Part shown: one piece after another, positions 1-64,000 of the stretch
Layout: every line of letters begins with the position of its first letter
How positions within the stretch are numbered: the stretch's first letter is position 1
Origin: a virus
DNA length: 64,000 nucleotides
Virus record (IMG/VR): IMGVR_UViG_3300042559_002030
Location: 41,444 to 105,443 of that record
Strand: one strand, 5' to 3'
Position numbers and translations under genes: made by a program
The notes under the pieces: model-generated
What the model was told of the DNA's origin: nothing
Database searches by the model: none
Seen by the model: only the letters and a program-made list of their open reading frames with translations

Positions 1-1
1 A

Positions 2-391
2 TCGTATGACACTGTGACAGATCCGGTTGATCGATTAAATTCAATTGTTGCTGCAATGAAAACTATCACAGAGTGGACGCCCGAAGAACAATTGATCAAT
101 TGGGCAAAGATTAAAGAAATTACAAATCACAATAAGCAACATTTTTTTAGTGAACAGTTTTTTAATTTGATCGTCAATGAATTAAAACACAACTTGGCCG
201 TGGCATTTGCTGAAATGGAAGAAACCAATACCAGTAAAACTTTTTTTGATTTTAAAAAAACTATTAGAAAGATACCAGGACTTTATAAAAGTGAAAGAGA
301 GAGTAGAAGAAATGATATCAGCGAAACAATGGTTGTAACGCTTAAGGCCAGAAGCTATTACAAGAGATATTTGAAATCGCTTAAAAAGTAA
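2..391 (+). CDS. Hypothetical protein, 5' end cut by window
   Basis: The reading frame is open to the left edge, so the gene probably begins outside the window; a GTG at 14 is a possible internal or true start. The visible part is about 125-130 residues, helical, lysine-rich at the C-terminus (ends in a KSLKK run) and without membrane segments. I do not recognise the family. It ends 13 bases before the Pho-box repeat of pstS and is on the same strand, so it may lie upstream in another transcription unit. Function unknown. Confidence 0.7.
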   Translation, partial: SYDTVTDPVDRLNSIVAAMKTITEWTPEEQLINWAKIKEITNHNKQHFFSEQFFNLIVNELKHNLAVAFAEMEETNTSKTFFDFKKTIRKIPGLYKSERESRRNDISETMVVTLKARSYYKRYLKSLKK

Positions 392-403
392 ATATTCACA
401 AAT

Positions 404-421
404 TTGTAACAAAACTGTAAT
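404..421 (+). promoter_or_regulatory. Pho-box-like direct repeat upstream of pstS
   Basis: Two 7-base half-sites, TTGTAAC and CTGTAAT, are separated by AAAA, giving the 11-base spacing of PhoB boxes (consensus CTGTCAT-4 nt-CTGTCAC). A possible -10 (TAAATA, about 433-438) follows some 11 bases downstream, as at PhoB-activated promoters where the box replaces the -35. It sits 67 bases before the pstS start. Inference: host PhoB activates the phage pstS in phosphate-starved cells. Confidence 0.65.
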
Positions 422-487
422 ATATTAACACTTAAATAACTGTGCAAGAGCATTCTGCATTGCACAATTATTTAAGGAACATACAAA

Positions 488-1489
488 ATGAACAAACTAT
501 TAGCTATTTTGCTAGCGGCCATAACTGTCACAGCTCACGCAGACATCACTGGCGCAGGCGCAACATTCCCCTATCCCATCTATGCCAAGTGGGCAGAAGC
601 CTACAAGAAAGAAACAGGCATTGGACTCAACTATCAGTCAATTGGTAGTTCAGGTGGCATACGCCAGATCAACAACAAAACAGTGACCTTTGGTGCCAGC
701 GATGCTCCAGTAGCAGGTGCAGAGCTAGACAAGCTAGCACAAGTACAGTTTCCCGCCATCATTGGTGGCACAGTGCCTATTGTGAACTTGGAAGGGTTTA
801 AACCTGGAGAGTTGCGAATCACTGGCACAGTGTTGGCAGAAGTGTTTCTGGGTGACATCACTCGTTGGAATGATGCCAGACTGGCAGCACTGAACCCTGG
901 CAAGAAGCTGCCTGATCAACCAATCACCGTGGTTCATCGTGCAGACGGGTCGGGCACAACATTCAACTGGACTGACTACTTGACTGTGGCCAGCACCGAG
1001 TGGGCCAAGCGTGTGGGTCGTGGTGCAGCAATCAAATGGCCTGCTGTGAGCAGTATTGGTGGCAAAGGCAACGAAGGTGTTGCAGCCATTGTGAATCGTA
1101 CCAAGGGCGGCATTGGTTATGTTGAGTATGCTTATGTAAAGAAAAACAACATGACTTTTATGCAGCTACAGAACAAAAACGGTAAATTTGTCAGCCCTGA
1201 TGATGTGACATTTGCGGCCGCAGCCGCAGGTGCTGATTGGTTCAGTGTGCCGGGCATGGGCTTGAGCATTGTGGATCAAAAGGGTGATGCGGTCTGGCCA
1301 ATAAGCACTGCCAGCTTTATTATCATGTACAAAGATCCAGCAGATAAAAAATCTTCAGCTGAAGTGCTCAAGTTCTTTGACTGGGCATTCCGCAACGGCA
1401 AGAAGGATGCTGCTGACCTTGACTATGTGTCATTGCCCGACAGCTTGACTAAACAAATTCGTGAACGAGTTTGGACACAGATCAAATAA
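488..1489 (+). CDS. pstS: Phosphate ABC transporter substrate-binding protein PstS
   Basis: This is the periplasmic phosphate-binding protein that feeds the host PstCAB transporter. Residues 1-18 form a signal peptide ending Ala-His-Ala; the mature protein opens with the PstS hallmark ITGAGATFPYPIYAKW, followed by SSGGIR, ADGSGTT and KGGIGYVEY segments that line the phosphate cleft. Length (333 residues) matches full-length bacterial PstS. A good ribosome site (AAGGA) lies 10 bases before the ATG. No pstCAB genes accompany it, so it must work with the host transporter. The sequence reads like a proteobacterial PstS, pointing to the host group. A hairpin terminator follows. Phage pstS genes are known from cyanophages. 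Confidence 0.96.
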   Translation: MNKLLAILLAAITVTAHADITGAGATFPYPIYAKWAEAYKKETGIGLNYQSIGSSGGIRQINNKTVTFGASDAPVAGAELDKLAQVQFPAIIGGTVPIVNLEGFKPGELRITGTVLAEVFLGDITRWNDARLAALNPGKKLPDQPITVVHRADGSGTTFNWTDYLTVASTEWAKRVGRGAAIKWPAVSSIGGKGNEGVAAIVNRTKGGIGYVEYAYVKKNNMTFMQLQNKNGKFVSPDDVTFAAAAAGADWFSVPGMGLSIVDQKGDAVWPISTASFIIMYKDPADKKSSAEVLKFFDWAFRNGKKDAADLDYVSLPDSLTKQIRERVWTQIK

Positions 1490-1534
1490 ACCGGCCGCAA
1501 GATTGAGCGGAGGCTGGAACTCGTAACCAGCACT

Positions 1535-1556
1535 AAGGGCCGCAAGGCTCTTTTTT
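1535..1556 (+). terminator. Rho-independent terminator after pstS
   Basis: A six-base stem (AGGGCC with GGCTCT, one G-T pair) closed by a GCAA tetraloop is followed by six T. It ends the pstS transcript before the convergent desaturase gene, whose stop is only about 10 bases further on. Confidence 0.8.
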
Positions 1557-1565
1557 ATTGGCTAA

Positions 1566-2282
1566 TTATTGCGGCCGTCTTGTGGTCAGCGTTGCTAGTC
1601 CTATGGATTTAAGCACAGTAATATACATCCAACCTATGTCAAATTCAAACCAACGTCTGCTCAGTCGAGGGTTAGCAGGATCCAAATGATGGTTATTATG
1701 CAGGCATTCCCCACCAATAACAATACCCCAAGGCATAATGTTTCTACTGTGATCTTTGGTTTCGCCATTTCTGTATCCTATCCAGTGTCCTACACCGTTG
1801 ACTATTCCTGCTGCCCAAAACGGTATCCAGATCATCTGTATGCCCCAAATCAGCAGCCCCCACCAGCCAAACACCGCTAGGTTGAACACAAAGAGAATGC
1901 CAATGCCAAGTCTACTGTGAGCAGTGTATATGTTGCGCTCCATCCAATCAGCAGGAGTACCAACGCCGTATGAATCAACCATGACTTTATCTTTGCTTGC
2001 TGCATGATATAACATTGCTCCTCGAAATAGCACACGCCTGATGCCATACACATGTGGTGTATGCGGATCACCTTGTTGATCACTAAATCTATGATGCTTG
2101 CGATGTATTGCAACCCATTGTTTGGTGACCATGCCTGTGGTCAACCACAACCAAAATCTCATGGCATGAGCAATCACAGGATGAAAAGTCACGCCACGAT
2201 GTGCTTGGCTACGGTGCAAAAACAAAGTCACGCACACTATGGTAATGTGCGTGACTATCAAGGTGTAAATTAAATATGTCAT
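1566..2282 (-). CDS. Fatty-acid (acyl) desaturase
   Basis: Membrane di-iron desaturase that would introduce a double bond into acyl chains, probably at delta-9. All three histidine boxes are present: HRSQAH at residues 23-28, HRKHH at 60-64 and HNNHH at 195-199, with hydrophobic segments between them. The start is the ATG at 2282, which shares its A with the stop codon of the upstream gene (TAATG overlap); a longer in-frame extension into that gene is unlikely. Length of 238 residues is short but typical of compact bacterial delta-9 desaturases. It is last in the late operon 6296-1566. Inferred role: change membrane fluidity of the infected host. It needs host ferredoxin or a similar electron donor. 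Confidence 0.9.
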   Translation of the reverse strand: MTYLIYTLIVTHITIVCVTLFLHRSQAHRGVTFHPVIAHAMRFWLWLTTGMVTKQWVAIHRKHHRFSDQQGDPHTPHVYGIRRVLFRGAMLYHAASKDKVMVDSYGVGTPADWMERNIYTAHSRLGIGILFVFNLAVFGWWGLLIWGIQMIWIPFWAAGIVNGVGHWIGYRNGETKDHSRNIMPWGIVIGGECLHNNHHLDPANPRLSRRWFEFDIGWMYITVLKSIGLATLTTRRPQ

Positions 2283-2830
2283 TACATACTTAGCGGAGCC
2301 CACAGCCATAGGCCTTGACTCATGAGTACCAGACCTAGTGCTCCTACTCCTATTGAACCCCAATACATACGCATGTTAACTGCTAAAATACTGGCAGATA
2401 ACAGCACAATGGCCAACTGAAACAGCATGCCCGAAAAGTTCAGCCACGGACTGTGTAGTCTAGCTTCATCTCTTGCAGCTTCTTGTGCTCGTGCTCGGAC
2501 CAATAACTCTCGTTTGCCTTCGCCTGTGTCGGGTTCTGACTCGTAGCGATCAATTTTGGCCTGCAGTTTTTCCATGCGTTCTTTGTTGCCAACAATCCGG
2601 GCTTCTTCCAGTTGTCCTTCAGCCAGAGTTTGCTTGATACTTTTGGACTGATAAAATCCGTAGGTGTTGCTGGCCTTCAGCAGATTGGTTTGTGCTACAC
2701 TGCTGAAGTTGTTGGCAATGTATGTATTTGCTGCTAGGAACAAGGCCATGAAAACAATTACTAAGCCTGCTTTGTCCTTGATTTGTGCTTCACGTTCTGA
2801 TCTTGATAGGGGTTTCTTTTCTTCTGCCAT
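2282..2830 (-). CDS. DUF4337 family membrane protein
   Basis: 182 residues with an N-terminal membrane segment (about 23-42), a central region with the YGFYQSKSIKQTL stretch typical of DUF4337 proteins, a charged helical part and two C-terminal membrane segments (about 130-180). Function of the family is unknown. A strong ribosome site (AAGGAGTTAAC then ATG) is present, and the stop overlaps the desaturase start, so the two are translationally coupled. A link to the envelope is likely from the membrane topology and from the secreted neighbours upstream. Confidence 0.85.
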   Translation of the reverse strand: MAEEKKPLSRSEREAQIKDKAGLVIVFMALFLAANTYIANNFSSVAQTNLLKASNTYGFYQSKSIKQTLAEGQLEEARIVGNKERMEKLQAKIDRYESEPDTGEGKRELLVRARAQEAARDEARLHSPWLNFSGMLFQLAIVLLSASILAVNMRMYWGSIGVGALGLVLMSQGLWLWAPLSM

Positions 2831-2845
2831 GTTAACTCCTTTGAA

Positions 2846-3466
2846 TTATTTACCAGCCAAGGGATTATCAATGGCTCGCTGAATTTTTTGATCAAGTTCT
2901 TTCTTCAATGCTTCCACTTCTCTATTGACTTCTCTCTTGAGTGATTGAGTTTCAGAATTGATCTCTCTACGAGCATCAGCCATTTCTTTGCGTATAGTAT
3001 TGACTTCAGCACGAGCCTTGTCAAGGTCTTCACGCACATCTTTGCGGGCTGCTCGCATTTCAGCTTCAGTCTCACGCTGAGCAGTTTTTACACTGCGCTC
3101 CACTTGTTCTGTCACAGTTTCGTTGCGGCGAATATCGTTCTTTAGATCATTTTTGATGTCACGAGTGTAGTCGCTGGTCTTGCCTGAATTTTCTTCAATC
3201 ACGGCCAGCCTTTTGTCAAAGCCACTCAAGTCTGGTGCTGAATATTCAGCAATCTTTTTCTTCATGCCCTGATAGTCCTTGTACACTTCAAACGCACCAT
3301 ATAAGCCGCCTAGTGTTGAACTCACAATGGTAGCTGCTACCATGAGCTTGGCTGGAGTAAATTCATACCCGCCAATGCTGATCACAGTGTCTTTGCTGGC
3401 ATACTTCTTTACAGCTTTTTCAGCTTCGTCAATTTTGGCATTGACATCTTTAATTTCTTCTGACAT
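2846..3466 (-). CDS. Coiled-coil membrane protein, function unknown
   Basis: 206 residues. After a short charged N-terminus there is one hydrophobic segment (about 38-62, containing PAKLMVAATIVSSTLGG), then a long heptad-rich helix dominated by Glu, Lys and Arg to the C-terminus. The layout suggests a membrane-anchored coiled-coil rod, as seen for several unassigned proteins of marine T4-like phages. Ribosome site AAAGGAGACC precedes the start. It is in the late operon with two exported proteins upstream; a role in virion attachment, lysis or envelope bridging is possible but not shown. Confidence 0.8.
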   Translation of the reverse strand: MSEEIKDVNAKIDEAEKAVKKYASKDTVISIGGYEFTPAKLMVAATIVSSTLGGLYGAFEVYKDYQGMKKKIAEYSAPDLSGFDKRLAVIEENSGKTSDYTRDIKNDLKNDIRRNETVTEQVERSVKTAQRETEAEMRAARKDVREDLDKARAEVNTIRKEMADARREINSETQSLKREVNREVEALKKELDQKIQRAIDNPLAGK

Positions 3467-3477
3467 TTTGGTCTCCT

Positions 3478-5724
3478 TTATTTTTTGTATTGACTGTCCA
3501 CCATGTCTTGGTGGATTCTATCACTGCGCACCAGCAGCAATCTTGCTGCAGGTGAGTCTATGTTGCGCTGCCCAGGATAGATATCAAATGGCTTGTATCC
3601 CACAGCGTCGGGTATGGTGCTGCGGCTGTATGTATCAAATCCTGCTACAAATCCCATTGCACCTAGTACCACGGATTGCAGTTCAACCTGTTGTTCCATG
3701 CTGCCTGCTGCGTCCATTTGTGCTGCCATTGCAGCAGGATTTTGTTTGGCCGCGGCTGTTGCTTTTTCACGGGCTGCTTCCATTCTGCGTTCGGCCAAGG
3801 CTTGCCGATTGGTTTTGGGCTGTTCTTTTGAACCGCTGCTGTTGGAGGTGCCGGAGGTGCTGCTGGTTGCATCAGCAGTGGCCTTGGTTTCTTTTTTGCT
3901 TTCTGCAGGTGCTGCTGCGGCCACGGGTGCAGGTGGTGGCACAAGTTGCACAGGGGCAGTGGCAGACTCTGCAGGCGATGCTGTGGCCATTGGTGCAGGT
4001 GCTGCTGGAGGTGCTGGTTCGGCTGCTGCCGGAGCGGTGTTTGCTATGGCCATGACTCCGACTGACACTGTTTCTTCTGCCTTGGGTTTTTCAATCACAA
4101 TGTATTTCAAAGCATAAGCTTCACGATAGCCTGTACACTGCGAATTGTAGAGTGGATCCAGGCCGCACTGTTGATCAAAGTAGGCTTGAGCATATCCTGT
4201 ACATCCTGAATCATACAGTGGACTGCCAGTGCATTGTTGTACATAATAGGCATCAGCATACCCAGGACACTGCGAATTGTAAAGTGTGTTCAAGCTGCAC
4301 TGTTGGTCAAAATAGGCCTGTGCATATCCTGTACAGCCTGTGTGGTATAATGGGTTGGCCGAACACTGATAATTGTAGTAGGCAGTGGCATATCCTGGAC
4401 AGGCAGTGCTGTACAAGGAATTGGCTGTGCATTGTTGGTTGAAATAGGCCTGAGTATAGCCTGGACACTGTGAGCTGTATAACGCATTGTTCGAGCACTG
4501 TTGATCAAAATAGGCCTGTGCATAGCCAGCACACTGTGAGTTGTATAGGGGATTAGCACCGCACTGTTGGTCAAAGTAGGCCTGTGCATAGCCCGAGCAG
4601 GTGGTTGAACTAAGTGGGTTGACCACGCACTCGTCTATGGTATAAGCAGCCTGGCTATACATACCAAAAATTGTAGAATTACCTGCAGTCGTAGCTGAGT
4701 ATCCAATGTTGCCCAGTTCAGTGATTGATCGGGGATTGGCAAATCTGTATTGATAATCTCTACTGCGATTGCCGGTATTATTGCCAGTTTCGCTGTGAGT
4801 AACATCATACAACAGGCTATTGGTGTTGCTGCGAATTTTAAAGTTCACATCCACTCGCGGATTAAATGTCATGGTCCATGAGCAACTGCCGTCTTGATTG
4901 AACGCTGTACACTGAGAGTATGAGCTGCCCAGATTGTATTGATAGCCATAATTGAAACCGTGGATCACAACACCAGCGCCCACTGAACTCAGGGCCTGGT
5001 TGATGGCATAGGTCTGATTGATGCCTTGGCCGGCAGTGGTCCAGTGGTTGGGAAATGGCACCAGGTTGTCTGAAATAATTGTGTAGCCCGGGCATGAAGG
5101 CGAACTCTGAGGATTGGCCACACAAGGATCCGGCGGTGCCGAGGTATAGTTCACAGTCATCTCAACATCGCGCACCTGAGGGCCGTAATATCCACCCCAG
5201 TTACCGCTGTCGTTGGCCACAAACTGAATGCCCAGGGAACCACTATCTGCCAGGCTCACACTAGTGGGCAATCCCACTGTGCCAGAAAATCTAGTCCAGT
5301 CAAACTGTGTGTTGTAGTGTCGGTCATCTTGCGCTAGAAACTGATTGAACCGATTGGTCATGAATGTGGTGGCCACAATAGAGTCAGTTCCGGTTTGCAC
5401 ACCACGCACACCGTTCATGTTTCTCAAATCATAGCCCCAGTTGTACCCATTGATTTGTACACCAGAACCAGACAGTGCTTGATTGATGGCTATGACTCTA
5501 TGCACTGCGGTCAGAGTGTAGGAGAAATGTATGGTGTTGGTTGCAGGATCATACAGAGGTTGTGGACCGCCCCAGCAACACTCATTGGCACCGGGATGAG
5601 TGCCGGTCACTACATTGTTCCAACTGCCTGTGAGTGGAGCACTGGTTCCTGTGGTCTGTGCTGACACAGTCAACCCTGAGATTGACACAGCCAATGCCAC
5701 AAGCAGTTGACTGATCAGTTTCAT
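3478..5724 (-). CDS. Exported protein with eight Cys/Tyr repeats
   Basis: 748 residues, not recognised as a named family. A signal peptide covers residues 1-22. Two related N-terminal domains follow (residues about 25-195 and 210-360), each with an INQALS element and a later GYNWGY or GFNYGY motif, so the region looks duplicated. Residues about 364-539 hold eight tandem 22-residue repeats of the form QQC-x5-LY-x3-C-x-GYAQAYFD, each with two Cys; a degenerate copy (DPCVANPQSSPSCPGY) lies between the two N-terminal domains. Then comes an Ala/Pro linker, a Lys-rich helix and a C-terminal segment. It overlaps the upstream exported gene by ATGA. Disulphide formation in the periplasm or outside the cell is likely; function unknown. 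Confidence 0.88.
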   Translation of the reverse strand: MKLISQLLVALAVSISGLTVSAQTTGTSAPLTGSWNNVVTGTHPGANECCWGGPQPLYDPATNTIHFSYTLTAVHRVIAINQALSGSGVQINGYNWGYDLRNMNGVRGVQTGTDSIVATTFMTNRFNQFLAQDDRHYNTQFDWTRFSGTVGLPTSVSLADSGSLGIQFVANDSGNWGGYYGPQVRDVEMTVNYTSAPPDPCVANPQSSPSCPGYTIISDNLVPFPNHWTTAGQGINQTYAINQALSSVGAGVVIHGFNYGYQYNLGSSYSQCTAFNQDGSCSWTMTFNPRVDVNFKIRSNTNSLLYDVTHSETGNNTGNRSRDYQYRFANPRSITELGNIGYSATTAGNSTIFGMYSQAAYTIDECVVNPLSSTTCSGYAQAYFDQQCGANPLYNSQCAGYAQAYFDQQCSNNALYSSQCPGYTQAYFNQQCTANSLYSTACPGYATAYYNYQCSANPLYHTGCTGYAQAYFDQQCSLNTLYNSQCPGYADAYYVQQCTGSPLYDSGCTGYAQAYFDQQCGLDPLYNSQCTGYREAYALKYIVIEKPKAEETVSVGVMAIANTAPAAAEPAPPAAPAPMATASPAESATAPVQLVPPPAPVAAAAPAESKKETKATADATSSTSGTSNSSGSKEQPKTNRQALAERRMEAAREKATAAAKQNPAAMAAQMDAAGSMEQQVELQSVVLGAMGFVAGFDTYSRSTIPDAVGYKPFDIYPGQRNIDSPAARLLLVRSDRIHQDMVDSQYKK
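4108..4635. repeat. Eight tandem 66-bp repeats coding Cys/Tyr units
   Basis: The stretch is exactly 528 bases, eight units of 66. Each unit codes a 22-residue module with two cysteines 10 residues apart and the core GYAQAYFDQQC. The units are diverged in DNA but conserved in Cys, Gly and Tyr, so protein selection rather than recent duplication keeps them. There are no spacers, so it is not a CRISPR array. Confidence 0.9.
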
Positions 5725-6296
5725 TTGACCTCAGGAGTCTCAGACACAACAGCAGCAGGTGCTTTTTTGGGCGGTACGCCGTAGAAGCCAATGGCCTTTT
5801 TGTCATTTGCTAGCACACCGCGACTGTCCCATTCAGCCTTGGCCTGTACACCAATTTTGCCGTCTATGGGGCAAGGTGTTCCTGCTGCAATCATGGCAGC
5901 AAACACACGCTCGTCTTGGCACAAGGTGGCCACGGCTGCTACTTTCATGCCCATGTCAAACAAGTTCTTGCTGAGTTTGATGCGTTCGCAGTTCATGTCC
6001 CGCATGGTACCGCCCATGCTGAATCCAAAAATCTGTGTTTGCACAGCACCTGATGCTACCACAGCGCACACATCATTGTTGATGGTTGTGACTGCTGGTG
6101 CCACGGCCGTGGGTGGTGGCGACCGTAGAGTCTGAGTGCTGTCACTCACACTACGACTGTCACTGATGTTGGTATTGGTATTGTTGCTGGTGCTGGTACT
6201 ACGACTGGTACTGTCAGTCACAATTGGGTCTGACTGTGCAAACGCAGAAACGGCAACAAACCCCAAAATTGCCGCCAGGTAATTTAATTTTTTCAT
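5721..6296 (-). CDS. Exported hypothetical protein
   Basis: 191 residues. The ATG at 6296 (MKKLNYLAAILGF) gives a clean signal peptide ending at Ala-Phe-Ala; the longer upstream start would spoil it. A Ser/Thr/Asn-rich linker (about residues 22-60) leads to a conserved-looking domain with four Cys (VCAV, MNCERIK, LCQDERV, PCPID). The family is not known to me. It is the first gene of the late operon and overlaps the Cys-repeat protein (ATGA), suggesting that the two are made together and exported together. Confidence 0.8.
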   Translation of the reverse strand: MKKLNYLAAILGFVAVSAFAQSDPIVTDSTSRSTSTSNNTNTNISDSRSVSDSTQTLRSPPPTAVAPAVTTINNDVCAVVASGAVQTQIFGFSMGGTMRDMNCERIKLSKNLFDMGMKVAAVATLCQDERVFAAMIAAGTPCPIDGKIGVQAKAEWDSRGVLANDKKAIGFYGVPPKKAPAAVVSETPEVK

Positions 6297-6341
6297 TTCA
6301 CTGGCCTTTATAATCGCAGCCAATCTTTGTTGGCTTGTTGA

Positions 6342-6349
6342 TATTTATC
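6342..6349 (-). promoter_or_regulatory. Late promoter box GATAAATA
   Basis: Reads GATAAATA on the minus strand, matching the NATAAATA late-promoter core of T4-like cyanophages (T4 consensus TATAAATA). Transcription would begin about 40 bases before the exported-protein start at 6296 and run through to the desaturase. Confidence 0.55.
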
Positions 6350-6368
6350 GCACCAGTGTCCAATACAA

Positions 6369-6731
6369 TTATGCTGTGTGTTTTTCTATAATGCCGTCCC
6401 ATTGCGGCCCGGGATCATTTTCCATAAACACATTGATTCTGTTGCGTACATCATCGTAGAATGAATCTAATTCGCCATTCCAACTGCCGATCAAATGGTC
6501 CAGGGCCTGATGGCAGTAGTTCCAGTCGCGTTTGCGATAGTTTTCCAATAGACCATTGTGTAGATTTCGCTTGCTTTCTGTCAAATGCAATTCCAAAATA
6601 GGAATTGATTCAACCACACAGTAGGCCGTCACTTGTTTGTTTTCTGGCACCATGCGAATAGTGTCCAGTTCCAACACAGTGTATTTTTCCTGATATGTTT
6701 TCAGCTGATCTGGGTCAATAATAATGTTCAT
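6369..6731 (-). CDS. Conserved hypothetical phage protein
   Basis: 120 residues, soluble, with motifs TYQEKYTVLELDT, TAYCVVE and SWNGELDSFYDDV that I associate with an unassigned family of marine T4-like phages. A good ribosome site (AAAAGGA) precedes the ATG. Its start lies only 26 bases from the start of the divergent phosphoesterase gene, leaving almost no room for separate promoters. Function unknown. Confidence 0.78.
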   Translation of the reverse strand: MNIIIDPDQLKTYQEKYTVLELDTIRMVPENKQVTAYCVVESIPILELHLTESKRNLHNGLLENYRKRDWNYCHQALDHLIGSWNGELDSFYDDVRNRINVFMENDPGPQWDGIIEKHTA

Positions 6732-6757
6732 GTTGTAAATCCTTTTAAATATGTATC

Positions 6758-7546
6758 ATGCAAATGACCTTTGATTTAATTTCCGACCTGCATTTGGATC
6801 CGCATGAGACCCTGGACTGGATGGGGCAAGCTACCAGTCCTATTTGTATAGTTGCCGGAGACATTTCCCGTGATGTAGAAGTGGTAAGAGAAACTCTTGA
6901 GCACTTGGGCAAATGCTATCAAGCAGTGTTTTATATAGATGGCAACAACGAACACAGATACAATTTAGATGTGATTGAACAAAGTTATTCCATACTGGAA
7001 GAAGCAATAACTGACATTCCAAATGTTGTGTTTTTACAAAACAACTGTGTGATCATCAATGGTGTTGCTATCATTGGCACCAATGGATGGTGGACCTGGG
7101 ACTTTGATCGCAACATAGACGAACAACAGTGCAAGCTGTGGTGGACTGATGTGATGAAAACCAATTACGATACCACCGCAGAAATAGAGTCTTTTGCATT
7201 TGATGATGTTGCTTATCTAATCAACAGTGTTAAAAAACTACAAACACATTCAGATGTCAAACGCATTGTTGTGGTCACGCACACTGTGCCTGCCATGGAT
7301 CTTATCAGTCACGATGTCAGCATAACCGACACCTACGAGTTCAACAAAATGGGTAATTCGCACATGTCGCTAGTGCTGGACGAAGACACTGAAAACAAAA
7401 TAGACACATGGTGCTTTGGTCACTATCACAATTCAGTAGATCGCAACATCAACGGGGTACGCTATGTGAACAATTGCAAGGGCCGACAAGAAGACAGTGG
7501 CTGGACACCAACTTATTATCCCAAACGCATCAGCATAGATTTTTAA
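6758..7546 (+). CDS. Calcineurin-like metallophosphoesterase
   Basis: 262 residues with the full set of metal-binding motifs of the family in order: DLHLD (near residue 10), AGDIS (near 33), DGNNEH (near 66), VTHTVP (near 175) and FGHYHN (near 222). Such enzymes cleave phosphomono- or diester bonds; the substrate (nucleotide, nucleic acid or protein) cannot be read from the sequence. It is a lone plus-strand gene between minus-strand genes and has no obvious ribosome site; a second ATG two codons later is an alternative start. Related proteins occur in cyanophages. Confidence 0.9.
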   Translation: MQMTFDLISDLHLDPHETLDWMGQATSPICIVAGDISRDVEVVRETLEHLGKCYQAVFYIDGNNEHRYNLDVIEQSYSILEEAITDIPNVVFLQNNCVIINGVAIIGTNGWWTWDFDRNIDEQQCKLWWTDVMKTNYDTTAEIESFAFDDVAYLINSVKKLQTHSDVKRIVVVTHTVPAMDLISHDVSITDTYEFNKMGNSHMSLVLDEDTENKIDTWCFGHYHNSVDRNINGVRYVNNCKGRQEDSGWTPTYYPKRISIDF

Positions 7547-7553
7547 ATTTTAT

Positions 7554-7868
7554 TCAATGCACAACTGTTTCAGGTTCCAGCTTGATCTGCAATGGAAAAT
7601 TATGATTGCGAGCATCCACAGTGACTTCGATGCCTTTTTGTTCAGCAATTTCGTAGGGCAATACTGCTACCACTGCGGATCCAGAATTATGGATATCTTC
7701 AGTGATGGCGACAGCAGTGTCTGCTGTGTATTCAAAGTGTGTGATTAAACTTTCAACTACAAAATCTACAGATGTCTTGGTGTCGTTCAAGTAGATGATC
7801 TTAAACATTGGTGGTTCACGCAGTTCTACTTTTGATTTGATTAATGTATTGATATCTGGTGATGTCAT
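7554..7868 (-). CDS. clpS: ClpS-like N-degron adaptor
   Basis: 104 residues from the ATG at 7868 (ribosome site AAAGGA), the same size as E. coli ClpS (106). The ClpS core is clear: PPMFKIIYLND, FVVESLITHF, an IH equivalent to the VH of the pocket, and a C-terminal NHNFPLQIKLEPE. ClpS presents proteins with destabilising N-terminal residues to ClpAP. Pocket residues Asn28, Asp29 and His60 match E. coli Asn34, Asp35 and His66, but Asp36 is replaced by Thr30 and gatekeeper Met40 by Val34, so specificity may differ. It sits beside Hsp20 and ClpX genes. A longer in-frame start at 7985 would overlap hsp20 and is rejected. Confidence 0.88.
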   Translation of the reverse strand: MTSPDINTLIKSKVELREPPMFKIIYLNDTKTSVDFVVESLITHFEYTADTAVAITEDIHNSGSAVVAVLPYEIAEQKGIEVTVDARNHNFPLQIKLEPETVVH

Positions 7869-7889
7869 AGTGTGTCCTTTGTTGTAGTA

Positions 7890-7910
7890 GTGGCAGCACT
7901 GTGCTGCCAC
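7890..7910. other. Perfect 9-bp hairpin between hsp20 and clpS
   Basis: GTGGCAGCA pairs with TGCTGCCAC around a 3-base loop. It lies 22 bases upstream of the clpS start and 20 bases before the end of hsp20 on the opposite side, with no T-run on either strand. Likely an mRNA processing or stability element, or a partial terminator, that sets the Hsp20 to ClpS ratio (inference). Confidence 0.6.
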
Positions 7911-7929
7911 TGTACTTATGATTATTATA

Positions 7930-8388
7930 TTACTTTTTGTAGTTGATTGCAATGGTCTTTGGCTTGGCTTCTTCAGGAATATCACGCTTTAGGTGTATGC
8001 TCAAGATGCCCAGTTCAAGATTTGCATTGACAATTTCCACATGATCAGCCAACTGAAATTCCCTGCGGAAATGTCTTTCACTGATGCCTTTGTGCAGATA
8101 TTTTGCAGTAGAATCTTCATTGTCCACAGTTTCACGGCTGTGCTTACCTTCAATGACCAAAACTTTTTTGTCCTTGATCACTGAAAGATTGTCGTCGCCA
8201 AATCCGGCCACAGCCACAGCAATCATGTACTCATCTTCGTTGATTTGTACAATATCATAAGGTGGATAATTTGTGGTAGATTGTTGAGCACTCACACGCA
8301 TGAGATCATCAAACATGTTGTCGAATCCGATGCCAAATTTGTGAATTGCAGGAATGTCGAAAGAGCGAAGGGTGAGAGTTTTTGTCAT
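7930..8388 (-). CDS. Small heat-shock protein (Hsp20/IbpA family)
   Basis: 152 residues. The alpha-crystallin domain spans about residues 40-140: PPYDIVQINEDEYMIAVAVAGF, VIEGKH, the HFRREFQL motif before beta-8, and LGILSIHLKRDIPEE with the conserved G-x-L-like step. It starts with the FDNMFDDL-type N-terminal arm of IbpA proteins. It holds unfolding proteins in solution without ATP. Hsp20 is a signature gene of T4-like cyanophages. It is preceded by a strong promoter at 8456-8484 and followed by clpS. Confidence 0.95.
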   Translation of the reverse strand: MTKTLTLRSFDIPAIHKFGIGFDNMFDDLMRVSAQQSTTNYPPYDIVQINEDEYMIAVAVAGFGDDNLSVIKDKKVLVIEGKHSRETVDNEDSTAKYLHKGISERHFRREFQLADHVEIVNANLELGILSIHLKRDIPEEAKPKTIAINYKK

Positions 8389-8453
8389 TTGTTTTCTCCT
8401 TTATTAAGCAAGATGACTTTTAAAATGTAGCCCCACCATGGGCACTACACGAT

Positions 8454-8484
8454 TATTTATAACAGATATCTCAACATCTGTCAA
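8454..8484 (-). promoter_or_regulatory. Combined sigma70 and late-type promoter of hsp20
   Basis: On the minus strand TTGACA (8484-8479), a 17-base spacer and TATAAA (8461-8456) form a near-perfect sigma70 promoter. The same -10 continues as TATAAATA (8461-8454), the exact T4 late box. It could therefore be used both early and late. It drives hsp20 and then clpS. Confidence 0.7.
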
Positions 8485-8489
8485 TAAAT

Positions 8490-9698
8490 TTAAGAATTTT
8501 GTTGTTCTAATTTAAGAGGCGTTGTGACTTGTGTTTTGTCAATGGCAATTTTTAGCACATTGCGTGACTGATAATCTTTCAAGTTGTACATATGCGGCAA
8601 CAACACACGCTCTAGTTCTGTATGCAGTCCACGAGCACCAGTTTTTGTGACCATTGTGCGTTCAGCAATTAGATCTAAACTGTCGGTATCAAAGTCCAAT
8701 GCTACCCCATCTTGGTTAAACAACCATCTGTACTGACCAACCAGGTTGTTTTTTACTTCGGTAAGAATGGTAATAAGTTGTGGTTTGGTCAGCTCGTCCA
8801 GTTGTATAATGCTGGGAAATCTTCCCACAAACTCCGGTATCATTCCGTAGCGTACTAGATCGTCTGGAGTGATTGCTTCTGTTGTGGCGTTGTTTGGCAC
8901 TGTTAACTTTGCACCAAATCCAATGGCAGTTCCGTGTGTGCGGGTTTTGATAACTTTGTCTAGCCCAACAAAAGCTCCACCACAGATAAACAGGATGTTG
9001 GTAGTGTCGATGTCAACTGTTTCACCTGTTGAGACCTTGCGACTATTTTGCTGGGCCACTTTGCACTTGGTACCTTCGATCAGTTTGAGCAGTGCTTGCT
9101 GCACACCCTCGCCGGATATGTCCCGTGTTACCGTGGCGCTTTCGCTTTTGCGGGCTATTTTGTCTACTTCGTCTAGGAATATAATACCGCGCTGTGTGCG
9201 TTCCACATCATTTCCACTGGCATGATATAACCGTGTGATCAAACTGTCAACATCATCACCCACATAACCTGCTTCGGTCAATGTGGTTGCATCTGCAATG
9301 ACAAAAGGAACATCTAAATATTTGGCCACAGTACGGGCCATCAGTGTTTTGCCTGTGCCGGTTGGTCCTGTTATTAAGATATTGGCTTTTTGTATTTCTT
9401 GTTCTAGACCTGTATCACTGATGCGCTTGTAATGATTGGCCACAGCCACACTCAACACAATTTTAGCAGTTGGTTGACCAATCACATACTGATCAAGATA
9501 TTTGTGTATTGCTCGTGGATCTAAAATTGATTCTTCTGTGACGTTTTTTGTTTTGGCCTGTTCTTTTATCAGTAGCCCGTGACAAAAATCAACACACTCG
9601 TTGCATATGCCTACATTGTGCCCCACAATCAGTTTGACGACTTGATCCTTGTGCTTGTCACAAAAACTGCAATGCGTGGGTGTTGATCTGATGGTCAT
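8490..9698 (-). CDS. clpX: ClpX-like AAA+ unfoldase
   Basis: 402 residues with full ClpX architecture: zinc-binding domain with Cys10, Cys13, Cys32 and Cys35; Walker A GPTGTGKT (111-118); pore-1 loop GYVG; Walker B IIFLDEVDKI; sensor and arginine-finger region; and an IGF loop (HGTAIGFGA) that docks ClpP. The RKH pore loop of E. coli reads RKV here. ClpX unfolds tagged proteins for ClpP; no clpP is visible in this window, so the phage enzyme would have to use host ClpP or act alone as a remodeller. It is one base from the large membrane protein gene upstream and lies beside hsp20 and clpS. Confidence 0.93.
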   Translation of the reverse strand: MTIRSTPTHCSFCDKHKDQVVKLIVGHNVGICNECVDFCHGLLIKEQAKTKNVTEESILDPRAIHKYLDQYVIGQPTAKIVLSVAVANHYKRISDTGLEQEIQKANILITGPTGTGKTLMARTVAKYLDVPFVIADATTLTEAGYVGDDVDSLITRLYHASGNDVERTQRGIIFLDEVDKIARKSESATVTRDISGEGVQQALLKLIEGTKCKVAQQNSRKVSTGETVDIDTTNILFICGGAFVGLDKVIKTRTHGTAIGFGAKLTVPNNATTEAITPDDLVRYGMIPEFVGRFPSIIQLDELTKPQLITILTEVKNNLVGQYRWLFNQDGVALDFDTDSLDLIAERTMVTKTGARGLHTELERVLLPHMYNLKDYQSRNVLKIAIDKTQVTTPLKLEQQNS

Positions 9699-9699
9699 T

Positions 9700-11448
9700 C
9701 TAGTTTCCAGTTAATCTTTGTTCAATCTGTTCTCTCTCGGCATCACTCAGCAGGTCTGGATCATACTCACCAGTGTCTATCTTGGAGATGAGATAATCAA
9801 TGTATGCTTCGTCGTGTGCGTAACGGTCACTGAGAGCTTTGTCTACTTCTATCCAGCCAAGGCCATTGAACTTGTACAGCACACTTGGCAGTCGGTCTAC
9901 ACGCAGATAGCTGTCGCCTTTGTTGGGAGCAGTAGGAAACGCAATGCCAAATCCTGATTGTGTTTCATTGCCCAAATCAATATCTGGAACCAAGCTAGAA
10001 TTGTATTCTGCTGCCAACCAAGGAAGTTGTGCCAGTTTTCCCATGTCAACTAGTCGTCGTTGAAATTTCAAAGTGTGGCCGGGGTGAGCTGCTTTCCATC
10101 GTCTGGCCGCGTCCTTTTCAACAGAATCCATCGAACTAAGTTCGACATCGTCATCCATTGGGTCGTCGCTGCTGATAATTGTTGTTGGTGGCTGCACTTC
10201 TGGCTCAACCACTGTTTCCGGTTGCACAAACAATTTGTAAGAACGGTACTCTGAGGGCAATGGCTGGGTAAAATCAAGTTCTAGTTGATCATCCCACAAT
10301 GGGCCGTCTAGTACATCACACGCCTTGTTGGGGCAAAATAGCCCGATGCCCGGTGCATTTACTAAATCAGTGCCGCACTTGTGACAAGGGATAGTATCTT
10401 CTTCAATGATGTACTCTGTGGTCTGCGGTACAAAGTCATTGATGCTTGGATGTTTTGGCAGTGTAGTTGTTTCACCCGGTTTATACACCATTGGTGTAAG
10501 ATTTTTAAAATGCACAAACGGCTGGTCCAGATAAGGGTGTTGCTGTGCTAGTGTTTTTTTAATCTGTTCAACCTGATGGCCGGTCAACGCGCCGTCGTCG
10601 GCTTCATACTTGGGCTCGGCCACTCTGCCGAGATCCTGCATTGTTTCTGTTAACTCTTGCTCAATCCTTTTGTGGGCGTCTTCATCCGTTTCTTCACGAT
10701 TCCATTTTATACTTTGTTGAGCAGCAAGAATTAACATCAGCGCCAGAGGATCAAACACTGCAACAATAATAATAATCACCCATGTCACTGCTTTTTCCAA
10801 CAAATTGGCGTCGGGATTATCACCATAGATAAATGCCGCAATGTATTTTATTGGTCCAACCTCGGCTTCAACTTTACGGACCTCAGCGGCAATAGGCGCA
10901 CGGGCATCGTTAAGTTCCGCAATAGACTTTTGCGACTGCGATATTTCAGCTTGAAGGCGAGCACGTTCTTTCTGCTGGGCTCGACGCAGAGCCACAGCTT
11001 TGTCGGCACCCGTTTCTGATGTTGAGCGGCCCAGTACTTGGTCCACTCCTTCATCCATCTGTTTAAGTGCCTTACGGTTTGCTTCAATATTCTCTTTTTC
11101 GGTTTTGATTTTTTCATCATATATTGCAATCTTACTGGTAACATCGCCCGACACCAGACTTTGATCGCTGTGTGCCTTGCTCAAAAAGCCAAAAATGCCC
11201 ATGCTGGTCAACAACATGAGGAATACCAGTGCTGGAACCAGATACAGTTTATAAGTTATACTGGCACGGTGCCAATTTAATTTCAACCAAATTGCGGCTG
11301 TGATTTTGCCTACTCCAAGTGCAACACCCATAATAACCACCGGCCAAAAAGCTGCGGAAAAAATAGAAGTCAGGCCTATAATGCTATAGAACTCTGCCAC
11401 TGCACTGATGACCAGTGCAACAAATAATGTAAAGTATCCGAATATCAT
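9700..11448 (-). CDS. Large membrane protein with coiled coil and zinc ribbon
   Basis: 582 residues. Three hydrophobic segments near the N-terminus (about 5-25, 33-52, 73-92), a long Lys/Glu coiled coil (about 110-215), one more membrane segment (about 225-250), then a soluble part with a CHKC...CPNKAC zinc ribbon (about 345-370), an acidic linker and a conserved C-terminal domain. Proteins with this layout are common, unassigned, in marine T4-like phages. No function is claimed. A TATAAATA box lies 6 bases before the ATG and there is no ribosome site. Confidence 0.85.
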   Translation of the reverse strand: MIFGYFTLFVALVISAVAEFYSIIGLTSIFSAAFWPVVIMGVALGVGKITAAIWLKLNWHRASITYKLYLVPALVFLMLLTSMGIFGFLSKAHSDQSLVSGDVTSKIAIYDEKIKTEKENIEANRKALKQMDEGVDQVLGRSTSETGADKAVALRRAQQKERARLQAEISQSQKSIAELNDARAPIAAEVRKVEAEVGPIKYIAAFIYGDNPDANLLEKAVTWVIIIIVAVFDPLALMLILAAQQSIKWNREETDEDAHKRIEQELTETMQDLGRVAEPKYEADDGALTGHQVEQIKKTLAQQHPYLDQPFVHFKNLTPMVYKPGETTTLPKHPSINDFVPQTTEYIIEEDTIPCHKCGTDLVNAPGIGLFCPNKACDVLDGPLWDDQLELDFTQPLPSEYRSYKLFVQPETVVEPEVQPPTTIISSDDPMDDDVELSSMDSVEKDAARRWKAAHPGHTLKFQRRLVDMGKLAQLPWLAAEYNSSLVPDIDLGNETQSGFGIAFPTAPNKGDSYLRVDRLPSVLYKFNGLGWIEVDKALSDRYAHDEAYIDYLISKIDTGEYDPDLLSDAEREQIEQRLTGN

Positions 11449-11454
11449 AATGTG

Positions 11455-11462
11455 TATTTATA
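11455..11462 (-). promoter_or_regulatory. Late promoter box TATAAATA
   Basis: Exact T4 late consensus on the minus strand, ending 6 bases before the ATG at 11448. With normal late-promoter geometry the transcript would begin at or next to the start codon, which suits a leaderless mRNA; no Shine-Dalgarno sequence is present. Confidence 0.5.
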
Positions 11463-11466
11463 GGGT

Positions 11467-11865
11467 TTAGTACCAGCGCTGATGAGCTTCAGCCACCCAC
11501 TCTTTACCACCGCGATTCATAATTTCCCATTCAACACTGGCAGGGATTTTTACAATTTTTAAGTCGGCATACGGACCATTGGCTTTTTTCCCCAATCTTT
11601 TTACCACAGATACCAGCACAGGATCGTCTCTTTTCAAGTCAGTTGACAACCACTCATCTCCGTCGACCATCAGTTGCGGTCCCAGTCTTGTGGTTTCATC
11701 GCGACTTGTTCGATCCTGTTGGGTATAGTCAATCATGGCCAGTTTAAGATACAACAGGTCAGCATCATGACTCAGCCCAAACCCACCATGACATCTGTTA
11801 ATGACTATTTCTCGTATGCCTTTGAGATGTCGAATCAGATCATCGTGGGATTGATCGTCGCTCAT
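11467..11865 (-). CDS. Conserved hypothetical protein
   Basis: 132 residues, soluble. A C-terminal part with KIVKIPASVEWEI and GGKEWVAEAHQRW resembles an unassigned protein widespread in T4-like cyanophages; the central HDADLLYLKLAMIDY is helical. Its start overlaps the stop of the GNAT-like gene (TAATG). Probably expressed early from the 12359-12387 promoter. Function unknown. Confidence 0.8.
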   Translation of the reverse strand: MSDDQSHDDLIRHLKGIREIVINRCHGGFGLSHDADLLYLKLAMIDYTQQDRTSRDETTRLGPQLMVDGDEWLSTDLKRDDPVLVSVVKRLGKKANGPYADLKIVKIPASVEWEIMNRGGKEWVAEAHQRWY

Positions 11866-12323
11866 TAGTCAAATTTGTATTCGTAATTTACCGATGTTGA
11901 ATTGACCTGTAGTACACCAGCGCCGTTGCTGAGATGAAATCGGCGTGCCATGTCGGTCATTGGACTCAGTGTGACAAATCTTTTGACATCGGGCATTGTG
12001 TTTCTGATCAATTCAGCCACACCCAACACAATTGTTCTACCTGAACCAGGCCGGTAACTCCACACAGTATAGAATATTGCATTGGTGCCTCGGGCGCTGT
12101 GTTCGTCTGTTGGCGTGGAATATTTTTCTAATTCACCTTCGTCAATGGGTATTTCGTTGCAGAATGCCACACATATCATTGCAGTAACTTCGTTGGTTTC
12201 ATCATCTTCCAACACATAGACTTCGCGATTGGGTTCTACACGCCAAAAGGTCGGCAGATGAGGACGAACAGGGTCGTCTTTAATGAAATTCAAATAATAG
12301 TCTGTCCTTACATTTTTTATCAC
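11865..12323 (-). CDS. GNAT-fold protein resembling malonyl-CoA decarboxylase C-domain
   Basis: 152 residues starting with GTG at 12323, behind an AAGGG ribosome site. The stretch AIFYTVWSY...GVAELIRNTMP...FVTLSPMTDMARRF looks like the catalytic GNAT domain of malonyl-CoA decarboxylase (FYSISN...FVTLSP). That similarity is from memory of the family. The protein is much shorter than a real decarboxylase, so it is better read as a small acyl-CoA-type transferase of unknown substrate. It is the first gene behind a perfect sigma70 promoter and thus likely very early. Confidence 0.62.
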   Translation of the reverse strand: MIKNVRTDYYLNFIKDDPVRPHLPTFWRVEPNREVYVLEDDETNEVTAMICVAFCNEIPIDEGELEKYSTPTDEHSARGTNAIFYTVWSYRPGSGRTIVLGVAELIRNTMPDVKRFVTLSPMTDMARRFHLSNGAGVLQVNSTSVNYEYKFD

Positions 12324-12358
12324 AATAAACCCTTGACATTTGTATGTTATGCATAGCG

Positions 12359-12387
12359 ATTATAACAGTAGCAACCAGTGTTGTCAA
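12359..12387 (-). promoter_or_regulatory. Consensus sigma70 early promoter
   Basis: TTGACA (12387-12382), 17-base spacer, TATAAT (12364-12359) on the minus strand: a perfect match to consensus. Transcript start would be about 30 bases before the GTG at 12323. Confidence 0.85.
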
Positions 12388-12390
12388 GTT

Positions 12391-13068
12391 TTACTCAGGT
12401 TTATTTGCCAGTCCGCGCCATTCTTTGACAGGCTCGCCCCACTGCTTGCCATTCCACTCTACCATGGTAGGAAACGGCCACATAGGTGCTGCCTCAGTAA
12501 TTGCTTGATAATTGCCTTTATGTACAGGCTTGACATCTGCTGTAAACCAGTCGGTAACAGCAGGTTCATCTGGATCTGGCATGGCGGCAATCAGCTGGTC
12601 CAACTCTGCCAGCAACTGTTGTTCAGTTTGAGCTTGAGTACCCGCAGCGTTACCTAGGAATACTTCACCAGTGTCTTCGTTGGTTAATTCCAACGGACCA
12701 TGGTACCAATACTCAGTATCGTCATTGCTCCAGCCCAGAGCTTCCACGCCATCGTAGCCATCATCTTCCCAGGCTTGTTCAAACGCTGCCACATCCTCTT
12801 CAGTGGCGTCGCGGCCTGCGTCAATATCTAGCCAGCAACCGTCGGTCATTTCATAAAGTTCCCATGACTCGTCGTTGTCAATGCAACCAAGTTCATAGCC
12901 GTCTTCATTTGCAAGTTCTGAATCTGTAAGCGGACGCTCATCTGATTCTACTGTGAACGTGCCCCAGCGCCAGCCTTGTTCAACAACAATAGTTTTGCTG
13001 CCATTGTAGAAAAACATTGTCTCTACTGCTGATTTTTTGTACTGTGGTGATAGTTTCCAGGTGGCCAT
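12391..13068 (-). CDS. Acidic hypothetical protein
   Basis: 225 residues, strongly acidic, rich in Trp, Asp and Glu (for example SWELYEMTDGCWLDID and AFEQAWEDDGYDG). The pattern DTEYWYHGPLEL and the Trp-rich C-terminus recall unassigned early proteins of T4-like cyanophages. The high negative charge could suit a DNA mimic or a host-protein inhibitor, but nothing shows this directly. It ends inside the promoter zone of the next gene cluster. Confidence 0.78.
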   Translation of the reverse strand: MATWKLSPQYKKSAVETMFFYNGSKTIVVEQGWRWGTFTVESDERPLTDSELANEDGYELGCIDNDESWELYEMTDGCWLDIDAGRDATEEDVAAFEQAWEDDGYDGVEALGWSNDDTEYWYHGPLELTNEDTGEVFLGNAAGTQAQTEQQLLAELDQLIAAMPDPDEPAVTDWFTADVKPVHKGNYQAITEAAPMWPFPTMVEWNGKQWGEPVKEWRGLANKPE

Positions 13069-13078
13069 GTTGTTGTCC

Positions 13079-13291
13079 TTAAACGTCTAGGTCCATTTCG
13101 CCGGCTTCTTTCACAAGAATCAGTACCTCATCTAGTGTGTTGCACAGGATCTTGGCAGTAACATAGTCGCCTTTTTTGTTGCGACCGCCTGCTTCTATCA
13201 TGAAGCCGTTGTCGTAACGATACACAGTGTATGATTCATTTATCTTGGTCAGCTTGTCGCTGATTTTTGATACTGTTGCTTTAGTTGCCAT
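13079..13291 (-). CDS. Small hypothetical protein
   Basis: 70 residues from the ATG at 13291, chosen because an excellent AAGGAGAG ribosome site lies just before it. Sequence pattern YTVYRYDNGFMIEAGGRNKKGDY is typical of a small beta-rich early protein found in T4-like phages. Its 5' end overlaps the end of the upstream gene by 11 bases. Function unknown. Confidence 0.8.
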   Translation of the reverse strand: MATKATVSKISDKLTKINESYTVYRYDNGFMIEAGGRNKKGDYVTAKILCNTLDEVLILVKEAGEMDLDV

Positions 13292-13745
13292 TTTTTCTCT
13301 CCTTAGTAAGTTCACATGTTAACATAAATTTCTCCCATGCGTCAACCACTGCGGGATGACTCATCAGTTTGTCAGCTTCGGCCTGCATGGCCTTGACACC
13401 TGCTTCGGCCAAATCTCTGGCACTGGCATGCTGTAATGTACACAATTCATCACCAAACTCCTTGGCTAATTTTTGCCAGGCCTTGAGTTGACCCGGAGTG
13501 ATGGGAGTTTTTTGTGGCCGCATTTCACTGGCCTTGTGTAGGGCCTGACAGATGGCATCTTCAGCCAGCCGTCCAGCGGCAATCATGGCCGCATGGTTAG
13601 GTTCCACATTAAACCTACGGGATTGTCCCCCGGGGTATACGCAGACAAGGTGACTACCTCGATGGAAACTATCCAAAAGATTGCTATCATACTCAGCCAC
13701 AGGCCGATACCGCCGTCCAATTTTTTCATAATACACCTTTTTCAT
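13281..13745 (-). CDS. Hypothetical protein
   Basis: 154 residues from the ATG at 13745, whose first bases overlap the stop of the upstream gene (ATGA). The N-terminal YYEKIGRRYRPVAEYD and SHLVCVYPGGQSRRFNVEP form a small beta part; the rest is helical and ends in a Cys-Glu-Leu helix similar in style to the neighbouring 13742 gene (VVDAWEKFMLTCELT against VKDAWDRFQMLAGLT), so the two C-termini may be related. Function unknown. Confidence 0.8.
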   Translation of the reverse strand: MKKVYYEKIGRRYRPVAEYDSNLLDSFHRGSHLVCVYPGGQSRRFNVEPNHAAMIAAGRLAEDAICQALHKASEMRPQKTPITPGQLKAWQKLAKEFGDELCTLQHASARDLAEAGVKAMQAEADKLMSHPAVVDAWEKFMLTCELTKERKNGN

Positions 13746-14182
13746 TGATAATCTCGATCCAACTTTGTGTTGGTTAATCCGGCCAGCATCTGAAACCGAT
13801 CCCATGCGTCTTTTACTGCGGGGCGTGATTCCAGTTCAGAATCAGGCAGCACTGCTTCCAACCAAAATTCACCACGCCGACTCGGATTTGCGCCAAATTT
13901 GCGTGGCTGGTGCAGCTTGCCCAACTTCCATAAGCCTACGCTCACACTACGGAAAAGATCTTCGTCAGTTTGACCAGCCCACTCTGGAGCACTACGACTA
14001 AAGCCCGTAATAGAATCAAATCTAGGCGAGCCGCCGCCGTAGGCCGACCACATGTTTGCCCATTGCTCGTCGTCATTGGGATCAAAATCTGTACGAGCAA
14101 TGATAACCAGCACATCGTCAATGTCCACACGACCTTCCGCAATGTCTCGAACACATCGGCTGTAACTGAGTCCAATTTTCAT
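13742..14182 (-). CDS. Conserved T4-like phage protein
   Basis: 146 residues beginning MKIGLSYSRCVRDI, a start I know from many cyanophage genomes where the protein is unassigned; also TDFDPNDDEQWANMWSAYGGG and GKLHQPRKFGANP. Soluble, no membrane segment. It is one base from the downstream start overlap (ATGA) with the 13281 gene and adjoins the 64-residue gene upstream. Function unknown, but its conservation across T4-like marine phages argues for a useful early role. Confidence 0.85.
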   Translation of the reverse strand: MKIGLSYSRCVRDIAEGRVDIDDVLVIIARTDFDPNDDEQWANMWSAYGGGSPRFDSITGFSRSAPEWAGQTDEDLFRSVSVGLWKLGKLHQPRKFGANPSRRGEFWLEAVLPDSELESRPAVKDAWDRFQMLAGLTNTKLDRDYQ

Positions 14183-14377
14183 TTAGCCACCAAAATGTTT
14201 GATCACAGCATCCAAGTGATGGATCATGATTGTGTTTCCGCTTACATCTTCAGGATGCAGGTATTCGCCTTTTTTGAAGTCGGCCAGTTCTTTTTTGAGA
14301 TACTTGCGCTGTTCTTTCAGTGTGAGCACTGTGATGCGGTCTGCTGTTTCAAAATCAATTTCAAGTTTCTTGTTCAT
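14183..14377 (-). CDS. Small conserved hypothetical protein
   Basis: 64 residues, helical, with LTLKEQRKYLKKELADFKKGEYLHPEDVSGN. Adjacent to the conserved 13742 gene, with which it is often paired in T4-like phages as far as I recall. No membrane segment or known domain. Probably in the same early transcript. Confidence 0.8.
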   Translation of the reverse strand: MNKKLEIDFETADRITVLTLKEQRKYLKKELADFKKGEYLHPEDVSGNTIMIHHLDAVIKHFGG

Positions 14378-14393
14378 ATGTTATTCCAAGTGC

Positions 14394-14945
14394 TTAATCG
14401 TTGTACAACTGACCAAATCTTTCTGGGTTCGCGTCGCGGAGTTGAATGGCCTCGGTCAAGGCCTGCACCACCAATTCGTTGAATGTGATATCACGCTCGT
14501 GTGCCAGTTTCATGTACTTCAACAGATCTTCATCTGAAAAGTCAACTGTAATCTGTACTCGTGTGTCATAATCCTCACCGGCGCGAATGGCCAGGCACTT
14601 TTGAATAAAGTCGTCTGCCACTTCCAAATCCACATAGTCAACATTGTCCCAGGCTTGATTAGCCGGCACATTTCTAGACTTGGCTTCGTTATGATACTGC
14701 TCTGCATAGTCTGGATTGATCATTCGGTAAGCACGATTGTTGGTGTAGTCGTATGCCGACACTTGATGCGCTGTTTGTGCAGATTCAGTACTGAACACAA
14801 TGCTGAAACTGTATCCGCCTTCGCCTTGAACACCGTTCCACGAATCTAGTGTATAAGCATCGGGACCGTAGCATGACCAGCCGTATGCACTGCCTTCGGT
14901 GATCTTATAGTCGACCAATTCCATCCATTCTTTCATTGAAATCAT
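14394..14945 (-). CDS. Hypothetical protein
   Basis: 183 residues; MISMKEWMELVDYKITEGSAYGWSCYGPDAYTLDSWN opens a beta-rich domain, and a helical C-terminal part (DEDLLKYMKLAHERDITFNELVVQALTEAI) resembles a ribbon-helix-helix-like dimerisation motif, although that is only a look-alike. Its ATG overlaps the stop of the tiny membrane-protein gene upstream (ATGA). A second ATG three codons in is an alternative start. Confidence 0.8.
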   Translation of the reverse strand: MISMKEWMELVDYKITEGSAYGWSCYGPDAYTLDSWNGVQGEGGYSFSIVFSTESAQTAHQVSAYDYTNNRAYRMINPDYAEQYHNEAKSRNVPANQAWDNVDYVDLEVADDFIQKCLAIRAGEDYDTRVQITVDFSDEDLLKYMKLAHERDITFNELVVQALTEAIQLRDANPERFGQLYND

Positions 14946-15115
14946 TTGAACATCCTAGCATCTAAAATTATTGCAGCGCCCAAGACTAACCATAATATCC
15001 CAGGCCAAACACTGCCACCGGCAATTGCGGCAATGCCAGCTCCTAAGTTAACACCACCGACAGTGTATCCAATCGTCTTACGGTGCCGACCAAACCATTC
15101 CATAAATTTTTCCAT
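14942..15115 (-). CDS. Tiny two-helix membrane protein (57 aa)
   Basis: ATG at 15115 opens MEKFMEWFGRHRKTIGYT and then two hydrophobic stretches (GGVNLGAGIAAIAGG and WPGILWLVLGAAIIL), ending MFK-stop with ATGA overlap to the next gene. Overlap at one end and an AAGGAATTG ribosome-site-like stretch upstream support it as real. Likely an early inner-membrane peptide; function unknown. Confidence 0.72.
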   Translation of the reverse strand: MEKFMEWFGRHRKTIGYTVGGVNLGAGIAAIAGGSVWPGILWLVLGAAIILDARMFK

Positions 15116-15133
15116 TTTCAATTCCTTGTTAGA

Positions 15134-15235
15134 TTAATTTTTTGTTTGTTTGCCAAAAAATATAAAAATTGCTGCCAACCCCAGGGCCAGCGGCAGGTTA
15201 ACAAATGCCAAGATCAATACCAGTAGCCAATGCAT
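15134..15235 (-). CDS. Tiny membrane peptide (33 aa)
   Basis: ATG at 15235 shares its A with the ligase stop (TAATG). It codes MHWLLVLILAFVNLPLALG followed by LAAIFIFFGKQTKN, a single hydrophobic helix with a basic tail. The stop-start overlap and the codon-neat hydrophobic run suggest a genuine micro-gene coupled to ligase translation, perhaps an early membrane-acting toxin-like peptide (inference). Confidence 0.58.
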   Translation of the reverse strand: MHWLLVLILAFVNLPLALGLAAIFIFFGKQTKN

Positions 15236-16611
15236 TACAGTTTCTCCCCGGCTTCAAATCCACGGAACCGAACATGCCTAGGGAATCTCAAACTGTATGA
15301 TCCGTCTTGATTTTGAGTAACTGCATCAGCTTGGATTTCGCCAATGACACCAAGTAACTGATCCCGGGCAGCCCAAAACTCATCACGATCATTATCACTA
15401 TAGCCAGTACCAACATTAACCCGAATATTTCGTTCATTATCAACTCCTTCGTAAATTATAGCACCCAACCGGCCTGCATTGCGACCAGTTCCTTCTTCAA
15501 AACCCACAATGGTCAAATCCACTGTGATGGTGGGTTTCCATTTCATCCAGTGATCACTGCGTTTGCATTCGTACGGAGCATCGAGATTTTTAATCATGAT
15601 GCCTTCATATCCTTGCTCAACTGACGCTTCAGCAAACCTGCGCATAACATCATGTCCTTCCGCAGTGTCCAGGTTCACATCCATACCCGGCATGATACGC
15701 AAACAATCGGTTTCGTCCAACACCGTTTTTGCACTTTCTAGCCATGCTATACGTTTGTGCTGTTGCAAGTTGCAATGGCCTTCTTTGAGTGCATCCAATG
15801 GAATGATATCAAAAATGTGATAAACCATACCAGTTGTTTTGGCATTGCTTTTGCGTTGTGCCTGTTTCATCAAGGCTTGGAAATTCTCACCTACAATTTC
15901 ACCATCCAACACAAAGTGTCCACCTGTGCCTCGACCGTGTTGGAATGCCCGACGGTTGTCCAAGATAGCCTCAGCAATCTGCGGAAAGTTTTCAAACTCC
16001 TTGCCATTGCGGCTGTACAACACACAGCTATTGCCCGACACCACTGCAATCACACGCACACCGTCCAATTTGACTTCCAGGCGTTTGATGCCCTTCATCT
16101 TCTTGGGGTGGTCGGTGGAGTCCTGTGCCAGCTGACAAGTAAAGGTAGGGATCTTCCATTCTGTTCGGCCCACAACTTTGTTGATGGTCTTTTCACTGAT
16201 GCCGCATCGCAGGTCTTTGATCAGCACTCGACGACACAACATGTTCCATTCGGCACTGTCAAACTCTTGGCTCACGGCCGCAATACGATCACGAGCTTCG
16301 TGTCCGGTCAAGCTACGAGTGCGCAGTGCTTCACACAAGGCCCAGAACACAGGCCAGTTGTTGGGTTGGTTCTCAAGTCCAGTAGTCTCGGGTATTTGTT
16401 TGACGCCGAACACATAGAAAGGGTTGTAGGCCTGATAGCAGTTGAACAAAAAGCATTGAGCACTGGCGCTGCCAAGTTGTGAGGCCACATAGGCTTTTTC
16501 GATCACAGATTCTTTGTGTAATCTACTGTCGCTGCTTTCAAGATCTCGAATCCAGTCTGCTGCCAACTTGATCCCTTCAAATTCTTTTGTGCTAAAATCT
16601 ATTTTGTTCAT
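15235..16611 (-). CDS. ATP-dependent DNA ligase (gp30-like)
   Basis: 458 residues from the ATG at 16611, which follows the stop of a conserved 54-residue gene by one base; an upstream TTG-started extension would run through that gene. The nucleotidyltransferase domain has motif I EVKLDGVR (adenylated Lys), RNGKEF (motif III region), DGEIVGE, YEGIMIKN (motif IV) and WMKWKPT (motif V); an OB-fold follows with VGFEEGTGRNAGRLGAIIYE. The enzyme seals nicks in replicating phage DNA, as T4 gp30 (487 residues) does. It lies in an early operon read from promoters near 17.5 kb. Confidence 0.95.
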   Translation of the reverse strand: MNKIDFSTKEFEGIKLAADWIRDLESSDSRLHKESVIEKAYVASQLGSASAQCFLFNCYQAYNPFYVFGVKQIPETTGLENQPNNWPVFWALCEALRTRSLTGHEARDRIAAVSQEFDSAEWNMLCRRVLIKDLRCGISEKTINKVVGRTEWKIPTFTCQLAQDSTDHPKKMKGIKRLEVKLDGVRVIAVVSGNSCVLYSRNGKEFENFPQIAEAILDNRRAFQHGRGTGGHFVLDGEIVGENFQALMKQAQRKSNAKTTGMVYHIFDIIPLDALKEGHCNLQQHKRIAWLESAKTVLDETDCLRIMPGMDVNLDTAEGHDVMRRFAEASVEQGYEGIMIKNLDAPYECKRSDHWMKWKPTITVDLTIVGFEEGTGRNAGRLGAIIYEGVDNERNIRVNVGTGYSDNDRDEFWAARDQLLGVIGEIQADAVTQNQDGSYSLRFPRHVRFRGFEAGEKL

Positions 16612-16612
16612 G

Positions 16613-16777
16613 TTATTTACTGTTGCGTTGCTGATGTTTATACTCTCGTTTAAGCCAATATTTGTATCGGTTAAAATACTCTTGTTGGCTGACAACAGGC
16701 TCTCGATGGGCCTGATGTTCTTCGCGATTTTCCATCCACATCTGTGTTAACCACAGACGAAAAGTTGATTGTTTCAT
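16613..16777 (-). CDS. Small basic hypothetical protein (54 aa)
   Basis: ATG at 16777 codes MKQSTFRLWLTQMWMENREE, then QEYFNRYKYWLKREYKHQQ and ends one base before the ligase ATG. The YFN-YKYWLKREY motif is familiar from small unassigned proteins of T4-like cyanophages. Highly basic and aromatic; could bind nucleic acid or RNA polymerase. It fixes the ligase start. Confidence 0.75.
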   Translation of the reverse strand: MKQSTFRLWLTQMWMENREEHQAHREPVVSQQEYFNRYKYWLKREYKHQQRNSK

Positions 16778-16793
16778 TTGCAAGCACAGTCAA

Positions 16794-17069
16794 TTATACT
16801 GTTTCCAACATGGCAGCCGGAACATTGTATCGAACACCAACATCGGTGTCGACCAGAATATTCTTCAGCTTGACCTTGTTGACTGTTCCGGTATAGGTCA
16901 CACCAGTTTTACGATTGTGAAACTTGACGCGAGTACCAATCACAAAGGATCCAGTGTTGCGGCGAGTGAGTTGACTACGAGCAAATCGCACTGCGTCTAC
17001 AATGCTGGTCAGCTGATCGTTGGTAAATGGGCCTTGAATGATGGCAGTGTTGATTTCTTGGATATTCAT
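16794..17069 (-). CDS. Small SH3/KOW-like hypothetical protein
   Basis: 91 residues from the ATG at 17069, chosen for its AGGAGTATGTT ribosome site. N-terminal helix pair (INTAIIQGPFTNDQLTSIVDAVRFARSQL), then a small beta domain, IGTRVKFHNRKTGVTYTGTVNKVKLKNILVD, that looks like an SH3 or KOW fold. The longer in-frame start overlaps the upstream gene. Conserved among T4-like marine phages as far as I recall; function unknown. Confidence 0.8.
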   Translation of the reverse strand: MNIQEINTAIIQGPFTNDQLTSIVDAVRFARSQLTRRNTGSFVIGTRVKFHNRKTGVTYTGTVNKVKLKNILVDTDVGVRYNVPAAMLETV

Positions 17070-17079
17070 AACATACTCC

Positions 17080-17265
17080 TTAGTCAATTTGAATGTCGGC
17101 AATTTGGCCGTTGCGAAAAATAAAATACTCGTTGATCGCGCCATGGTAAGCCCAGATGCAATCGTTGCCTTTGGTCAAGGTGTAACACTTGATGCCACGC
17201 TTTCGATAGTGCTCCTGCACCAGCATGACTTCAAACAGATTAAGATCAGGATGGATTGATATCAT
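17080..17265 (-). CDS. Small hypothetical protein
   Basis: 61 residues (MISIHPDLNLFEVMLVQEHYRKRG...), with ATGA overlap to the upstream 17262-17483 gene. It is compact, mixed alpha/beta in pattern and lacks membrane segments. Part of the early transcript from the promoter at 17514-17542. Not recognised. Confidence 0.72.
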   Translation of the reverse strand: MISIHPDLNLFEVMLVQEHYRKRGIKCYTLTKGNDCIWAYHGAINEYFIFRNGQIADIQID

Positions 17266-17483
17266 GCTGCCGCCAGTACCGCCATCAAACTGTTGTTGAT
17301 CATGTCCATCTCGTCGCGTTCCACATAGAAGTCTGTGGTTGGATCATAGTACTGACCTTGTTTGACATCATAGTAGAGCACACGACCCGAGAAGTTGAAC
17401 GGACCTTCAAGTCCCGCCCGTGGACCGTATTTGACACGCATCAGGTCTGTCTCGAATTTGTCTGCCAGTACCTTGTAGCCCAT
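17262..17483 (-). CDS. Small hypothetical protein
   Basis: 73 residues from the ATG at 17483 (ribosome site AAAGGAG). MGYKVLADKFETDLMRVKYGPRAG, then NFSGRVLYYDVKQGQYYDPTTDFYV. First gene behind a strong early promoter, so likely made right after infection. The sequence is not assigned to any function I know. Confidence 0.75.
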   Translation of the reverse strand: MGYKVLADKFETDLMRVKYGPRAGLEGPFNFSGRVLYYDVKQGQYYDPTTDFYVERDEMDMINNSLMAVLAAA

Positions 17484-17513
17484 AATCAACTCCTTTTGTG
17501 TCTGTGTATGTAT

Positions 17514-17542
17514 ATTATAGCAGAATGGCAATTTTGGGTCAA
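17514..17542 (-). promoter_or_regulatory. Early sigma70 promoter, repeated type
   Basis: TTGACC, 17-base spacer, TATAAT on the minus strand. The spacer is the same as at 17804-17832 apart from nothing, and nearly the same as at 18069-18097, including the CATTCTGC just before the -10. Drives the genes from 17483 leftward. Confidence 0.85.
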
Positions 17543-17548
17543 CCAAAA

Positions 17549-17773
17549 TTAGGCAAACAATTCTCCGTACATTTCTTCGTACACTGCATCAAAGTCTTCG
17601 CGGATCCATTCGATGGCATATCCGCGCTGGGCATAGTCATCGGCCATGACCTGCAGGTAGTGCAGGGCCTGTGTGGCGCTCATATCGCGATCAGCCATCA
17701 GGCTTAGATTACTGCAATGAGCAAAATTGTTGCTGTCTCTGTGGGCACTAACTTGGACAAATTGCTTGATCAT
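17549..17773 (-). CDS. Small hypothetical protein
   Basis: 74 residues with a good AGGAGCCAGAG ribosome site. The middle DMSATQALHYLQVMADDYAQRGYAIEWIREDFDAVYEEMYGEL is helical and acidic. It occupies its own short unit between two early promoters (17804-17832 upstream, 17514-17542 downstream). Not recognised. Confidence 0.75.
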   Translation of the reverse strand: MIKQFVQVSAHRDSNNFAHCSNLSLMADRDMSATQALHYLQVMADDYAQRGYAIEWIREDFDAVYEEMYGELFA

Positions 17774-17803
17774 CTCTGGCTCCTGTTTGCTGTTTATGCA
17801 TTA

Positions 17804-17832
17804 ATTATAGCAGAATGGCAATTTTGAGTCAA
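17804..17832 (-). promoter_or_regulatory. Early sigma70 promoter, repeated type
   Basis: TTGACT, 17-base spacer, TATAAT on the minus strand; -35 overlaps the stop codon of the upstream membrane-protein gene. Drives the 17549-17773 gene. Confidence 0.85.
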
Positions 17833-18062
17833 CCAAATGCTTTTACCAGCCCAGAAAAGCCAATGGCTACACTTACAAGATTCACAAACATTTGTGGTTT
17901 ATTTGCAACACGAATAGTCCATGCTAGAAACAGTATTGTTCCCACAAAGAATGTAAGTATATTGTAGGGGTAAGCCTCCGGGCCCATGGCGTTCAGGCTA
18001 TGCCCGGCCACTATGAATACAGCGCCGGCCCACTGCAAAATTTCGTTAACATCTAATTTCAT
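17829..18062 (-). CDS. Small membrane protein
   Basis: 77 residues from the ATG at 18062. Three hydrophobic stretches: WAGAVFIVAGHSLNAM, ILTFFVGTILFLAWTI and MFVNLVSVAIGFSGLV. Probably an early inner-membrane protein; similar small membrane proteins of unknown role occur in bacteria and phages. It is directly behind a strong promoter at 18069-18097, with a very short leader. Confidence 0.78.
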   Translation of the reverse strand: MKLDVNEILQWAGAVFIVAGHSLNAMGPEAYPYNILTFFVGTILFLAWTIRVANKPQMFVNLVSVAIGFSGLVKAFG

Positions 18063-18068
18063 AACTGT

Positions 18069-18097
18069 ATTATAGCAGAATGGCGATTTTGGGTCAA
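18069..18097 (-). promoter_or_regulatory. Early sigma70 promoter behind terminator
   Basis: TTGACC, 17-base spacer, TATAAT on the minus strand, 15 bases beyond the T-run of the terminator at 18112-18134. This pair separates virion-gene transcription from the early cluster. Confidence 0.85.
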
Positions 18098-18111
18098 CCG
18101 TTTTATGCCAC

Positions 18112-18134
18112 AAAAAAACCCCTGATTTTGGGGT
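18112..18134 (-). terminator. Rho-independent terminator of the virion gene cluster
   Basis: Stem ACCCC/GGGGT around a 7-base loop, followed on the minus strand by seven T. Ends transcription from the 18161-20110 gene; early promoter 18069-18097 follows. Confidence 0.82.
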
Positions 18135-18160
18135 AATTTTTGTTGTTTTTTAGCAACAGA

Positions 18161-20110
18161 TTAGTAAACTACATTGGCCCGGGCAGCGCTTTCGCTCACT
18201 ATGGACGGTATCAAATTTGCCTGTGGTGGTATTTGATCTGGATCAGCAGGCACAACATTGGATGCGGTTCCTACGCCTGAACTGTTTAGTCCTAACTTGC
18301 TGCGTCCTTCTCTCAAGGTGGCCACTATTGCTTGTCCGCCTGCTGTGGCCACATTGGCAACATCTTCGAGATATTGCGCAGTGCCACCTACTTTGGTATC
18401 AACGCCGTAGCTGGGCAAAGAGAATATAAAACTTTGAGTGGAGGTTTGACTGGCCACAACATTTGCAACATCTATTGCGGCTGCTGTTTGGAAAGAGACT
18501 TCTGACGTTATCTGTGAACTGATTGCTGAGAAGTATGTGTTGAGTTCTGTGGTCTGTGTAGGGTTGGCCGTGATAATATTTCCAATTTCAGTTTGTGCTT
18601 GCCCAATCAAGGTCAGTATTGTGGCGTCCGATGCCACATTCCCCAACATGTTGTTGTAAATGGTAATTAGATTGGTCAGCTGACCAGCAGCATACAGTGA
18701 ATTGATAACTGTGACAGAATTGTTTAAACTGTCAATGATGTTGGTGCCCACTGCTGTGCCAAGAATATCTGTTATCAGTATTGTGCCGTTGTCGCCAGAA
18801 CCCGTGGCATAGGTGTTGGCATAGTAATCTAAATCTGTTTGCGGAACAGCCTGAGTCTGTGCAGTGATATCTGGCAAGTCAGTGTTTGTTTCCACTGCCA
18901 AGAATGCATCTGACAACTGTGGCAATGTCATTCTGCTGATGTTGGTAATTTGCAATAGAGCATTGGCAAGCGCTTTGTTAGCCAAAGCCAGGCCAGGCTC
19001 AGTTATGATGGACAAGCGCTCAAGACTTATACCAAACGGTGGCAGTGTAGTTTCCAAATTAGAATTCACTGTGTAAAATACACCTGAGCTGGTGTTGTTG
19101 GTGGTGGGAATCGTGGAACTTTGTCGCACTGCACATGCCAATGGGCGTTCAACTACTCGTGCTGCGGCTTCTTGATCTAAAGTGCTGTAGGGTGGCACAG
19201 GTTCGGGTGTTATATAGATGCCACGAAGACCATCAGCAGTGGCTGTTGTCAATGACGCATAACTGTTGGGCAGCATTATGGCTGGGTTTAATAAATCTGC
19301 CAATGAATTGATGTTGGGTGTCCATATGCCAAGTGTTTGCAGTATCTGTTCTAGCGTAGAGCCTGTTATGGCTGTCAGTGCCAAGTACATGATTTTTTGC
19401 ACATCGTCAGTGACAATTAAATCATTGTTGCTTAGGTTCAATATGATATTTTCATTTATGCCGGCATCAGACAATGCGCCAATCAGCGGAGTTATTGTGC
19501 CCGATCGTAATGAGATTTGTTGTATCAAGGCCAAGGGTGATCCCAGGTTGGCCAAGTTACCTAAATTTATCCAATAGCCGGCATTGAACAAATCATCGCC
19601 CATGGCCTGAGTTGCCAAATTTACATCTGTCAATCCACCGGTGGTCAGACTATTCATGTTGGTGAATGTGTCTGCCAGATAAGTGTTGGCGTTTACAGCA
19701 CTGTTGATAAAGATATTTGTAGTGTCTGCATACGCTGCTGCGGTGTTGAATATCTGTGTAAACTTGCTGACATTGTTGTTGCCCAAATACTCATCAGCAG
19801 TCAATGTAATGATGCCGGTCATGCCTGGATCAACAATGGTAGACGACACCGACGACACAGTTCCGGTCACTATGGAATCCGCCAATGCAGGACAACTATT
19901 GCCAATGTTGCCTGCAAATGTCTGTAGCGCTGTTTGTGTACTGCCGGGCAAAGAACCAGAATTACCAATGGTTGCAATCAAATTTGCCAACAACGGCAAC
20001 GAGGTATAATTGGTGATTGCTGTTGTCAGTGTAGAAGGAATGTCAATTCCTGTATTTTGCAGCAGAGCAGCACCTGCTTGCAATTGCAATGGTGTTAGTA
20101 TTGCTGCCAT
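18161..20110 (-). CDS. Virion structural protein (putative)
   Basis: 649 residues, rich in Asn, Thr, Ala, Leu and Ile with almost no Cys or Lys, typical of phage virion proteins. No membrane segment; composition and repeats such as LTTATADG and TNISRM suggest extended helices and strands. It follows the PAAR-tip gene with TAATG overlap and I associate the pair with the baseplate or spike region of marine T4-like phages. Exact place in the virion unknown. Confidence 0.78.
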   Translation of the reverse strand: MAAILTPLQLQAGAALLQNTGIDIPSTLTTAITNYTSLPLLANLIATIGNSGSLPGSTQTALQTFAGNIGNSCPALADSIVTGTVSSVSSTIVDPGMTGIITLTADEYLGNNNVSKFTQIFNTAAAYADTTNIFINSAVNANTYLADTFTNMNSLTTGGLTDVNLATQAMGDDLFNAGYWINLGNLANLGSPLALIQQISLRSGTITPLIGALSDAGINENIILNLSNNDLIVTDDVQKIMYLALTAITGSTLEQILQTLGIWTPNINSLADLLNPAIMLPNSYASLTTATADGLRGIYITPEPVPPYSTLDQEAAARVVERPLACAVRQSSTIPTTNNTSSGVFYTVNSNLETTLPPFGISLERLSIITEPGLALANKALANALLQITNISRMTLPQLSDAFLAVETNTDLPDITAQTQAVPQTDLDYYANTYATGSGDNGTILITDILGTAVGTNIIDSLNNSVTVINSLYAAGQLTNLITIYNNMLGNVASDATILTLIGQAQTEIGNIITANPTQTTELNTYFSAISSQITSEVSFQTAAAIDVANVVASQTSTQSFIFSLPSYGVDTKVGGTAQYLEDVANVATAGGQAIVATLREGRSKLGLNSSGVGTASNVVPADPDQIPPQANLIPSIVSESAARANVVY

Positions 20111-20391
20111 TATGCAGCCCTTACATTGGAGCTACCACCTGATCGTGGATGACCGCAGGTGTCGGTATCTCCAGTTCGGATCACTGGCTTGCCGCCGGCT
20201 CGCACTGTGGCGCTGCCACCTTTGACTGTGGCAGAAGCATGTGGAGGATGCGGTTTTCCCCACGGAGCATGCCCAGTGACACCGTTGCCCGCGACAACAA
20301 TAGGACTGCCATTCACTCGTACAGAAGCCACGCCACCGGTGGCTTGACCGCCTGCTGAATTTGAATCGCCTACTCGCTGTACTGCTGGCAT
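20110..20391 (-). CDS. PAAR-repeat spike-tip protein (gp5.4-like)
   Basis: 93 residues with repeated Pro-Ala-Ala-Arg-type turns: GDSNSAGGQATGG, VNGSPIVVAGNG, HPPHASATVKGGSATVRAGGKPVIRTGDTDTCGHP. PAAR proteins fold into a pointed cone with a metal ion held by His and Cys residues and cap the VgrG or gp5-like spike of contractile tails. A Cys and several His near both ends are available here. Placed before the virion gene 18161-20110. Confidence 0.9.
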   Translation of the reverse strand: MPAVQRVGDSNSAGGQATGGVASVRVNGSPIVVAGNGVTGHAPWGKPHPPHASATVKGGSATVRAGGKPVIRTGDTDTCGHPRSGGSSNVRAA

Positions 20392-20392
20392 G

Positions 20393-20698
20393 TTATCCTA
20401 GTATAAGTTTTTTCTCCGGCACCCGGATGCCAGTGGTTGCTTCAATGTACTTCATTTTGACTTCTTCGTCAGTGAGTGCATAGATTGCAACATTGTTAAT
20501 ATTTAGTGTGACAGAACCCTTTCGTTCTGCGGTAAACACGCTGGGTACAAGACCAAGTCCTTGTGGGCCCGGTGCCACACTGACTGGCTCGCTCACTGTG
20601 ATAAAATTGTATTCAATCAGTTCTACTCTTGCAATCAGTTCTTCTCCTGAATTGAGTTTAAATGTGCAAACCTGTCCCATTGTTTTTTCAATATTCAT
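20393..20698 (-). CDS. Sm/SH3-like small protein
   Basis: 101 residues. The N-terminal part FKLNSGEELIARVELI...FITVSEPVSV reads like an Sm-like or SH3-type beta barrel, a pattern found in unassigned proteins of T4-like cyanophages. The C-terminal part is helical and ends in IRVPEKKLILG. Overlaps glutaredoxin by ATGA and sits one base from the PAAR gene. Function unknown. Confidence 0.75.
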   Translation of the reverse strand: MNIEKTMGQVCTFKLNSGEELIARVELIEYNFITVSEPVSVAPGPQGLGLVPSVFTAERKGSVTLNINNVAIYALTDEEVKMKYIEATTGIRVPEKKLILG

Positions 20699-20922
20699 TC
20701 TGTTAGTTTCTTTCTAAGTTCTGTAAATCCGCCCACCAGTTCTTGGTCCAAGAAGATTTGTGGCAGTGTTCGAGCTGTTGGTACAGCTTCTAATAGTTGT
20801 TCTCGGGTCCAGGTGCCTTGTGTAATATTGCGTTCTTCGTAATCTATGCCGCGGCTTTCTAACATCGCCTTGGCTTGAACACAGTAAGGGCACGAGTCTT
20901 TTGACCATATAATTGCTTTCAT
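20695..20922 (-). CDS. Glutaredoxin
   Basis: 75 residues with the CPYC active site (Cys11, Cys14), TLPQIF (cis-Pro) and GGFTEL glutathione-binding motif. Reduces the dithiol of ribonucleotide reductase; genes for both RNR subunits lie just upstream, so it most likely recycles NrdA. Same role as T4 NrdC. Confidence 0.95.
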   Translation of the reverse strand: MKAIIWSKDSCPYCVQAKAMLESRGIDYEERNITQGTWTREQLLEAVPTARTLPQIFLDQELVGGFTELRKKLTE

Positions 20923-21375
20923 TTATTTTCCTTCTTTTGATTTGTTGTATGTTTTGGCAAAGATGTCTGCTTTCACAACACCGTAGTCACCAGGACCATG
21001 TTTCACAATGTAGTCATTGCCCTTGGTATAATTTAAATCTCCCCAGCTGGCTCGGACAACACCGTCATGGTCGGCAATCTTTGCCACCTTCATGATTTTC
21101 TTGGGTGTTGCTGTGCCATCACCATTGTCGTCGTAGTATGCAGCAAACTTGATGGGGCTCACAGGATACTTCTCACCTTTGGGACCAGTGATGATCTTGT
21201 GACCCACGGTGTAGTCCACAGGTCCTTCTAGTGTATCTACTGTGCCGTTGTCTGTGGCAGTTTCATAACTGATAGGTGTTGGGTGTTTGTAGGTCTGGAA
21301 ACCGCCAGCATCAAACCAGGCATCATCTACTCCGGGTGCGGTTGCTGCAATAGATTGTCGAATATCGTCATTCAT
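20923..21375 (-). CDS. PGDYG-motif protein
   Basis: 150 residues with the diagnostic PGDYGVVKADIF motif near the C-terminus and a repeated module earlier (GPVDYTVGHKIITGPKGEKYPVSP). PGDYG-domain proteins are small, found in bacteria and phages and have no established function. It lies between glutaredoxin and nrdB in what looks like one nucleotide-metabolism transcript. Confidence 0.8.
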   Translation of the reverse strand: MNDDIRQSIAATAPGVDDAWFDAGGFQTYKHPTPISYETATDNGTVDTLEGPVDYTVGHKIITGPKGEKYPVSPIKFAAYYDDNGDGTATPKKIMKVAKIADHDGVVRASWGDLNYTKGNDYIVKHGPGDYGVVKADIFAKTYNKSKEGK

Positions 21376-21377
21376 TT

Positions 21378-22478
21378 TTATAGCTCCGGTAGTTGTTCGT
21401 AGTCCAGGTCAGACGACATCACGCCAATGACATAATTTGTGCTTTCATTTTCTTGCAAAGCTGTCTGCTTGTTGGCTGTGTTTGTATGCTTGTTGAACCA
21501 CGGAATGGGGGTTGAACGAGGTGCAGGTTCTTGATACTTGATACCAATTTCTTTCAGTGCGCCCACGGCTGTGTAGTCCACAAAGTCTTTGAGAATGTTG
21601 GCATTGAGTCCAATCACTGGACCTTGATTGAACAAATAGTCGGCCCAGGCTTTTTCTTCACGAATCACATCTAGATACATTTGATACACTTCGGCTTCGC
21701 ATTCTTGCTTGGCTCGGGCAAAGCGTGGATCTTCTTTGACCACCTGATTGATGATCCAGGCTGTCCAGTCCTTGTGTAGAATTTCGTCTTGCAGTATCAA
21801 GCTGATGATATTGCCATTGCCAATGAAGATTCTGTTCTCAACCATGGCCAAGCTGGTGGCAAAGCTGACCATGAATCTGAACGCTTCTAGTCCGTAGCTG
21901 GCATTCAGTGCTAACCAGATGGCTTTGATGTGTTCATATTCGTCAAAATCTTCTTGTAGTTCTTTGCGGCAGTTGATCATGTGCAGGCGATCATAATACA
22001 GGCCAATTGTACTGGCCATTTCAACAATTTCTTTTGTGTCATGGATTGTGCTGAACACATCCTTGGGCACATTGTAGATGTTACGGATGATGTGACTGTA
22101 ACTTCTACTGTGAATGTTGGTTTCAAAGAATCCCCAGTTGTACATTAAGGCTTCTAATTCAGGAATTGATACCACAGGAGTAAACACCTGTGTGGGTCCA
22201 CGACCTTGTAAACTGTCCAGTGCTGTTTGACGCAGCAGGTTTGATGTAAAAATATGTTTGACTGTGCTGCTGGCTTCCTTGAAGTCGTTGGCATCCTTGG
22301 TCAGGCTGACTTCCTCGGGCACCCAGAAGAATCCGCGAGCCTCTTGTTCAAATTTTACAATCTTGTTGTATTTGACTTCTTCAAAGCGTTGAATGGTCAC
22401 AGGACCCGCAGGATCCAGAAACATCTTACGATTGAGATAATCTGTTTTTGTTTTTAAGTTGTATTGCGCTTGGCTCAT
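21378..22478 (-). CDS. nrdB: Class Ia ribonucleotide reductase, beta subunit
   Basis: 366 residues; the radical-carrying small subunit that works with NrdA to make deoxynucleotides. Visible ligand regions: LLRQTALDSLQGRGP (Asp ligand), FFETNIHSRSYSHIIRN (Glu and His ligands and the radical Tyr), EAFRFMVSF (Glu) and LQDEILHKDW (Glu and His). C-terminal tail SSDLDYEQLPEL should bind NrdA. Compared with E. coli (ETIHSRSY), one extra residue lies between the ligand Glu and His. Glutaredoxin is downstream and nrdA upstream. Confidence 0.95.
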   Translation of the reverse strand: MSQAQYNLKTKTDYLNRKMFLDPAGPVTIQRFEEVKYNKIVKFEQEARGFFWVPEEVSLTKDANDFKEASSTVKHIFTSNLLRQTALDSLQGRGPTQVFTPVVSIPELEALMYNWGFFETNIHSRSYSHIIRNIYNVPKDVFSTIHDTKEIVEMASTIGLYYDRLHMINCRKELQEDFDEYEHIKAIWLALNASYGLEAFRFMVSFATSLAMVENRIFIGNGNIISLILQDEILHKDWTAWIINQVVKEDPRFARAKQECEAEVYQMYLDVIREEKAWADYLFNQGPVIGLNANILKDFVDYTAVGALKEIGIKYQEPAPRSTPIPWFNKHTNTANKQTALQENESTNYVIGVMSSDLDYEQLPEL

Positions 22479-22493
22479 TTTAATATTTTCCTG

Positions 22494-22592
22494 TTATTCT
22501 TTTTTTGCATCAATGGAGTAAAACCAATCATCACCGGCTGACCAATTGCGCTCGTACGCATCCAACATCACATCACAAATGGTTTCTAACAT
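22494..22592 (-). CDS. Micro-gene between nrdB and HD gene (32 aa)
   Basis: ATG at 22592 codes MLETICDVMLDAYERNWSAG and ends DDWFYSIDAKKE, 15 bases before nrdB. It fills the space between the HD and nrdB genes on the same strand. Ribosome site is weak. It may be a small protein coupled to nrdB; evidence is only position and clean ends. Confidence 0.45.
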   Translation of the reverse strand: MLETICDVMLDAYERNWSAGDDWFYSIDAKKE

Positions 22593-22607
22593 TACGATTT
22601 ATTTTCT

Positions 22608-23105
22608 TTATTTAAATAAATCCACTAGCTCTAAAGCCAATGCATTATTGCCCAAGACTGGACTCAAATCCTTGTGTTCATCTCGGTACATTTTAAGTTT
22701 TTTTGGATTGTTTGCTAAACTGGCAGAAACATTGCTCAATCGGTCTGCACTCTTTACCAATTCACTTCCCGGAGTTTGAGCAATCTTGGCAATGGCATTT
22801 GCCATTTTTTCTTTTCGGTTCTCTCCGCGTCCTGTCACTGCCCAAACTATATTGGCAACATTATCACCAAATTGTTGTTTGATTTGTTCTAAGGTAACAT
22901 CTGTATCTTCCACTATATCATGCAACCAAGCAGCAGCAATTATTTCCGGGTCTTGTGTAATTGTTTTAACACGGGCAACAACATCCGCCAAATGAGTGAC
23001 ATAAGGGTGTACACCGTATTTTTGGTTCTTGTGTGCATCAACAGCAAGAGTTTTTGCCTTGAACTCTATGTCATCTGCACTTTCTAACAGTTCATTTATT
23101 TTCAT
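22608..23105 (-). CDS. HD-domain alarmone hydrolase-like protein (SpoT/MESH1 type)
   Basis: 165 residues. The order of metal and base-binding motifs fits the hydrolase half of SpoT and the small MESH1 hydrolases: AHKNQKYG, PYVTHLADV, AAWLHDIVEDTD (HD and ED), and VKSADRLSNV. Such enzymes remove the 3' pyrophosphate of ppGpp. A phage copy could keep the host from a stringent response and so keep nucleotide pools and translation high; it lies between nrdA and nrdB, which fits. Activity on ppGpp rather than another nucleotide is inferred. Confidence 0.82.
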   Translation of the reverse strand: MKINELLESADDIEFKAKTLAVDAHKNQKYGVHPYVTHLADVVARVKTITQDPEIIAAAWLHDIVEDTDVTLEQIKQQFGDNVANIVWAVTGRGENRKEKMANAIAKIAQTPGSELVKSADRLSNVSASLANNPKKLKMYRDEHKDLSPVLGNNALALELVDLFK

Positions 23106-23116
23106 ACCATTTCATG

Positions 23117-25435
23117 CTAGAGCTTGCATGCCTCGCAATCTTCTTGATCATCAAACTCAATCGCTTCCAATGGTGCAACAACTTCGTCTTGACCTTTGCT
23201 ACCTGCTTTGTTGATCAGGCTGTAGTAGAAAGTTTTTAGACCCCAGTAGTGCGACTGCATCAAGTTCCGAGCAATTAGAGTTGTTGGTACCTTACGATCT
23301 GCAAAGTGTGCAGGATTGTAGAATGTGTTGGTACTGATGCTTTGGTCCACATAGGCAGCTAGTACTGCGGCTGTTTTCAAGTAGCCATCACAATCTTTTT
23401 GTGCCCACATCAGTTGATATTTGTTTTTCAACCGGTTGTATTCGGGCGCCACTTGAATCAAACTGCCGGCCTTGCTTTCTTTCACAGTGATCAGGCTCAT
23501 GGGCATTTCAATGCCGTTGGTTGAGTTGATGGCCACCGAACTGGATTCAACAGGAGCAATTGCTCCATTAGTAGCATTACGAACGCCACTCACTTTCATT
23601 CTAGCACGAAGTGTTTCCCATTCAAGTTCCGGGGTAAAATCAGTCAGTTCATTGACTCCTACTGCACGAAGTTCCCAGGGAAACTGTCCTTGGCCATAGC
23701 GTGTGTGATCACTGCCTTCACATCGGCCTCGCTCCTCAGCCAGTTCAACACTCATCTCAGTTAGATAATATGTCTGATGTTCCATCCAAGTTTTGACTTC
23801 TGCCAGAGCATCCTTCTCACCATATTTCAAACTACGCTTGGCATGCCAGTAGGCAAGATTGGTGATACCAATTCCCAGTGGTCTGATTTCATCGTTGCTC
23901 AACTTCGACTGAATTGATAGGAAATCTTGATAGTCCAGTATATTATTGAGGCTTCTATGTAGAATGCGACAAGCCCTGCGCATATCTTCAGGATTACGGA
24001 AGGCACCCCAATTAATTGAACCAAGAGTGCATAAAGCGATGCGCCCATCAGCATCATCGAGACGCTTAAAAGAACGAGTAGGTAAAAGTATTTCACAACA
24101 AAGGTTACTTTGGTAAATGGTGTGGTATTCAGGATCAAACGGTCCTTGCTTCATCACATTGTCAATGAACACTAGATAGATGCGTCCAGTGTCTGTGCGC
24201 TCCTTCAAGATGCCTGATTTAAATACTTCTTCAGCACTCATAGTTTTCTTACGCAGGCCAGATTGCTTTTCATACTTTACATAAAGTTCTTCGAATAGTT
24301 CTGTATTACTATAGAACGCTTGATACAAGTCGGGCACTTCGTTAGGATCAAAGAATGTTATGTCTTCTTTGTTTTTAAATCGTCTCCAGAAGAATGCTGA
24401 CAATACGACTCCATAATCCATGTGTCGAACTCGGGTCTCTTCAGTCCCTTGATTGTTCTTGAGTACAATAAGATCATCAAATTGATGATGCCAAATAGGG
24501 TAAAACACAGTAGCACTAGCATTACGAATACCTCCTTGACTACAACTACGCAAATCTCCAAACCATTTCTTCAAGAATGGTATCATACCTGTGTGCATGA
24601 TCTCACCACCACGAATGGGCGAACCTAGTGGACGCAATCTACCAATCTCTAATCCAATGCCAGCTCGCTTGCTGGCATACTTGGCCATCATTTCACCAGA
24701 CGCGAAAATACTATCCAAATCATCATCTGATCTAATAAGAACGCAAGATGAAAATTGTTTCGTAGGAGTACCAAGCCCAGCAAGAACAGGAGTAGCAAGA
24801 GTAAATAGCCCATCACTGGCAGCGTTGTAGTATTCTTTGATGAAGCGCATTCTCGCTGTGTTCGGTTCTTCTGAGTGAAATACAGTAGCGGCCGCGACCA
24901 TGTATCTAATTTGTGGAGTTTCATAAATTTGTCCTGTTGAACGATTTTTAACTAGATATTTTTCAATCAGCTGTTCAATGGCTGCATAACCATACAGTTC
25001 ATCTTTGCTGTGGTCAATGAAAGAATCCATTCGGTTCCAATCATCTTCAGTGTACCATTCCAGCAGCTCAGGAGTGTACAGGCCAGTGGCCACATTCTTT
25101 TTTACAATCGTGTACAGTGATGGCACATCATAGCTGCCGTACACATCTTTTCTCAACATGCTAAGTCTTTGTTTGCCGGCCACATATTGATAGTTGGTAT
25201 GGCCCACATCAGGATTTGATTCAACATCGATCAAATCCACAATAGCTCTAAGTGTGATACCGTCAATTTCTTTGGTGGTGATACCATCGTAGAAATGCAA
25301 TTGTGCTTTGATCTCCACCATACTTTGGCTGACATCTGCTATGCCTTGGCACACTTTTGCTACTTGGGTTTGCCATTTTTCGATGGCCATGATCTCGCGC
25401 CGACCGCTTCGTTTTACTACATTGATTGTTGACAT
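23117..25435 (-). CDS. nrdA: Class Ia ribonucleotide reductase, alpha subunit
   Basis: 772 residues, close to E. coli NrdA (761). N-terminal ATP-cone (VVKRSGRREIMAIEKWQ...). Active-site residues are all present: FSSCVLI (Cys225 equivalent), SNLCCEILLPT (Asn437, Cys439, Glu441), ALCTLGSINWG (Cys462) and TFYYSLIN (the Tyr pair for radical transfer). C-terminal CEACKL is the shuttle Cys pair reduced by glutaredoxin. Frame is uninterrupted, with no intein or intron. With nrdB and grx it forms a complete dNTP-supply module. Confidence 0.97.
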   Translation of the reverse strand: MSTINVVKRSGRREIMAIEKWQTQVAKVCQGIADVSQSMVEIKAQLHFYDGITTKEIDGITLRAIVDLIDVESNPDVGHTNYQYVAGKQRLSMLRKDVYGSYDVPSLYTIVKKNVATGLYTPELLEWYTEDDWNRMDSFIDHSKDELYGYAAIEQLIEKYLVKNRSTGQIYETPQIRYMVAAATVFHSEEPNTARMRFIKEYYNAASDGLFTLATPVLAGLGTPTKQFSSCVLIRSDDDLDSIFASGEMMAKYASKRAGIGLEIGRLRPLGSPIRGGEIMHTGMIPFLKKWFGDLRSCSQGGIRNASATVFYPIWHHQFDDLIVLKNNQGTEETRVRHMDYGVVLSAFFWRRFKNKEDITFFDPNEVPDLYQAFYSNTELFEELYVKYEKQSGLRKKTMSAEEVFKSGILKERTDTGRIYLVFIDNVMKQGPFDPEYHTIYQSNLCCEILLPTRSFKRLDDADGRIALCTLGSINWGAFRNPEDMRRACRILHRSLNNILDYQDFLSIQSKLSNDEIRPLGIGITNLAYWHAKRSLKYGEKDALAEVKTWMEHQTYYLTEMSVELAEERGRCEGSDHTRYGQGQFPWELRAVGVNELTDFTPELEWETLRARMKVSGVRNATNGAIAPVESSSVAINSTNGIEMPMSLITVKESKAGSLIQVAPEYNRLKNKYQLMWAQKDCDGYLKTAAVLAAYVDQSISTNTFYNPAHFADRKVPTTLIARNLMQSHYWGLKTFYYSLINKAGSKGQDEVVAPLEAIEFDDQEDCEACKL

Positions 25436-25452
25436 TTACTTCTCTTGTTATT

Positions 25453-25881
25453 TTACTTGTACTGCTGTGTTATCTGTGACTGGTGCAGGCTCTTCTTGAC
25501 TTCTATCTCCGAGCTGGTATTTAATACAACTGTCCGGTCCCAATTCAGTATATATTTAGATTTGTCCACGAGGACTAAATTACGGCCATCATTGGTCAAA
25601 ACCAGCTCTGCAGAGTCCATATCGCCACGATTCAAGCATGTTATAGTATACAGGATTCCCAGCCCTCTTGCAACCTCACAATACATGTTGTCGCTCAACA
25701 ACTGCCAAGGATCCGGCCAAGTGATTTGGTCGTCCCAGTGCAAATGGTAAGCAGTCCAAGGAGATTGAAACCACCAAGAGTTAATGGTTTCCAGTGCCGA
25801 TTCAACAGGCTGGTCAGCAACTTGTGTTCGAAGTTGATTCCAGCTGTCGAGTCTTGCTTCAAATGTTGCAGGCCACTTCAA
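25453..25881 (-). CDS. Conserved hypothetical protein next to tail spike
   Basis: 142 residues, Trp-rich: INSWWFQSPWTAYHLHWDDQITWPDPWQLLSDNMYC, then a beta hairpin with LVLTNDGRNLVLVDKSKYILNWD. I recall the WDD-WPDPWQLL motif from unassigned proteins of marine T4-like phages, always near tail genes. It overlaps the spike gene by ATGA, so a role in tail or neck assembly, or as a spike chaperone, is likely (inference). Confidence 0.82.
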   Translation of the reverse strand: MKWPATFEARLDSWNQLRTQVADQPVESALETINSWWFQSPWTAYHLHWDDQITWPDPWQLLSDNMYCEVARGLGILYTITCLNRGDMDSAELVLTNDGRNLVLVDKSKYILNWDRTVVLNTSSEIEVKKSLHQSQITQQYK

Positions 25882-27461
25882 TGTATATGGTTTATGCTGT
25901 AGGTTATCGATCCACCGGTGCCGGTATTTGTGCTGACGTAGTTTACAAAAATTTCATTACCGGTCTGTGACACTGTCAGCGTGATGCCAGTAGAAGTATT
26001 TTCAGAAAAATCATCAGTGTATGTTAGCGCACCGGCGCCGTCAAATAAAACAACAGTAATTCTGCCAGTTCTATATGCAGTGCTTCTAGAAATGCTGTAA
26101 TCAATGTTGAGTGACCAGGTGTCAAGTTCACTGTAAGAAAAAGCAGCAGTGGGCGAAGTTACATTGTTGTTCAATGTTGCTGTGAGGCCAGATTCTCGCA
26201 CATACGGACCCATGGCCAACTGTTGACCATTGGTAAACGCAATGCTGGCAGTGCCATTCAAATCAACTCTGGGATACAGTGTGGCATATTGGTCTGGTCG
26301 ATCAAAAATATCGCCAACGCTGATGTTGTTGGGCGATACAAAATCAATAATGGCAGTGTAGGGCTGTGTGACACCACCAAAGTGGTTGCCGACATCACCG
26401 AATGTATTTTGTGCAGTGGCATTGCGTTCCACTTCAAACACAATGCCGCGAGCATAGATAGTATCAAAGTCGCAACTTTGTATGCCAATACCACGCGGGT
26501 CATAGGCAGAACCCAGGGGGTTTGGCTCAACCAGTATGCCTTCGAACAGTGTGGAGAAATGTGATCCAGTAAAGTCAATACCACGCACCTGCTGATCTGT
26601 TCGCATGCCATAGGTACAGCCGGAGAATGTACAGTTGTCAAACTTGATCTGATGCGTGTCATTGGCAGCAGTACTGATAAATTTAACACACGAAATATCG
26701 GCCACAGCCGATGTCAAATCAACAGTGGTCAATGGTCCAAGGAATTCAACCTGATTAAACACAAATTCAGTTGCCTGTTCTATACATGCAACATCTGTTG
26801 CTTTGAGACTGGCAAAGGCCATATTTTCACATGTGACACTTATTGGAGGTTGAGCGCCATTGGTGCCAATGTTGACACCGGTCTGTTGTAGGCTGTCGCC
26901 AGTCTGCATTGTGTAAACTGCTGTGGCAGTTGCTGTCAGTTGAATAATACTGTTCTTGGGGCCTTCGCCAATCAGTGTGGCATAGGGTGGAATAACAATA
27001 GTGCCTGAAACTTTGTAAATGCCAGCTGGAAAGAATAAACTTCTACGAATTGCAGGATTCACTTCTCTACAGTACAATTGATAAAGTGCGCGGTTAATGG
27101 CCGCAGTGTCGTCAGCAACACCGTTGCCAACTGCACCAAAGTCTTTGACTGTGGCAAATTGATCCATCCAGTTTTGCAAGGACAGTTGAACCGGAGTTCC
27201 GGGTGTTGCACCTGTTTGTACTGTGTATCCGGTGGCTTCTTGGCCCGAATATACATAATCTTGCACCAGATACAATAAGTCAGAAAATTCAGTGAGAATT
27301 TCTGTATTACCAATTACTGGAGCACCTTCTTCCAATGTTCCGTTACCAATGAACAATCTGCGTTCGTCGATACTCCATCCCAATTCAGCGCCTGCCAATT
27401 GCGGTAGATCTTCTTGTAACCCTTTACGCTGGGTAATTCGCGAAATTTGTACAATAGCCAA
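25878..27461 (-). CDS. Tail spike/fibre with pectate-lyase beta-helix
   Basis: 527 residues. Residues 1-60 (RITQRKGLQEDLPQLAGAELGWSIDERRLFIGNGT) form the virion-anchoring type of N-terminus seen in phage tail fibres. About residues 105-360 are a pectate-lyase-3 type right-handed beta-helix beginning VKDFGAVGNGVADDTAAINRAL, and the rest is a beta-rich C-terminal domain. Such spikes bind and often cleave surface polysaccharide; whether this one is catalytic cannot be told. Likely decides host range. Confidence 0.88.
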   Translation of the reverse strand: MAIVQISRITQRKGLQEDLPQLAGAELGWSIDERRLFIGNGTLEEGAPVIGNTEILTEFSDLLYLVQDYVYSGQEATGYTVQTGATPGTPVQLSLQNWMDQFATVKDFGAVGNGVADDTAAINRALYQLYCREVNPAIRRSLFFPAGIYKVSGTIVIPPYATLIGEGPKNSIIQLTATATAVYTMQTGDSLQQTGVNIGTNGAQPPISVTCENMAFASLKATDVACIEQATEFVFNQVEFLGPLTTVDLTSAVADISCVKFISTAANDTHQIKFDNCTFSGCTYGMRTDQQVRGIDFTGSHFSTLFEGILVEPNPLGSAYDPRGIGIQSCDFDTIYARGIVFEVERNATAQNTFGDVGNHFGGVTQPYTAIIDFVSPNNISVGDIFDRPDQYATLYPRVDLNGTASIAFTNGQQLAMGPYVRESGLTATLNNNVTSPTAAFSYSELDTWSLNIDYSISRSTAYRTGRITVVLFDGAGALTYTDDFSENTSTGITLTVSQTGNEIFVNYVSTNTGTGGSITYSINHIH

Positions 27462-27479
27462 TTTAGTTGTCCTCTGTTG

Positions 27480-28196
27480 TCAACTATTTAGCAGATAATA
27501 CTGTTCGACTCTTTTCCACCATTGGGATTTCCAGTGGTCAAATTCCGCACCTTCAATGACAAATTCTTGGTATTGCGGTGCGCTGGTCACATTGCCCATG
27601 TCATCTGTGGTGGGTTTAACGCACATTAAAATGACACCTTTGCGTATGTCTGTGCCGTACACTTCGTTGTGCGCTTCGGCATAGGCACACAGTTGCAAGA
27701 AATAGTCTTCAATCCACTCAATTTTTTTGGGCTTGTTTGTTTGCTTAAAGTCCAAAATACTTTGTTGGTTGTTGTGCATGCCACAGCAGTCTGTTGTACC
27801 TGCGTAAATGCCGGGAAAGTACAAGGGCACTTCCACACCCCAAAACTCATCTACATTTTTAAGCCCGTTTTCGATCACAACTTCGGCCATGGCGTGACTT
27901 GCCCATCCAAACGGATTGGTGCCTTTGTCTTTGATTTCGCCTGTCTTGACATAGTTTTCAAGATAGGTGTGCATTCTTGTGCCGCGGTTGGCCGCTTCTG
28001 TTGTGATTTGCTGTGCTTTTGTTTCGCCCACTGCTTTACGCCAGTTGGCCAGTGCAATGCGACTTTCTGCAGGTTTGGTCTTGTCAAGAATAGTGGTTAC
28101 ACTAGGAACCCTGTTGCCATCAGGAGTGGCATATAGACGTTTTCCGTCCACTTGCTCTCGGGCAAGTGAGTGATAGTTGAATTTTGGATTGTACAT
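27480..28196 (-). CDS. PD-(D/E)XK nuclease, RecB-like
   Basis: 238 residues. RLYATPDGNRVPSVTTIL opens it; AANRGTRMHTYLENYVKTG is the conserved helix, and GTTDCCGMH...QSILDFKQTNKPKKIEWIEDYFLQLCAYA gives the catalytic D...D-x-K plus the following QLxxYA-type motif of RecB-family nucleases. Found in T4-like cyanophages as an exonuclease. Probably trims DNA in recombination or degrades host DNA. Lies just after the radical SAM gene. Confidence 0.85.
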   Translation of the reverse strand: MYNPKFNYHSLAREQVDGKRLYATPDGNRVPSVTTILDKTKPAESRIALANWRKAVGETKAQQITTEAANRGTRMHTYLENYVKTGEIKDKGTNPFGWASHAMAEVVIENGLKNVDEFWGVEVPLYFPGIYAGTTDCCGMHNNQQSILDFKQTNKPKKIEWIEDYFLQLCAYAEAHNEVYGTDIRKGVILMCVKPTTDDMGNVTSAPQYQEFVIEGAEFDHWKSQWWKRVEQYYLLNS

Positions 28197-28199
28197 TGG

Positions 28200-29828
28200 T
28201 TAAAGATTTTTGTGTATGAGTTTTGATTCAGTTTGGTAATGACCCCATACAACAATACCATGCTGGTTGATATGGTGTTGATGTATGTCATATTGTGTTG
28301 TTGCTTCTTTTATTGCGTGTGTTTTTAATTTACCCAGTATGTTTCTTACCTGAGAACTATTGTATTTTTCTACTAGATCTACACGACTAGTCAACTCGTT
28401 CCATTTTTTTGCTAGTATTTGAGCAGTCCATAAATCTAACATTTTCATTGTTTTATGACCAACCACCATTGGTAGCTTATAAAATTTGTCTGACAAACTG
28501 TTGCCAGACGCTAACTCGCTGTATAGTTCCCCAAGATCTGGCACCACATGAGACTCAAATGCAAAGTACACTTCCTTGATATCAAGCCCCCAGAATCTTT
28601 GATAAGCAGGATCAGCTGCTGGACTGTTTGGTAAAAATGACCAATTGGCCCATGAAGCTCTTAACAAGCCCAATTCAAAAAACTTAACATAAGAATTAAT
28701 TAGACTGTCAACTGTTTGCCCCGGTAACCCTAGTATGCATTGCAGTTCTGTCTTGCGAAATTTTTCAGGCGGTAAGTTATTTCTTAGATTGTTTGTCATT
28801 TTAACAATAGCTTCCCACGGAACTGCTGGACGATCGATTGCCTTTAATACATCTTCATCGGCATCTTGAAGATTGATCACAGGCGGAACATCATACACAA
28901 GACTATTTTGAGTAATAATATACTCGGTTACATCTTTCTTGAGTTTGGGAGTGTTGTTCACTATAAAAGAAAAACTACGAGCAGGATCATATAAAGAAAT
29001 TGCATAATCAAACGCTTTTATGTCATCTGGCCATTGTCCAAAGTTGGCATCTGTTTCTCGTATGGCCACATTTAGTCGATGGAACAAATCAATATCGTGT
29101 TTCCAGTTGTGTGTACGACGTTTGACTTTTTTAGTTAAATTTTGTGACCAATCACAAAATGTACAACTATACATACATCCTCGGGCAAATTCAATAGCCC
29201 AGTATTGGTCTTCGATTGGAATTCCGTAAGCTGCCAGATGATCACGCACTTCGGCCATATGAGCTTCTTGACTCACATAAGGACTTTGACTTAGGTAAAG
29301 TTCATCTGTCAACGTTTCGTGCGGATATATTTTTCTTACCCCATTGGCATTTTCAATAATGTTAACAAACTCGTCTTTATTGAACAGGAGCCCGGAATGA
29401 TAATCAATAATTTGCTGAAATGGTCGTTCGCCGTCGCCGTACACTACATAGTCTATATACGGATGGTTGATGAAAAAATCAACTTGGTTGTCAGTCTCTG
29501 TTTCTTTGTGTACCGATAGTTGCGGACCGCCGCAGACTATAATTATATCTGGTAATTGTTTTTTAACTTCTCTGGCAATGTGATATTGCAAGTCAAAGTT
29601 CCAAACATAGAATCCAAGACCCAAAATATCAGGTTGTTCTTGCACAATTTTATCAATTACAACATCCATTGGATCTAATAATACAATCCCAGGAAGCAAC
29701 CATTTTACATTGGGATTTTTTCCATGCAGTTCGTACCATTTTTGCATGTAGAGCCATGCAGGATTTACACTGACTTTTTCATGCTTGATTAGTTGTGTCA
29801 GACTATGCGAACAAAATTTTACTCTCAT
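28200..29828 (-). CDS. B12-binding-type radical SAM enzyme
   Basis: 542 residues. An N-terminal cobalamin-binding-like Rossmann domain (about 50-145: PDILGLGFYVWNFD, VCGGPQLS, DYVVYGDGERPF) lacks the DxHxxG of His-on binders. The radical SAM core has Cys218, Cys222 and Cys225 (CMYSCTFC) for its [4Fe-4S] cluster. The C-terminal part is long and family-specific. Substrate unknown; relatives methylate or rearrange unreactive carbons. It abuts iscA with no gap and is read after iscU and iscA, so its cluster may be built by those proteins. Confidence 0.88.
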   Translation of the reverse strand: MRVKFCSHSLTQLIKHEKVSVNPAWLYMQKWYELHGKNPNVKWLLPGIVLLDPMDVVIDKIVQEQPDILGLGFYVWNFDLQYHIAREVKKQLPDIIIVCGGPQLSVHKETETDNQVDFFINHPYIDYVVYGDGERPFQQIIDYHSGLLFNKDEFVNIIENANGVRKIYPHETLTDELYLSQSPYVSQEAHMAEVRDHLAAYGIPIEDQYWAIEFARGCMYSCTFCDWSQNLTKKVKRRTHNWKHDIDLFHRLNVAIRETDANFGQWPDDIKAFDYAISLYDPARSFSFIVNNTPKLKKDVTEYIITQNSLVYDVPPVINLQDADEDVLKAIDRPAVPWEAIVKMTNNLRNNLPPEKFRKTELQCILGLPGQTVDSLINSYVKFFELGLLRASWANWSFLPNSPAADPAYQRFWGLDIKEVYFAFESHVVPDLGELYSELASGNSLSDKFYKLPMVVGHKTMKMLDLWTAQILAKKWNELTSRVDLVEKYNSSQVRNILGKLKTHAIKEATTQYDIHQHHINQHGIVVWGHYQTESKLIHKNL

Positions 29829-30152
29829 CTAAACTCTGAATGATTCTCCGCAACCGCAGCGGTCGCGCTCGTTTTTGTTGATAAACTCAAAACCTTCGTT
29901 GAGGCCGTTCCTTTTGAAATCTACTATCATGCCATCCAAGTACGGCAGGTGTTTGGGATCAATGAACACCCGTACACCATTTGAATCGTAATGTCGTACA
30001 CAATGCAAATTGGGATTGTCTACATATTCTAACACATAAGCAAGTCCCGAACAACCAGTGGTTCGTACACCAATTTGGATGCCTTCACCGCGACCGCGAG
30101 CGGCTAAACTTTTTTTAATTTTTTTAGCAGCAGTGTCAGTGACTTCGATCAT
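29829..30152 (-). CDS. iscA: A-type Fe-S carrier (IscA/ErpA family)
   Basis: 107 residues with the three invariant Cys in TTGCSG and CGCGESF. A-type carriers accept a cluster or iron from IscU and deliver it to apoproteins. ATGA overlap with iscU upstream and zero-base gap to the radical SAM gene downstream indicate one coupled unit. Could equally be named erpA or sufA; the sequence alone does not decide. Confidence 0.93.
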   Translation of the reverse strand: MIEVTDTAAKKIKKSLAARGRGEGIQIGVRTTGCSGLAYVLEYVDNPNLHCVRHYDSNGVRVFIDPKHLPYLDGMIVDFKRNGLNEGFEFINKNERDRCGCGESFRV

Positions 30153-30532
30153 TGCGCTGGATGCTTGATTCTATAGTCAGCTACCGCCGCTTTGATGGCA
30201 TCTTCTGCAAGTATTGAACAATGAATTTTAACAGGGGGAAGGGCAAGCTCAGTAGCAATTTCGCTATTTTTGATCGTTTCCGCCTGCTCAAGGGTGAGTC
30301 CTTTGACCCATTCAGTAACAAGCGAACTTGACGCAATCGCGCTGCCGCAACCGTATGTTTTAAATCTTGCATCTGTGATTACTCCGTCGGTGACTTTGAT
30401 TTGCAGCTTCATCACATCGCCGCAGGCCGGAGCCCCGACCATGCCTGTGCCGACATCACCATCTTCTTTGGCAAAGCTGCCTACATTTCTTGGGTTCTCA
30501 TAATGATCAACTACTTTTTCTGAATAGGCCAT
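30149..30532 (-). CDS. iscU: Fe-S cluster scaffold IscU
   Basis: 127 residues, strikingly like E. coli IscU from end to end (as I remember that sequence). Cluster ligands Cys37 (APACGD), Cys62 (YGCGSAIASS) and Cys105 (HCSIL) are present, with Asp39 and the LPPVKIH motif that HscA binds. It must rely on host IscS for sulfur and HscA/HscB for release. First gene of the iscU-iscA-radical SAM unit. The closeness to bacterial IscU suggests recent acquisition from a proteobacterium. Confidence 0.96.
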   Translation of the reverse strand: MAYSEKVVDHYENPRNVGSFAKEDGDVGTGMVGAPACGDVMKLQIKVTDGVITDARFKTYGCGSAIASSSLVTEWVKGLTLEQAETIKNSEIATELALPPVKIHCSILAEDAIKAAVADYRIKHPAQ

Positions 30533-30556
30533 ATGTTGATTGTTTTATAATTTGAT

Positions 30557-30578
30557 AAAAAAGCCGGAGTAACCCGGC
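30557..30578 (-). terminator. Rho-independent terminator after cspA
   Basis: GCCGG/CCGGC stem with a short loop, followed by six T on the minus strand. It ends the cspA transcript and separates it from iscU. Confidence 0.82.
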
Positions 30579-30588
30579 CTGTTGCGAT

Positions 30589-30792
30589 TTACTGTGGCAC
30601 AATGTTAGATGCTTGCAGGCCTTTTTGTCCTTGAACTACATCGTAAGATACACGCTGATTTTCTTTGAGGACCTTGAATCCATCTGTTTGAATTGCTGTG
30701 TAGTGTGCGAACAGTTCTTCTCCGCCTGCGTCTGGAGTAATAAACCCAAAACCTTTGGTTTCATTAAACCATTTTACTTTACCTGATGCCAT
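30589..30792 (-). CDS. Cold-shock-domain protein
   Basis: 67 residues; RNP1 KGFGFI and RNP2-like LFAHY (usually VFVHF) within [18 protein letters not shown]. Binds single-stranded RNA or DNA and melts RNA structure. CspA-family genes are rare but known in phages. It has its own terminator and a 125-base leader with palindromes, so it is probably a monocistronic unit. Confidence 0.95.
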
Positions 30793-30917
30793 TTAAAAAA
30801 TTTCCTGTTGTATTAAATTGTTGAATTTACAGCTATCGTAATAATAGCTATGCGTATAGTATACTACACTCTCAGTGTATTTACTAGTCTTTTGAGTATA
30901 CTGCGATTTTGAGTGTG
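30793..30917 (-). promoter_or_regulatory. Palindrome-rich leader of the cold-shock gene
   Basis: This 125-base gap holds two copies of the palindrome AGTATACT (near 30858-30865 and 30895-30902; each gives a TATACT -10 on the minus strand), the inverted repeat ACACT-3 nt-AGTGT and the sequence TAGTATACTA. No good -35 is visible. Likely promoter plus a structured 5' leader as in bacterial csp genes; an operator function is possible. Confidence 0.45.
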
Positions 30918-31259
30918 TTACTGACGGCGTTTCATTGCCGACTTGGCATTGCTGTTGACCACTTCTTGAGCTTGATCAACACTCATGCCGGTGGCAGCTT
31001 CTGTGTCGCCTTTGAAACTGATTATGTCTGAACCAGGATCAATTGGGTTGAGGATGTTGCTGAGTGGTTCAGCAGCAACCATGTCATTGAGATTGGTGTC
31101 GTTTACATTGACACCCACAGAGCGGGCAAGTTCGATGAATGTTTTTTTGCTAATTTGTTTTGCTGCTGCTTCGTCATTGGCTCGGTCGCTGAGAAAGGTG
31201 GCCAATGCCGCAAGTTTTTGACCATCAGCTTGATCTTCAGCGAACTCTCGTAAACGCAT
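30918..31259 (-). CDS. Conserved hypothetical phage protein
   Basis: 113 residues (MRLREFAEDQADGQKLAAL...) with IELARSVGVNVNDTNLNDM and SFKGDTEAATGM. The MRLREF or MKLxEF type start is typical of a group of proteins in marine T4-like phages that sit near structural genes. Overlaps the next gene by one base. Probably a minor virion or assembly protein; function unknown. Confidence 0.8.
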   Translation of the reverse strand: MRLREFAEDQADGQKLAALATFLSDRANDEAAAKQISKKTFIELARSVGVNVNDTNLNDMVAAEPLSNILNPIDPGSDIISFKGDTEAATGMSVDQAQEVVNSNAKSAMKRRQ

Positions 31260-32128
31260 TATCTGCGATCGCGACCTAGACCAGCCGAAACTGGTTCTTC
31301 AATGTCTGCATCAACATCGATGTCTAAATCATCTGCTGGCGCAGCAGCCATTGGATCAGCCATTGGATCAACTGGTAATTCAGCAGCTACATCGCCGCCG
31401 GGTATTACTGGAGCTTGACCAGTGACTGTGCCCATTGCAGCTTCCAATTGTGTTTTGGAGCCCTGCAAGTTTTGAACCATGCCGCCCAGTGCAGCAGTTG
31501 CGTCGGCATTGAATTTTGTTGCTTGCTCGTAGCCAATTTCATTGCGAATCTGATCTACCAACGCAGGCAAATCTTTAAATTGTAACGAAGTGACCTGTTC
31601 AATCATCTTCTGTACTTGGTCAACCATGTCTTGACTGGCCAGGATAACCTGAGCTTGTTGCACTTCGCTTTCACTCAAACGGCGACCAGTTCTACGACGG
31701 CTTTCTGCGGCCACTGCTTGCAGTGCTGCACCTTGCACAAGTTTTTGTTCGTCTGGTGAAAGTGTCTGTCCGGCTGCGCTTTTGGTCATGGCAGCTTTGA
31801 GTTTGGGATCTTGAATTTTGGCCAGGGCCTGTTTGGTCTTGGCTGGATCAACCGCAGCAGTGCCATCAGTGCTTGGAAATTCTTCACGAAGTTTCTTGGT
31901 CAGCACTTGTTCCATCATTACCAACTTTAAGTAGGCTGGGCTTTTTTCACTGCCATGATAGGAAGTGGTGGCACGGTGCTCGCTTATCAAGCTGCGTACT
32001 CGGCCCAACATGGCATGTGCATGGCGCTTGGAAATTGATTCAAAGGTAATGGTATTACCAAAGTAACTTTCGAATACTTTAGCGATTTGTTTTGTTTGTG
32101 GCAGCACGGCCAGGTCTTGCAGTTTCAT
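31259..32128 (-). CDS. Putative structural/assembly protein
   Basis: 289 residues from the ATG at 32128 (AAGGATTCG ribosome site); the longer frame would overlap the upstream gene even more. MKLQDLAVLPQTKQIAKVFESYFG, a helical body, then an Ala/Asp/Pro-rich acidic tail (PMADPMAAAPADDLDIDVDADIEEP) of the sort found in scaffold or tail proteins. Overlaps the upstream gene by 50 bases. Unassigned. Confidence 0.75.
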   Translation of the reverse strand: MKLQDLAVLPQTKQIAKVFESYFGNTITFESISKRHAHAMLGRVRSLISEHRATTSYHGSEKSPAYLKLVMMEQVLTKKLREEFPSTDGTAAVDPAKTKQALAKIQDPKLKAAMTKSAAGQTLSPDEQKLVQGAALQAVAAESRRRTGRRLSESEVQQAQVILASQDMVDQVQKMIEQVTSLQFKDLPALVDQIRNEIGYEQATKFNADATAALGGMVQNLQGSKTQLEAAMGTVTGQAPVIPGGDVAAELPVDPMADPMAAAPADDLDIDVDADIEEPVSAGLGRDRR

Positions 32129-32576
32129 TGTCGAATCCTTGTTGTTGATAATATTTAGCCCAGTTGACACAAATGTCTAACCTATTTTCTATCTCTTTTT
32201 TCTGTATAATTTTACTTTCCAGCTTGGTCAGTATAATTTCATGCTGATCAGCAGTTTTTGCACGATCACCCAGGGCAGCTCTGGTGTTGATATCCACTGT
32301 TAAAAAATGTAAATTATTGTCCAGCTGTAGTATATCCCTGGCTGTGTTATACCGCGCAAACTTGTCGGCAATACACCAGCTCAGTGCTGCTCTTGTGCTG
32401 TGAAAAAGCCCAACTTCAGTTAGAGAACAGTATACTCTGTAGCCTGCTGATTCTTTCACAATGCGATAACGCCCAAATACTTGGTATTCTCCAGCATCAT
32501 TTTTCCAAAGACTGTTGGACTGTAGCGCCGCAAACTCAGTTTTAAACAGGCGTTCAAATTGTGTGTCTAGGGTCAT
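32079..32576 (-). CDS. Conserved hypothetical protein
   Basis: 165 residues. N-terminal MTLDTQFERLFKTEFAAL, a beta segment (YQVFGRYRIVKESAGYRVYCSLTEVGLFHSTRAALSWCIADKF) and a coiled-coil C-terminus. It overlaps the next gene by 50 bases out of frame and the small XhlA-like gene upstream by ATGA. I associate it with unassigned pelagiphage and cyanophage proteins. Confidence 0.78.
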   Translation of the reverse strand: MTLDTQFERLFKTEFAALQSNSLWKNDAGEYQVFGRYRIVKESAGYRVYCSLTEVGLFHSTRAALSWCIADKFARYNTARDILQLDNNLHFLTVDINTRAALGDRAKTADQHEIILTKLESKIIQKKEIENRLDICVNWAKYYQQQGFDNETARPGRAATNKTNR

Positions 32577-32836
32577 TTAAGAACGTATTGTGTAATAAGG
32601 TACCCAACCACAGCAACTAGTGTACCAATGGTACCTATGCCCCAGTTGATCAATTGATCATTGCGTTTTTCGGCCATGGACTGTACCATGTCGCGCACTT
32701 CACAAATGATTTTTTCAAGCTGAGAAATTTTAGAATCTACATTATCCAATCTTGATTCCAACGCACTGTAGCGTTCAGCACACAGTTCCACATGTGCTTC
32801 TAAACTTTTCTTTTCAATATTGGTAGTATCAACCAT
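32573..32836 (-). CDS. XhlA-like coiled-coil, tail-anchored membrane protein
   Basis: 87 residues: a coiled coil (about 10-60) then one C-terminal membrane helix (GIGTIGTLVAVVGYLITQYVLK). This matches the layout of XhlA-type proteins that act with holins, and of many small phage membrane proteins. A CATAAATA late-type box lies 18 bases upstream, inside the end of the previous gene. Role in lysis is possible only. Confidence 0.72.
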   Translation of the reverse strand: MVDTTNIEKKSLEAHVELCAERYSALESRLDNVDSKISQLEKIICEVRDMVQSMAEKRNDQLINWGIGTIGTLVAVVGYLITQYVLK

Positions 32837-33277
32837 TTAAGTCTCCGTTGATCTATTTATGGAGACCGGAACAAACCAAATATTCTGAGCCGGGCCCTGA
32901 GTGACAATGGTCGATGCCAATTCGTGCTTGTTATCCAGTCCGGTCAGCATGGGCACACCATCCGCATCGGCTCTCAATATGCTGGTGGGATCAACATCAT
33001 TGCCGTATATGTTGTCAGATTCTGTTTCGAATTCAAACATCCATGCACTGCGTGATGTGTCTACTATGGGATCTTGCAGGCGGAACAGCTGAGTTCTTAG
33101 TCCAAGAATCTGTGTTACGGTTTCCCAGTTGCGTTGTTGATTTCTAGCACGATTCCAGGATTCTGCATCGGTTATCATATTTCCTGCATTGTCGCGAAAC
33201 GGAATCCTTGACGGTTTAAAATGTCCTGTAATTCCAGTGGCTGTTATGTCAAAGAAAGTTTGTACTGCATATTTCAT
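32837..33277 (-). CDS. Conserved hypothetical protein
   Basis: 146 residues (MKYAVQTFFDITATGITGHFKPSRIPF...), with RNQQRNWETVTQILGLRTQLFRL and a beta-rich C-terminus ending in RSTET. The family is common and unassigned in T4-like marine phages; it overlaps 33274 by ATGA. Probably a virion or assembly protein by context. Confidence 0.8.
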   Translation of the reverse strand: MKYAVQTFFDITATGITGHFKPSRIPFRDNAGNMITDAESWNRARNQQRNWETVTQILGLRTQLFRLQDPIVDTSRSAWMFEFETESDNIYGNDVDPTSILRADADGVPMLTGLDNKHELASTIVTQGPAQNIWFVPVSINRSTET

Positions 33278-33528
33278 TTGTTCTTTTTACTCAATTCATA
33301 CAGCACTTCAACTTTACTGCACAGTTCATTGAGTGCTACATTGTTGTGCCGGGATTCAAATATTTCTGCCCAGCGGCGCTTGTGTTCTAATTCATCTAGT
33401 TCTTGTTTTAGTTTGGGATCTTGATAATGCAGTGACCGATTCTGTGCGCCTGGGTGACGTGCATACACTGTCCGGCCGCCATCTGGACTTTCAAATATCG
33501 TCACTTCGGTAATCTTGCTCACCATCAT
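33274..33528 (-). CDS. Small conserved hypothetical protein
   Basis: 84 residues (MMVSKITEVTIFESPDGGRTVYARHPG...), a beta hairpin then a charged helix with HKRRWAEIFESRHNN. Overlaps 32837-33277 by ATGA, and the terminator at 33552-33580 lies upstream. Unassigned; a partner of the 32837 protein is likely because the two always seem to be coupled. Confidence 0.78.
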   Translation of the reverse strand: MMVSKITEVTIFESPDGGRTVYARHPGAQNRSLHYQDPKLKQELDELEHKRRWAEIFESRHNNVALNELCSKVEVLYELSKKNK

Positions 33529-33551
33529 AATGAAGTATTTAACGCCAAAAG

Positions 33552-33580
33552 AAAACCCTGGGTTTTAATCCAGGGTTTTT
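33552..33580 (-). terminator. Strong Rho-independent terminator
   Basis: A 10-base perfect stem (AAAACCCTGG with CCAGGGTTTT) around an 8-base loop, with A- and T-runs on both sides, so it can stop transcription in either direction. It ends the transcript of the small virion-type gene 33599-33976. Confidence 0.85.
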
Positions 33581-33598
33581 GTATCAAAAACTAATTGC

Positions 33599-33976
33599 TT
33601 AGTTTGTGAATGTTGCAGTGGCTGCTGTACTACCGCCAGTGGCAGTGTCTAGTGTAGCAGTGGTCCAAGCGCCTGTGGGATACACAGCAATAGCCAGTGT
33701 ATCTGTACCAGCGTCAGTGACTTCGTACATGGCAATAGTGGCCTTGGTTTGAATGGCAAGCATACATGCATTCAAAACTGCGCCACTAGTGGCCAAACTT
33801 GCCAAAGTGATTGTGAAGAAGTCTAACTTTGGACCAGCCAAGTTAACTGTGACAGCACTGGTTGCGCTGTTTAACGGTGTTGGATAACCAGCACCTGGTG
33901 AAGATGCTACTGTTCCAGAGTCCATGTTGGATACTGGTTGGTATGTGCCGTTCGTTGCTGTTGTGATATTTGCCAT
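33599..33976 (-). CDS. Small virion-type protein
   Basis: 125 residues, almost free of charged residues and rich in Thr, Ala, Ser and Gly (ATFTN end; VTVNLAGPKLDFFTITLASLATSG). The middle resembles a conserved patch in small structural proteins of marine T4-like phages. Its own late box (34019-34026), ribosome site AGGAGATTTT and strong terminator make it a separate, probably highly expressed unit, as for a major virion component. Confidence 0.75.
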   Translation of the reverse strand: MANITTATNGTYQPVSNMDSGTVASSPGAGYPTPLNSATSAVTVNLAGPKLDFFTITLASLATSGAVLNACMLAIQTKATIAMYEVTDAGTDTLAIAVYPTGAWTTATLDTATGGSTAATATFTN

Positions 33977-34018
33977 TTTAAAATCTCCTAAAGTATGTGG
34001 TCTTGGTTGACCTACTTT

Positions 34019-34026
34019 TATTTATG
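34019..34026 (-). promoter_or_regulatory. Late promoter box CATAAATA
   Basis: CATAAATA on the minus strand, 42 bases before the ATG at 33976, with a good ribosome site between. Confidence 0.55.
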
Positions 34027-34047
34027 TATTTGGAGAAAAATTACCGG

Positions 34048-35916
34048 TTAGGCTGCTTGTTCTGGGTTGTTTAGAGCACGGTTTCCTGCACTGAATCCAA
34101 ATCTATTCACCAGTTTGGCGCGGCCTGCTGGTGTTGCTAGTACCCAGCCTTCCTGGCCTGGCTGCTGACGATCCAACTGTGTCAACATGTCAGTTTTGAT
34201 ATCGTGCAACAACATGAACGCTGCGAATGCTGCGGTAATGCCGTCGGTGTTGGATCGCGGGCTTTGTAAATATTCCACAATGTTGTTGAATTTGCGTGGT
34301 GTCACATTGGCCTGCAACCAGTCACCAAAGCCATTCAGCAGGTTGTCGTAGTTGCTGGTAATTCTAGAATTGATATAGCGTTTGCATAACTGTGGTAAGT
34401 CAGTGATACCAGCTGAACGAAGGTCCGCAGGATTGAACAATCCATCAATGTCTTTGCCGTGAACAGAAATGATTTGACTCAGTTGCTTGACCAACTGAGT
34501 ATTGAGTTCGATATTTTGAATGTCTTTGACACTGGGTTCAATCAACAACAATCCTGGAACAGGATCCAGTGCGATGTTTTTAATTGCAGTAGGCGAACTG
34601 TCAGGATCTTTGTATCTGGTGTGAATTGCAACACCCACTTCGCTGGCAGCAATACGCTGCCCCAGCTGACTACCAGCAGGTATCTTGTATTCAACAAAGT
34701 TTGGTTGGAACACAAATGCGCCAGCAACTTCGGGCGGAGTGTTGGTGTACAACAGATCGCCTTGCACATAGCCGCGCATGTTTTCCGGAGTGGCAGCCCG
34801 TAACAGAGGAAATAACTTTTGATAGATAGCTACCAGTTCAGTTCTGTCACCTTTGCGCAGGGCCATTATTTGTTGAATATGCTCCGGTGATGTGGCCAAG
34901 CCGTCGTAGCCTTTGGCACTGAATCCGCTTTTGTCTGTGAGCACAAATGTGCCGTCAGGCTTGCGTCCAAATATAATGGCGGGCTTTCCATCCCACTTGA
35001 CAGTGGTAGTTGCTCTAGTATTTTCAGCAGCATGTCGCATGATGTCCACTGCTTCACGAATGCCCCGGGTTCCTTTTTCAAACACTAGATCTTCTAAGTG
35101 TTCAATTCTGGCATCCTTTGCACCTTCCACAATGACCTGCATGCCTTGATTCACAATACGATCACGCAGGCGTGCAAGAAAATCCACTTCGGTGTATTCT
35201 TTGTACACTGGTTCATCGCTTTCCATAAAAGGCACACCTTTTTTAGCAAAGTGATCTCTAGCATCTGCCAACTTGGCATCACGCTTGGGATCCTGTTCCA
35301 ATGCAGCCACAATAGTTTCTACACTGTACAAATCTTCTTTGGTTGCACGATTGTTCAGCAACAGCTTGGCAATCTTGTCAGGATCATCTGTGATAATTTT
35401 GTTGGTTGCGCGGTCGGCAATGCCCGAAGTTTGATTCAGTTTGTAACCCATGCTTTTGGCTATGCTGTTGATCAGCACATTGCGATCAGATCCGCCGTAC
35501 TTGCTGTCAGCAGCGGCTGTCAGCGCAAACTTGGAGAATGGCACATTGGTCAAAAACATAAAGTCAGTTTGCACATAGCCCATTGTGGGTCTTCCATTGA
35601 TGGGCGTTTTAAAATGCACACTGATGCCGGACCGTTTCACATAGTCTTCGGGTTTGAGACCATGGCTCTGAGCCCACTGAGTCAGTTTTGCAGCCAATTG
35701 GTCTTTGCTGACAACATTGGCATCCACTGCTATATCCAAGTCACCGGATGTGGGTTTTAGCCCAGTTGAGCCCAGTTTGTTGTTTTGTAGATCCAGGCCC
35801 GGCAGCAGCATTTCCAACCAGGCCAAGGTGGGATTCACGTCTGTTTGATTGATGCGTTGAGTCAGAATGCGACCATTCTGATCTTTAAATACATTGCCGC
35901 CTTCTTTTAATATCAT
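34048..35916 (-). CDS. Fused double nucleotidyltransferase (pol-beta type plus KxDG type)
   Basis: 622 residues. The N-terminal part has the polymerase-beta nucleotidyltransferase signature [17 protein letters not shown] (Gly-Ser, then Asp59 and Asp61). The middle has a ligase or capping-enzyme type motif, [13 protein letters not shown] (Lys307-x-Asp-Gly), followed by [20 protein letters not shown] and NFVEYKIP, which look like motifs III to V of covalent nucleotidyltransferases. Relatives in marine T4-like phages are unassigned. A nucleic-acid or tRNA repair enzyme that adds nucleotides and then seals is a reasonable guess, not shown. ATGA overlap with the 35913 gene. Confidence 0.78.
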
Positions 35917-37466
35917 GTTACTTTGAATCCCAATGCTTTCAGCATGTTATCAACTGTGCCGTTGCCAGTTGTGGTCACAGCGTTGGTTCCGCTGGCTCGT
36001 CTTAATTCAGTTCCAAGTTTGGGTAGCAGTGCGGGATCAACCCCGTTCAACTTGAATAGCCCTTGTACACCTGCGGTATCAAGAATTCTGCCACCAGCAG
36101 TGGGCGCAGTACCGGGCGCAGTACCAGGCGCTGCACCGCCTGCGGCAGCACCGTTGTCTCCTGTGGCTCCTGCGGCAGCGTCTGGATCGTTTGGATCTAC
36201 TTCTGGCTGTTCTAGTTCCACGCCGGCCCTATTTTTTGAAGATATCAGTTGGGCGCCAGCCATTGCTGTCAATATATATTCAGTGGCTGCTGGTGTTACA
36301 TCTTGCCCGGCTTTGTATGCTTGTAAAATTTTGGCTTTGGCTGCTTCAAGTTCATTTTTATATCCAGATTGCTTTTGAATTTGATCTAGCCCGATCATTT
36401 GATAAGTGCTGGCATCTCTAATGGCGGTTTTTTTATTTACATATGCTAAAAACTTGTTCCAATATTCTTTTTCTGCCGGGTCAGCAGGCGGTGTTACTGC
36501 GTCGGGCTGTCCAGCACCACCTCCTGCTGCTCCGGGTGTTATTGACCCGGGTGTTGCAGGTTGTCCGGGCATGCCCGGCATCTTCATCACATTGGCAGCA
36601 TTGAATCCAGGAGGGGCACCGGGCTTGGGTGTCGTTGCAGCAGAGGCAGGTGCAGGTTTCTTACCAGCCGGCTGCATGCCTGGCATCTTCATTACATTGG
36701 CAGCATTGAATCCCGGTGGTGCGCCAGGTTTAGTTGGTGTTGTTGTTGCGGCAGCCGGATTAGCAGTTGGATTTATCGCCGGATTAGCAGTTGGATTTAT
36801 CGCCGGATTAGCAGTTGGATTTATCGCCGGATTAGCAGTTGGATTTAATCTTGGATTAGCAGTTGGATTTAATCTTGGATCAACGGATGGATCAGCTGTT
36901 TTGACCGTTGGTGCAGTACGCGAAGTTCTGGCTGCTATTGTTTGTTCTCTAGCTGCTCGTTGCTTTGCAACTTCTTCGGGACTTGCACCAGAAGCTGCAA
37001 CTCTTGCATCGGCTGCATCTTGTTCTGCAGATGTTGGTGTAGCATCGCTGCCTGGTACAGCAGCTTGTTGTTTTGCTTGTATCTGTTGCTGTATTGCAGG
37101 CGGCAAGTCTGACAATGAAGTCATTGTTTTACCATCTAAATTTGCTGCGCCAGTTTTTTTATTGTATGTGCCCACTGCTTCGGGCAGTGGTGCTGCACCA
37201 GCTGCTGGTGCCTTAGTTAGTTTTGTTGCTTCTGCAGTCCATCCTGCGGCCAGTTGTGCAGCAACTCTCTGCATGTCCTTGTTTTTTCTTACTGCGTCTA
37301 ATTTTTTTGCAGGGTCAAGAATTCCTGCAGAGGCTGCTTGTGCATTGGGATTGGTGACGCCGGTGGCAGCCCCGAGAGCAGAACCTGCGGCCTTACCGAT
37401 ACCTTTAACGACGTCAAAGACACCTTCGTCTGTGCGGCGTCTACGACTCAGTTCATGAATTTGCAT
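35913..37466 (-). CDS. Low-complexity repeat protein, probably virion
   Basis: 517 residues, rich in Ala, Pro, Gly, Thr and Asn. Starts [28 protein letters not shown] (start style of phage structural genes), has [16 protein letters not shown] octapeptide repeats (about residues 195-238) and two copies of [20 protein letters not shown]-terminal [21 protein letters not shown] and [12 protein letters not shown] look folded. It is the most GC-rich stretch of the window. Likely fibre or decoration-type structural protein. Confidence 0.75.
36757..36876. repeat. Five tandem 24-bp repeats
   Basis: Units start GGATTAGCAGTTGGATTT; the first three are identical (ending ATCGCC) and the last two end AATCTT. 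They encode the octapeptides PTANPAIN and PTANPRLN. Identical copies point to recent slippage and possible length variation between strains. Confidence 0.9.
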
Positions 37467-37701
37467 CAGTTTTTCTCACGGTTCTGGTAAATTTGCCTGG
37501 GTCACGCAGGTTGATGGCATTGAGCAATTTGCGTTGTAAATTCTTAGCAGTTTCGGGCTCGTAAATGGAGTCAATCTGCTCTAGCAGGCGTATGGCACTG
37601 GCTATGATGTTACTGGCACGGTTTTCAATCACATGGCGGTTGTCACGCTCAACGTACATTGAATCGAGTTCTTCTAACAAACTTCTAGTTTTCTTTTGCA
37701 T
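37453..37701 (-). CDS. Small conserved helical protein
   Basis: 82 residues, all helix: [40 protein letters not shown]. The pattern matches a small unassigned protein of T4-like cyanophages. Late box GATAAATA lies 23 bases upstream. Overlaps the 35913-37466 gene by 14 bases, so co-expressed with it. Confidence 0.82.
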
Positions 37702-37723
37702 TTTGGGCCTGACACCTTTGTGT

Positions 37724-37731
37724 TATTTATC
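37724..37731 (-). promoter_or_regulatory. Late promoter box GATAAATA
   Basis: GATAAATA on the minus strand, 22 bases before the ATG at 37701. Would serve 37701, 37466 and 35916. Confidence 0.55.
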
Positions 37732-37759
37732 GGATGGGCAATTAGATCAAATCTAAATA

Positions 37760-38479
37760 TTAACTATATTGCGCGGCTAACGACAGTAATAATTGTTTGG
37801 TCGGCGGTTGGTCAATGTTGTTAATTGACCATAGTCTATTTTGAGATGTAAAATTATTTGCTAATTCATATTTGTGTATGCAATAGGTAAAAAACCACGG
37901 ATTTTTTAGTAATAGTGTGTCTTCGATTACATCTACAATATCTTCCATACTGGATCTGTCTTGATCCAATTCTACGGGTAACTGCAATCCTTCGTATGTT
38001 TTTCTAATAGTTTCCCGGCTGTCATCAAATTCAATTTGAAAATATTTGTATAAAATATCACTTAAATAGTTTTTATCTAACAATTGGTCAAAATCAATAA
38101 TATTTGTATAACAGTTAGATTGTATATCTTTTGTGATCAAATCATGGTATTCTATTATATTGTGGTAACAACGGTCGTACCAAAACACTGTATCAGCATG
38201 CCAATTGTCTAATACCGTAAAACAATACTGTTCGTCTATTAGCTTTTTCATAAAGTTATTATATATTGCTGAATAGATTTTTTTAGTAGGCAAGATCCTT
38301 AATGCCAAATCAAATTCCAATGTATGATCTTGATAATTGTTGTTATGGGTCAGCGTGATACCACTTGCTTTATGATTTTCAGACATTCTGAATCCAACAC
38401 CATGCAAACTACTATTTAAAATTATAGACTTTAAATAGTGTCCGCTGTGGCCTTCTCGAAATACTATAACTGTTTTCAT
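37760..38479 (-). CDS. Unknown protein, sulfotransferase-like start (cassette gene D)
   Basis: 239 residues, AT-rich DNA. The N-terminus MKTVIVFREGHSGHYLKSI resembles the phosphate-binding loop of PAPS-dependent sulfotransferases or kinases (beta strand, R-x-G-x-S/G-x-x-L). The rest is helical with many aromatic residues (FWYDRCYHNI, LLKNPWFFTYCIHKYE). Last gene of a four-gene overlapping cassette with a radical SAM enzyme (ATGA overlap). Sulfotransferase-like is only a suggestion. Confidence 0.72.
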   Translation of the reverse strand: MKTVIVFREGHSGHYLKSIILNSSLHGVGFRMSENHKASGITLTHNNNYQDHTLEFDLALRILPTKKIYSAIYNNFMKKLIDEQYCFTVLDNWHADTVFWYDRCYHNIIEYHDLITKDIQSNCYTNIIDFDQLLDKNYLSDILYKYFQIEFDDSRETIRKTYEGLQLPVELDQDRSSMEDIVDVIEDTLLLKNPWFFTYCIHKYELANNFTSQNRLWSINNIDQPPTKQLLLSLAAQYS

Positions 38480-39504
38480 GAAAATATAATGTTATAAAGA
38501 TCTGGATTGAATTCTTTTAACGAGGTGTTATGCAACTGATCGTGTTTTACAATTGTTTGTCTTAAATTGGTGAGATCCGTAATAGTTGACCTATTTTTAA
38601 CAGCAGCCCATGCCCGACTGTAAACTTCCCGATGTTGACCAATGTGTTCTTTCAGTGCCATTGGCAAGTTGTCAAGACTGTATGATCCAGATACGTAGTG
38701 ATCTATTAATTCAATAGGGTCACCAAATTTACTAGTCAGATGTTGCTGGTGCCATTTATCTAGTAGGTGCAAACGATTAATATTAAGTAATCCAATTGTA
38801 CGATTTATAGCAGGCATGACCGTATGTGGCATATCTTCTAAAAAAATCTTCCAGTTGGTTTCCCATTGGTTCCACCGCGATGGCCAACGTTGATATTCAT
38901 GTCCTGTACCGATATCATCTAAACTAAATCGAACCCTTACTAAAGCAAACTGTAGGAAAAAATCTATTAGTTTTGAATTTAGTTTGTGTGATCCGTTTGT
39001 ACTAAGTCGTAAAGTTATTTTAGAAAAATCACATCGGTCCGACAATTGTTCTATGTACTGTTTAACATTATTGTTTAAAAACGGCTCGCCACCTGAAAAA
39101 TTAATTTCTTGCACCTGTGATAGGTCAATTTTATTAAATTTAGTTTTAAAATCTGAAAAATTCATGTTAAAATTTGAATTGATTTTAACATTTTCAAGTT
39201 TTGCCCAGGTAGAGCTAGAATGAGATCCACAGATTTTACAAGCTAGATCACAATTTCTATTAGGATATACATCCACTACTATAGGCAACGAATGATTGTG
39301 TTCTAGCCCGTATATCTGATTGGCTCCTTGCCGATAGGAAAATATATTATTATTTTCCTGATCTATACAAGCACGGCAACCAACTGGGTCAACACTGTCA
39401 GATGTATATGTTGCGGGGTCTGTTTGATTGTAACAACATGTTCCAAATCTACTACCGTCATGACTAACCGTCAATCCGTGTTGTATTAACACACACCGAG
39501 TCAT
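38476..39504 (-). CDS. Twitch-type radical SAM enzyme (cassette gene C)
   Basis: 342 residues from the ATG at 39504, which overlaps the stop of the upstream gene (ATGA). The N-terminal Cys set (Cys4, Cys23/24, GCRACIDQE with Cys43, Cys46) is the auxiliary-cluster region of phage-type twitch proteins. The radical SAM core follows: NRNCDLACKICG (Cys85, Cys89, Cys92), SSSTW, FSGGEPF, LSTNGS and FSLDDIG. Twitch or SPASM radical SAM enzymes often modify peptides or proteins; the substrate here is unknown. Directly downstream of replication genes gp41 and gp61. Confidence 0.88.
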   Translation of the reverse strand: MTRCVLIQHGLTVSHDGSRFGTCCYNQTDPATYTSDSVDPVGCRACIDQENNNIFSYRQGANQIYGLEHNHSLPIVVDVYPNRNCDLACKICGSHSSSTWAKLENVKINSNFNMNFSDFKTKFNKIDLSQVQEINFSGGEPFLNNNVKQYIEQLSDRCDFSKITLRLSTNGSHKLNSKLIDFFLQFALVRVRFSLDDIGTGHEYQRWPSRWNQWETNWKIFLEDMPHTVMPAINRTIGLLNINRLHLLDKWHQQHLTSKFGDPIELIDHYVSGSYSLDNLPMALKEHIGQHREVYSRAWAAVKNRSTITDLTNLRQTIVKHDQLHNTSLKEFNPDLYNIIFS

Positions 39505-40052
39505 GGCGAGACCACCCACAGAGTTGGATTAACAATCTTTATGTCAAAACTAACTTGTTCTTTCACCAATGAGTCTAAAGTAAATTTCAAATGATTATGT
39601 TGAATAAAAATAGGATAAAAATTTATTACAGTAACAGATTTGACCCACACGTTTAAAAAATTTACAAATTGAGTTAAAGTTGCATATTTTAAAAACCAAG
39701 GAAATTTAAAAACTATCGTTTCATCTGTTGGAATGTAGGTTGGGCGATGCGTAAGAATATCAGGCTCAACATAGCACCCGGGAAAGTATTGTTTAGATAA
39801 CATATCACTTTCTAAACAAGTTGTGTTGATATCAAACTCTTGAAAATACCAGCCGGCGCAATCAACTGCTACCAGTTTATTATTTTTTAAATTGTCCAGA
39901 ATCCATCGATCAGTAAAATCAAGTTTATACGGAATTCCGTAACGAGTCGCACGCCATTTTTTAACAGCCGGGCGAGACAAATGATATAATCTGAATTGCT
40001 GAATCAGACGAATTGGTCCAAAGTCTGTGCTATAACCAGGTACTATTTGCAT
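39501..40052 (-). CDS. Unknown protein (cassette gene B)
   Basis: 183 residues, AT-rich. MQIVPGYSTDFGPIRLIQQF, RYGIPYKLDFTDRWILDNLKNNKLVAVDCAGWYFQEF, FPGCYVEPD, then a strand-rich half ending LWVVSP. The VAVDCAGWYF segment and alternating strands suggest an alpha/beta fold (glycosidic or Rossmann-like), but no motif is diagnostic. Coupled to the radical SAM gene by ATGA overlap, so it is a likely partner or substrate-handling protein. Confidence 0.75.
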   Translation of the reverse strand: MQIVPGYSTDFGPIRLIQQFRLYHLSRPAVKKWRATRYGIPYKLDFTDRWILDNLKNNKLVAVDCAGWYFQEFDINTTCLESDMLSKQYFPGCYVEPDILTHRPTYIPTDETIVFKFPWFLKYATLTQFVNFLNVWVKSVTVINFYPIFIQHNHLKFTLDSLVKEQVSFDIKIVNPTLWVVSP

Positions 40053-40537
40053 AATCCGTAACAGTCCATTGGATGTGCAGCGACCATATGATTCCCGTCG
40101 ACTTGATCAAAAGTGTGCAATCTTTTAAATTTATTATTGCAGTGATGCATAATAGTGTCTAAACTATCGTTAATCTCATTGAACAATGTAATATTTAAAT
40201 CATGCTGTACAACTTCATAACGATTGATTGCTACATAAGCATATTCGCATTCACTTGTTAATTGTTGTATGGTATTTACCAATGACTGTGTGGTTTGTTG
40301 TTCCAGTACTGGACCAAATATTATCACACCGTTGTACTTGTCGTTGTTGATCGTAATATGCTCTTGACATATTTTTTTAAATTTAGTGTCTGGTGCTGCC
40401 CACCGCCATACCACATCAGTGCATGTTTTTACAAAATTTAACATCACCGATTCTTGCTCTAATATTGTGCATGTGCCAGTGAGATTTTTAAATCCGTTTA
40501 ATTGCTGATCTCTCCAGAAATTATGGTCAATGGTCAT
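40043..40537 (-). CDS. Unknown protein (cassette gene A)
   Basis: 164 residues, AT-rich. MTIDHNFWRDQQLNGFKNL, VVWRWAAPDTKFKKICQEH, NGVIIFGPVLEQQTTQSLVNTIQ, and ending HPMDCYGLCK with two Cys. Overlaps gp41 (ATGA) and gene B (10 bases). The Rossmann-like IIFGPV strand and NTIQQL helix hint at an alpha/beta fold. The Cys pair at the C-terminus could be a ligand or a modification site. Unassigned. Confidence 0.75.
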   Translation of the reverse strand: MTIDHNFWRDQQLNGFKNLTGTCTILEQESVMLNFVKTCTDVVWRWAAPDTKFKKICQEHITINNDKYNGVIIFGPVLEQQTTQSLVNTIQQLTSECEYAYVAINRYEVVQHDLNITLFNEINDSLDTIMHHCNNKFKRLHTFDQVDGNHMVAAHPMDCYGLCK

Positions 40538-41943
40538 GCCTGCTTGATTTGTCCAAGTAATTGTTTTAGTTTAGCACTTTGTACATCTGCTGTGATTTTG
40601 CTTATTTCGCCTGTGTCGCTGTCAATCTTTTCTGTTGGATTGTTGATGCGACTTTGCGGCTTGATGCTGTCGTAAATGCTGGGCTTTTTAACGGATCCGC
40701 TGCTGTTGTCATCATCACCGCCGTTGTCTGTGATGCGCATGGTGTCAATGTTGTACTCTAGATCGACCTTTTGTCCAACACCGGTACTGCTGCGACTTTT
40801 CATACACTGTATCTGATACTTGCCGCGTTCTTTCATGGCACGACTGGTAAAGATACCAAACACATTGTCTGCTGTGTTGATCTTTGAGATACCACCGGAT
40901 ATGTGACTGTGATCAAATTCAATTTCTTCCACAGCCGATCGATTCAACTGCGATGCTGTTACAAACAACACATTCAATTCTTTGGCCAGGTTGCGCAGTT
41001 CTTCACTCACATACTTGTCTTTGACAAACAAGTCGTTGGGACTGACTTTGGCACTGACCGGCATCAGCAGGTCCAGATAGTCGCACATGATAAAATCCAC
41101 ACGGATACCAGTTTGTATCTGTACTTCTTTGATGTAACTTCTAATGTCGTTGATGTTGCTCTGTGCCGGCAAGGCCTTGACGCGATACTGACCAAACTTC
41201 TTACCAGTCATTTTGACTTTTAATGTTGCTGTATCAATATCCTTGCGAATGTCCTTGGTACTCATGTTGGTCAACATGGCGTCAGTTCTCAAACTGGTAA
41301 GTTCTTCACTCAATTCAAGACTGATATACACACCCGAAAGTCCTTGCTGTAACCAGTTCAATGCAATGTTCATCATTACCAAACTTTTGCCTGATCCTGA
41401 GCCACCGGCAAAAATGTTCAGTTCGCCACGACTGAATCCACCATACAACAACTTGTCCACTTGTGGCCAACCTGTGCTTACTTGTCCACCTGAATTGAAG
41501 TATCGATTAATTCGAGCAGCAGGATCAGCAAAGTAATCAGTGCCCATGTCTTTTGTTAGACTGATCTGTACTGCATCTTTGATCAGTTTTTCTACAGGAT
41601 CATACTCGCCTTTTTCCAATAGGTCAGCACTTTTTAAAATGGCCCGCTCAAGTTCTTGACGTCTAGTAAACGCTTCAAACTCAGTCATGAACCACTCGTA
41701 GTGTCCTTCGTTCAGGTCTGGCACTGCGGCCAGTTTAACTCCGGTTGTGGCCGAGATTTGTGTGCGATCCGGCAAGGTCTTGTGTTTTTCAGAATGCTCT
41801 TTGATGAACTCTGCTGCTGGTCTTAGACTGCGATCAAAGTTGGCCGGATTATAAATGTTCTGTACCCGCACATAGCTGGCAGCATCTTCCAGCATCATTT
41901 CCAGAAACAATCTCTGTACATCTAATCCGTATTCTTTAAGCAT
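40534..41943 (-). CDS. Replicative DnaB-like helicase (gp41-like)
   Basis: 469 residues. RecA-type ATPase with Walker A GGSGSGKS, Walker B-like RVDFIMCDYLDL, the Gln sensor TASQLNR and the arginine-finger region MKSRSSTGVGQKVD. N-terminal helical domain for hexamer and primase contact. Unwinds the lagging-strand template at phage forks, like T4 gp41 (475 residues). Overlaps the primase gene by 8 bases; the AT-rich cassette A-D follows in the same transcript. Confidence 0.95.
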   Translation of the reverse strand: MLKEYGLDVQRLFLEMMLEDAASYVRVQNIYNPANFDRSLRPAAEFIKEHSEKHKTLPDRTQISATTGVKLAAVPDLNEGHYEWFMTEFEAFTRRQELERAILKSADLLEKGEYDPVEKLIKDAVQISLTKDMGTDYFADPAARINRYFNSGGQVSTGWPQVDKLLYGGFSRGELNIFAGGSGSGKSLVMMNIALNWLQQGLSGVYISLELSEELTSLRTDAMLTNMSTKDIRKDIDTATLKVKMTGKKFGQYRVKALPAQSNINDIRSYIKEVQIQTGIRVDFIMCDYLDLLMPVSAKVSPNDLFVKDKYVSEELRNLAKELNVLFVTASQLNRSAVEEIEFDHSHISGGISKINTADNVFGIFTSRAMKERGKYQIQCMKSRSSTGVGQKVDLEYNIDTMRITDNGGDDDNSSGSVKKPSIYDSIKPQSRINNPTEKIDSDTGEISKITADVQSAKLKQLLGQIKQA

Positions 41944-42928
41944 CTAGTAGTTCTCTTGGTCTGTTGATTTTCTTTTCAAGTTGTCGTTTCCGCAACTCAA
42001 TTTTTATCTTACTTGTCTCTCTTGATTGCAGTATAGTTAGCAAGGTTGGCAGCTTTCCCCACAGTTTCACAGCGTCATTGACGTCTTTTACTTGGTCTGG
42101 CCAATCAGGAATACTCACTGCCCACCCCAACTCTACTGCACGGTCTATCAGTGCAAGTCCTGCTGAATCTTGATCCGGCACCACTGTGACATCGCGACCT
42201 AAACTGCGTATCAATCTTACCTGCTCGTCACTTATCTCATTGTGCATCACTGCCAGCCCACCAATGCATAACGCATCAAAGATGCCTTCGGTCACAATCA
42301 CATGTTGCCATCCTGTTTGCTGTAGATCCATGCCAAACACATAGCCCCGGGGCATGTCATTGATGTAGCGTGGATTACGATTGTCTAAAAATCGTATTGT
42401 ACTGCCTACAACTCGGTTGTTGTATGTGAATGGCACTACAACACCTTCCCTGAAACCCGGCTGTACTACCATTACAGGATAATCTTCTGGCACATGTCTG
42501 CTTTGTAGGTATGCCCATTCTTTAGGAGTATCGGGTGTTACAAAATCTACAAAATCAGGAAGATCTGCTTCTTTGAATTCTATTGGTGCCAACTGGTTCC
42601 ACACACGCTGACGATCCTCCAGCATGCCTTCCATGCTGCGATGGCGCATGCTTTCAAGATTGATTTGATTGATGTCGTTTTCTGGAACGCCTAACCATTC
42701 AAGCAGTCGACGTGCTTTGAAACTGATATTGCGTCCCAGTATGAAACTTGCAGTGTATCCACAGTTGAAGCAGTGATAACTCCAGCCTTGTTCGGAAAGT
42801 TTAATGCCGCCTCTGCTTCTGCGATCTGGTGTGTTGCCGTTGTGTACGCAACAGGGTGCATTGAAACTGAGCCATCCAGAACTAGACTGTTTTCTTTTTG
42901 CAGGTAAAAATGCCAACACATCAATCAT
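41936..42928 (-). CDS. DNA primase (gp61-like)
   Basis: 330 residues. Zinc-ribbon domain with CCVHN...CFNCGY (about 26-59), RNA-polymerase core with SMRHRSMEG, TOPRIM domain with VTEGIFDAL, VPDQDSAG and DVNDAV metal-binding motifs. Makes RNA primers with the gp41 helicase. Length close to T4 gp61 (342). Promoter at 42935-42963 lies just upstream. Confidence 0.93.
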   Translation of the reverse strand: MIDVLAFLPAKRKQSSSGWLSFNAPCCVHNGNTPDRRSRGGIKLSEQGWSYHCFNCGYTASFILGRNISFKARRLLEWLGVPENDINQINLESMRHRSMEGMLEDRQRVWNQLAPIEFKEADLPDFVDFVTPDTPKEWAYLQSRHVPEDYPVMVVQPGFREGVVVPFTYNNRVVGSTIRFLDNRNPRYINDMPRGYVFGMDLQQTGWQHVIVTEGIFDALCIGGLAVMHNEISDEQVRLIRSLGRDVTVVPDQDSAGLALIDRAVELGWAVSIPDWPDQVKDVNDAVKLWGKLPTLLTILQSRETSKIKIELRKRQLEKKINRPRELLDA

Positions 42929-42934
42929 GTTAGT

Positions 42935-42963
42935 ATTATAACATGTTTTACTGCAACAATCAA
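42935..42963 (-). promoter_or_regulatory. Sigma70 promoter of the primase-helicase operon
   Basis: TTGATT, 17-base spacer, TATAAT on the minus strand; -10 lies 7 bases before the gp61 ATG, so the transcript is nearly leaderless. Would drive gp61, gp41 and the radical SAM cassette. Confidence 0.7.
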
Positions 42964-42974
42964 CTTGTTTTGGT

Positions 42975-44087
42975 TTAACGGTATTTTATATTTTCCACAT
43001 ACCCAGTGGACACTATCACAGCAATTGACAGCATGGTGTAGGGATTTGGACGATATCCTGAGCCGCCTGACACCAAATTGATATCAGTCACAATGCCATT
43101 TTCTCCGATGGTGGATGTTGCAGTGGCGCCTGCACCATTGCCCACAAATGTAATCAGCGGTGGAGCTTGGTAGCCGAATCCAGGGTTGGTAATAGATACA
43201 CTGGTGACAACTCCGTCAGTTACCACAGCATTGGCTGTGGCTGCCACTCCAAAGTTTGTTCCGTTGATGCCAGTGGTGGTCACACTGTTGTTGAAACACA
43301 GGCGCAACAAGGGATGCCATCCAATCACTGTCATATGAATAGTTTCGGTTGCATTCAAGTACTGTGTAGACGGTGTCACATTGTACCAGATGCTTTGATA
43401 TGTTTCTGCTGCCTGTGCTTTGATAGTGCCGGTGTAGCCAATCAGGTCCATCTGTATGCTGGTCACTGGGCCCATGGGTTCAATCTGACTGCTGAAATAT
43501 TCAGTGCTCTGATACGGTGTGGTTGATCCGATGAATTGACCGGCCTGCAGGGCCCAATCTGGATATTGTGATCCACTGCTGCCACCATAACTGGTCTGCG
43601 CTGACAGATTAACAGTGGGAATTGTTAATTCAACACTGGGCACAAACTCTGGATATACGCTGTCTACAATGTCAACTGGTGCTCTAGCGCCAGCTTGAGC
43701 ATCAGTAAACACTGCTTCTGTTAGATTGCCACTGGCTCGCACAATACTGTAGCCTGCTGGCTGTGCCTGTACAACATCCAGATCAGCTGGAGTCAGTGTT
43801 ACTTTGGCACGACCATAAGCAGCATTGATAATGACCATGTCTTTTTGTGCCAGTACTTCTGCGCCGTTTTGACTGACAATTCTGAATGTCAGTGCGCTGC
43901 CGGTGATGTTTACAGGTTTTTCATCTTGATTGATGAATTCAAACAACACCACATTGTCAACACCTTTGTTAATTGTTAGTTTTTTAGCATACACAGGATC
44001 GTACCTCAGATTGAAATAAGCACCACTGGTGTCAGGAGTTAGAACTCTAATTACTTGCTGGTAAAGGTATACAGTGGTTGAATACAT
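42975..44087 (-). CDS. Virion structural protein (baseplate upper/BppU-like)
   Basis: 370 residues, beta-rich. N-terminal part NITGSALTFRIV...ILAQKDMV and VTLTPADLDVVQAQPAGYSIVRASGN is like the Ig-type domain of baseplate BppU proteins and cyanophage virion proteins. C-terminal Gly-rich repeats NPGFGYQAPPLITFVGNG and GGSGYRPNPY resemble beta-solenoid tail modules. Role in the baseplate or tail is likely from composition and neighbours. Confidence 0.78.
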   Translation of the reverse strand: MYSTTVYLYQQVIRVLTPDTSGAYFNLRYDPVYAKKLTINKGVDNVVLFEFINQDEKPVNITGSALTFRIVSQNGAEVLAQKDMVIINAAYGRAKVTLTPADLDVVQAQPAGYSIVRASGNLTEAVFTDAQAGARAPVDIVDSVYPEFVPSVELTIPTVNLSAQTSYGGSSGSQYPDWALQAGQFIGSTTPYQSTEYFSSQIEPMGPVTSIQMDLIGYTGTIKAQAAETYQSIWYNVTPSTQYLNATETIHMTVIGWHPLLRLCFNNSVTTTGINGTNFGVAATANAVVTDGVVTSVSITNPGFGYQAPPLITFVGNGAGATATSTIGENGIVTDINLVSGGSGYRPNPYTMLSIAVIVSTGYVENIKYR

Positions 44088-44164
44088 ATGATGTATTTAG
44101 CGCCAACAAATAGCAAACGAAGACTCTTTGGAATCGACCAAAATGCTAGTGTATAAATATCCAG

Positions 44165-44542
44165 ATGGGCAACGATATCTTTACAAAACTAACTGAACAG
44201 TATCCGTTTATCACGCTGTGCGTGTATTCATCTACGGAATATGTGGGGATCGTTCAGAATCAAGATGCCGCAATCACTACCATATACGACTTTGGCAGCA
44301 TACACGATTCTGCAATGAAACAGAAGTTTTTGGAGTTGGCCAATATATGGTGGTGGGAAAGCAATCGCAGCATTCCCATCAACATTTTTCTGAAAAAAGA
44401 CTGGGAAATGTTCAAGCCTTGCCTGCGCACATTTGCCAACAAAGACCTAGAAATCTTGCACGGACCTGTGTGTAGTCTTGCAGACATTGCACTGAAGAAG
44501 GGCAAAAGAAAAAGTATTACTCTTGTGCGGCGGATGGAGTAA
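44165..44542 (+). CDS. Conserved hypothetical phage protein
   Basis: 125 residues from ATG at 44165. FITLCVYSSTEYVGIVQNQD, WWWESNRSIPINIFLKKDWEMFKPC and KKGKRKSITLVRR match an unassigned T4-like cyanophage family as far as I recall. TATAAATA (44152-44159) ends 5 bases before the ATG and no ribosome site is present. A short, in another frame, upstream ATG (44143) codes MLVYKYPDG, which I remember as the usual start of this family, so a frameshift is possible. Its 3' end overlaps the convergent DnaE-like gene by 26 bases. Confidence 0.72.
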   Translation: MGNDIFTKLTEQYPFITLCVYSSTEYVGIVQNQDAAITTIYDFGSIHDSAMKQKFLELANIWWWESNRSIPINIFLKKDWEMFKPCLRTFANKDLEILHGPVCSLADIALKKGKRKSITLVRRME

Positions 44543-45095
44543 GCAGATTCATGTGTAGTGCTACCAAGGCTGCGTAACTAACAGCGTGGCTTTTTTTAAA
44601 TGTGTAGCCTCTGCTTTCGTCACCGTCCCACACTGTTTCAAACACAGTGCTCCAGGGCTGTCGTTGCAAGTGTGCTTTGCCCGGACGGATGATACTGATA
44701 AATGCTGCCATTCGTGGAATCGAATCTGGCTGCATTTCCGTTAACAAGTCTGTGTAGTTGCCGACGTGCGCTAGTTGTTTTGCCCACGCAGAGTCTTGCC
44801 ACAGTCTGCTCCATGTAGGCTCCGTGGCCACAGCAGTGGCATAGTGTTCAGGACTGGTGATAAGCTGATAAACACTCATGTTCAATAGGTCAATTTTAAA
44901 ATAGCCCAGCTGTTCTGCGGTTTCGTAATCAATGGCTGCACAACGATTCACAGGGTCCAGCGGAATGTCTGTTACATAAACACCAGAATTGTGTCGACGT
45001 ACCTGTCCTTGATGCAGTTGCCGTGCCGGTGTATGCCGAATCAATTCCAACAGCTGATTACGATCAGCAAAGTCAATGTCAATGTCTGCGCTCAT
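44517..45095 (-). CDS. Bacterial DNA polymerase III alpha-like fragment protein
   Basis: 192 residues from ATG at 45095. MSADIDIDFADRN carries a D-x-D like the catalytic PDxDxDF of DnaE; SGVYVTDIPLDP and AAIDYETAEQLGYFKIDLLN resemble the palm and following linker; DSIPRMAAFISIIRPGKAHL and the YTFKKSHAVSYAALVALHMNLL region match the DnaE FKKSHAxxYA fingers motif. It is a small fraction of DnaE (about 1160 residues), so a polymerase is unlikely; it may be a retained nucleotide- or DNA-binding piece. Unassigned relatives occur in T4-like phages. Confidence 0.7.
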   Translation of the reverse strand: MSADIDIDFADRNQLLELIRHTPARQLHQGQVRRHNSGVYVTDIPLDPVNRCAAIDYETAEQLGYFKIDLLNMSVYQLITSPEHYATAVATEPTWSRLWQDSAWAKQLAHVGNYTDLLTEMQPDSIPRMAAFISIIRPGKAHLQRQPWSTVFETVWDGDESRGYTFKKSHAVSYAALVALHMNLLTPSAAQE

Positions 45096-45150
45096 CGTTG
45101 TACCAAAGCAGTTATTATGTCCAGTTGTTCCTGTGCCCGTGCCACTGTGG

Positions 45151-45435
45151 CTAAGCCACAGCAGGATGTTGTCTGGCCAATTCTTCCAGGCGCTTTTCTT
45201 GTTCCATTCGACGACGTGCCCACTGGACAGCTTCCTGTGTTGGACCGTCAAGACTTATCTGCGTATGGCTGCTGGACAAGGCCAGCCAGCTGACACCGTC
45301 ATACACTTCTATATTTTTTAAATTTGTATTGTACCGTAATATTCCAGCACTCTGAGATCCCGGGCTTATATACGGCTGCATAGAGCTGCCGCCTGTGGTC
45401 ACTAGTCCCGGACCGGGTATTATTCCATGAATCAT
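45151..45435 (-). CDS. Small virion-type protein
   Basis: 94 residues: Gly-rich start (IHGIIPGPGLVTTGGSSMQPYI), then SAGILRYNTNLKNIEVYDGVSWLAL, a beta-tail module common in phage structural proteins, then a charged helix. One base from the 45437 gene. Probably a tail accessory protein by context. Confidence 0.72.
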   Translation of the reverse strand: MIHGIIPGPGLVTTGGSSMQPYISPGSQSAGILRYNTNLKNIEVYDGVSWLALSSSHTQISLDGPTQEAVQWARRRMEQEKRLEELARQHPAVA

Positions 45436-45436
45436 G

Positions 45437-46111
45437 TTACCATCCTGCTTGTGTTAGTATTTCTTTGGCATACTCTTGATCCGACGGGTAGTCTTGAAAT
45501 CGTTTCTGCCAATGATCCACGTCTATGTACGGATACACTATGGCAATCTGTTCAGCATTGAGTTCACTCAAAAACTTCTGTCCAGATTCACTGTTGAAGA
45601 TTATCCACGGACTGATCCTGCCTGCTGTGACTGCATAGATCATTGCGTTGGTACCGCCATAACGCAAACAATCATGCGGTGGATTGCCGGTCTTTTCTGA
45701 CCAATCAATGCCAAACTCCATTGCTCGGGCCAGGGCATCTGTCACACTTTCCACACGCAGATAAAAAGTCAAGTACTCGGTGTAAACTACATCACGACAC
45801 CAGTGATCAATTTTTTTATTTTGTTTCAGTACCCATTCCATAAATCTTGCAGGATTGACAGCACGGATATCAACACAATAACGACCGAACTTCACAAATG
45901 CTTTGTAGTACGGGCTTTCACAAAAATCATCATAGGTTTTTAATTTGGCACTGCCTTGTGTCATTTCAAAGAATTTGATATATGCTTGGAACCCCAATTC
46001 CACACCGCGCTCGGCTCGTTCTTGTCTGCGTCTGCGTGGCTCACAGCTATGCACAGTGAGACTTGTTTCTTTGACAAAGTCTTTACGACAAAACTGACAG
46101 GTGTATTTCAT
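45437..46111 (-). CDS. Zinc-finger conserved phage protein
   Basis: 224 residues. N-terminal CQFCRKDFVKETSLTVHSC forms a Cys/His zinc finger; then RRRRQERAERG and a helical body with GTNAMIYAVTAGRISPW near the end. Cyanophage relatives are unassigned, but the DNA-facing finger and its position beside replication-recombination genes fit a nucleic-acid binding factor. Coupled by ATGA to 46108. Confidence 0.8.
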   Translation of the reverse strand: MKYTCQFCRKDFVKETSLTVHSCEPRRRRQERAERGVELGFQAYIKFFEMTQGSAKLKTYDDFCESPYYKAFVKFGRYCVDIRAVNPARFMEWVLKQNKKIDHWCRDVVYTEYLTFYLRVESVTDALARAMEFGIDWSEKTGNPPHDCLRYGGTNAMIYAVTAGRISPWIIFNSESGQKFLSELNAEQIAIVYPYIDVDHWQKRFQDYPSDQEYAKEILTQAGW

Positions 46112-46557
46112 TTTTTAGTTTCTTGACCCATCAACTTAAGGTGCTCGTCAATTTGTTTTTTGCTGGTAATTGATGCCAGCACAGCAATGTCGTCATCTTT
46201 CATTTCTGGATATATTTCTGCCAACTGTCGACGAATGCTGCTGGCGCCTGGCTCTTTCTTTTTGGGAGCGATCCAGTTGTGTCTTGGTGTGCCCATGTCT
46301 GGACTAACTGTTGTTGCACAGAGCCATTGTAGTTTGGGATGTTTTCCCATTGCAAAAAAGTTTTTGTTGAGTCGTTCATTGGTGGCAATGAGATAGAACT
46401 CTTGCAGTTCTCGTGAACCTTCTACAGCACTGCCCCAACGCAGCATTAAAAATGTTGAGAACTTCTTGCGCTCGTCATCGGTCAACTCGTCATAGAATCC
46501 ACGATTCTTTTGATCGAACTGCCGCATCTCGTTGCCAATGTTTAGTTTATCGCTCAT
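46108..46557 (-). CDS. Possible clamp-loader small subunit (gp62-like)
   Basis: 149 residues from ATG at 46557, overlapped with the stop of the upstream gene (TAATG). The order of segments (KKFSTFLMLRWGS, LIATNERLNKNFF, LQWLCATTVSP, RHNWIAPKKK, then a helical tail) resembles T4 gp62, the small clamp-loader subunit, as remembered; the similarity is weak. If correct, gp44 and gp45 genes would be expected outside the window. Otherwise a conserved unassigned protein. Confidence 0.5.
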   Translation of the reverse strand: MSDKLNIGNEMRQFDQKNRGFYDELTDDERKKFSTFLMLRWGSAVEGSRELQEFYLIATNERLNKNFFAMGKHPKLQWLCATTVSPDMGTPRHNWIAPKKKEPGASSIRRQLAEIYPEMKDDDIAVLASITSKKQIDEHLKLMGQETKK

Positions 46558-47060
46558 TACCAAGCTCGCGAATAGTCAACAATTTCACAATTGCGGCTGA
46601 TGTCTTTGACAAAGTAAACACACTCGGGCTTGGGACCATCTGAAATAGGAACACACAACATCTGTCCGTTTTTTAGTTTGGGGGCATACCATGCCACTTC
46701 ATGATACACATCCACAATCTCAATGGTGGGAAAACTTGGGCGGAAACTACTAAGCGGGTTGAATTCAAACACTTTAAACCCACGATCATTGATGCTGGTC
46801 AAAGGCAACACTTCGAGATCACCCACGTCCGGTTCGCCGATCAACACTTGCCAGTCCATGGGCATGCGTATCTTGTGCTCGCCAATTTTTAATACCAGTG
46901 CAGGAGCGTTGAAACTTTCGAGAAAAATCAATGGAATATAATGATAGTCGGGATCTCTAGGATCACTGTTGTCAAATATAGCAAATCTCATGTCATCAAC
47001 TTCTTCCGGAAGATGATCAAGATCAAAGAATGTGTTTGTGTCTAATTGTAGAATTCGCAT
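46557..47060 (-). CDS. Conserved hypothetical phage protein
   Basis: 167 residues, strand-rich (LIFLESFNAPALVLKIGEHKIRMPMDWQVLIGEPDVGDLEVLPL). A conserved unassigned family in T4-like marine phages, next to clamp-loader or UvsW-type genes. First gene behind the promoter at 47067-47094. No motif of function seen. Confidence 0.78.
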   Translation of the reverse strand: MRILQLDTNTFFDLDHLPEEVDDMRFAIFDNSDPRDPDYHYIPLIFLESFNAPALVLKIGEHKIRMPMDWQVLIGEPDVGDLEVLPLTSINDRGFKVFEFNPLSSFRPSFPTIEIVDVYHEVAWYAPKLKNGQMLCVPISDGPKPECVYFVKDISRNCEIVDYSRAW

Positions 47061-47066
47061 GTTGTT

Positions 47067-47094
47067 ATTATAGCAGGTTTGTTAGAAATCGCAA
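47067..47094 (-). promoter_or_regulatory. Sigma70 promoter
   Basis: TTGCGA, 16-base spacer, TATAAT on the minus strand; the -10 is 6 bases before the ATG at 47060, so a nearly leaderless start. Confidence 0.6.
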
Positions 47095-47097
47095 CCT

Positions 47098-48558
47098 TTA
47101 TTTCCACTCTAACTTTTCCTGTGAGAAGGGATAGTTGGCATCTCTGTAGAATACTTTTCGTTTGGTCAAGTGACGCTTGGCAAATTTACAAGTGCTGGTC
47201 ACATCCCAGATCTGGACGTGATCCTTGTCTTCTGCTTTTCTAATACCTCGCCCAATACTTTGTATAACGCGAACAAAGCTCTTTCCGGGCTCCACAAGAA
47301 CCAAATTAAAAATCCTAGGGATATTAATACCCACAGCGGCCACACCGTAAGTCGCCACAATAATCTTGCCAGTGCTTGTTGCAATTTCGTCATATTCTTC
47401 CTGCCTTTTAGTTCCTTTGGTGGCACCCGACACAAATACTGCTCGGTCTCCCAGTAGTTCAACCAGCGCATGGCCAGCTGCCACACGATCCACCAACACC
47501 AGAGTATTCCCAGTGTCATTTACTTGTGTTACCAATCCAGAAATGGCTGCAAGTCTATCAGGATCTTCTAATAAAAACTTCAACTCACTTTGATAGTTTG
47601 AAAATTCTGCATGATCGACCAGCTGCACAATGTTCACATGACACTGCGCCAACACACCACGATCCTGTAGTTCGCTGGCACTGAGTTGATTAATAACTGG
47701 ACCTAGACTACACTTCAGCGCTTGAAACTCAAATGGTTCTTTGGGCACAGTTCCAGTCAAGCCCCATCGAATTGGCACTCTAGACATGACTCCGGTCAGC
47801 AGAGTTTTGAGAGCGTCGGCCTTGGCCATGTGTACTTCGTCAACCATGACACACACCACATCTTCAATGAAGTCCTGTATGGTAATGTCTGCTACACCAG
47901 CTTTGGTATTCTTCATCAACACATTTAAACTTTGCCAAGTGCATATCGTGTGTGTGCGACCATGTTCTTTACGGTCGCCAAAGTACACACCCACATCCAG
48001 GCCTAAATTCACATAGTCTGCTTCAGTTTGTGTGACCAAACTTTTGTTGGGCACAATAACAATGCTACGACCATACGGCTCAATGCTCAAACTCAGCGCT
48101 GCTGTCATCAGTGTTTTGCCTGCTCCTGTGGCCACTTCTTGGATGCATTGCGGATTGCCCAAGAAAGCATTGATGATCTCAACCTGGTAGTCGCGCAGAA
48201 CAACTGGTTGTCCTGCTATCGGATGTGTTTTAGGCCATGTTTTGTGAGCAAACGAATCTTCTTTGATATGATCAAAATCAAATGTGGTTGAGTATGTGCG
48301 CTGATCGTCCAGTTCAATGTCATAGTTGAACTTTTCCAGTATGGGCACAATGTCCGGCAATAAATTTACATAGGTACTACCGCCCAATTGAAAGTAACTG
48401 ACCTTGCCATCCCATCTGCCCAGGCGCACTGCGGGCAAATATCTGGCACCAGGCACATCATATTTAAAAGCCGTGACCAACGCACGACGAACGTCGGCGT
48501 CTAGGCCTTCAATCTTGATATTGACTTCGTCTCGAATTATGATTGTGGCTGTTTTCAT
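47098..48558 (-). CDS. uvsW: UvsW-like SF2 helicase
   Basis: 486 residues (T4 UvsW 503 residues). Motifs: N-terminal Q-type region, Walker A ATGAGKT, DEAH-box-like MVDEVHMAK, motif III GLTGT, and motif VI QSIGRGIRK; an RNA or DNA-strand-exchange helicase that unwinds R-loops, branches and stalled forks, and turns off origin R-loop replication late in T4. Promoter at 48566-48594 sits in the end of the previous gene. Confidence 0.95.
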   Translation of the reverse strand: MKTATIIIRDEVNIKIEGLDADVRRALVTAFKYDVPGARYLPAVRLGRWDGKVSYFQLGGSTYVNLLPDIVPILEKFNYDIELDDQRTYSTTFDFDHIKEDSFAHKTWPKTHPIAGQPVVLRDYQVEIINAFLGNPQCIQEVATGAGKTLMTAALSLSIEPYGRSIVIVPNKSLVTQTEADYVNLGLDVGVYFGDRKEHGRTHTICTWQSLNVLMKNTKAGVADITIQDFIEDVVCVMVDEVHMAKADALKTLLTGVMSRVPIRWGLTGTVPKEPFEFQALKCSLGPVINQLSASELQDRGVLAQCHVNIVQLVDHAEFSNYQSELKFLLEDPDRLAAISGLVTQVNDTGNTLVLVDRVAAGHALVELLGDRAVFVSGATKGTKRQEEYDEIATSTGKIIVATYGVAAVGINIPRIFNLVLVEPGKSFVRVIQSIGRGIRKAEDKDHVQIWDVTSTCKFAKRHLTKRKVFYRDANYPFSQEKLEWK

Positions 48559-48559
48559 G

Positions 48560-49246
48560 TTAGTTATTATACAATTTTTTATAGGAATTCACAACCATGT
48601 CTTGAAAACTGTTATCAAAGGATTGGTGTACAATTATGTGCCAGCGCGGCTGGTCACTGTTGTTTATCACTGCATGCTGATTTGAAATATCTAACCATAA
48701 CGCTTGCCCGGGAAAAAAAGGCACTGTTCCGTGTTTGGCCATTACAAACTGGCACTCGGTGGGCTGTGTAATTGCAATGTTGATTGCTGTCAATTTGGAT
48801 ATTGCGTAATCTTGATGAATGCTTATATATCCGCCGGGTTCAAGCAACATAACTCGAATTCTTTTAAATTGACCTCCGGGCCACTTAGTGGCAAAATAAT
48901 CCACAGTCAATGGCATACATTGTTGTGCTTCACTTGTCCATACATACGGTCGATTGTCATTGTAATAACTTTCTTCACGAGTAGCATCGTAACTCTTTCC
49001 GTGTATGCAAAAACTTTTCCAGCCGCGATGTTCTCCATAATTGTCCCGATGGTCTACCAACAACAATTCAATATTTTTGATTTCGTGCAGAATATCCTGA
49101 TACGGCACTGCAATGTCTAACTGCAACCATGGCAACCCAGAAGCGTTCATTATCCACTCAAAATCAGCAGAGGGATTGTACTCCGGCAACTGCAAATTGC
49201 AGTTGGCATATTTTTTAAACATCAACTGGCTTATTTCGTATTTCAT
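48560..49246 (-). CDS. 2-oxoglutarate Fe(II) oxygenase (Asp/Asn beta-hydroxylase type)
   Basis: 228 residues, AT-rich. The iron ligands are visible as His144-x-Asp146 (GGYISIHQDYAI) and His191 (NQHAVINNSD), with Arg201 for 2-oxoglutarate, and this order fits the aspartyl/asparaginyl hydroxylase family. It would hydroxylate a protein or small molecule with O2 and 2-oxoglutarate. Third gene of the overlapping cassette 51184-48560, and overlaps the 49215 gene by 32 bases. Substrate unknown. Confidence 0.78.
   Translation of the reverse strand: MKYEISQLMFKKYANCNLQLPEYNPSADFEWIMNASGLPWLQLDIAVPYQDILHEIKNIELLLVDHRDNYGEHRGWKSFCIHGKSYDATREESYYNDNRPYVWTSEAQQCMPLTVDYFATKWPGGQFKRIRVMLLEPGGYISIHQDYAISKLTAINIAITQPTECQFVMAKHGTVPFFPGQALWLDISNQHAVINNSDQPRWHIIVHQSFDNSFQDMVVNSYKKLYNN
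48566..48594 (-). promoter_or_regulatory. Sigma70 promoter of uvsW, inside the oxygenase gene
   Basis: TTGTGA, 17-base spacer, TATAAT on the minus strand; lies within the last codons of the 2OG-oxygenase gene and 8 bases before the uvsW ATG. Confidence 0.65.
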
Positions 49247-50384
49247 TGATTTTTAATTGAAAATTATTGTATTTCTCAACTGTGGTATGTAACAGTGTCC
49301 ATTTGTAGTTTAATATATTTGAACACCATATATTGTCATAGTCACTTATATTGTTTTCTAGCACCCAGTCAATTAGATTATCATTGCAAAACTCAACAAC
49401 TTTTGTTTTTTGCGCATGTTGCCAGTGACTGCTAAAATTCTCTTTCACTTGTTTTGTAAATCTGCTGTTGACATATTCAACAAACATTGATTGCTTTTTT
49501 AACTGCAATCTTTCCAATGGAGTGAGATTTGGATTATCTACTTCGTAGTGCTTTAAGTTATTTTGTGTTATAAAGTTCCAAACAAAATTTCCATAGTCTG
49601 TTCCGTCCCAAGTGGTCCAAAGTTTCTGACAAAAATCAATTTGTACACGGCTTATGTCAACTATTTGGATATGTTGCGTGGCAGCATTGATAATATTTAA
49701 GATCCAGTATAGGCCGGATCCAGGTGATACCAATTGTTTTTGTTTGATTTCGGTGATAGGTTCGTTGTTAAAAATCCATAACTGATTTTCGGCTATGTTT
49801 TTATAATCCTGGAACTGGGTCAGATCAATGGTGCCGTCATACAAAAAGAATTTTAAATCTCTAGCAGCATTGTTCCAGTTCACAACAGCTCGGTTACTTT
49901 GTAATTGTTTTGCTATGAGCCCTTGTCCAAATGCTGTAACAGTGTATTCTGCCACAGCCACGCCAGGTTTAATCCATAAAGGTGTATAATTGTCATGCAA
50001 ATTTTGATCGCTGCGCACAGGCACTGAATGAGACACTGTGCTAATTGAAAAATCCTCTGCATCAAATTTACCCAGATCCATAAACCAACATTGATCATCT
50101 AAACATACCGGCTGTCCTGGATGCCAAATCACATGTGCAATCAGTCCATAATGTGGATATGTATCAACTAATTTTTTCCACTGCTGCCAATCTATGAACA
50201 TGGTTCCGCTTTTGACGAACAGCGCAGACTTGTGCCCGTGCTGCTTGGCCCACAATACACCATCTGCCCAATTGTTACAAATAAAAACTTCTTGCCGGGT
50301 GGATTCCCCGTGTTTACCAAATTGTATGCCACTCAAAGTTTGATTTCTAAGTGGTCCGTCTAGAATGATCACTGGCCAAGCCAT
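49215..50384 (-). CDS. Unknown protein of the oxygenase cassette
   Basis: 389 residues, AT-rich, Trp-rich: MAWPVIILDGPLRNQTL, SALFVKSGTMFIDWQQW, LIAHVIWHPGQPVCLDDQCWFMDL, and a helical C-terminal third. The first 120 residues have alternating strands and helices and could be a Rossmann or glycosyltransferase-like fold; no DxD. Overlaps 48560 (32 bases) and 50384 (1 base), so tightly coupled. Not recognised. Confidence 0.72.
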   Translation of the reverse strand: MAWPVIILDGPLRNQTLSGIQFGKHGESTRQEVFICNNWADGVLWAKQHGHKSALFVKSGTMFIDWQQWKKLVDTYPHYGLIAHVIWHPGQPVCLDDQCWFMDLGKFDAEDFSISTVSHSVPVRSDQNLHDNYTPLWIKPGVAVAEYTVTAFGQGLIAKQLQSNRAVVNWNNAARDLKFFLYDGTIDLTQFQDYKNIAENQLWIFNNEPITEIKQKQLVSPGSGLYWILNIINAATQHIQIVDISRVQIDFCQKLWTTWDGTDYGNFVWNFITQNNLKHYEVDNPNLTPLERLQLKKQSMFVEYVNSRFTKQVKENFSSHWQHAQKTKVVEFCNDNLIDWVLENNISDYDNIWCSNILNYKWTLLHTTVEKYNNFQLKINEIRNKPVDV

Positions 50385-51184
50385 TATAAAGTAACCCTGA
50401 CAGGCACAGCATTATTTTTTAATTGTTCTTTTAACAAATCAAGTTGAGTTGTTTTTCCAAACACACTGACGCCGAATATGTTCTCGATGTTCCAGCTGGG
50501 TATATTCCAATGCTGTGTCCACTCATGTTGATAATGTTTCCACCAAGAAGAGAATTCATCGCATTGTTTGTTTTTTAATCGGTCCATGTCCTCAAGTGCC
50601 ACATATATCTTTGGTCTAAGTTTCAGCCAGGGCTTGGCCAATTCACACATTCTTTTTATGTCATTGGGCTCGTTGTTTATCCAATATGCGTACGGTGTCT
50701 TGCCCAACTCTGACCACTGCACATATATATCACCGGCTTGAATTGTTGTTTGAGTATTGATTAACCATTTTTGATCAATTGGTTTTTCTAGTAACCCAGA
50801 TTTTTCGCGATAGTCTATACAAAATACACCATTGGTTTTTTTGAAATACATTTCACACATGTGAATATGTTCGTGAAAATCTAACCAATCAGAATTACCA
50901 TTGTAATTTTTTTCATAGATTTTATGTATACTGTTAAAATACATCTGATCCTGAGCCAAACATTTTGAGCGATCAATAGGAACCGATACTCCATGTGCAT
51001 ACTTTATCAACTGCTCGACCAAATCTGTATAGGTTAAATTTTTTGTATAGTAAGGATTGTCCCAGGGCCTAAACGGTATTGATATCTTACTCAAATGTTT
51101 GTATATTTTTTGATAGGTCGTGGCCAATGGGCTATCATCTATAGACAGATCTATAACGCAATTGTTTGAAAAAATCAATTTCAT
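50384..51184 (-). CDS. Unknown protein of the oxygenase cassette
   Basis: 266 residues, AT-rich, aromatic. MKLIFSNNCVIDLSIDDSPLATTYQKIYKHLS, then PFRPWDNPYYTKNLT, DWLDFHEHIHMCEMYF, DIYVQWSELGKTPYAYW and FGVSVFGKTTQLDLLKEQLK. The HEHIHMC stretch could bind metal. First gene of the cassette, driven by a sigma70 promoter at 51191-51219. No family known to me. Confidence 0.72.
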   Translation of the reverse strand: MKLIFSNNCVIDLSIDDSPLATTYQKIYKHLSKISIPFRPWDNPYYTKNLTYTDLVEQLIKYAHGVSVPIDRSKCLAQDQMYFNSIHKIYEKNYNGNSDWLDFHEHIHMCEMYFKKTNGVFCIDYREKSGLLEKPIDQKWLINTQTTIQAGDIYVQWSELGKTPYAYWINNEPNDIKRMCELAKPWLKLRPKIYVALEDMDRLKNKQCDEFSSWWKHYQHEWTQHWNIPSWNIENIFGVSVFGKTTQLDLLKEQLKNNAVPVRVTL

Positions 51185-51190
51185 GTCAGT

Positions 51191-51219
51191 AGTATATACT
51201 TATTGCAGTAAGAAGTCAA
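51191..51219 (-). promoter_or_regulatory. Sigma70 promoter butted onto a terminator
   Basis: TTGACT, 17-base spacer, TATACT on the minus strand; the -35 shares bases with the T-run of the terminator at 51217-51249. It drives the oxygenase cassette. Confidence 0.72.
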
Positions 51220-51249
51220 AAAAACAGGTACCTTTTTTAAGGGTACCTG
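51217..51249 (-). terminator. Strong Rho-independent terminator
   Basis: CAGGTACC pairs with GGTACCTG (8 bp) around a 9-base loop, followed by seven T on the minus strand. Ends the transcript of the small early genes at 51.3-52.9 kb. Confidence 0.83.
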
Positions 51250-51298
51250 CCAAAAGTCCGGGGCGGAGCCAACCAACCCCGGGAATAACCCTGATGAG
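51250..51298 (-). other. Structured 3' UTR element
   Basis: Between the stop of 51299-51514 and the terminator, CCGGGG at 51259-51264 can pair with CCCCGG (51278-51283) across a 13-base loop, followed by AATAAC/GTTATT (51283-51302), which overlaps the gene's stop. Very GC-rich in an AT-rich setting. It might be a small RNA or a stability element; not assigned. Confidence 0.4.
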
Positions 51299-51514
51299 TT
51301 ATTTTTTTCTGTTGACTGTGGTCCTAAACAAGAATCCGCACAGCACAGTCAGGCCCCAGGCCTGCAACCAGGACACTTCGTTGACACCTGTTACAGCACC
51401 TACCAAGCAACCGTTCCACAACATGTACACAGGCCAACTCAGCAAGAAACTCAACAGCAGGATGCCTACAATGCCACCAAAAACTGCACCAACAACAACC
51501 AAAATCTTTTCCAT
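51299..51514 (-). CDS. Small membrane protein
   Basis: 71 residues with two hydrophobic helices (VVVGAVFGGIVGILLLSFLLSWPVYMLW and WLQAWGLTVLCGFLFR). The WPVYMLWNGCLVGAV signature is known to me from an unassigned T4-like phage membrane protein. Early transcript, ending with the structured 3' UTR. Confidence 0.8.
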   Translation of the reverse strand: MEKILVVVGAVFGGIVGILLLSFLLSWPVYMLWNGCLVGAVTGVNEVSWLQAWGLTVLCGFLFRTTVNRKK

Positions 51515-51515
51515 G

Positions 51516-51632
51516 TTATGCTCCGTAGTATTCTAAACATTTAACTGTGAAGCCTGCTTCACGCTGTTCATCTGCTTCGTATTCAGTGTCCACTGAGTAC
51601 AAGTACAAGTCACCATCCCAGATTTCAAACAT
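51516..51632 (-). CDS. Small hypothetical protein (38 aa)
   Basis: ATG at 51632 codes MFEIWDGDLYLYSVDTEYEA then DEQREAGFTVKCLEYYGA. The in-frame longer start would lie within the neighbouring gene. It overlaps that gene by 8 bases; small acidic proteins of this pattern occur in T4-like phages. Function unknown. Confidence 0.65.
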   Translation of the reverse strand: MFEIWDGDLYLYSVDTEYEADEQREAGFTVKCLEYYGA

Positions 51633-51849
51633 GCTCAACTCCAAAATGTTCTTTAATCCTGTTAGCAACAAACACACCATAATCATCATTTCGTCTATCG
51701 TTGCTAACAAATTCAGCACATTCCTTGACAATTAAGTCAGCGAATTTTTGTTGATCTATTGTTATTTTTAGCATGGGATTACCTTCGTGATCCGTGCCGT
51801 GCTCACGGATGAGACTTTGATCGTATAATGCTTTGATTCGTTCGTTCAT
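51625..51849 (-). CDS. Small conserved early protein
   Basis: 74 residues, MNERIKALYDQSLIREHGTDHEGNPMLKITIDQQKFADLIVKECAEF. The start and the FADLIVKECAEF helix recall an unassigned early protein widespread in T4-like phages. Adjacent to the AAA+ gene upstream. Confidence 0.82.
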   Translation of the reverse strand: MNERIKALYDQSLIREHGTDHEGNPMLKITIDQQKFADLIVKECAEFVSNDRRNDDYGVFVANRIKEHFGVEHV

Positions 51850-51850
51850 T

Positions 51851-52873
51851 TTATGCCGCCTTCATGCAAGTTGTTTCTGCCAGACGCTTCCAGTTCAGCA
51901 TGCTCATCTTGCGCAGGTCTGCAATTTTGATTGCCATGCGCAGACTCATTTCACGCAGACGATTCTGATTGGCGTCCATGAACGCAATGATCTCGTCTTG
52001 AACTTCGGGTTCAAAATCGTAGTCTGCAAACAACACGCCATCTTTGGCAATTTGTTTGATACGCAGAATCTTGTCACGCATGGTGTCCAAAGTCAGATCC
52101 AGGTAGTGGCAACGACTTTGCAGTGCATCCAAGTGATCCCGCAGTTTCTGCGATTTCATCTTGTCAAACTTCAAGTTGGTGATAAAGATGGCACTGCCTT
52201 TGAATTCAAAACTGTCTGGGATGCCTTCGCGGCGCAGGCTGCTGCTTTCTGACAACCAGCTAATCTTGCGCTTCTTGCCTGAGTCTAATGCACCCTTCAG
52301 CAGGTTCAAGCTCACGTCATCCAACAGGATACTGTCGCAGTCGTCAAACACAACCACGCAATTGGCGTCTGAATACTTGTACAGAGTCTGGTACAGGCCA
52401 ATGGGTGTAGCAGCACCTTTCACAACTTCTGCTCGCAGTCGCTTGCCTGCCAGTTTGTCAAACATGGTGGCTTTTTCAATCTCTTGCTCCACACCAAAGC
52501 TCTTGCCCACACCCGGAGGACCCGATACAATCATGGCGCGGATGTCGCCTGTCACTGTGGCTTTGGTCATTTCGTGCAGGATGTCAAAACGCTCACGGAT
52601 ACGATCCATGGCCTGTTCTTCTGTTTCTGCTGGTGCAGCCACTGCCTTGGCAGCGTTGGTGGTTGTGTCTGTCATGCCGTTAGTATACTCAATATCAGAA
52701 ATGTTGTCAACACGGATACGGATCGTATCTGGGCAATTGGGAAAATTGCCGTCATTTTTAACAGTCACAAAGTTGCCTTTGGCGCCGGTCTGAAAGCCCG
52801 ACACAAGACTAAACACTTGGTCAGCTACGGGACGCTTACGATACTCTCCGCGAACGATACGAATTGCACTCAT
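51851..52873 (-). CDS. AAA+ ATPase
   Basis: 340 residues. Walker A GPPGVGKS (about 118-125), Walker B VVFDDCDS, sensor I TN (IFITNLKF), and a C-terminal helical lid with arginine region. N-terminal domain beta-rich (MSAIRIVRGEYRKRPVADQVFSL). Not gp44 (clamp loader) in pattern; a remodeller of unknown target found in pelagiphages and cyanophages. Ribosome site AAAGGAGCC decides the start; early promoter 52909-52937 upstream. Confidence 0.9.
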   Translation of the reverse strand: MSAIRIVRGEYRKRPVADQVFSLVSGFQTGAKGNFVTVKNDGNFPNCPDTIRIRVDNISDIEYTNGMTDTTTNAAKAVAAPAETEEQAMDRIRERFDILHEMTKATVTGDIRAMIVSGPPGVGKSFGVEQEIEKATMFDKLAGKRLRAEVVKGAATPIGLYQTLYKYSDANCVVVFDDCDSILLDDVSLNLLKGALDSGKKRKISWLSESSSLRREGIPDSFEFKGSAIFITNLKFDKMKSQKLRDHLDALQSRCHYLDLTLDTMRDKILRIKQIAKDGVLFADYDFEPEVQDEIIAFMDANQNRLREMSLRMAIKIADLRKMSMLNWKRLAETTCMKAA

Positions 52874-52908
52874 GGTTGGCTCCTTTGGTGTGCGTTGTTT
52901 AAGTATTA

Positions 52909-52937
52909 ATTATAGCAGAATAGCAATTAATGGTCAA
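52909..52937 (-). promoter_or_regulatory. Early sigma70 promoter, repeated type
   Basis: TTGACC, 17-base spacer, TATAAT on the minus strand; spacer end TATTCTGC as in the 17-18 kb set. Drives the AAA+ gene and three small genes. It overlaps the end of the gene upstream. Confidence 0.85.
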
Positions 52938-53064
52938 CTGTTTGTTCTGCAAGCACTTGTGGCGTAATTACAACACCACCATAGCATTGCTGGTACAAGT
53001 CAGCTACAGATTTTAGAAAAAAAATGTATACTTTACCATTACCTGCAATCAATGTGTACTGCAT
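52927..53064 (-). CDS. Small hypothetical protein (45 aa)
   Basis: ATG at 53064 (ribosome site AAAAGGAA) codes MQYTLIAGNGKVYIFFLKSV and then ADLYQQCYGGVVITPQVLAEQTVDH. Own early promoter at 53095-53123. The stop lies in the next promoter. Similar short early proteins occur in T4-like phages; function unknown. Confidence 0.72.
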   Translation of the reverse strand: MQYTLIAGNGKVYIFFLKSVADLYQQCYGGVVITPQVLAEQTVDH

Positions 53065-53094
53065 TGTGATTCCTTTTTGCTTTGCTATGTGTGT

Positions 53095-53123
53095 ATTATA
53101 GCATTTGGGCAATTAATGGTCAA
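53095..53123 (-). promoter_or_regulatory. Early sigma70 promoter behind terminator
   Basis: TTGACC, 17-base spacer, TATAAT on the minus strand, a few bases beyond the terminator at 53128-53155. Confidence 0.85.
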
Positions 53124-53127
53124 CCAC

Positions 53128-53155
53128 AAAAAACCCTGCTAAAAGCAGGGTTTTT
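53128..53155 (-). terminator. Rho-independent terminator
   Basis: CCCTGC/GCAGGG stem with a TAAAA loop, flanked by A and T runs on both sides (works in both directions). Ends the virion gene 53176-53871. Confidence 0.83.
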
Positions 53156-53175
53156 GATGTTGTACAGTGCAAGGG

Positions 53176-53871
53176 TTACTCACTGCCCGCACTAATGTTG
53201 AAATTGTATTCAATTGTGCTGCCGGCCTCGACTGACCATGTCCACTGACCGGATGGCGGTATTTCTCGACTCTGAGGTACGCCGTTAATTTGTACACTAC
53301 TGCGGGAATCTTGTGTGCCGTCTGAATTTGTAGGAACTCCAGTGTAACACATTTTAAATGTGTCCACGGTGCCTGGGAAAAGAATTTCACCATTTATAGT
53401 TGCTTCACCTGCTAACTGACTCTCAGAGACTTGCCAAGTTGACCCGCTGCCCGATACAATTGTTGTTCCTTTGGTTATAATAGTGTTATGTATGATCTGG
53501 CCGGGTACAATTTCTCCAGACGTCACGCTACTTACATTCAATGTTGTGTCGCTAATGGAACCACTGAATTCTACCATATTTGTTGCTGTTGACATGTAGT
53601 TGCTTTTTACAAAGCCAAGTATTATGCCGGATCCAGTTGCAACAGAAATTGTCATTGGATACGAACCGCTGAAACTGGTTGGAAACAGTGCTGACTCGGT
53701 CACTGAAAACAATACCGGTGCATTGGTCATATCAATTGGCAACGCAGGAATATCTTCAGTTAATGTATCGACTGCCCCGCTAAAAACTGTTTGTCCATTG
53801 ATGTGTGCGTTTAATTGTAACGGCACTGCACCGTATGCGTATCCGCAAAATTGTATTGTTCTATTGGCCAT
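53176..53871 (-). CDS. Virion structural protein
   Basis: 231 residues, beta-rich, Ser/Thr/Gly-rich (MANRTIQFCGYAYGAVPLQLNAHINGQTVFSGAV...; PPSGQWTWSVEAGSTIEYNFNIS). Pattern of a tail or capsid decoration protein known from marine T4-like phages. Late box GATAAATA 20 bases before its start and a strong terminator after it form a separate late unit. Confidence 0.8.
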   Translation of the reverse strand: MANRTIQFCGYAYGAVPLQLNAHINGQTVFSGAVDTLTEDIPALPIDMTNAPVLFSVTESALFPTSFSGSYPMTISVATGSGIILGFVKSNYMSTATNMVEFSGSISDTTLNVSSVTSGEIVPGQIIHNTIITKGTTIVSGSGSTWQVSESQLAGEATINGEILFPGTVDTFKMCYTGVPTNSDGTQDSRSSVQINGVPQSREIPPSGQWTWSVEAGSTIEYNFNISAGSE

Positions 53872-53891
53872 CTAAGGTCTCCTGTTATGTT

Positions 53892-53899
53892 TATTTATC
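53892..53899 (-). promoter_or_regulatory. Late promoter box GATAAATA
   Basis: GATAAATA on the minus strand, 20 bases before the ATG at 53871; overlaps the stop of the glycosyltransferase gene upstream. Confidence 0.55.
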
Positions 53900-54629
53900 A
53901 CTGCCAGTGTGATATCACTGTGGCATCTGTTATTTCATGCGGTTTAGGTTGGCCATGAAATACCAATATACTGGTATCAGTGGTTAAGGTTGTTCCTGTA
54001 CCAGGTGTGCGGTGCTTTTTACGAGCAAAGTCAAATCCACCGTCGACACATTCCCATTTCCAGCTTTTTACCCATTCAGAATGAAAAAATCGACGATGTG
54101 CCGTGGGTATTACATCTGACACAAAATCCTGATCTCCGCGGTATTTACGAACAAAGAAGTCTATGTCCTGATCTACCACTGTGTTCCACACATGCTGGTA
54201 TTGTGCAGTGTCCCACCACATCACACTGGTATTTGATCCGGTCCAGTTGTGCTTCCACAGATATTTGAAGTCCCGTATTGACCAAAAATGTCGCAAATTC
54301 AATTGCCAGATCCAGTCTATGTTGTTGGCAATGACCACATCTAAATCAAAATACAACATGGGGCCTGAATGATGCTGGGTGTTGAACAACTGTAGTTTAT
54401 ACCACCAACTTTTTTTGGGCCCAGCAAATCCCCAATCTTCTAAACAGTGCTTGACCATGTGATCCGGAACTGGTCTTGTTGCTTCGGTATAAACATGTAG
54501 TCGGACTGGGCGGGTCAAATGTCTGCATAACATGCTGTACAGTCGATCCACATAGGTCCAGTCGTATCCGTTGCTGTGTATAACACAAGCACAGTCCAGT
54601 GGCTGTGTGTTGGCGATCAGTGAGGTCAT
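53898..54629 (-). CDS. Glycosyltransferase (GT8-like fold, DxD)
   Basis: 243 residues. PVRLHVYTEATRPVP, PMLYFDLDVVIANNID (DxD-type motif for nucleotide-sugar and metal), NTSVMWWDT and GDQDFVSDVIP. Transfers a sugar from a nucleotide donor; acceptor unknown. Related to the 58719 protein in the same island (both have LYxDLDxVI...NID). Late-type box CATAAATA 4 bases before the ATG. Confidence 0.82.
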   Translation of the reverse strand: MTSLIANTQPLDCACVIHSNGYDWTYVDRLYSMLCRHLTRPVRLHVYTEATRPVPDHMVKHCLEDWGFAGPKKSWWYKLQLFNTQHHSGPMLYFDLDVVIANNIDWIWQLNLRHFWSIRDFKYLWKHNWTGSNTSVMWWDTAQYQHVWNTVVDQDIDFFVRKYRGDQDFVSDVIPTAHRRFFHSEWVKSWKWECVDGGFDFARKKHRTPGTGTTLTTDTSILVFHGQPKPHEITDATVISHWQ

Positions 54630-54633
54630 TCTA

Positions 54634-54661
54634 TATTTATGTGCGTATATAACGATAAATA
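54634..54661. promoter_or_regulatory. Two divergent late boxes with no leader
   Basis: CATAAATA (54641-54634, minus) lies 4 bases from the ATG at 54629; GATAAATA (54654-54661, plus) lies 5 bases from the ATG at 54667. Neither gene has a Shine-Dalgarno sequence. Confidence 0.5.
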
Positions 54662-54666
54662 TCTTT

Positions 54667-55431
54667 ATGAAAATAGTATTAGTAACCGGTGGATTTGATC
54701 CTGTGCATTCGGGACATATTGCCTACTTTAAAGCTGCAAAAACTCTAGGCGACATGTTGATTGTTGGCCTCAATAGCGATGAGTGGCTGGTTCGTAAAAA
54801 AGGTGCAGCCTTTATGCCCTGGAACGAACGACTCTGCATTGTTAATAATTTATCAATGGTTGACGAAGTTTATACCTTTGACGACAATGACGGATCAGCA
54901 AAACATTTTATTCAACAAGCAAGAGCACATTACCCCGATGCCGAACTGATATTTGCCAATGGCGGGGACAGAACCCGAGATAACATTCCAGAAATGGATG
55001 TGATAGATGCTAATTTATCATTTGTGTTTGGCATAGGCGGTGAAGATAAAAAGAATTCTAGCAGTTGGATATTGCAAGAATGGAAAGCACCCCGGACCGA
55101 ACGAGCCTGGGGATACTATCGTGTGCTGCACGAAGTGGGTGCCAACACCAAGCTCAAAGAGCTCACTGTGATGCCTCAGACCTGTTTAAGCATGCAACGC
55201 CATGATCTACGACAGGAGTTTTGGTTTGTGGCCGAAGGCACAGCCACAGTGTACACACTGGAAGACTCCAGCACAGACCGTGACGTCAAGTGCCAGCTTG
55301 ATGTGCATGAACACACTTTTATTGAATGTCGTGAATGGCATCAGCTGTGTAACGAAACTGATAAACCGCTGAAACTGATTGAGATCCAGTACGGCAGTGA
55401 CTGTGTCGAAGAAGATATTGAGAGAAAATAA
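54667..55431 (+). CDS. Cytidylyltransferase-cupin fusion
   Basis: 254 residues. N-terminal nucleotidyltransferase with TGGFDPVHSGH (His14-x-Gly-His17 of the CTP-transfer family) and the later ANGGDRTRDN and SSSWIL segments, similar to HldE C-domain, glycerol-3-phosphate and ADP-heptose-type enzymes. Residues about 155-254 form a cupin (WFVAEGTATVYTLED, CREWHQLCNETDKPLKLIEIQYG) like mannose-6-phosphate isomerase type II tails. A nucleotide-activated sugar or polyol is the likely product. Starts the plus-strand glycan operon. Confidence 0.85.
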   Translation: MKIVLVTGGFDPVHSGHIAYFKAAKTLGDMLIVGLNSDEWLVRKKGAAFMPWNERLCIVNNLSMVDEVYTFDDNDGSAKHFIQQARAHYPDAELIFANGGDRTRDNIPEMDVIDANLSFVFGIGGEDKKNSSSWILQEWKAPRTERAWGYYRVLHEVGANTKLKELTVMPQTCLSMQRHDLRQEFWFVAEGTATVYTLEDSSTDRDVKCQLDVHEHTFIECREWHQLCNETDKPLKLIEIQYGSDCVEEDIERK

Positions 55432-55432
55432 T

Positions 55433-56224
55433 TTGTTTTTTAAAAATGTTCTTTTTGATTCAATTCCAAAGAGTGACAATTTAGTTGTTTTTTCTTGCGA
55501 CGATAATTATTTTAAAAAATACGGAATATATAATATTTTATCGTGTAACGACACCAATCAACCAGTGCATGTACACTTAATTAATCCATCACTGGATTCA
55601 GTGTTGACTTTAAAAGCAATAATAGATAAATTACAGATTCCGCTATCGTGGTCTACTGAGTACTTTGAAACGTCAAATTTAAATTTTTATCTATTAAAAA
55701 GTTATTATTACATGGCTAGATTTTATCTTTCTAATTATATATTTCAACACACTTCTGTAACTTGCATTAAAATCGTCGATGCTGATATTATCTTTAATTC
55801 TTTAATTAGCTTTCCTGAATCAGTTAATATAGGAATAACTTATAAAAAACAAAAAAACACCGCTTGGGAAAGAACTGCTGCTTATTTTTTATTTTTAACA
55901 TCATCATATAAAAATTTTCTTCCAAAAGTCATTGATCTATACGAAGAAAAAATAAAAAATATAGATTTTTTAAAAGTTGAAAAAATAGAAAACAAAATAG
56001 AAAAAGCTAATTTTACAGGACTTGATCAGGTGTGCTTAACTGAAATTTTAGAAAACGAATGCATTTATCAAAATCAAGATTTTTTAAATTTAGGATCTCT
56101 ACAATCATTTTCTAGCAAAGGCCCTGATGCAAAAATTTGGGTATTGGTCGGTAAAACTAAAAAATTGTTACCAGACGACTATCTACCAGTTAAATACAAA
56201 AAATACTTTGAAAACATACAATGA
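55433..56224 (+). CDS. AT-rich putative glycosyltransferase
   Basis: 263 residues if it starts at the TTG at 55433, just after the previous stop; the open frame continues upstream inside the cytidylyltransferase gene. The DNA is far more AT-rich than its neighbours (about 28 percent GC in the line 55441-55500). VVFSCDDNYFKKYGIYNI, VHLINPS and CIKIVDADIIFNSL (DxD) suggest a GT8-like glycosyltransferase; TWERTAAYFLF-type C-terminal part. Likely a recent import. ATGA overlap with the next gene. Confidence 0.7.
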   Translation: MFFKNVLFDSIPKSDNLVVFSCDDNYFKKYGIYNILSCNDTNQPVHVHLINPSLDSVLTLKAIIDKLQIPLSWSTEYFETSNLNFYLLKSYYYMARFYLSNYIFQHTSVTCIKIVDADIIFNSLISFPESVNIGITYKKQKNTAWERTAAYFLFLTSSYKNFLPKVIDLYEEKIKNIDFLKVEKIENKIEKANFTGLDQVCLTEILENECIYQNQDFLNLGSLQSFSSKGPDAKIWVLVGKTKKLLPDDYLPVKYKKYFENIQ

Positions 56225-56919
56225 AACCAATACCAATTTTTGTCGGATACGATCCCAGAGAAGCAATAGCTTACCACACCTGTGTTAACTCAATCATTAG
56301 GCATGCAAGCAAGCCTGTAGCAATTATTCCACTGGCCCTTAACTTGTTTACCGACTACACAGAAACGCACACTGATGGTAGCAATCAGTTTATCTACAGT
56401 CGCTTTCTTGTGCCGCACTTGATGGAGTACACTGGCCATGCTATCTTTATAGATGGTGATATGATTGTGCGCAGCGACATTGCGGAACTCTGGGCTCTAC
56501 GCAATCCTGGCCTGGATGTGCAAGTGGTCAAGCATGACTACAAAACTCGTATGCCTGTAAAATATCTAGGAGCAAAGAATGAAGACTATCCTCGTAAAAA
56601 TTGGAGTAGTGTTATACTGTGGAATTGTAATAGCTTTCCTAACCGGGCTCTTACTCCCAAGTTCGTCCAGCGTGCCACTGGTAGCGAGCTCCACCGCTTC
56701 TCGTGGATAGACGATGATCGCATTGGCGAATTGCCCAAAGAATGGAATTGGTTAGACGTTGAATACGACGCAAACCCCAATGCAAAACTGGTACATTATA
56801 CCTTGGGCACGCCGTGTTTTCACGAGTTTGCCGATAAAGGCAGCTTTGCCAATGAATGGCACCAAGAAAGAATTCATACAGAATATTGCCAACAACACTT
56901 ATCAAATGACCAAACTTAA
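56221..56919 (+). CDS. Glycosyltransferase family 8-like
   Basis: 232 residues. IFVGYDPREAIAYHTCVNSI, SRFLVPHLM, AIFIDGDMIVRSDIAEL (DxD), then WNWLDVEYD and KLVHYTLGTPCF (His near the acidic end), in the order of GT8 enzymes such as glycogenin and LPS galactosyltransferases. Probably adds hexose in surface glycan or modified virion glycan. Overlaps both neighbours. Confidence 0.87.
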   Translation: MKPIPIFVGYDPREAIAYHTCVNSIIRHASKPVAIIPLALNLFTDYTETHTDGSNQFIYSRFLVPHLMEYTGHAIFIDGDMIVRSDIAELWALRNPGLDVQVVKHDYKTRMPVKYLGAKNEDYPRKNWSSVILWNCNSFPNRALTPKFVQRATGSELHRFSWIDDDRIGELPKEWNWLDVEYDANPNAKLVHYTLGTPCFHEFADKGSFANEWHQERIHTEYCQQHLSNDQT

Positions 56920-57817
56920 ATTTACAGTAGTACATCGTGCCGACCGCAACAATGTAGGCGACCTTGCCAGTAATCCGTTGCAGTATTTCCTCGAACCAGA
57001 AGAGTATCAAGTAGTTGATATTACTAATATAAAAAATACTGCATACGATCCTACACTGCCGATGGTTGTAGGTGGGGGTGGCTTGATTGCTAACGAGTTT
57101 TTTAATGATGCCATTGAATCGGTATTGCCGTCAGCTGATTTATATCAATTAATTCAAATACAAAAACATAAATGGGATCTGAGAGATCCGGCAAATAAAA
57201 AATCACATAAGGAATTTATGTTTGCCCATAGAGAGTTTATTAAAAAATATATGATGCAACTTGCGCCTGCACAGGCCAAACGATACATATGGGGTGCAGG
57301 GCATAACGGTCCGTTGGATAAACGTGGCGATGCGGCAGTTGAATATCCAGATTGGCTCATGAAGTTTGACGAAGTTGGTATCCGCGACTGGAATCAAAAT
57401 CAGCCATGGGTGCCGTGTGCCAGTTGTATGCACCCGGCATTTGATGAAAAATATGCAATTAAAAATGATGTTATATTTTTTGAACATAAAAAACAGTTGA
57501 TTAAAAACTTCGGCAATGACAGTATACCGCGGTTTGTGAATTCTGGAAGCAACATAGATCAGTCTATTGAACTCCTGGGCAGTGCTAACATAATTTTAAC
57601 CAATAGTTATCATGGCGCTTATTGGGGTGCGCTGTTGGGTAAGAAAGTTATTGTAGTCGACGCATGGAGTAGTAAATTTTTAAATATGAAACATGTTCCG
57701 TATATGTTAAAGCGCGATGGTGACTGGAAAGATGTAGTTGATGATGTTATAATAAGTGACCATGCTCTAGAAGAATGTCGGCTTGCTACTACGGAATTTT
57801 GGGAAAAGATTAAATGA
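56906..57817 (+). CDS. Polysaccharide pyruvyltransferase family protein
   Basis: 303 residues from the ATG at 56906 (overlap of 14 bases with the GT8 gene). Family pattern: NNVGDLASNPLQYF, VVGGGGLI, WGAGHNG, GIRDW, SCMHP, then SNIDQSIELLGSANIILTNSYHGAYWGALLGKKVIVVD. Family members add pyruvate ketals to polysaccharides such as exopolysaccharide or cell-wall glycan; related GT-B-like forms exist. A phage copy is unusual. ATGA overlap with the next gene. Confidence 0.85.
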   Translation: MTKLKFTVVHRADRNNVGDLASNPLQYFLEPEEYQVVDITNIKNTAYDPTLPMVVGGGGLIANEFFNDAIESVLPSADLYQLIQIQKHKWDLRDPANKKSHKEFMFAHREFIKKYMMQLAPAQAKRYIWGAGHNGPLDKRGDAAVEYPDWLMKFDEVGIRDWNQNQPWVPCASCMHPAFDEKYAIKNDVIFFEHKKQLIKNFGNDSIPRFVNSGSNIDQSIELLGSANIILTNSYHGAYWGALLGKKVIVVDAWSSKFLNMKHVPYMLKRDGDWKDVVDDVIISDHALEECRLATTEFWEKIK

Positions 57818-58722
57818 AATTAATAGCATATCTATCAACTATTCCGCCGAGTAAAAAAAGTCAGCATAAATTTGAATTGTTAACAAGATTTGTCAGTGGA
57901 GTAAACGCATACGGAGACACTGGCGTAGTTAGTTCATCCCCAGTTCTGAGCAACTGCGAAGTAGCATTTATACAAGGATGGCCGCATGCCACCGGAAAAC
58001 AAGGTACCCACAATCTATTTAGATCAGCAGTACACGAATATCAGAAAAAAAATAACAATAGATTACTTGTAGTAGATAGCAACTTGTTTAACTATCGTGG
58101 CAAAAATGAGTATTCTAGATACAGTTTCGACGGAGTTTTCCCGAACACAGGGACATATTTCTGGGATAATCCAGATCCTGCTCGCTGGCAGTCTATAAGT
58201 CGCAACACTGGCATTGGGTTGAAGGATTGGCGACAAAATGGCAAACATATATTGGTGTGCTTGCAGCGCAACGGCGGTTGGAGCATGGGCACATACGACA
58301 TAGTTGATTGGGCTACAAAAACCATTGCCAAACTGCAACAAGCAACAGATCGCCCTATTGTACTGCGACCGCATCCAGGAGACAAAGCCGCAAGACAACA
58401 CATCGGTAGCGTTGATCATTTTCGTAATGTATCATTGTCTCGGCCTGATTCTACACTAATAGACGATCTCCGAAACTGTTGGGCTGTGGTAAATCACAAT
58501 TCCAGTCCCACTGTAGGATCTGTAATAGAAGGATATCCAATTTTTGTCACTGATCCAGATCGTAGTCAAGCTGCTGCTGTGGCCAACACAGATCTAAGAT
58601 TGATAGAAAATCCCGCTATGCCAGATAGACAAGCATGGATAGAACGCATTGCCATGTGCCATTGGAATCACACAGAAGTCGTGTCAGGCGCAGCCTGGCA
58701 ACACATTAAAAAATATATCTAA
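57814..58722 (+). CDS. Capsule-polysaccharide-type glycosyltransferase
   Basis: 302 residues. GT-B-like C-terminal half with RPIVLRPHPGDKA, WAVVNHNSSPTVGSVIEGYPIFVTD, as in KpsC/KpsS/LpsB-type capsule polysaccharide transferases. Paralogue of 61963-62805: both end PDRxAWxExxA...W. Convergent with 58719 (overlap of 4 bases). Probably builds part of a surface or virion glycan. Confidence 0.75.
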   Translation: MKLIAYLSTIPPSKKSQHKFELLTRFVSGVNAYGDTGVVSSSPVLSNCEVAFIQGWPHATGKQGTHNLFRSAVHEYQKKNNNRLLVVDSNLFNYRGKNEYSRYSFDGVFPNTGTYFWDNPDPARWQSISRNTGIGLKDWRQNGKHILVCLQRNGGWSMGTYDIVDWATKTIAKLQQATDRPIVLRPHPGDKAARQHIGSVDHFRNVSLSRPDSTLIDDLRNCWAVVNHNSSPTVGSVIEGYPIFVTDPDRSQAAAVANTDLRLIENPAMPDRQAWIERIAMCHWNHTEVVSGAAWQHIKKYI

Positions 58723-59357
58723 ATCCAGTGTTGCGCCACCAATGGATGATGCAGCATAGTGCTGGGTTTTTGATTATTTTTTCTAAAATGTAATATTTTA
58801 ACCAATTCAAGATTGTCTAACTGTCGTTTATGTGCAATCTGCATCCACTCAGTAGGTAAGAAATCAGTGAATAATTCATGGTCAACATGCTGGCTTATCA
58901 GTGCTTGATCACCGTACAGCGGCACCTGGCCATACAAAGATTTCCAGTGGTCCAATGGACGAGATTGATATATTTCCCATAAGTGACTGTGGTCACCTTG
59001 CCACCACATCATGGCACTTGAGTGAATGTGTTTGTCTGCTTCATACCACATTACAAAAGTTTTGGATTGGCAAGCTGAAACAATTTCATCTATGTTTGAA
59101 CAAATTACAGTGTCAAGATCCAGATACAGCACAGGTTCAGAAAACACCCCAGGCTTGAACAACTGTAGTTTTGCCCAAAATCCTGTACCAGTTGCATCCA
59201 ACGGGATTCGGTCAACTGCAACTTCACAGTCACTCAGACACACAAAGCGGTGGGGCACTGTTAAGTTTCTTGCCACTGCTCTCTGCAGTTTGGCAACCCA
59301 TTCTGCATCATAATTTACTTTGCCGCCGTGTCGCAGTACGCATACAACATTAATCAC
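58719..59357 (-). CDS. Glycosyltransferase with DxD, GT8-like
   Basis: 212 residues from GTG at 59357, which overlaps the stop of the methyltransferase gene; the ORF can be extended upstream but that would run deep into it. RFVCLSDCEV, PVLYLDLDTVICSNIDEI (DxD), SSAMMWWQGDHSHLW, YGDQALISQH. Similar to the 53898 protein; they look like duplicates. Donor and acceptor unknown. Confidence 0.8.
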   Translation of the reverse strand: MINVVCVLRHGGKVNYDAEWVAKLQRAVARNLTVPHRFVCLSDCEVAVDRIPLDATGTGFWAKLQLFKPGVFSEPVLYLDLDTVICSNIDEIVSACQSKTFVMWYEADKHIHSSAMMWWQGDHSHLWEIYQSRPLDHWKSLYGQVPLYGDQALISQHVDHELFTDFLPTEWMQIAHKRQLDNLELVKILHFRKNNQKPSTMLHHPLVAQHWI

Positions 59358-59892
59358 AATATTTCTCAAGCACCAGTAATCCAGATCCACGATTGCAATG
59401 TTCAACTATGTGCCATTGGTGATTTTCCGACAAAAAATCACAGGCCGCCTGAAACACACCAGGCCAATCAGTGGTATCATGAAAAATAATATATCGTTTA
59501 ACTTTGTTACTGTGTCGGGCCAGTTCAGCAGCAGTGTGCTTTTTTTTATGCACAGTATCAATAAACAACAGGTCAGTTGGTTCTATGTCTACGGCTAGAC
59601 TATCACCTATGATGAATTCAAAATCAATTTGATGTTGTGTTGCATGTTGGTTAAGTCTGTCCAACACTGTGAGATTTTCATCAGTGATGTCATAGCTACG
59701 CAATTTTTTTGGATTGCCAGCCAAGAATGCAGCAGTACTCAATCCAGTGTACACTCCAAACTCTACAATGCTGTCAACTTTGGCCGCGTATTTTGTGTAT
59801 GTGTCAAATCGGCTAGGACTGTCGCCTAACCAATCAGTTGGAGTTATTTTTAAAGATAAAAAATCATCTCGTAGTTGTGTTATAGTTTTCAT
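59350..59892 (-). CDS. Class I SAM methyltransferase
   Basis: 180 residues. SIVEFGVYTGLSTAAFL (motif I), SYDITDEN, IDFEFIIGDS, DLLFIDTVHKKKHTAAEL (motif IV-V) match Methyltransf_24-type enzymes found in glycan or cephalosporin-type clusters. Likely methylates a sugar or amino sugar in the island. ATGA overlap with 59889 gene. Confidence 0.82.
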   Translation of the reverse strand: MKTITQLRDDFLSLKITPTDWLGDSPSRFDTYTKYAAKVDSIVEFGVYTGLSTAAFLAGNPKKLRSYDITDENLTVLDRLNQHATQHQIDFEFIIGDSLAVDIEPTDLLFIDTVHKKKHTAAELARHSNKVKRYIIFHDTTDWPGVFQAACDFLSENHQWHIVEHCNRGSGLLVLEKYCD

Positions 59893-60434
59893 TTTTTCAT
59901 CCAGTATACACCTAATTTACTTTTTCTACTTTTAAGGTAATGATGTTTTATATAATGGGACCAGGTGTCCATCACTTCTGCATGGCTCCAGTCATCCTTT
60001 ACATGCGCCTCGTAAGGGTTGTCGTATGCATGTTCGTCTTGCGGCATGTGTACAATTGGAATGCTCGCAATCAACACATCCGAAACTGACAAAATTTTAT
60101 CTACCAATGTCATTGCCTGTTCTTTTGTGATATGTTCCAGTACATCTCCGGCAATTACAACACTAACAGGTCCCAGAGCTTCCCAATTTACTTCACGCAC
60201 ATCTTGATTAATAATTTGATCGTATCGCTGTTCTAGATTGTATTTTTTTATGTATGGCTCCCATACTTCTATACCAATCCAATAAGCAGAGTTGCAGCAG
60301 TTGTGTTGTTCTTTAATGAGATTGACGTAGGTACCAGACCCGGGTCCAATGTCAACAATTTTTGTAATTTTTTCATGGTGTTCTTGAAACCACGCAAGCG
60401 TTTCTGATTTACCTGTTTTTAAACTGTATGACAT
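59889..60434 (-). CDS. Class I SAM methyltransferase
   Basis: 181 residues. KIVDIGPGSGTYVNLI (motif I), YWIGIEVWEPYIKKY (acidic motif II region), VVIAGDVLEHITKEQ (motif IV). A small methyltransferase of the type in polysaccharide clusters; could act on sugar, lipid carrier or protein. Coupled to its neighbour by ATGA. Confidence 0.82.
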   Translation of the reverse strand: MSYSLKTGKSETLAWFQEHHEKITKIVDIGPGSGTYVNLIKEQHNCCNSAYWIGIEVWEPYIKKYNLEQRYDQIINQDVREVNWEALGPVSVVIAGDVLEHITKEQAMTLVDKILSVSDVLIASIPIVHMPQDEHAYDNPYEAHVKDDWSHAEVMDTWSHYIKHHYLKSRKSKLGVYWMKK

Positions 60435-60437
60435 TGA

Positions 60438-61118
60438 TTAATTTTCCTTATCCCAAATTTTAGTTTTAATGAGGCTGGATCTACCGTGTGTTCTTTCTCT
60501 ATCCTGTGCCTGTCCCATCATGTAATTATGTATTTGAATTTTTACTATGTATTGATTTATTGCGTTGTCTGCCGGCAGGAATGATTGATGATAAAAATCT
60601 ACAAGTTTCTGTGCAGCATGTGGTTTTATTGCATAGCCGGCGGCGCCGGGAAGGCTGCTGCGTTGATAGTATTCAGCTGTGGGATCACCTGTAGGAGATT
60701 CTAAATAATGCTTGTATTTTTCCATTTTCTTAGTATGACTACTAGCCAGAATCAAAACATCAGTCCATTCAACCGGGTAGTACGGGCGAATTACATGAGC
60801 ATCGTCTTCCCATATTACAATGGGTTGATCAGAGTTTGCACAAAGTTTCCATAGTCTGTAATGACTATCAAAACATCCGACTATGCCCGGAGTTGTGCGG
60901 TCTTGCTTGCACTGATCCAAAAACGGTACATCGGGTCCTTTAAACCCCCAAGGATGGCACTGTCGATTATTTTTTTGATATTGTATCAGTGCTTGATCTC
61001 CGTAAGAGCCTTCAAACAATTCGGCTTCTATTTTAAAATTAGACAGTTCTTTTTGTAAACGAAGGCCACTATTCAAACTTGCAGGAATATTACTTAAACA
61101 AATGATGTAGCTTTTCAT
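60438..61118 (-). CDS. Glycosyltransferase family 25 (LPS-type)
   Basis: 226 residues from the ATG at 61118 (ATGA overlap). YIICLSNIPASLN, GIVGCFDSHYRLWKLCANSDQPIVIWEDDA, YPVEWTDVLIL and PGAAGYAIKPHAAQKLVDF are the GT25 pattern (e.g., LPS and collagen galactosyltransferases): retaining enzymes with EDD-type acidic motif. Fits addition of galactose or glucose to a surface glycan. Confidence 0.87.
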   Translation of the reverse strand: MKSYIICLSNIPASLNSGLRLQKELSNFKIEAELFEGSYGDQALIQYQKNNRQCHPWGFKGPDVPFLDQCKQDRTTPGIVGCFDSHYRLWKLCANSDQPIVIWEDDAHVIRPYYPVEWTDVLILASSHTKKMEKYKHYLESPTGDPTAEYYQRSSLPGAAGYAIKPHAAQKLVDFYHQSFLPADNAINQYIVKIQIHNYMMGQAQDRERTHGRSSLIKTKIWDKEN

Positions 61119-61921
61119 TGCCAATACGCCTCTGTTCTTTTAATTTTTAAATCGCTTAATTTACTACGACCCAATGACTTGCGATCACCTTTCAAGTGAT
61201 CTAGATAGGCACCCCATTCACTGTTGATCAACGGATGGCCTTCGCCCGAAATCAAATGGCTACTCCAATCGTGTTGTTCCAACGTCATTGATTTACGCAC
61301 AACATCAAACACAAAACTGTCGTGCCATTCTTTCATGGTGAATATTCCGTTGTCTGCATCGTCGTACACACGCTGAAACTCTTTGAGAAATTTTGATGTG
61401 GCCGGAGAACGCAGATTCATAGCATACAACCCGCATTCGGTGTATTTGCCTTTGCGACCCAAGAAACAAATGTCAGCTGCGGCGGGACACAAATTGTGTA
61501 ATTGCGCCATCGAGATAGGACTATGACACACAGTGTCAGCATCCATCCATATCAGCCAATCAGTTGCAGCATGGGCAGCAGCAAATATAGCATATACTTT
61601 GTGAGCAAAGCGTACAGCATTCCATTTGAATCCTTTGGCAGCGTCTTTGCGGTTGTTTCTTGTGGGGTCAGCAGACACATCACCATTGGCCTTGGGAACA
61701 CCGCGCCATTTTGTTTTGAATGCCACTAGTTCTGGACTGTCCCGATGCAGATCTAACACACGCAAGTTGGGTGCAGATTCAACGACAGTGCAATCTTCAG
61801 CATACACTATCAAGTCAACTTCTGCAGGCCATGTGTTCAGGAATGTTTCGATCATTCTTTTGCCGTATTTTTTGTAGCCAGATGCGTTGAATGTGGTGAC
61901 CACAGAGAATTTACGACTCAT
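61115..61921 (-). CDS. Glycosyltransferase-like phage protein
   Basis: 268 residues. FSVVTTFNASGYKKYGKRMIETF, WLIWMDADTVCHSPI (DxD), FKWNAVRFAHKVYA and ECGLYAMNLRS. This type is common in marine T4-like phages next to glycan genes. A ribosome site AAGGAAAAC precedes it. Donor and acceptor unknown. Confidence 0.82.
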   Translation of the reverse strand: MSRKFSVVTTFNASGYKKYGKRMIETFLNTWPAEVDLIVYAEDCTVVESAPNLRVLDLHRDSPELVAFKTKWRGVPKANGDVSADPTRNNRKDAAKGFKWNAVRFAHKVYAIFAAAHAATDWLIWMDADTVCHSPISMAQLHNLCPAAADICFLGRKGKYTECGLYAMNLRSPATSKFLKEFQRVYDDADNGIFTMKEWHDSFVFDVVRKSMTLEQHDWSSHLISGEGHPLINSEWGAYLDHLKGDRKSLGRSKLSDLKIKRTEAYWQ

Positions 61922-61962
61922 TGTTTTCCTTATAACTAAGTGTATATTTAACCGGGTATATT

Positions 61963-62805
61963 ATGAGAGTAAGTATTTTTGACCAATATGGCGCACTCAA
62001 CAGCGGGCCTGTGTTTGACGCCATTAGAACAGGTCTTGACCAACTGGGTATCAAGCATAACAACATGGACAGTTCGGCAGATGTTGCTGTTATCTGGAGT
62101 CAGTTGTGGCACGGCCGCATGAAGCACAATCGTGAAATATGGCAAACATTTAGAAACAGCGGAAGGCCTGTGATAGTGGCCGAGGTGGGCATGCTGCGGC
62201 GCGGCAGCACATGGAAATTGGGATTGAACGGAACCGGCAGCACTGCTTATTATGGCACTGAGTTGATACCAGGTCGTGCAGCCAACCTACGACTGACAGC
62301 CAAGCCCTGGACCAACACTGGATACAATATTGTCATTGCAGCACAGCGTTCAGAAAGTGAACAATGGGCTGGACAACCGCCCACTGTGGCCTGGCTGACA
62401 GAAACTGCTGGCAAGATTAGAGAATATACAGATCGACCCATTGTTATACGGCCACACCCAAGACAGCGTATAGGTGCAGTGCCAGGTTGTGTTATACAAA
62501 TGCCCACGCCGGTTCAGGGAACCTATGATAACTTTGACTATGATCGGTGTTTGGCCACTGCGTGGGCTGTGATCAATCACAACAGCGGACCTGGCTCACA
62601 AGCAGTGTTGGCTGGTGTTCCGGCGTTTGTCAATTCAACCAGTTTGGCTGCACCAGTGGGCAATTTAGATCTGTCCCGTATCAACGATCCTGCCAGACCA
62701 GATCGTACAGCATGGCTGGAACAGCTGGCACATACCGAATGGTATACAGAAGAAATTGCCTCTGGTTTACCGCTTGGCCGTTTATTGTTGCCCCATCCGG
62801 GATAA
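61963..62805 (+). CDS. Capsule-polysaccharide-type glycosyltransferase
   Basis: 280 residues, paralogue of 57814-58722. DRPIVIRPHPRQRIG, WAVINHNSGPGSQAVLAGVPAFV, then NLDLSRINDPARPDRTAWLEQLA. GT-B type C-domain. No ribosome site; starts 42 bases from the divergent 61921 gene. Ends 24 bases into the convergent methyltransferase gene. Recent duplication of one GT gene or two imports. Confidence 0.75.
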   Translation: MRVSIFDQYGALNSGPVFDAIRTGLDQLGIKHNNMDSSADVAVIWSQLWHGRMKHNREIWQTFRNSGRPVIVAEVGMLRRGSTWKLGLNGTGSTAYYGTELIPGRAANLRLTAKPWTNTGYNIVIAAQRSESEQWAGQPPTVAWLTETAGKIREYTDRPIVIRPHPRQRIGAVPGCVIQMPTPVQGTYDNFDYDRCLATAWAVINHNSGPGSQAVLAGVPAFVNSTSLAAPVGNLDLSRINDPARPDRTAWLEQLAHTEWYTEEIASGLPLGRLLLPHPG

Positions 62806-63540
62806 ACTTTTATCAATCCACTGTAGCACAAGGTCTTGTTGCCGTATCATACCGTGGCGCTGTATACTGGTCATTGCTGTTTCTGGCAGTAGATCCTTTT
62901 CTGCCAATTCATACCATGTGGTAGTGCTGTATGGCATAGGAGCATGGGCACTCTTGTAGGCAATCACATGTATAAAATCATCGTCTGGCCGCTTTAGAAA
63001 AAAGCCCGAATTGCAATCCCACCCATTCACTGCCAGCATGTGAATCAAACTGACCACTGTGTGATGATAATAGCATCCAGCGGGCTGCACAAACGACAGT
63101 TGGCGAATGTCCATGTTGGTGGTCTGCGGAATTGCCATTACCAACATGGCGCCATCTTCGGCAATGCTGTTCCATTTACCTAGAGTTTCTAGTGGATTTA
63201 CGCAATACTGAAAAGCATCGTGACACCACAGCACATCAAACTTTGTCTTTTTTGGTAGCCGGTTGACTTGTTCAAAGTCAATCAGTTGATGCGTGATATT
63301 TGGATATTTTTTAAACATCGATGGTGCGTTGGCAATGTCAACTCCGGTGCAACGAATGTTCAACGGTTGCGGCGCATCCTCTCTGGTGGTTCTAGTTGCC
63401 CACCATTCTAGATCCATACCGCTGCCACAACCAAGATCAACCAGTGTACCAATGCTTTCCATGAAGTCATCATACTCGGCCAATGTGTTGAGAGTTTGTA
63501 AACTGTGTTCGTGCCGTTCTTGGTCGTTTCTAAATGTCAT
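62782..63540 (-). CDS. SAM-dependent methyltransferase
   Basis: 252 residues. LVDLGCGSGMDLEWW (motif I), CTGVDIANAPSMFKKYP, FDVLWCHDAFQYCVNPLETLGKWNSIAEDG (motif IV), then a phage-specific C-terminal part. Methyltransf_11/23-like. ATGA-type overlap with uvsY upstream, so it is likely co-transcribed with the recombination gene; the substrate may be sugar or nucleotide-linked. Confidence 0.83.
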   Translation of the reverse strand: MTFRNDQERHEHSLQTLNTLAEYDDFMESIGTLVDLGCGSGMDLEWWATRTTREDAPQPLNIRCTGVDIANAPSMFKKYPNITHQLIDFEQVNRLPKKTKFDVLWCHDAFQYCVNPLETLGKWNSIAEDGAMLVMAIPQTTNMDIRQLSFVQPAGCYYHHTVVSLIHMLAVNGWDCNSGFFLKRPDDDFIHVIAYKSAHAPMPYSTTTWYELAEKDLLPETAMTSIQRHGMIRQQDLVLQWIDKSLSRMGQQ

Positions 63541-63989
63541 AGTTGTATGTCTTCCATCCCAGCAGCTCGTAATCTTACCACATGTCCCAGCATGAAGTTT
63601 TTACTTTCCATGGCTTTCATAATGCCCAAGTAACGATTTCTCAAGTAGGCCACTTCGTTGATGATAGTTTCAAAGTCAATCACTTCGTCTTCGCCATCCA
63701 CATATTTTTCAGCATCTCTGCTGGTCAATGCTCTAGCATATGCTTCGAGATATTTTTGAAAATGTTTTCGACGAATCTTGCGTAGCTGTATGTTGAGATG
63801 ATTTAATACTGCTTCAATTTCTTGAAGCTGATTAAATCTATGTTCTGTAATGCCCGGCAGTGCTGAGATATTTCGTTCAACCATGCCGCCAATGGCGCAA
63901 TCACGGCGTGCAGCAGTGAGTTCTTGCTCAAAGTGAGCAATGAAATCTGGGATTGCTCCCAGATCACTAGTGACACGGCTGAGCCACAT
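63537..63989 (-). CDS. uvsY: UvsY-like recombination mediator
   Basis: 150 residues as seen; upstream codons at the window edge are open, so the start is provisional. HFQKYLEAYARALTSRDAEKYVDG and INEVAYLRNRYLGIMKAMESKNFMLGHVVRLRAAGME match the cyanophage UvsY pattern as I remember it (T4 UvsY 137 residues). Loads UvsX recombinase onto gp32-coated single strands. Continues a replication-recombination block leftward and beyond the window. Confidence 0.87.
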   Translation of the reverse strand: MWLSRVTSDLGAIPDFIAHFEQELTAARRDCAIGGMVERNISALPGITEHRFNQLQEIEAVLNHLNIQLRKIRRKHFQKYLEAYARALTSRDAEKYVDGEDEVIDFETIINEVAYLRNRYLGIMKAMESKNFMLGHVVRLRAAGMEDIQL

Positions 63990-64000
63990 GATTAATCTTC

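Follow-up and report, generated by a model that had tools for sequence, protein, structure and literature searches.

T4-like phages that are rich in radical SAM enzymes and carry exchangeable modules are already known, and some environmental jumbo and T4-like phages encode many such enzymes without a known job. According to the accessible parts of the reports, the T4-like environmental viral genome TARA_ERS488813_N000010, 183 kb in length, carries 12 radical SAM genes together with an Fe-S A-type carrier (PMC5332604), and the virulent Campylobacter phages CP220 and CPt10 encode 11-12 radical SAM proteins, with five-radical-SAM clusters that replace one another at one site, termed an interchangeable module by the authors (PMC2853527). 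Otherwise similar pelagimyophages are told apart by radical SAM cassettes added within the host-recognition cluster (PMC7029224). The locus described here is a set of four genes (A-D) lying behind the replicative helicase gene gp41, whereas the pelagimyophage cassettes belong to the host-recognition cluster. The Campylobacter clusters are larger than A-D and include a glycine amidinotransferase, and the accessible part of their description mentions neither a pair like A-B nor a site at gp41. The TARA genome, in turn, resembles the 340,172-base contig G001, a sister of the phage studied here, in its many radical SAM genes and its A-type carrier, and the accessible part of its description does not cover the gene set behind gp41. 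In G001 ten matches to the family model NF033640 (N_Twi_rSAM) exceed the cut-off, with gene C and one more close below it; five NF033640 matches form a row close to a carbamoyltransferase, and inspection by eye gave an ORF resembling an A-type Fe-S carrier. No description of the A-D gene set, of its insertion slot or of a named system was found in the open-licence literature, in agreement with an earlier reading of the sequence alone (the sequence-only reading), which knew of no named system with this set.

The window, that is, the whole stretch of 64,000 nucleotides that was analysed, is part of a 105,443-base IMG/VR contig, and identical proteins are encoded at a locus in G001. The phage is assigned by its genes to the T4-superfamily jumbo phages, with gp61 and gp41 homologues present. 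All genes of the locus are on the minus strand and follow one another as the gp61-like DNA primase (41936..42928; phrog_47 DNA primase, 5.5e-33, and synteny), which is an upstream neighbour outside the cassette, the gp41-like DnaB replicative helicase (40534..41943; Pfam DnaB_C 9e-21, phrog_19 9.5e-69), gene A (40043..40537, 164 aa), gene B (39501..40052, 183 aa), gene C (38476..39504, 342 aa from an ATG, with a GTG 15 nt upstream), gene D (37760..38479, 239 aa) and P82 (37453..37701), a member of a small virion structural protein family (phrog_11854, 7e-16); gp41 and P82 form the upstream and downstream borders of the slot. Successive genes overlap by 4 nt (gp41/A), 10 nt (A/B), 4 nt (B/C) and 4 nt (C/D). 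The sequence-only reading had given this order, these positions and the successive overlaps correctly; its delimitation of 37760-42928 as one cassette is right for A-D and too wide in that gp61 and gp41 themselves fall inside it. No RNA families were detected at 34-46 kb of the window, and no tRNAs in the whole of it.

The site between gp41 and P82 is a variable slot. P82, used as a query, has at least 574 relatives; of the 80 that were examined, 69 carry both gp41 and P82 (60 distinct at 95% DNA identity). The slot is empty in 23 of the 69, with 28-62 nt between the two genes, and filled with 0.77-3.6 kb in the other 46, where at least one radical SAM gene (36 loci), other cargo (9) or no ORF (1) is found. 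Of the radical SAM genes of the slot, 30 ORFs form one large C-related cluster and 10 ORFs belong to a separate family that matches SPASM weakly, and the other cargo includes, by motif only, GDSL/SGNH-like and D-like proteins; at one locus (L118) a D-like protein, aligned to D over 177 columns, is accompanied by one radical SAM and one SGNH-like gene. Regardless of the cargo, the stop codon of gp41 is overlapped by the first cargo gene, by 4 nt in 27 of 43 cases and by 1 nt in 9. The same gp61-gp41-P82 order occurs in cultured phages, namely PA5oct (Arenbergviridae), with an empty slot of 40 nt, and Vibrio phage 2.275.O, with an empty slot of 35 nt, as well as in Sinorhizobium phage Phosso, whose slot holds one 95-aa ORF; the gp41 identity to these three jumbo phages is 44-53%. 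Judged by gp41, the closest isolates comprise PA5oct-like Pseudomonas phages, at 53% identity, together with other phages whose size is 285-490 kb. The PA5oct annotation describes the genes next to the site as structural proteins detected by mass spectrometry. These comparisons show a slot, with its empty and alternatively filled states, in large T4-superfamily phages. Among the 80 P82 relatives A-D occur only in the window's own lineage, and the other occurrences considered below come from searches with A, B and D.

Across about 20 distinct relatives, all viral metagenome contigs, A and B form an invariant overlapping pair; A adjoins B at every B locus that extends far enough, D stands alongside in nearly all, and B and D are each present in a single copy in ten records. 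Gene C is optional. It is missing in L008, L055-L057, L059, L060, L069-L071 and L078-L080, cleanly so in L008, where B ends at 1495 and D starts at 1492, and in L065 it is positioned after D; the set can do without C. In C-bearing lineages the distance matrices of the cassette genes are strongly correlated (A-B 0.93, B-C 0.90, C-D 0.92, A-C 0.84). The correlations with the flanking genes gp41, gp61 and P82 are about 0.4-0.6 for A, B and C and about 0.2 for D, against 0.91 for gp41-P82; the low value for D reflects the great divergence of the C-less D lineages. Since the distances agree within the cassette and less with its flanks, A-B-(C)-D have descended as one unit that was traded between phage backbones, and the exchange may proceed by recombination in the conserved flanks. 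Together with the empty sites in uncultured relatives and isolates, this bears out the earlier proposal of a cassette inserted behind gp41. Searches of isolate phages gave no homologues of A, B and D and, for C, remote radical SAM matches only, and a scan of genome contigs gave no cellular homologue of B.

If the four genes had come together at a tolerant site by chance, with no functional unit among them, the diversity of cargo in the slot and the clean absence of C from L008 would be expected. This we hold to be very unlikely, because gene order and overlaps are unchanged down to about 30-50% amino-acid identity, the divergence correlations are high, and A-B-D recurs at different places and on different strands. 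Likewise, a comparison of neighbourhoods did not resolve A, B and D into single genes without relation to one another and with differing neighbours, the outcome that the sequence-only reading had named as speaking against it. A-D is thus a real, old and exchangeable cassette in a variable slot.

The low GC content noted earlier for this region (about 25 percent at 38221-38280) is confirmed, with 23% in that segment. Values of 0.35 for A, 0.34 for B, 0.36 for C and 0.31 for D lie below the median of the 76 ORFs, 0.44, and A-D are four of the seven lowest-GC ORFs among them. A recent AT-rich insertion is nevertheless ruled out: in relatives whose proteins are 43-80% identical, A-D have a GC content of 0.31-0.42 and gp61, gp41, P82 and P622 mostly 0.43-0.52, and slot radical SAM genes of other phages lie below gp41 in 30 of 30 cases. 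The AT bias is kept in all relatives examined and is therefore a lasting property of such genes, with no sign of recent arrival.

Structure prediction, one of the checks proposed in the sequence-only reading, was applied to A and B, with weaker matches for A. An AlphaFold2 model of B built from 19 sequences (pLDDT 89) gives the protein a class I SAM-methyltransferase fold, seven-stranded and Rossmann-like; the best PDB matches in Foldseek are the class I methyltransferases 3cgg (E 3.5e-4) and 5cm2 (Trm9-Trm112, E 1e-3), and methyltransferases also lead the matches in a viral structure library. Residues D64, G67 and W68 after strand 1 and E81 at the end of strand 2 are invariant, and D98 is nearly so. 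However, the motif I loop of B reads D-x-[AG]-G-W where G-x-G is usual, the standard motif being E/D-x-G-x-G, and B may therefore not bind SAM. The model of A (pLDDT 86) suggests a methyltransferase-like fold without the SAM loop, a weaker but supported assignment: among the matches listed by Foldseek nearly all are SAM-dependent methyltransferases, with a best E-value of 0.013, which is above 0.001. Its alignment holds ten invariant residues (W8, R9, Q12, W44, W46, N105, R106, R139, H155 and D158) and no SAM-binding motif I, since no glycine-rich loop follows strand 1 and W44-x-W46 stands there instead. By profile comparison A and B are unrelated to each other, and in three comparisons neither showed kinship to the two paired methyltransferases at 59350-60434. 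Profiles of A, B, C and D gave no meaningful match in sequence searches of the PDB.

Pairs of a methyltransferase and a pseudo-methyltransferase exist elsewhere and provide a precedent for A-B. B shares the fold of the methyltransferases in such heterodimers and in Trm9-Trm112, and A resembles a methyltransferase that lacks its loop, the genes of A and B always being an overlapping pair; the differences are that A-B has no sequence relationship to those systems and has a degenerate motif I in B. A would be a pseudo-methyltransferase partner of B, the two forming an obligate complex in which B may be catalytic and A may shape the substrate site or stabilize B. A-B would then be a new phage methyltransferase family, one subunit of which seems to have lost its cofactor site.

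A sigma-70-type promoter (TTGATT-17-TATAAT, its -10 hexamer preceded by TG) is predicted at 42935..42963 on the minus strand, ending 6 nt before the start of gp61, and a comparable sequence occupies this position in most of the relatives read; conservation carries the case for this promoter because consensus scans alone give many chance matches. At the other end of the locus a late-type promoter, GATAAATA, lies at 37724..37731 on the same strand, 22 nt before P82. Motifs of this type, NATAAATA, precede P82 by 18-25 nt at 45 of the 46 filled slots and at 11 of the 23 empty ones, and nine of ten in the window lie directly before an ORF start. With a sigma-70-like promoter before gp61 and a late-type promoter before P82, A-D in the window's lineage are most likely the end of an early gp61-gp41 transcript, and the co-transcription with helicase and primase assumed in the sequence-only reading is likely here; the cargo would be read through from that transcript by translational coupling, and P82 would be the first gene of a late virion operon.

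Co-transcription had suggested that A-D carry out a modification, of phage DNA or of a protein, at the replication fork, a role to which the tight overlap with gp41, the conserved promoter before gp61 and three loci with the cassette between gp61 and gp41 would all be suited. Elsewhere the arrangement is different. In five lineages (L065, L069/L070, L078, L079 and L080) the cassette runs on the strand opposite to gp41, and in three of them (L065, L069/L070 and L078) it has its own late-type promoter, TATAAATA, directly before the first gene, which L079 and L080 lack at that place. In L061-L064, where A-B are present and the D homologue lies about 6 kb away, no gp41 homologue was found, an incomplete negative as these contigs are fragments. 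The 4-nt overlap with gp41 is common to unrelated cargo and different enzymes, and is therefore a property of the slot that gives no pointer to a job at the fork, and a third of the relatives have nothing in the slot. Furthermore, the catalytic motifs of DNA amino- and C5-methyltransferases ([DNS]PP[YFW], motif IV; PC) are absent from the B alignment, and four records, some of which are fragments, yielded no thymidylate-synthase-family gene (dNMP hydroxymethylase-type, PF00303), so that this sign of base hypermodification is missing. The inverted copies, the late promoters elsewhere and the exchange in the slot argue against a fork-specific role, which we regard as quite unlikely.

Gene C was described in the sequence-only reading as a radical SAM protein of the twitch type, and the former assignment holds. 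To judge from its motifs and family models it is a radical SAM protein, probably a divergent one of the N-terminal-twitch kind, with 30.1 bits to Pfam PF04055 (cut-off 29.5) and, in seven sequences, the invariant C85-X3-C89-X2-C92 and GGEP. NF033640 aligns over 292 residues with 147.3 bits (6e-43), below its curated cut-off of 170; the N-terminal cysteines 4, 23, 24, 43 and 46 are invariant and look like a twitch set that might hold an auxiliary Fe-S cluster, but the first ~60 positions of NF033640 are unaligned in C. Other enzymes of this superfamily, the viperin-type radical SAM enzymes, make modified nucleotides, and accessory loci for defence and counter-defence typically have a fixed site with changing cargo, which was counted for the reading that the slot genes act on host RNA, proteins or nucleotides and so shield the phage. 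The early-type promoter, the weak matches of C to models of prokaryotic viperins (PADLOC pVip 38 bits, 2e-10) and the tRNA methyltransferase Trm9 as second structural match of B point the same way. Yet C fits N_Twi_rSAM far better than viperin, where it scores 34.1 bits (1.5e-8) against an equivalog cut-off of 180; PADLOC had no match for A, B or D, and Trm9 is one of many methyltransferase matches. Counter-defence or host take-over has, to our judgement, a real but minor chance of being the role of the cassette.

Methyltransferases and radical SAM enzymes are also common in RiPP pathways, and C with A-B could build a small molecule or peptide used against the host or competitors. The next best model for C after N_Twi_rSAM is indeed the peptide maturase WgkB, at 1e-9 and far under its cut-off, but neither the 58 nt that separate D from P82 nor the rest of the cassette shows a short ORF for a precursor, the family searches matched no RiPP recognition domain and no transporter, and C is dispensable to the cassette; such biosynthesis seems rather unlikely.

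The conserved N-terminal start of D, of the type E-G-x-S-G-x-[FY]-L, had been called sulfotransferase-like. The G-x-S-G-x-[FY]-L part does resemble the starts of sulfotransferases and other P-loop proteins, but as a 5'-phosphosulfate loop it is without the usual basic residue, and the arginine of a 3'-phosphate Arg/Ser motif, R61, is not invariant. The assignment is not supported, and D matched no family model of any other kind either: neither D nor its relatives matched a sulfotransferase model in Pfam, NCBIfam or PHROG, including 17 D-family members in Pfam, and PF13469 had no match at D in nine phage records. D is related to the protein at L061:1095-1844 (98%) and weakly to the L118 cargo (70%), and no kinship was found to the L056 "SGSHGHFLEY" protein or to the L162 protein.

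Tailoring of a protein- or glycan-type target is our first choice, counter-defence comes next, and fork modification is unlikely. In the tailoring reading A-D is one of several alternative cargo cassettes of the slot; A-B and D, joined in some phages by C for an additional step, would act in sequence on one target, which might be a protein or glycan of the virion, the receptor-binding apparatus or the host surface, away from the replication fork. Taken as a whole, we give this statement an even chance. Its stronger form, in which a phage-specific heteromeric methyltransferase A-B with D, and optionally C, performs a previously undescribed multi-step modification of one substrate and gp41-P82 is a dedicated exchange slot for tailoring enzymes, is possible and, on balance, doubtful. 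Several observations were counted against the tailoring reading: early co-transcription with gp61-gp41 would be equally compatible with an early and with a late target, a D homologue occurs without A-B in one contig (L082) and about 6 kb from A-B in L061-L064, A-D are confined to one lineage among the 80 P82 relatives, and the loop of B and the E-values of A are as described above. As the slot is fixed and either empty or differently filled, natural knock-outs and swaps are at hand, and the target can be sought by comparing virions or infected cells. The other slot cargo, too, is of tailoring type by motif (radical SAM, GDSL/SGNH-like and D-like), and was counted for the tailoring reading, as were the lack of motif IV in B and of a thymidylate-synthase-family gene, the radical SAM cassettes of pelagimyophages (PMC7029224) and, at 59350-61124 of the window, two methyltransferase genes together with a family-25 glycosyltransferase gene.

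The set of four overlapping genes A-B-C-D behind the gp41 helicase gene, of which B has a predicted methyltransferase fold, A may have a similar one and C is a radical SAM protein, varies among related phages. At locus L008, C is cleanly missing between B and D (L008:1486-1495), which there overlap by 4 nt, and this arrangement may represent either a natural deletion or an ancestor without C. In six other loci (L069-L071 and L078-L080), a GDSL/SGNH-like ORF, assigned by motif only, lies immediately 5′ of A and overlaps it, thus forming a four-gene set SGNH-A-B-D; the one such ORF tested gave no Pfam or PHROG match.

Pfam searches also identified a minus-strand group at 59350-61124 of the window, in which two small, mutually overlapping methyltransferases (PF13578; PF13489/PF08241 below cut-off) adjoin a family-25 glycosyltransferase (PF01755). 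The profile comparisons made revealed no kinship of this pair to A-B. Further AT-rich ORFs, possibly additional cargo, are located at 55379-56224 (plus strand; 281 aa and, at GC 0.27, the lowest of the window) and at 49215-51184 (minus strand; two ORFs of 266 and 389 aa), none with a Pfam match.

A B12-binding-domain radical SAM protein (PF02310 + PF04055) is encoded at 28200-29828 (minus strand) and adds a further class of radical SAM protein to this phage. In the sister contig G001, five N-twitch-type radical SAM genes form one run (L045, 139-147 kb), neighboured by a NodU/NolO-like carbamoyltransferase and further unassigned ORFs. Fe-S A-type carrier-like ORFs and one IscU-like ORF, recognized by eye in this phage group (L043:8703-9026, L065:87-440, and L065:1422-1796), fit a high Fe-S cluster demand.

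The window carries 10 NATAAATA motifs (for example at 37724, 11455, 8454, and 44152), nine of them 5-66 nt upstream of a same-strand ORF start, which by sequence are predicted T4-like late promoters. For certain motifs the distance to the start codon is as short as 5-9 nt, which hints at leaderless transcripts. After the virion structural gene P82, a minus-strand gene (35913-37466) encodes a protein with tandem 14-residue repeats, varying strongly in length and sequence among relatives.

Follow-up and report, generated by a model that had tools for sequence, protein, structure and literature searches.

Each part of the locus described here, a trio of genes that we call A, B and C, has a relative among known systems. 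The PF05118 family of oxygenases, with its LpxO-like and proline cis-4-hydroxylase relatives, corresponds to C, and human AspH, which has no acidic iron ligand, offers a further comparison. A GT-A domain combined with a 2OG oxygenase occurs in LH3 (PLOD3), COLGALT1 and their mimivirus analogues, and likewise, adjacent or fused, in the B-C pair. The cyclophilin PPIases have a barrel in common with A. Among phages, a cyanophage cluster of carbamoyltransferase, 2OG oxygenase and sugar enzymes (PMC7824862) and the radical-SAM cassettes of pelagimyophages (PMC7029224) have, in the accessible portions of those papers, the same enzyme classes that surround distant B-C pairs and A', a second copy type of A. 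The same portions contain neither an A-family protein nor a B-C pair. In the open-licence literature, no paper was found that joins phage, cyclophilin-like and radical SAM, or that joins radical SAM, carbamoyltransferase and phage genomes. Each fold is known, as is the family of C; the B-C pair, its coupling to A, and an A family with a His/Glu insert and radical-SAM partners were not found described.

The window, by which we mean the whole 64,000-nt stretch of viral DNA analysed, encodes A, B and C on the minus strand as three tightly overlapping ORFs, at the coordinates that an earlier note on this DNA had claimed (Table 1). The A/B overlap is 1 nt and the B/C overlap is 32 nt; uvsW, named in that note as the neighbour, begins 1 nt past C. 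Since A, B, C and uvsW abut, there is no separate precursor-peptide gene of the RiPP type in the operon at this locus, nor do the short gaps beside A in relatives (given below) leave a place for one; a precursor encoded at a distance is conceivable. The three are real genes, because their sequences are conserved across many relatives, with identities of 37–76% for A, 38–66% for B and 49–70% for C. All three proteins are Trp-rich, including A and B, for which this had been claimed (4.1% and 4.6% Trp). Their GC content is low, as had also been said (0.353 for A, 0.374 for B and 0.402 for C versus 0.437 for the whole window), but it does not mark a shared origin with the radical-SAM cassette at 37760–40537. 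That idea was ruled out because AT-richness belongs to the A, B and C families: their median GC in relatives is 0.37–0.39 versus 0.45 for uvsW, and A is equally AT-rich in loci without B-C. Elsewhere in the window, positions 53898–63540 form a glycan-type gene block with several glycosyltransferases, a cytidylyltransferase fused to a mannose-6-phosphate-isomerase-like cupin, a polysaccharide pyruvyl transferase and methyltransferases.

Table 1. Genes and upstream elements at the A-B-C locus, in window coordinates.
Feature	Position	Strand	Remarks
uvsW helicase	47098..48558	-	phrog_16 E 3.7e-72; Pfam UvsW_N; next gene, same tightly packed operon
Gene C	48560..49246	-	228 aa; predicted PF05118-type Fe(II)/2OG oxygenase
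Gene B	49215..50384	-	389 aa; predicted GT-A-like N-terminal domain and C-terminal alpha/beta domain
Gene A	50384..51184	-	266 aa; predicted cyclophilin-like barrel with helical insert
TTGACT-N17-TATACT, claimed early promoter	51191..51219	-	not clearly above chance, not generally conserved
T4-late-type element TAAGTA	51197..51202	-	upstream of A
Terminator-like hairpin	51218..51249	-	CAGGTACC-9 nt-GGTACCTG and T run; seen directly, the 9-nt loop being outside scanner limits
AAA ATPase	51851..52873	-	phrog_1250; other flank of the A(-B-C) site; syntenic in relatives

C is a predicted Fe(II)/2OG oxygenase of the PF05118 type, in agreement with its earlier description as an Asp/Asn-hydroxylase-type oxygenase. 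It matches PF05118 with an E of 2.6e-9 and 37.6 bits against a curated cut-off of 22.6. The iron and 2OG residues are kept: the triad H144-x-D146...H191 and R201 are invariant in 20 divergent relatives. Profile matches in the PDB are to a beta-hydroxylase (7v4f, E 2e-7) and an L-proline cis-4-hydroxylase (4p7w, E 4e-6), and the HxD...H ligands of C line up with those of both. C thus differs from human AspH in having the full triad, and from the described members of PF05118 in forming a separate subfamily whose constant partner is B. PF05118 includes protein hydroxylases, and C might accordingly be imagined to act in host takeover or in the maturation of virions by hydroxylating Asp, Asn, Arg or Pro residues of a protein of the host or the virion, with B as the recognition subunit. 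The late element described below would suit action at the virion stage. However, the nearest solved relatives are the beta-hydroxylase and the L-proline cis-4-hydroxylase, the latter by its name an enzyme of the free amino acid, and we regard this reading as improbable.

Structure prediction, which the earlier note had proposed for A and B, gave confident AlphaFold2 models of both (pLDDT 91 and 91.5, respectively). In the model of B, residues ~1–183 have a GT-A fold (VIA best Z 10.1), matching many GT-A entries, among them the PBCV-1 glycosyltransferase, LH3 and COLGALT1. The DxD motif is absent from this domain, and relatives have x-G-T (or x-G-x) at the strand end. The window protein matches nothing in Pfam or PHROGs, so profiles place it in no known GT family. 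Glycosyl transfer by B is still conceivable, because metal-independent GT-A enzymes exist. The C-terminal domain (~190–384) is alpha/beta in the model, with an SG-x2-W motif and an invariant D243 that fit a Rossmann pattern by eye and by strand order. This suggests a nucleotide- or SAM-binding Rossmann fold, possibly methyltransferase-like, and no methyltransferase family rose in a profile comparison with the methyltransferases in hand. The likeness of B-C to LH3/PLOD is a functional analogy only and does not make B-C a member: the 2OG family is a different one, the DxD is lacking, and there is no collagen evidence.

A 2OG oxygenase and a GT-fold protein adjoining a DNA helicase could also be read as a DNA hypermodification system, in which a base would be oxidised by C and glycosylated by B. 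We consider this very improbable, since C is of the PF05118 type rather than the TET/JBP type, the GT fold has no DxD, expression appears to be late-type, and half of the otherwise similar phages lack the pair.

The model of A can be assigned with confidence to a cyclophilin-like fold. The best comparison to a cyclophilin (VIA) has a Z of 11.3 over 130 residues with an rmsd of 3.1, and nearly all of the 50 structural matches listed for A are cyclophilins, with Z of 10.3–11.3. A has no Pfam match to any family at E<=1, cyclophilins included. A PHROGs search with A and B gave a marginal match for A only, and a PDB sequence-profile search with both gave nothing relevant. Besides having no Pfam match, A differs from the cyclophilin PPIases by a helical insert of ~100 residues, bearing N-x2-H-x3-E...H-x2-E, and by a conserved E-L-G-K. 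In the window protein, the family motif reads N84-x2-H87-x3-E91 ... H108-x2-E111 ... E159-L-G-K162, and in the A alignment the patterns N-x2-H-x3-E, H-x2-E and E-(L/I)-G-K are the part that never varies. The string HEHIHMC, to which attention had been drawn previously, is present as residues 104–110 of A; only its last His is invariant, together with the Glu just past the string. The His/Glu motif on the helical insert may form a metal site.

The three genes had been credited with an early promoter of their own at 51191–51219. This is doubtful. Matches of the type TTGACT-N17-TATACT number 27 in 8 kb versus 17.7 +/- 4.3 in shuffles, and by eye the sigma-70-like hexamer pair recurs in a few close relatives only. 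What is conserved instead is a T4-type late element. A TATAAATA-like sequence lies just upstream of the A start, and of 66 distinct upstream regions, 52 have TAA[AG]TA at 8–30 nt from the start codon of A, where the background is 1.3%. Most relatives keep the hairpin, followed by TAA[AG]TA, as a rule 4 nt ahead of the ATG. An early promoter was therefore rejected as the main reading, and the sigma-70-like hexamers may provide additional early transcription. In the window, TAA[AG]TA precedes 12 of 71 ORFs versus a 1% background, and in the same contig it also stands before one gene for the baseplate wedge and one for a structural part of the virion; it was not found directly before gp23, and a search of five contigs for the phage sheath family PF04984 gave no match. 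In T4, UvsW is produced from a late promoter (PMC3016281). From the conservation of the element, its position before virion genes and the T4 precedent, we infer that A-B-C-uvsW is a late, nearly leaderless operon. The distribution of the element also suggests that late promoters with leaderless mRNAs are common in this phage. Several other genes have TAA[AG]TA 4–6 nt before the start codon, for example those at 9700–11448, 42975–44087, 44165–44542 and 53898–54629.

Viral contigs were searched for relatives of A, and B and C were scored in 60 non-redundant loci holding both A and uvsW. B and C are both present in 30 of these, neither is present in the other 30, and one alone is never found. Of the filled loci, one (L008/L009) has kept B with C reduced to a remnant by an internal deletion; the B of L107 and of L109 has no GT domain. 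L132 was scored among the empty loci, its B-C being on the opposite side of A. The gap between A and uvsW is 28–168 nt in 29 of the 30 empty loci and ~1.8 kb in most of the filled ones; on the other flank, the spacing from the AAA gene to A is ~100 nt in several loci. The description of the three genes as one cassette is thus right in that B and C always go together and A is in every locus of the clade that has them, but A cannot be counted in the mobile part, as it is retained in the 30 loci without B-C. In this T4-like clade A thus belongs to the core genes, and it must have a function of its own, because half of the loci keep it without the pair.

On a uvsW tree built from 59 loci, the pair switches between present and absent at least 17 times (shuffled mean 20.1), and on the A tree it does so 16 times. 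Since it switches this often, the pair moves as a unit. The site of A is a place of active exchange, as can be seen by comparing the window phage to L078: their uvsW proteins are 97% identical, their A proteins are only 53% identical, and they differ in B-C. Other inserts at the A site include a radical SAM gene in L086 and three unrelated genes in L087. Because the A locus turns over so quickly, B-C may track A by recombination and not by function. On that account A would merely lie in an exchange hot spot, between the hairpin and late element on one side and uvsW on the other, and B-C would be an independent accessory pair. The high turnover of A itself, the other inserts and the many changes of B-C state all fit it. 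A molybdopterin oxidoreductase gene (679 aa) is found at the same hot spot in a phage contig, adjoining B-C-A (L132:2043–4082).

The contexts in which B-C is found elsewhere weigh against such a coincidence of neighbours. In a second phage group (L295–L301), A has different flanks, with no uvsW and no AAA gene. Of the 7 loci of this group, 2 encode a fused B-C (563 and 421 aa) immediately after A, and 5 have no B-C. In L132 and L302 the gene order is B-C-A, placing the pair on the opposite side of A. A viral protein of 768 aa in BFVD, A0A6J5T9P3, matches both the A model and the B model, which suggests an A-B fusion. With these observations, we think it unlikely that a shared recombination site explains the association.

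Fused B-C proteins are also encoded in L033, L142 and L182. They occur in contigs of Bdellovibrionia MAGs too, and radical-SAM genes are numerous in one of these. Marine loci have the order C-B and lack A. Among 43 marine loci fetched through C, which include the A-linked fusion of L142, the two are adjacent in 42, and the exception is at a contig end. In L027 and L028, C-B adjoins a DegT aminotransferase and radical-SAM genes. When the distant B-C clusters were compared by hhalign for unrecognised homologues of A, none was found. Since B and C are paired or fused with and without A across these contexts, they are an old functional pair, which became attached to A in two phage groups. A and the B-C pair occur widely among uncultured phages of aquatic origin; tblastn found no match for A, B or C in 50,697 annotated phage records, and none in isolated phages for these or for the marine B and C. 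The Bdellovibrionia MAG contigs L177 (1–16498) and L178 have seven radical-SAM genes, several B-like genes and two C-like genes in 16 kb.

We lean, tentatively and with somewhat less than even confidence, to the reading that B-C acts jointly with A as an optional module for oxidative tailoring. It rests on the co-inheritance of B and C, their docking beside A in unrelated contexts, their fusions and the A-B-like protein, together with the triad of C, the predicted folds, the late element and the radical-SAM neighbours of the A family. A would be a late-expressed core protein presenting a conserved His/Glu site on the helical hairpin inserted into its cyclophilin-like barrel. C would hydroxylate either A itself or a target that A binds, carries or makes. 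B would then recognise or further modify the hydroxylated site, using a GT-A-shaped domain without DxD and a possible SAM-binding alpha/beta domain.

The main alternative is surface-glycan decoration. Here B-C would decorate a surface or capsular glycan, or a nucleotide-sugar precursor, leading to superinfection exclusion; C would hydroxylate a sugar, lipid or aminoacyl substituent, and A would be only a neighbour or a scaffold. Marine C-B pairs do cluster with NDP-sugar epimerase, GT2, GT4 and methyltransferase-like genes, and the DegT aminotransferase of L027 can be viewed in the same way. In the window, genes for PS_pyruv_trans, MannoseP_isomer/cytidylyltransferase and GT25 are 2–11 kb away, and the accessible portions of reports on pelagimyophage (PMC7029224) and jumbo phage (PMC7824862) propose such roles for similar genes. 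However, the B-C of the freshwater clade tracks A and not glycan genes, and the missing DxD again counts against a sugar-transferring B. We judge glycan decoration to be possible but rather unlikely.

Returning to a tailoring module acting with A, a role of A in modification is supported by the partnership of its family with radical-SAM genes. A' is a protein of 367 aa in a 340-kb contig (IMGVR_UViG_3300042473_001265) that shares identical A, B and C with the window. A radical-SAM gene is immediately or closely upstream of A' in all 80 of 80 loci, with further radical-SAM genes nearby, and a carbamoyltransferase follows A' in 71 of the 80. A' has Q in place of the E of the E-(L/I)-G-K motif. 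The match of A to A' by profile is weak (E 1.2e-4, probability 55), and a syntenic bridge protein from L292 is matched by the A model (3.6e-8) as well as by the A' model (6.1e-10), which we take as good evidence that the two are one family. The isolated phage Atu_ph07 has an A-like protein (sequence E 0.045, Foldseek probability 1.0) that also sits among radical-SAM genes; a search of viral contigs with it found nothing beyond itself.

The tie to radical SAM thus holds for the A family as a partner of such genes. It was not borne out for the 37760–40537 cassette, for which the earlier note had proposed a test of co-occurrence. In 16 long contigs, which may be incomplete, no specific link was found: the 239-aa protein of that cassette is present in 1 of the 16, and radical SAM homologues occur both with and without B-C. 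A bolder proposal is that A-family proteins, cyclophilin-like barrels with a His/Glu metal site, form a new class among phage proteins and serve radical-SAM and 2OG modification enzymes as their obligate partner or substrate. B-C would then be a plug-in hydroxylation module for them, in a phage-encoded, exchangeable protein-modification system with no earlier description. We hold this to be doubtful. The case for novelty would be stronger if the modified protein turned out to be A. The data also tie together two puzzles of these genomes, the many radical-SAM genes and the conserved proteins of unknown function. With its three defined proteins, the locus can be used to ask how oxidative modification late in infection benefits a phage, and the close relatives with and without B-C provide a clean comparative design.

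In the 340-kb contig, a region at ~134–144 kb (L192:1966–12188) holds a conserved cluster of four radical-SAM/SPASM genes, A', the carbamoyltransferase and, in this phage, a protein that by eye is amidinotransferase-like. This appears to be a phage cluster for biosynthesis or modification that has no earlier description. The window itself encodes, at 28200–29828 and separate from the 37760–40537 cassette, a B12-binding radical-SAM protein (PF02310 and PF04055).
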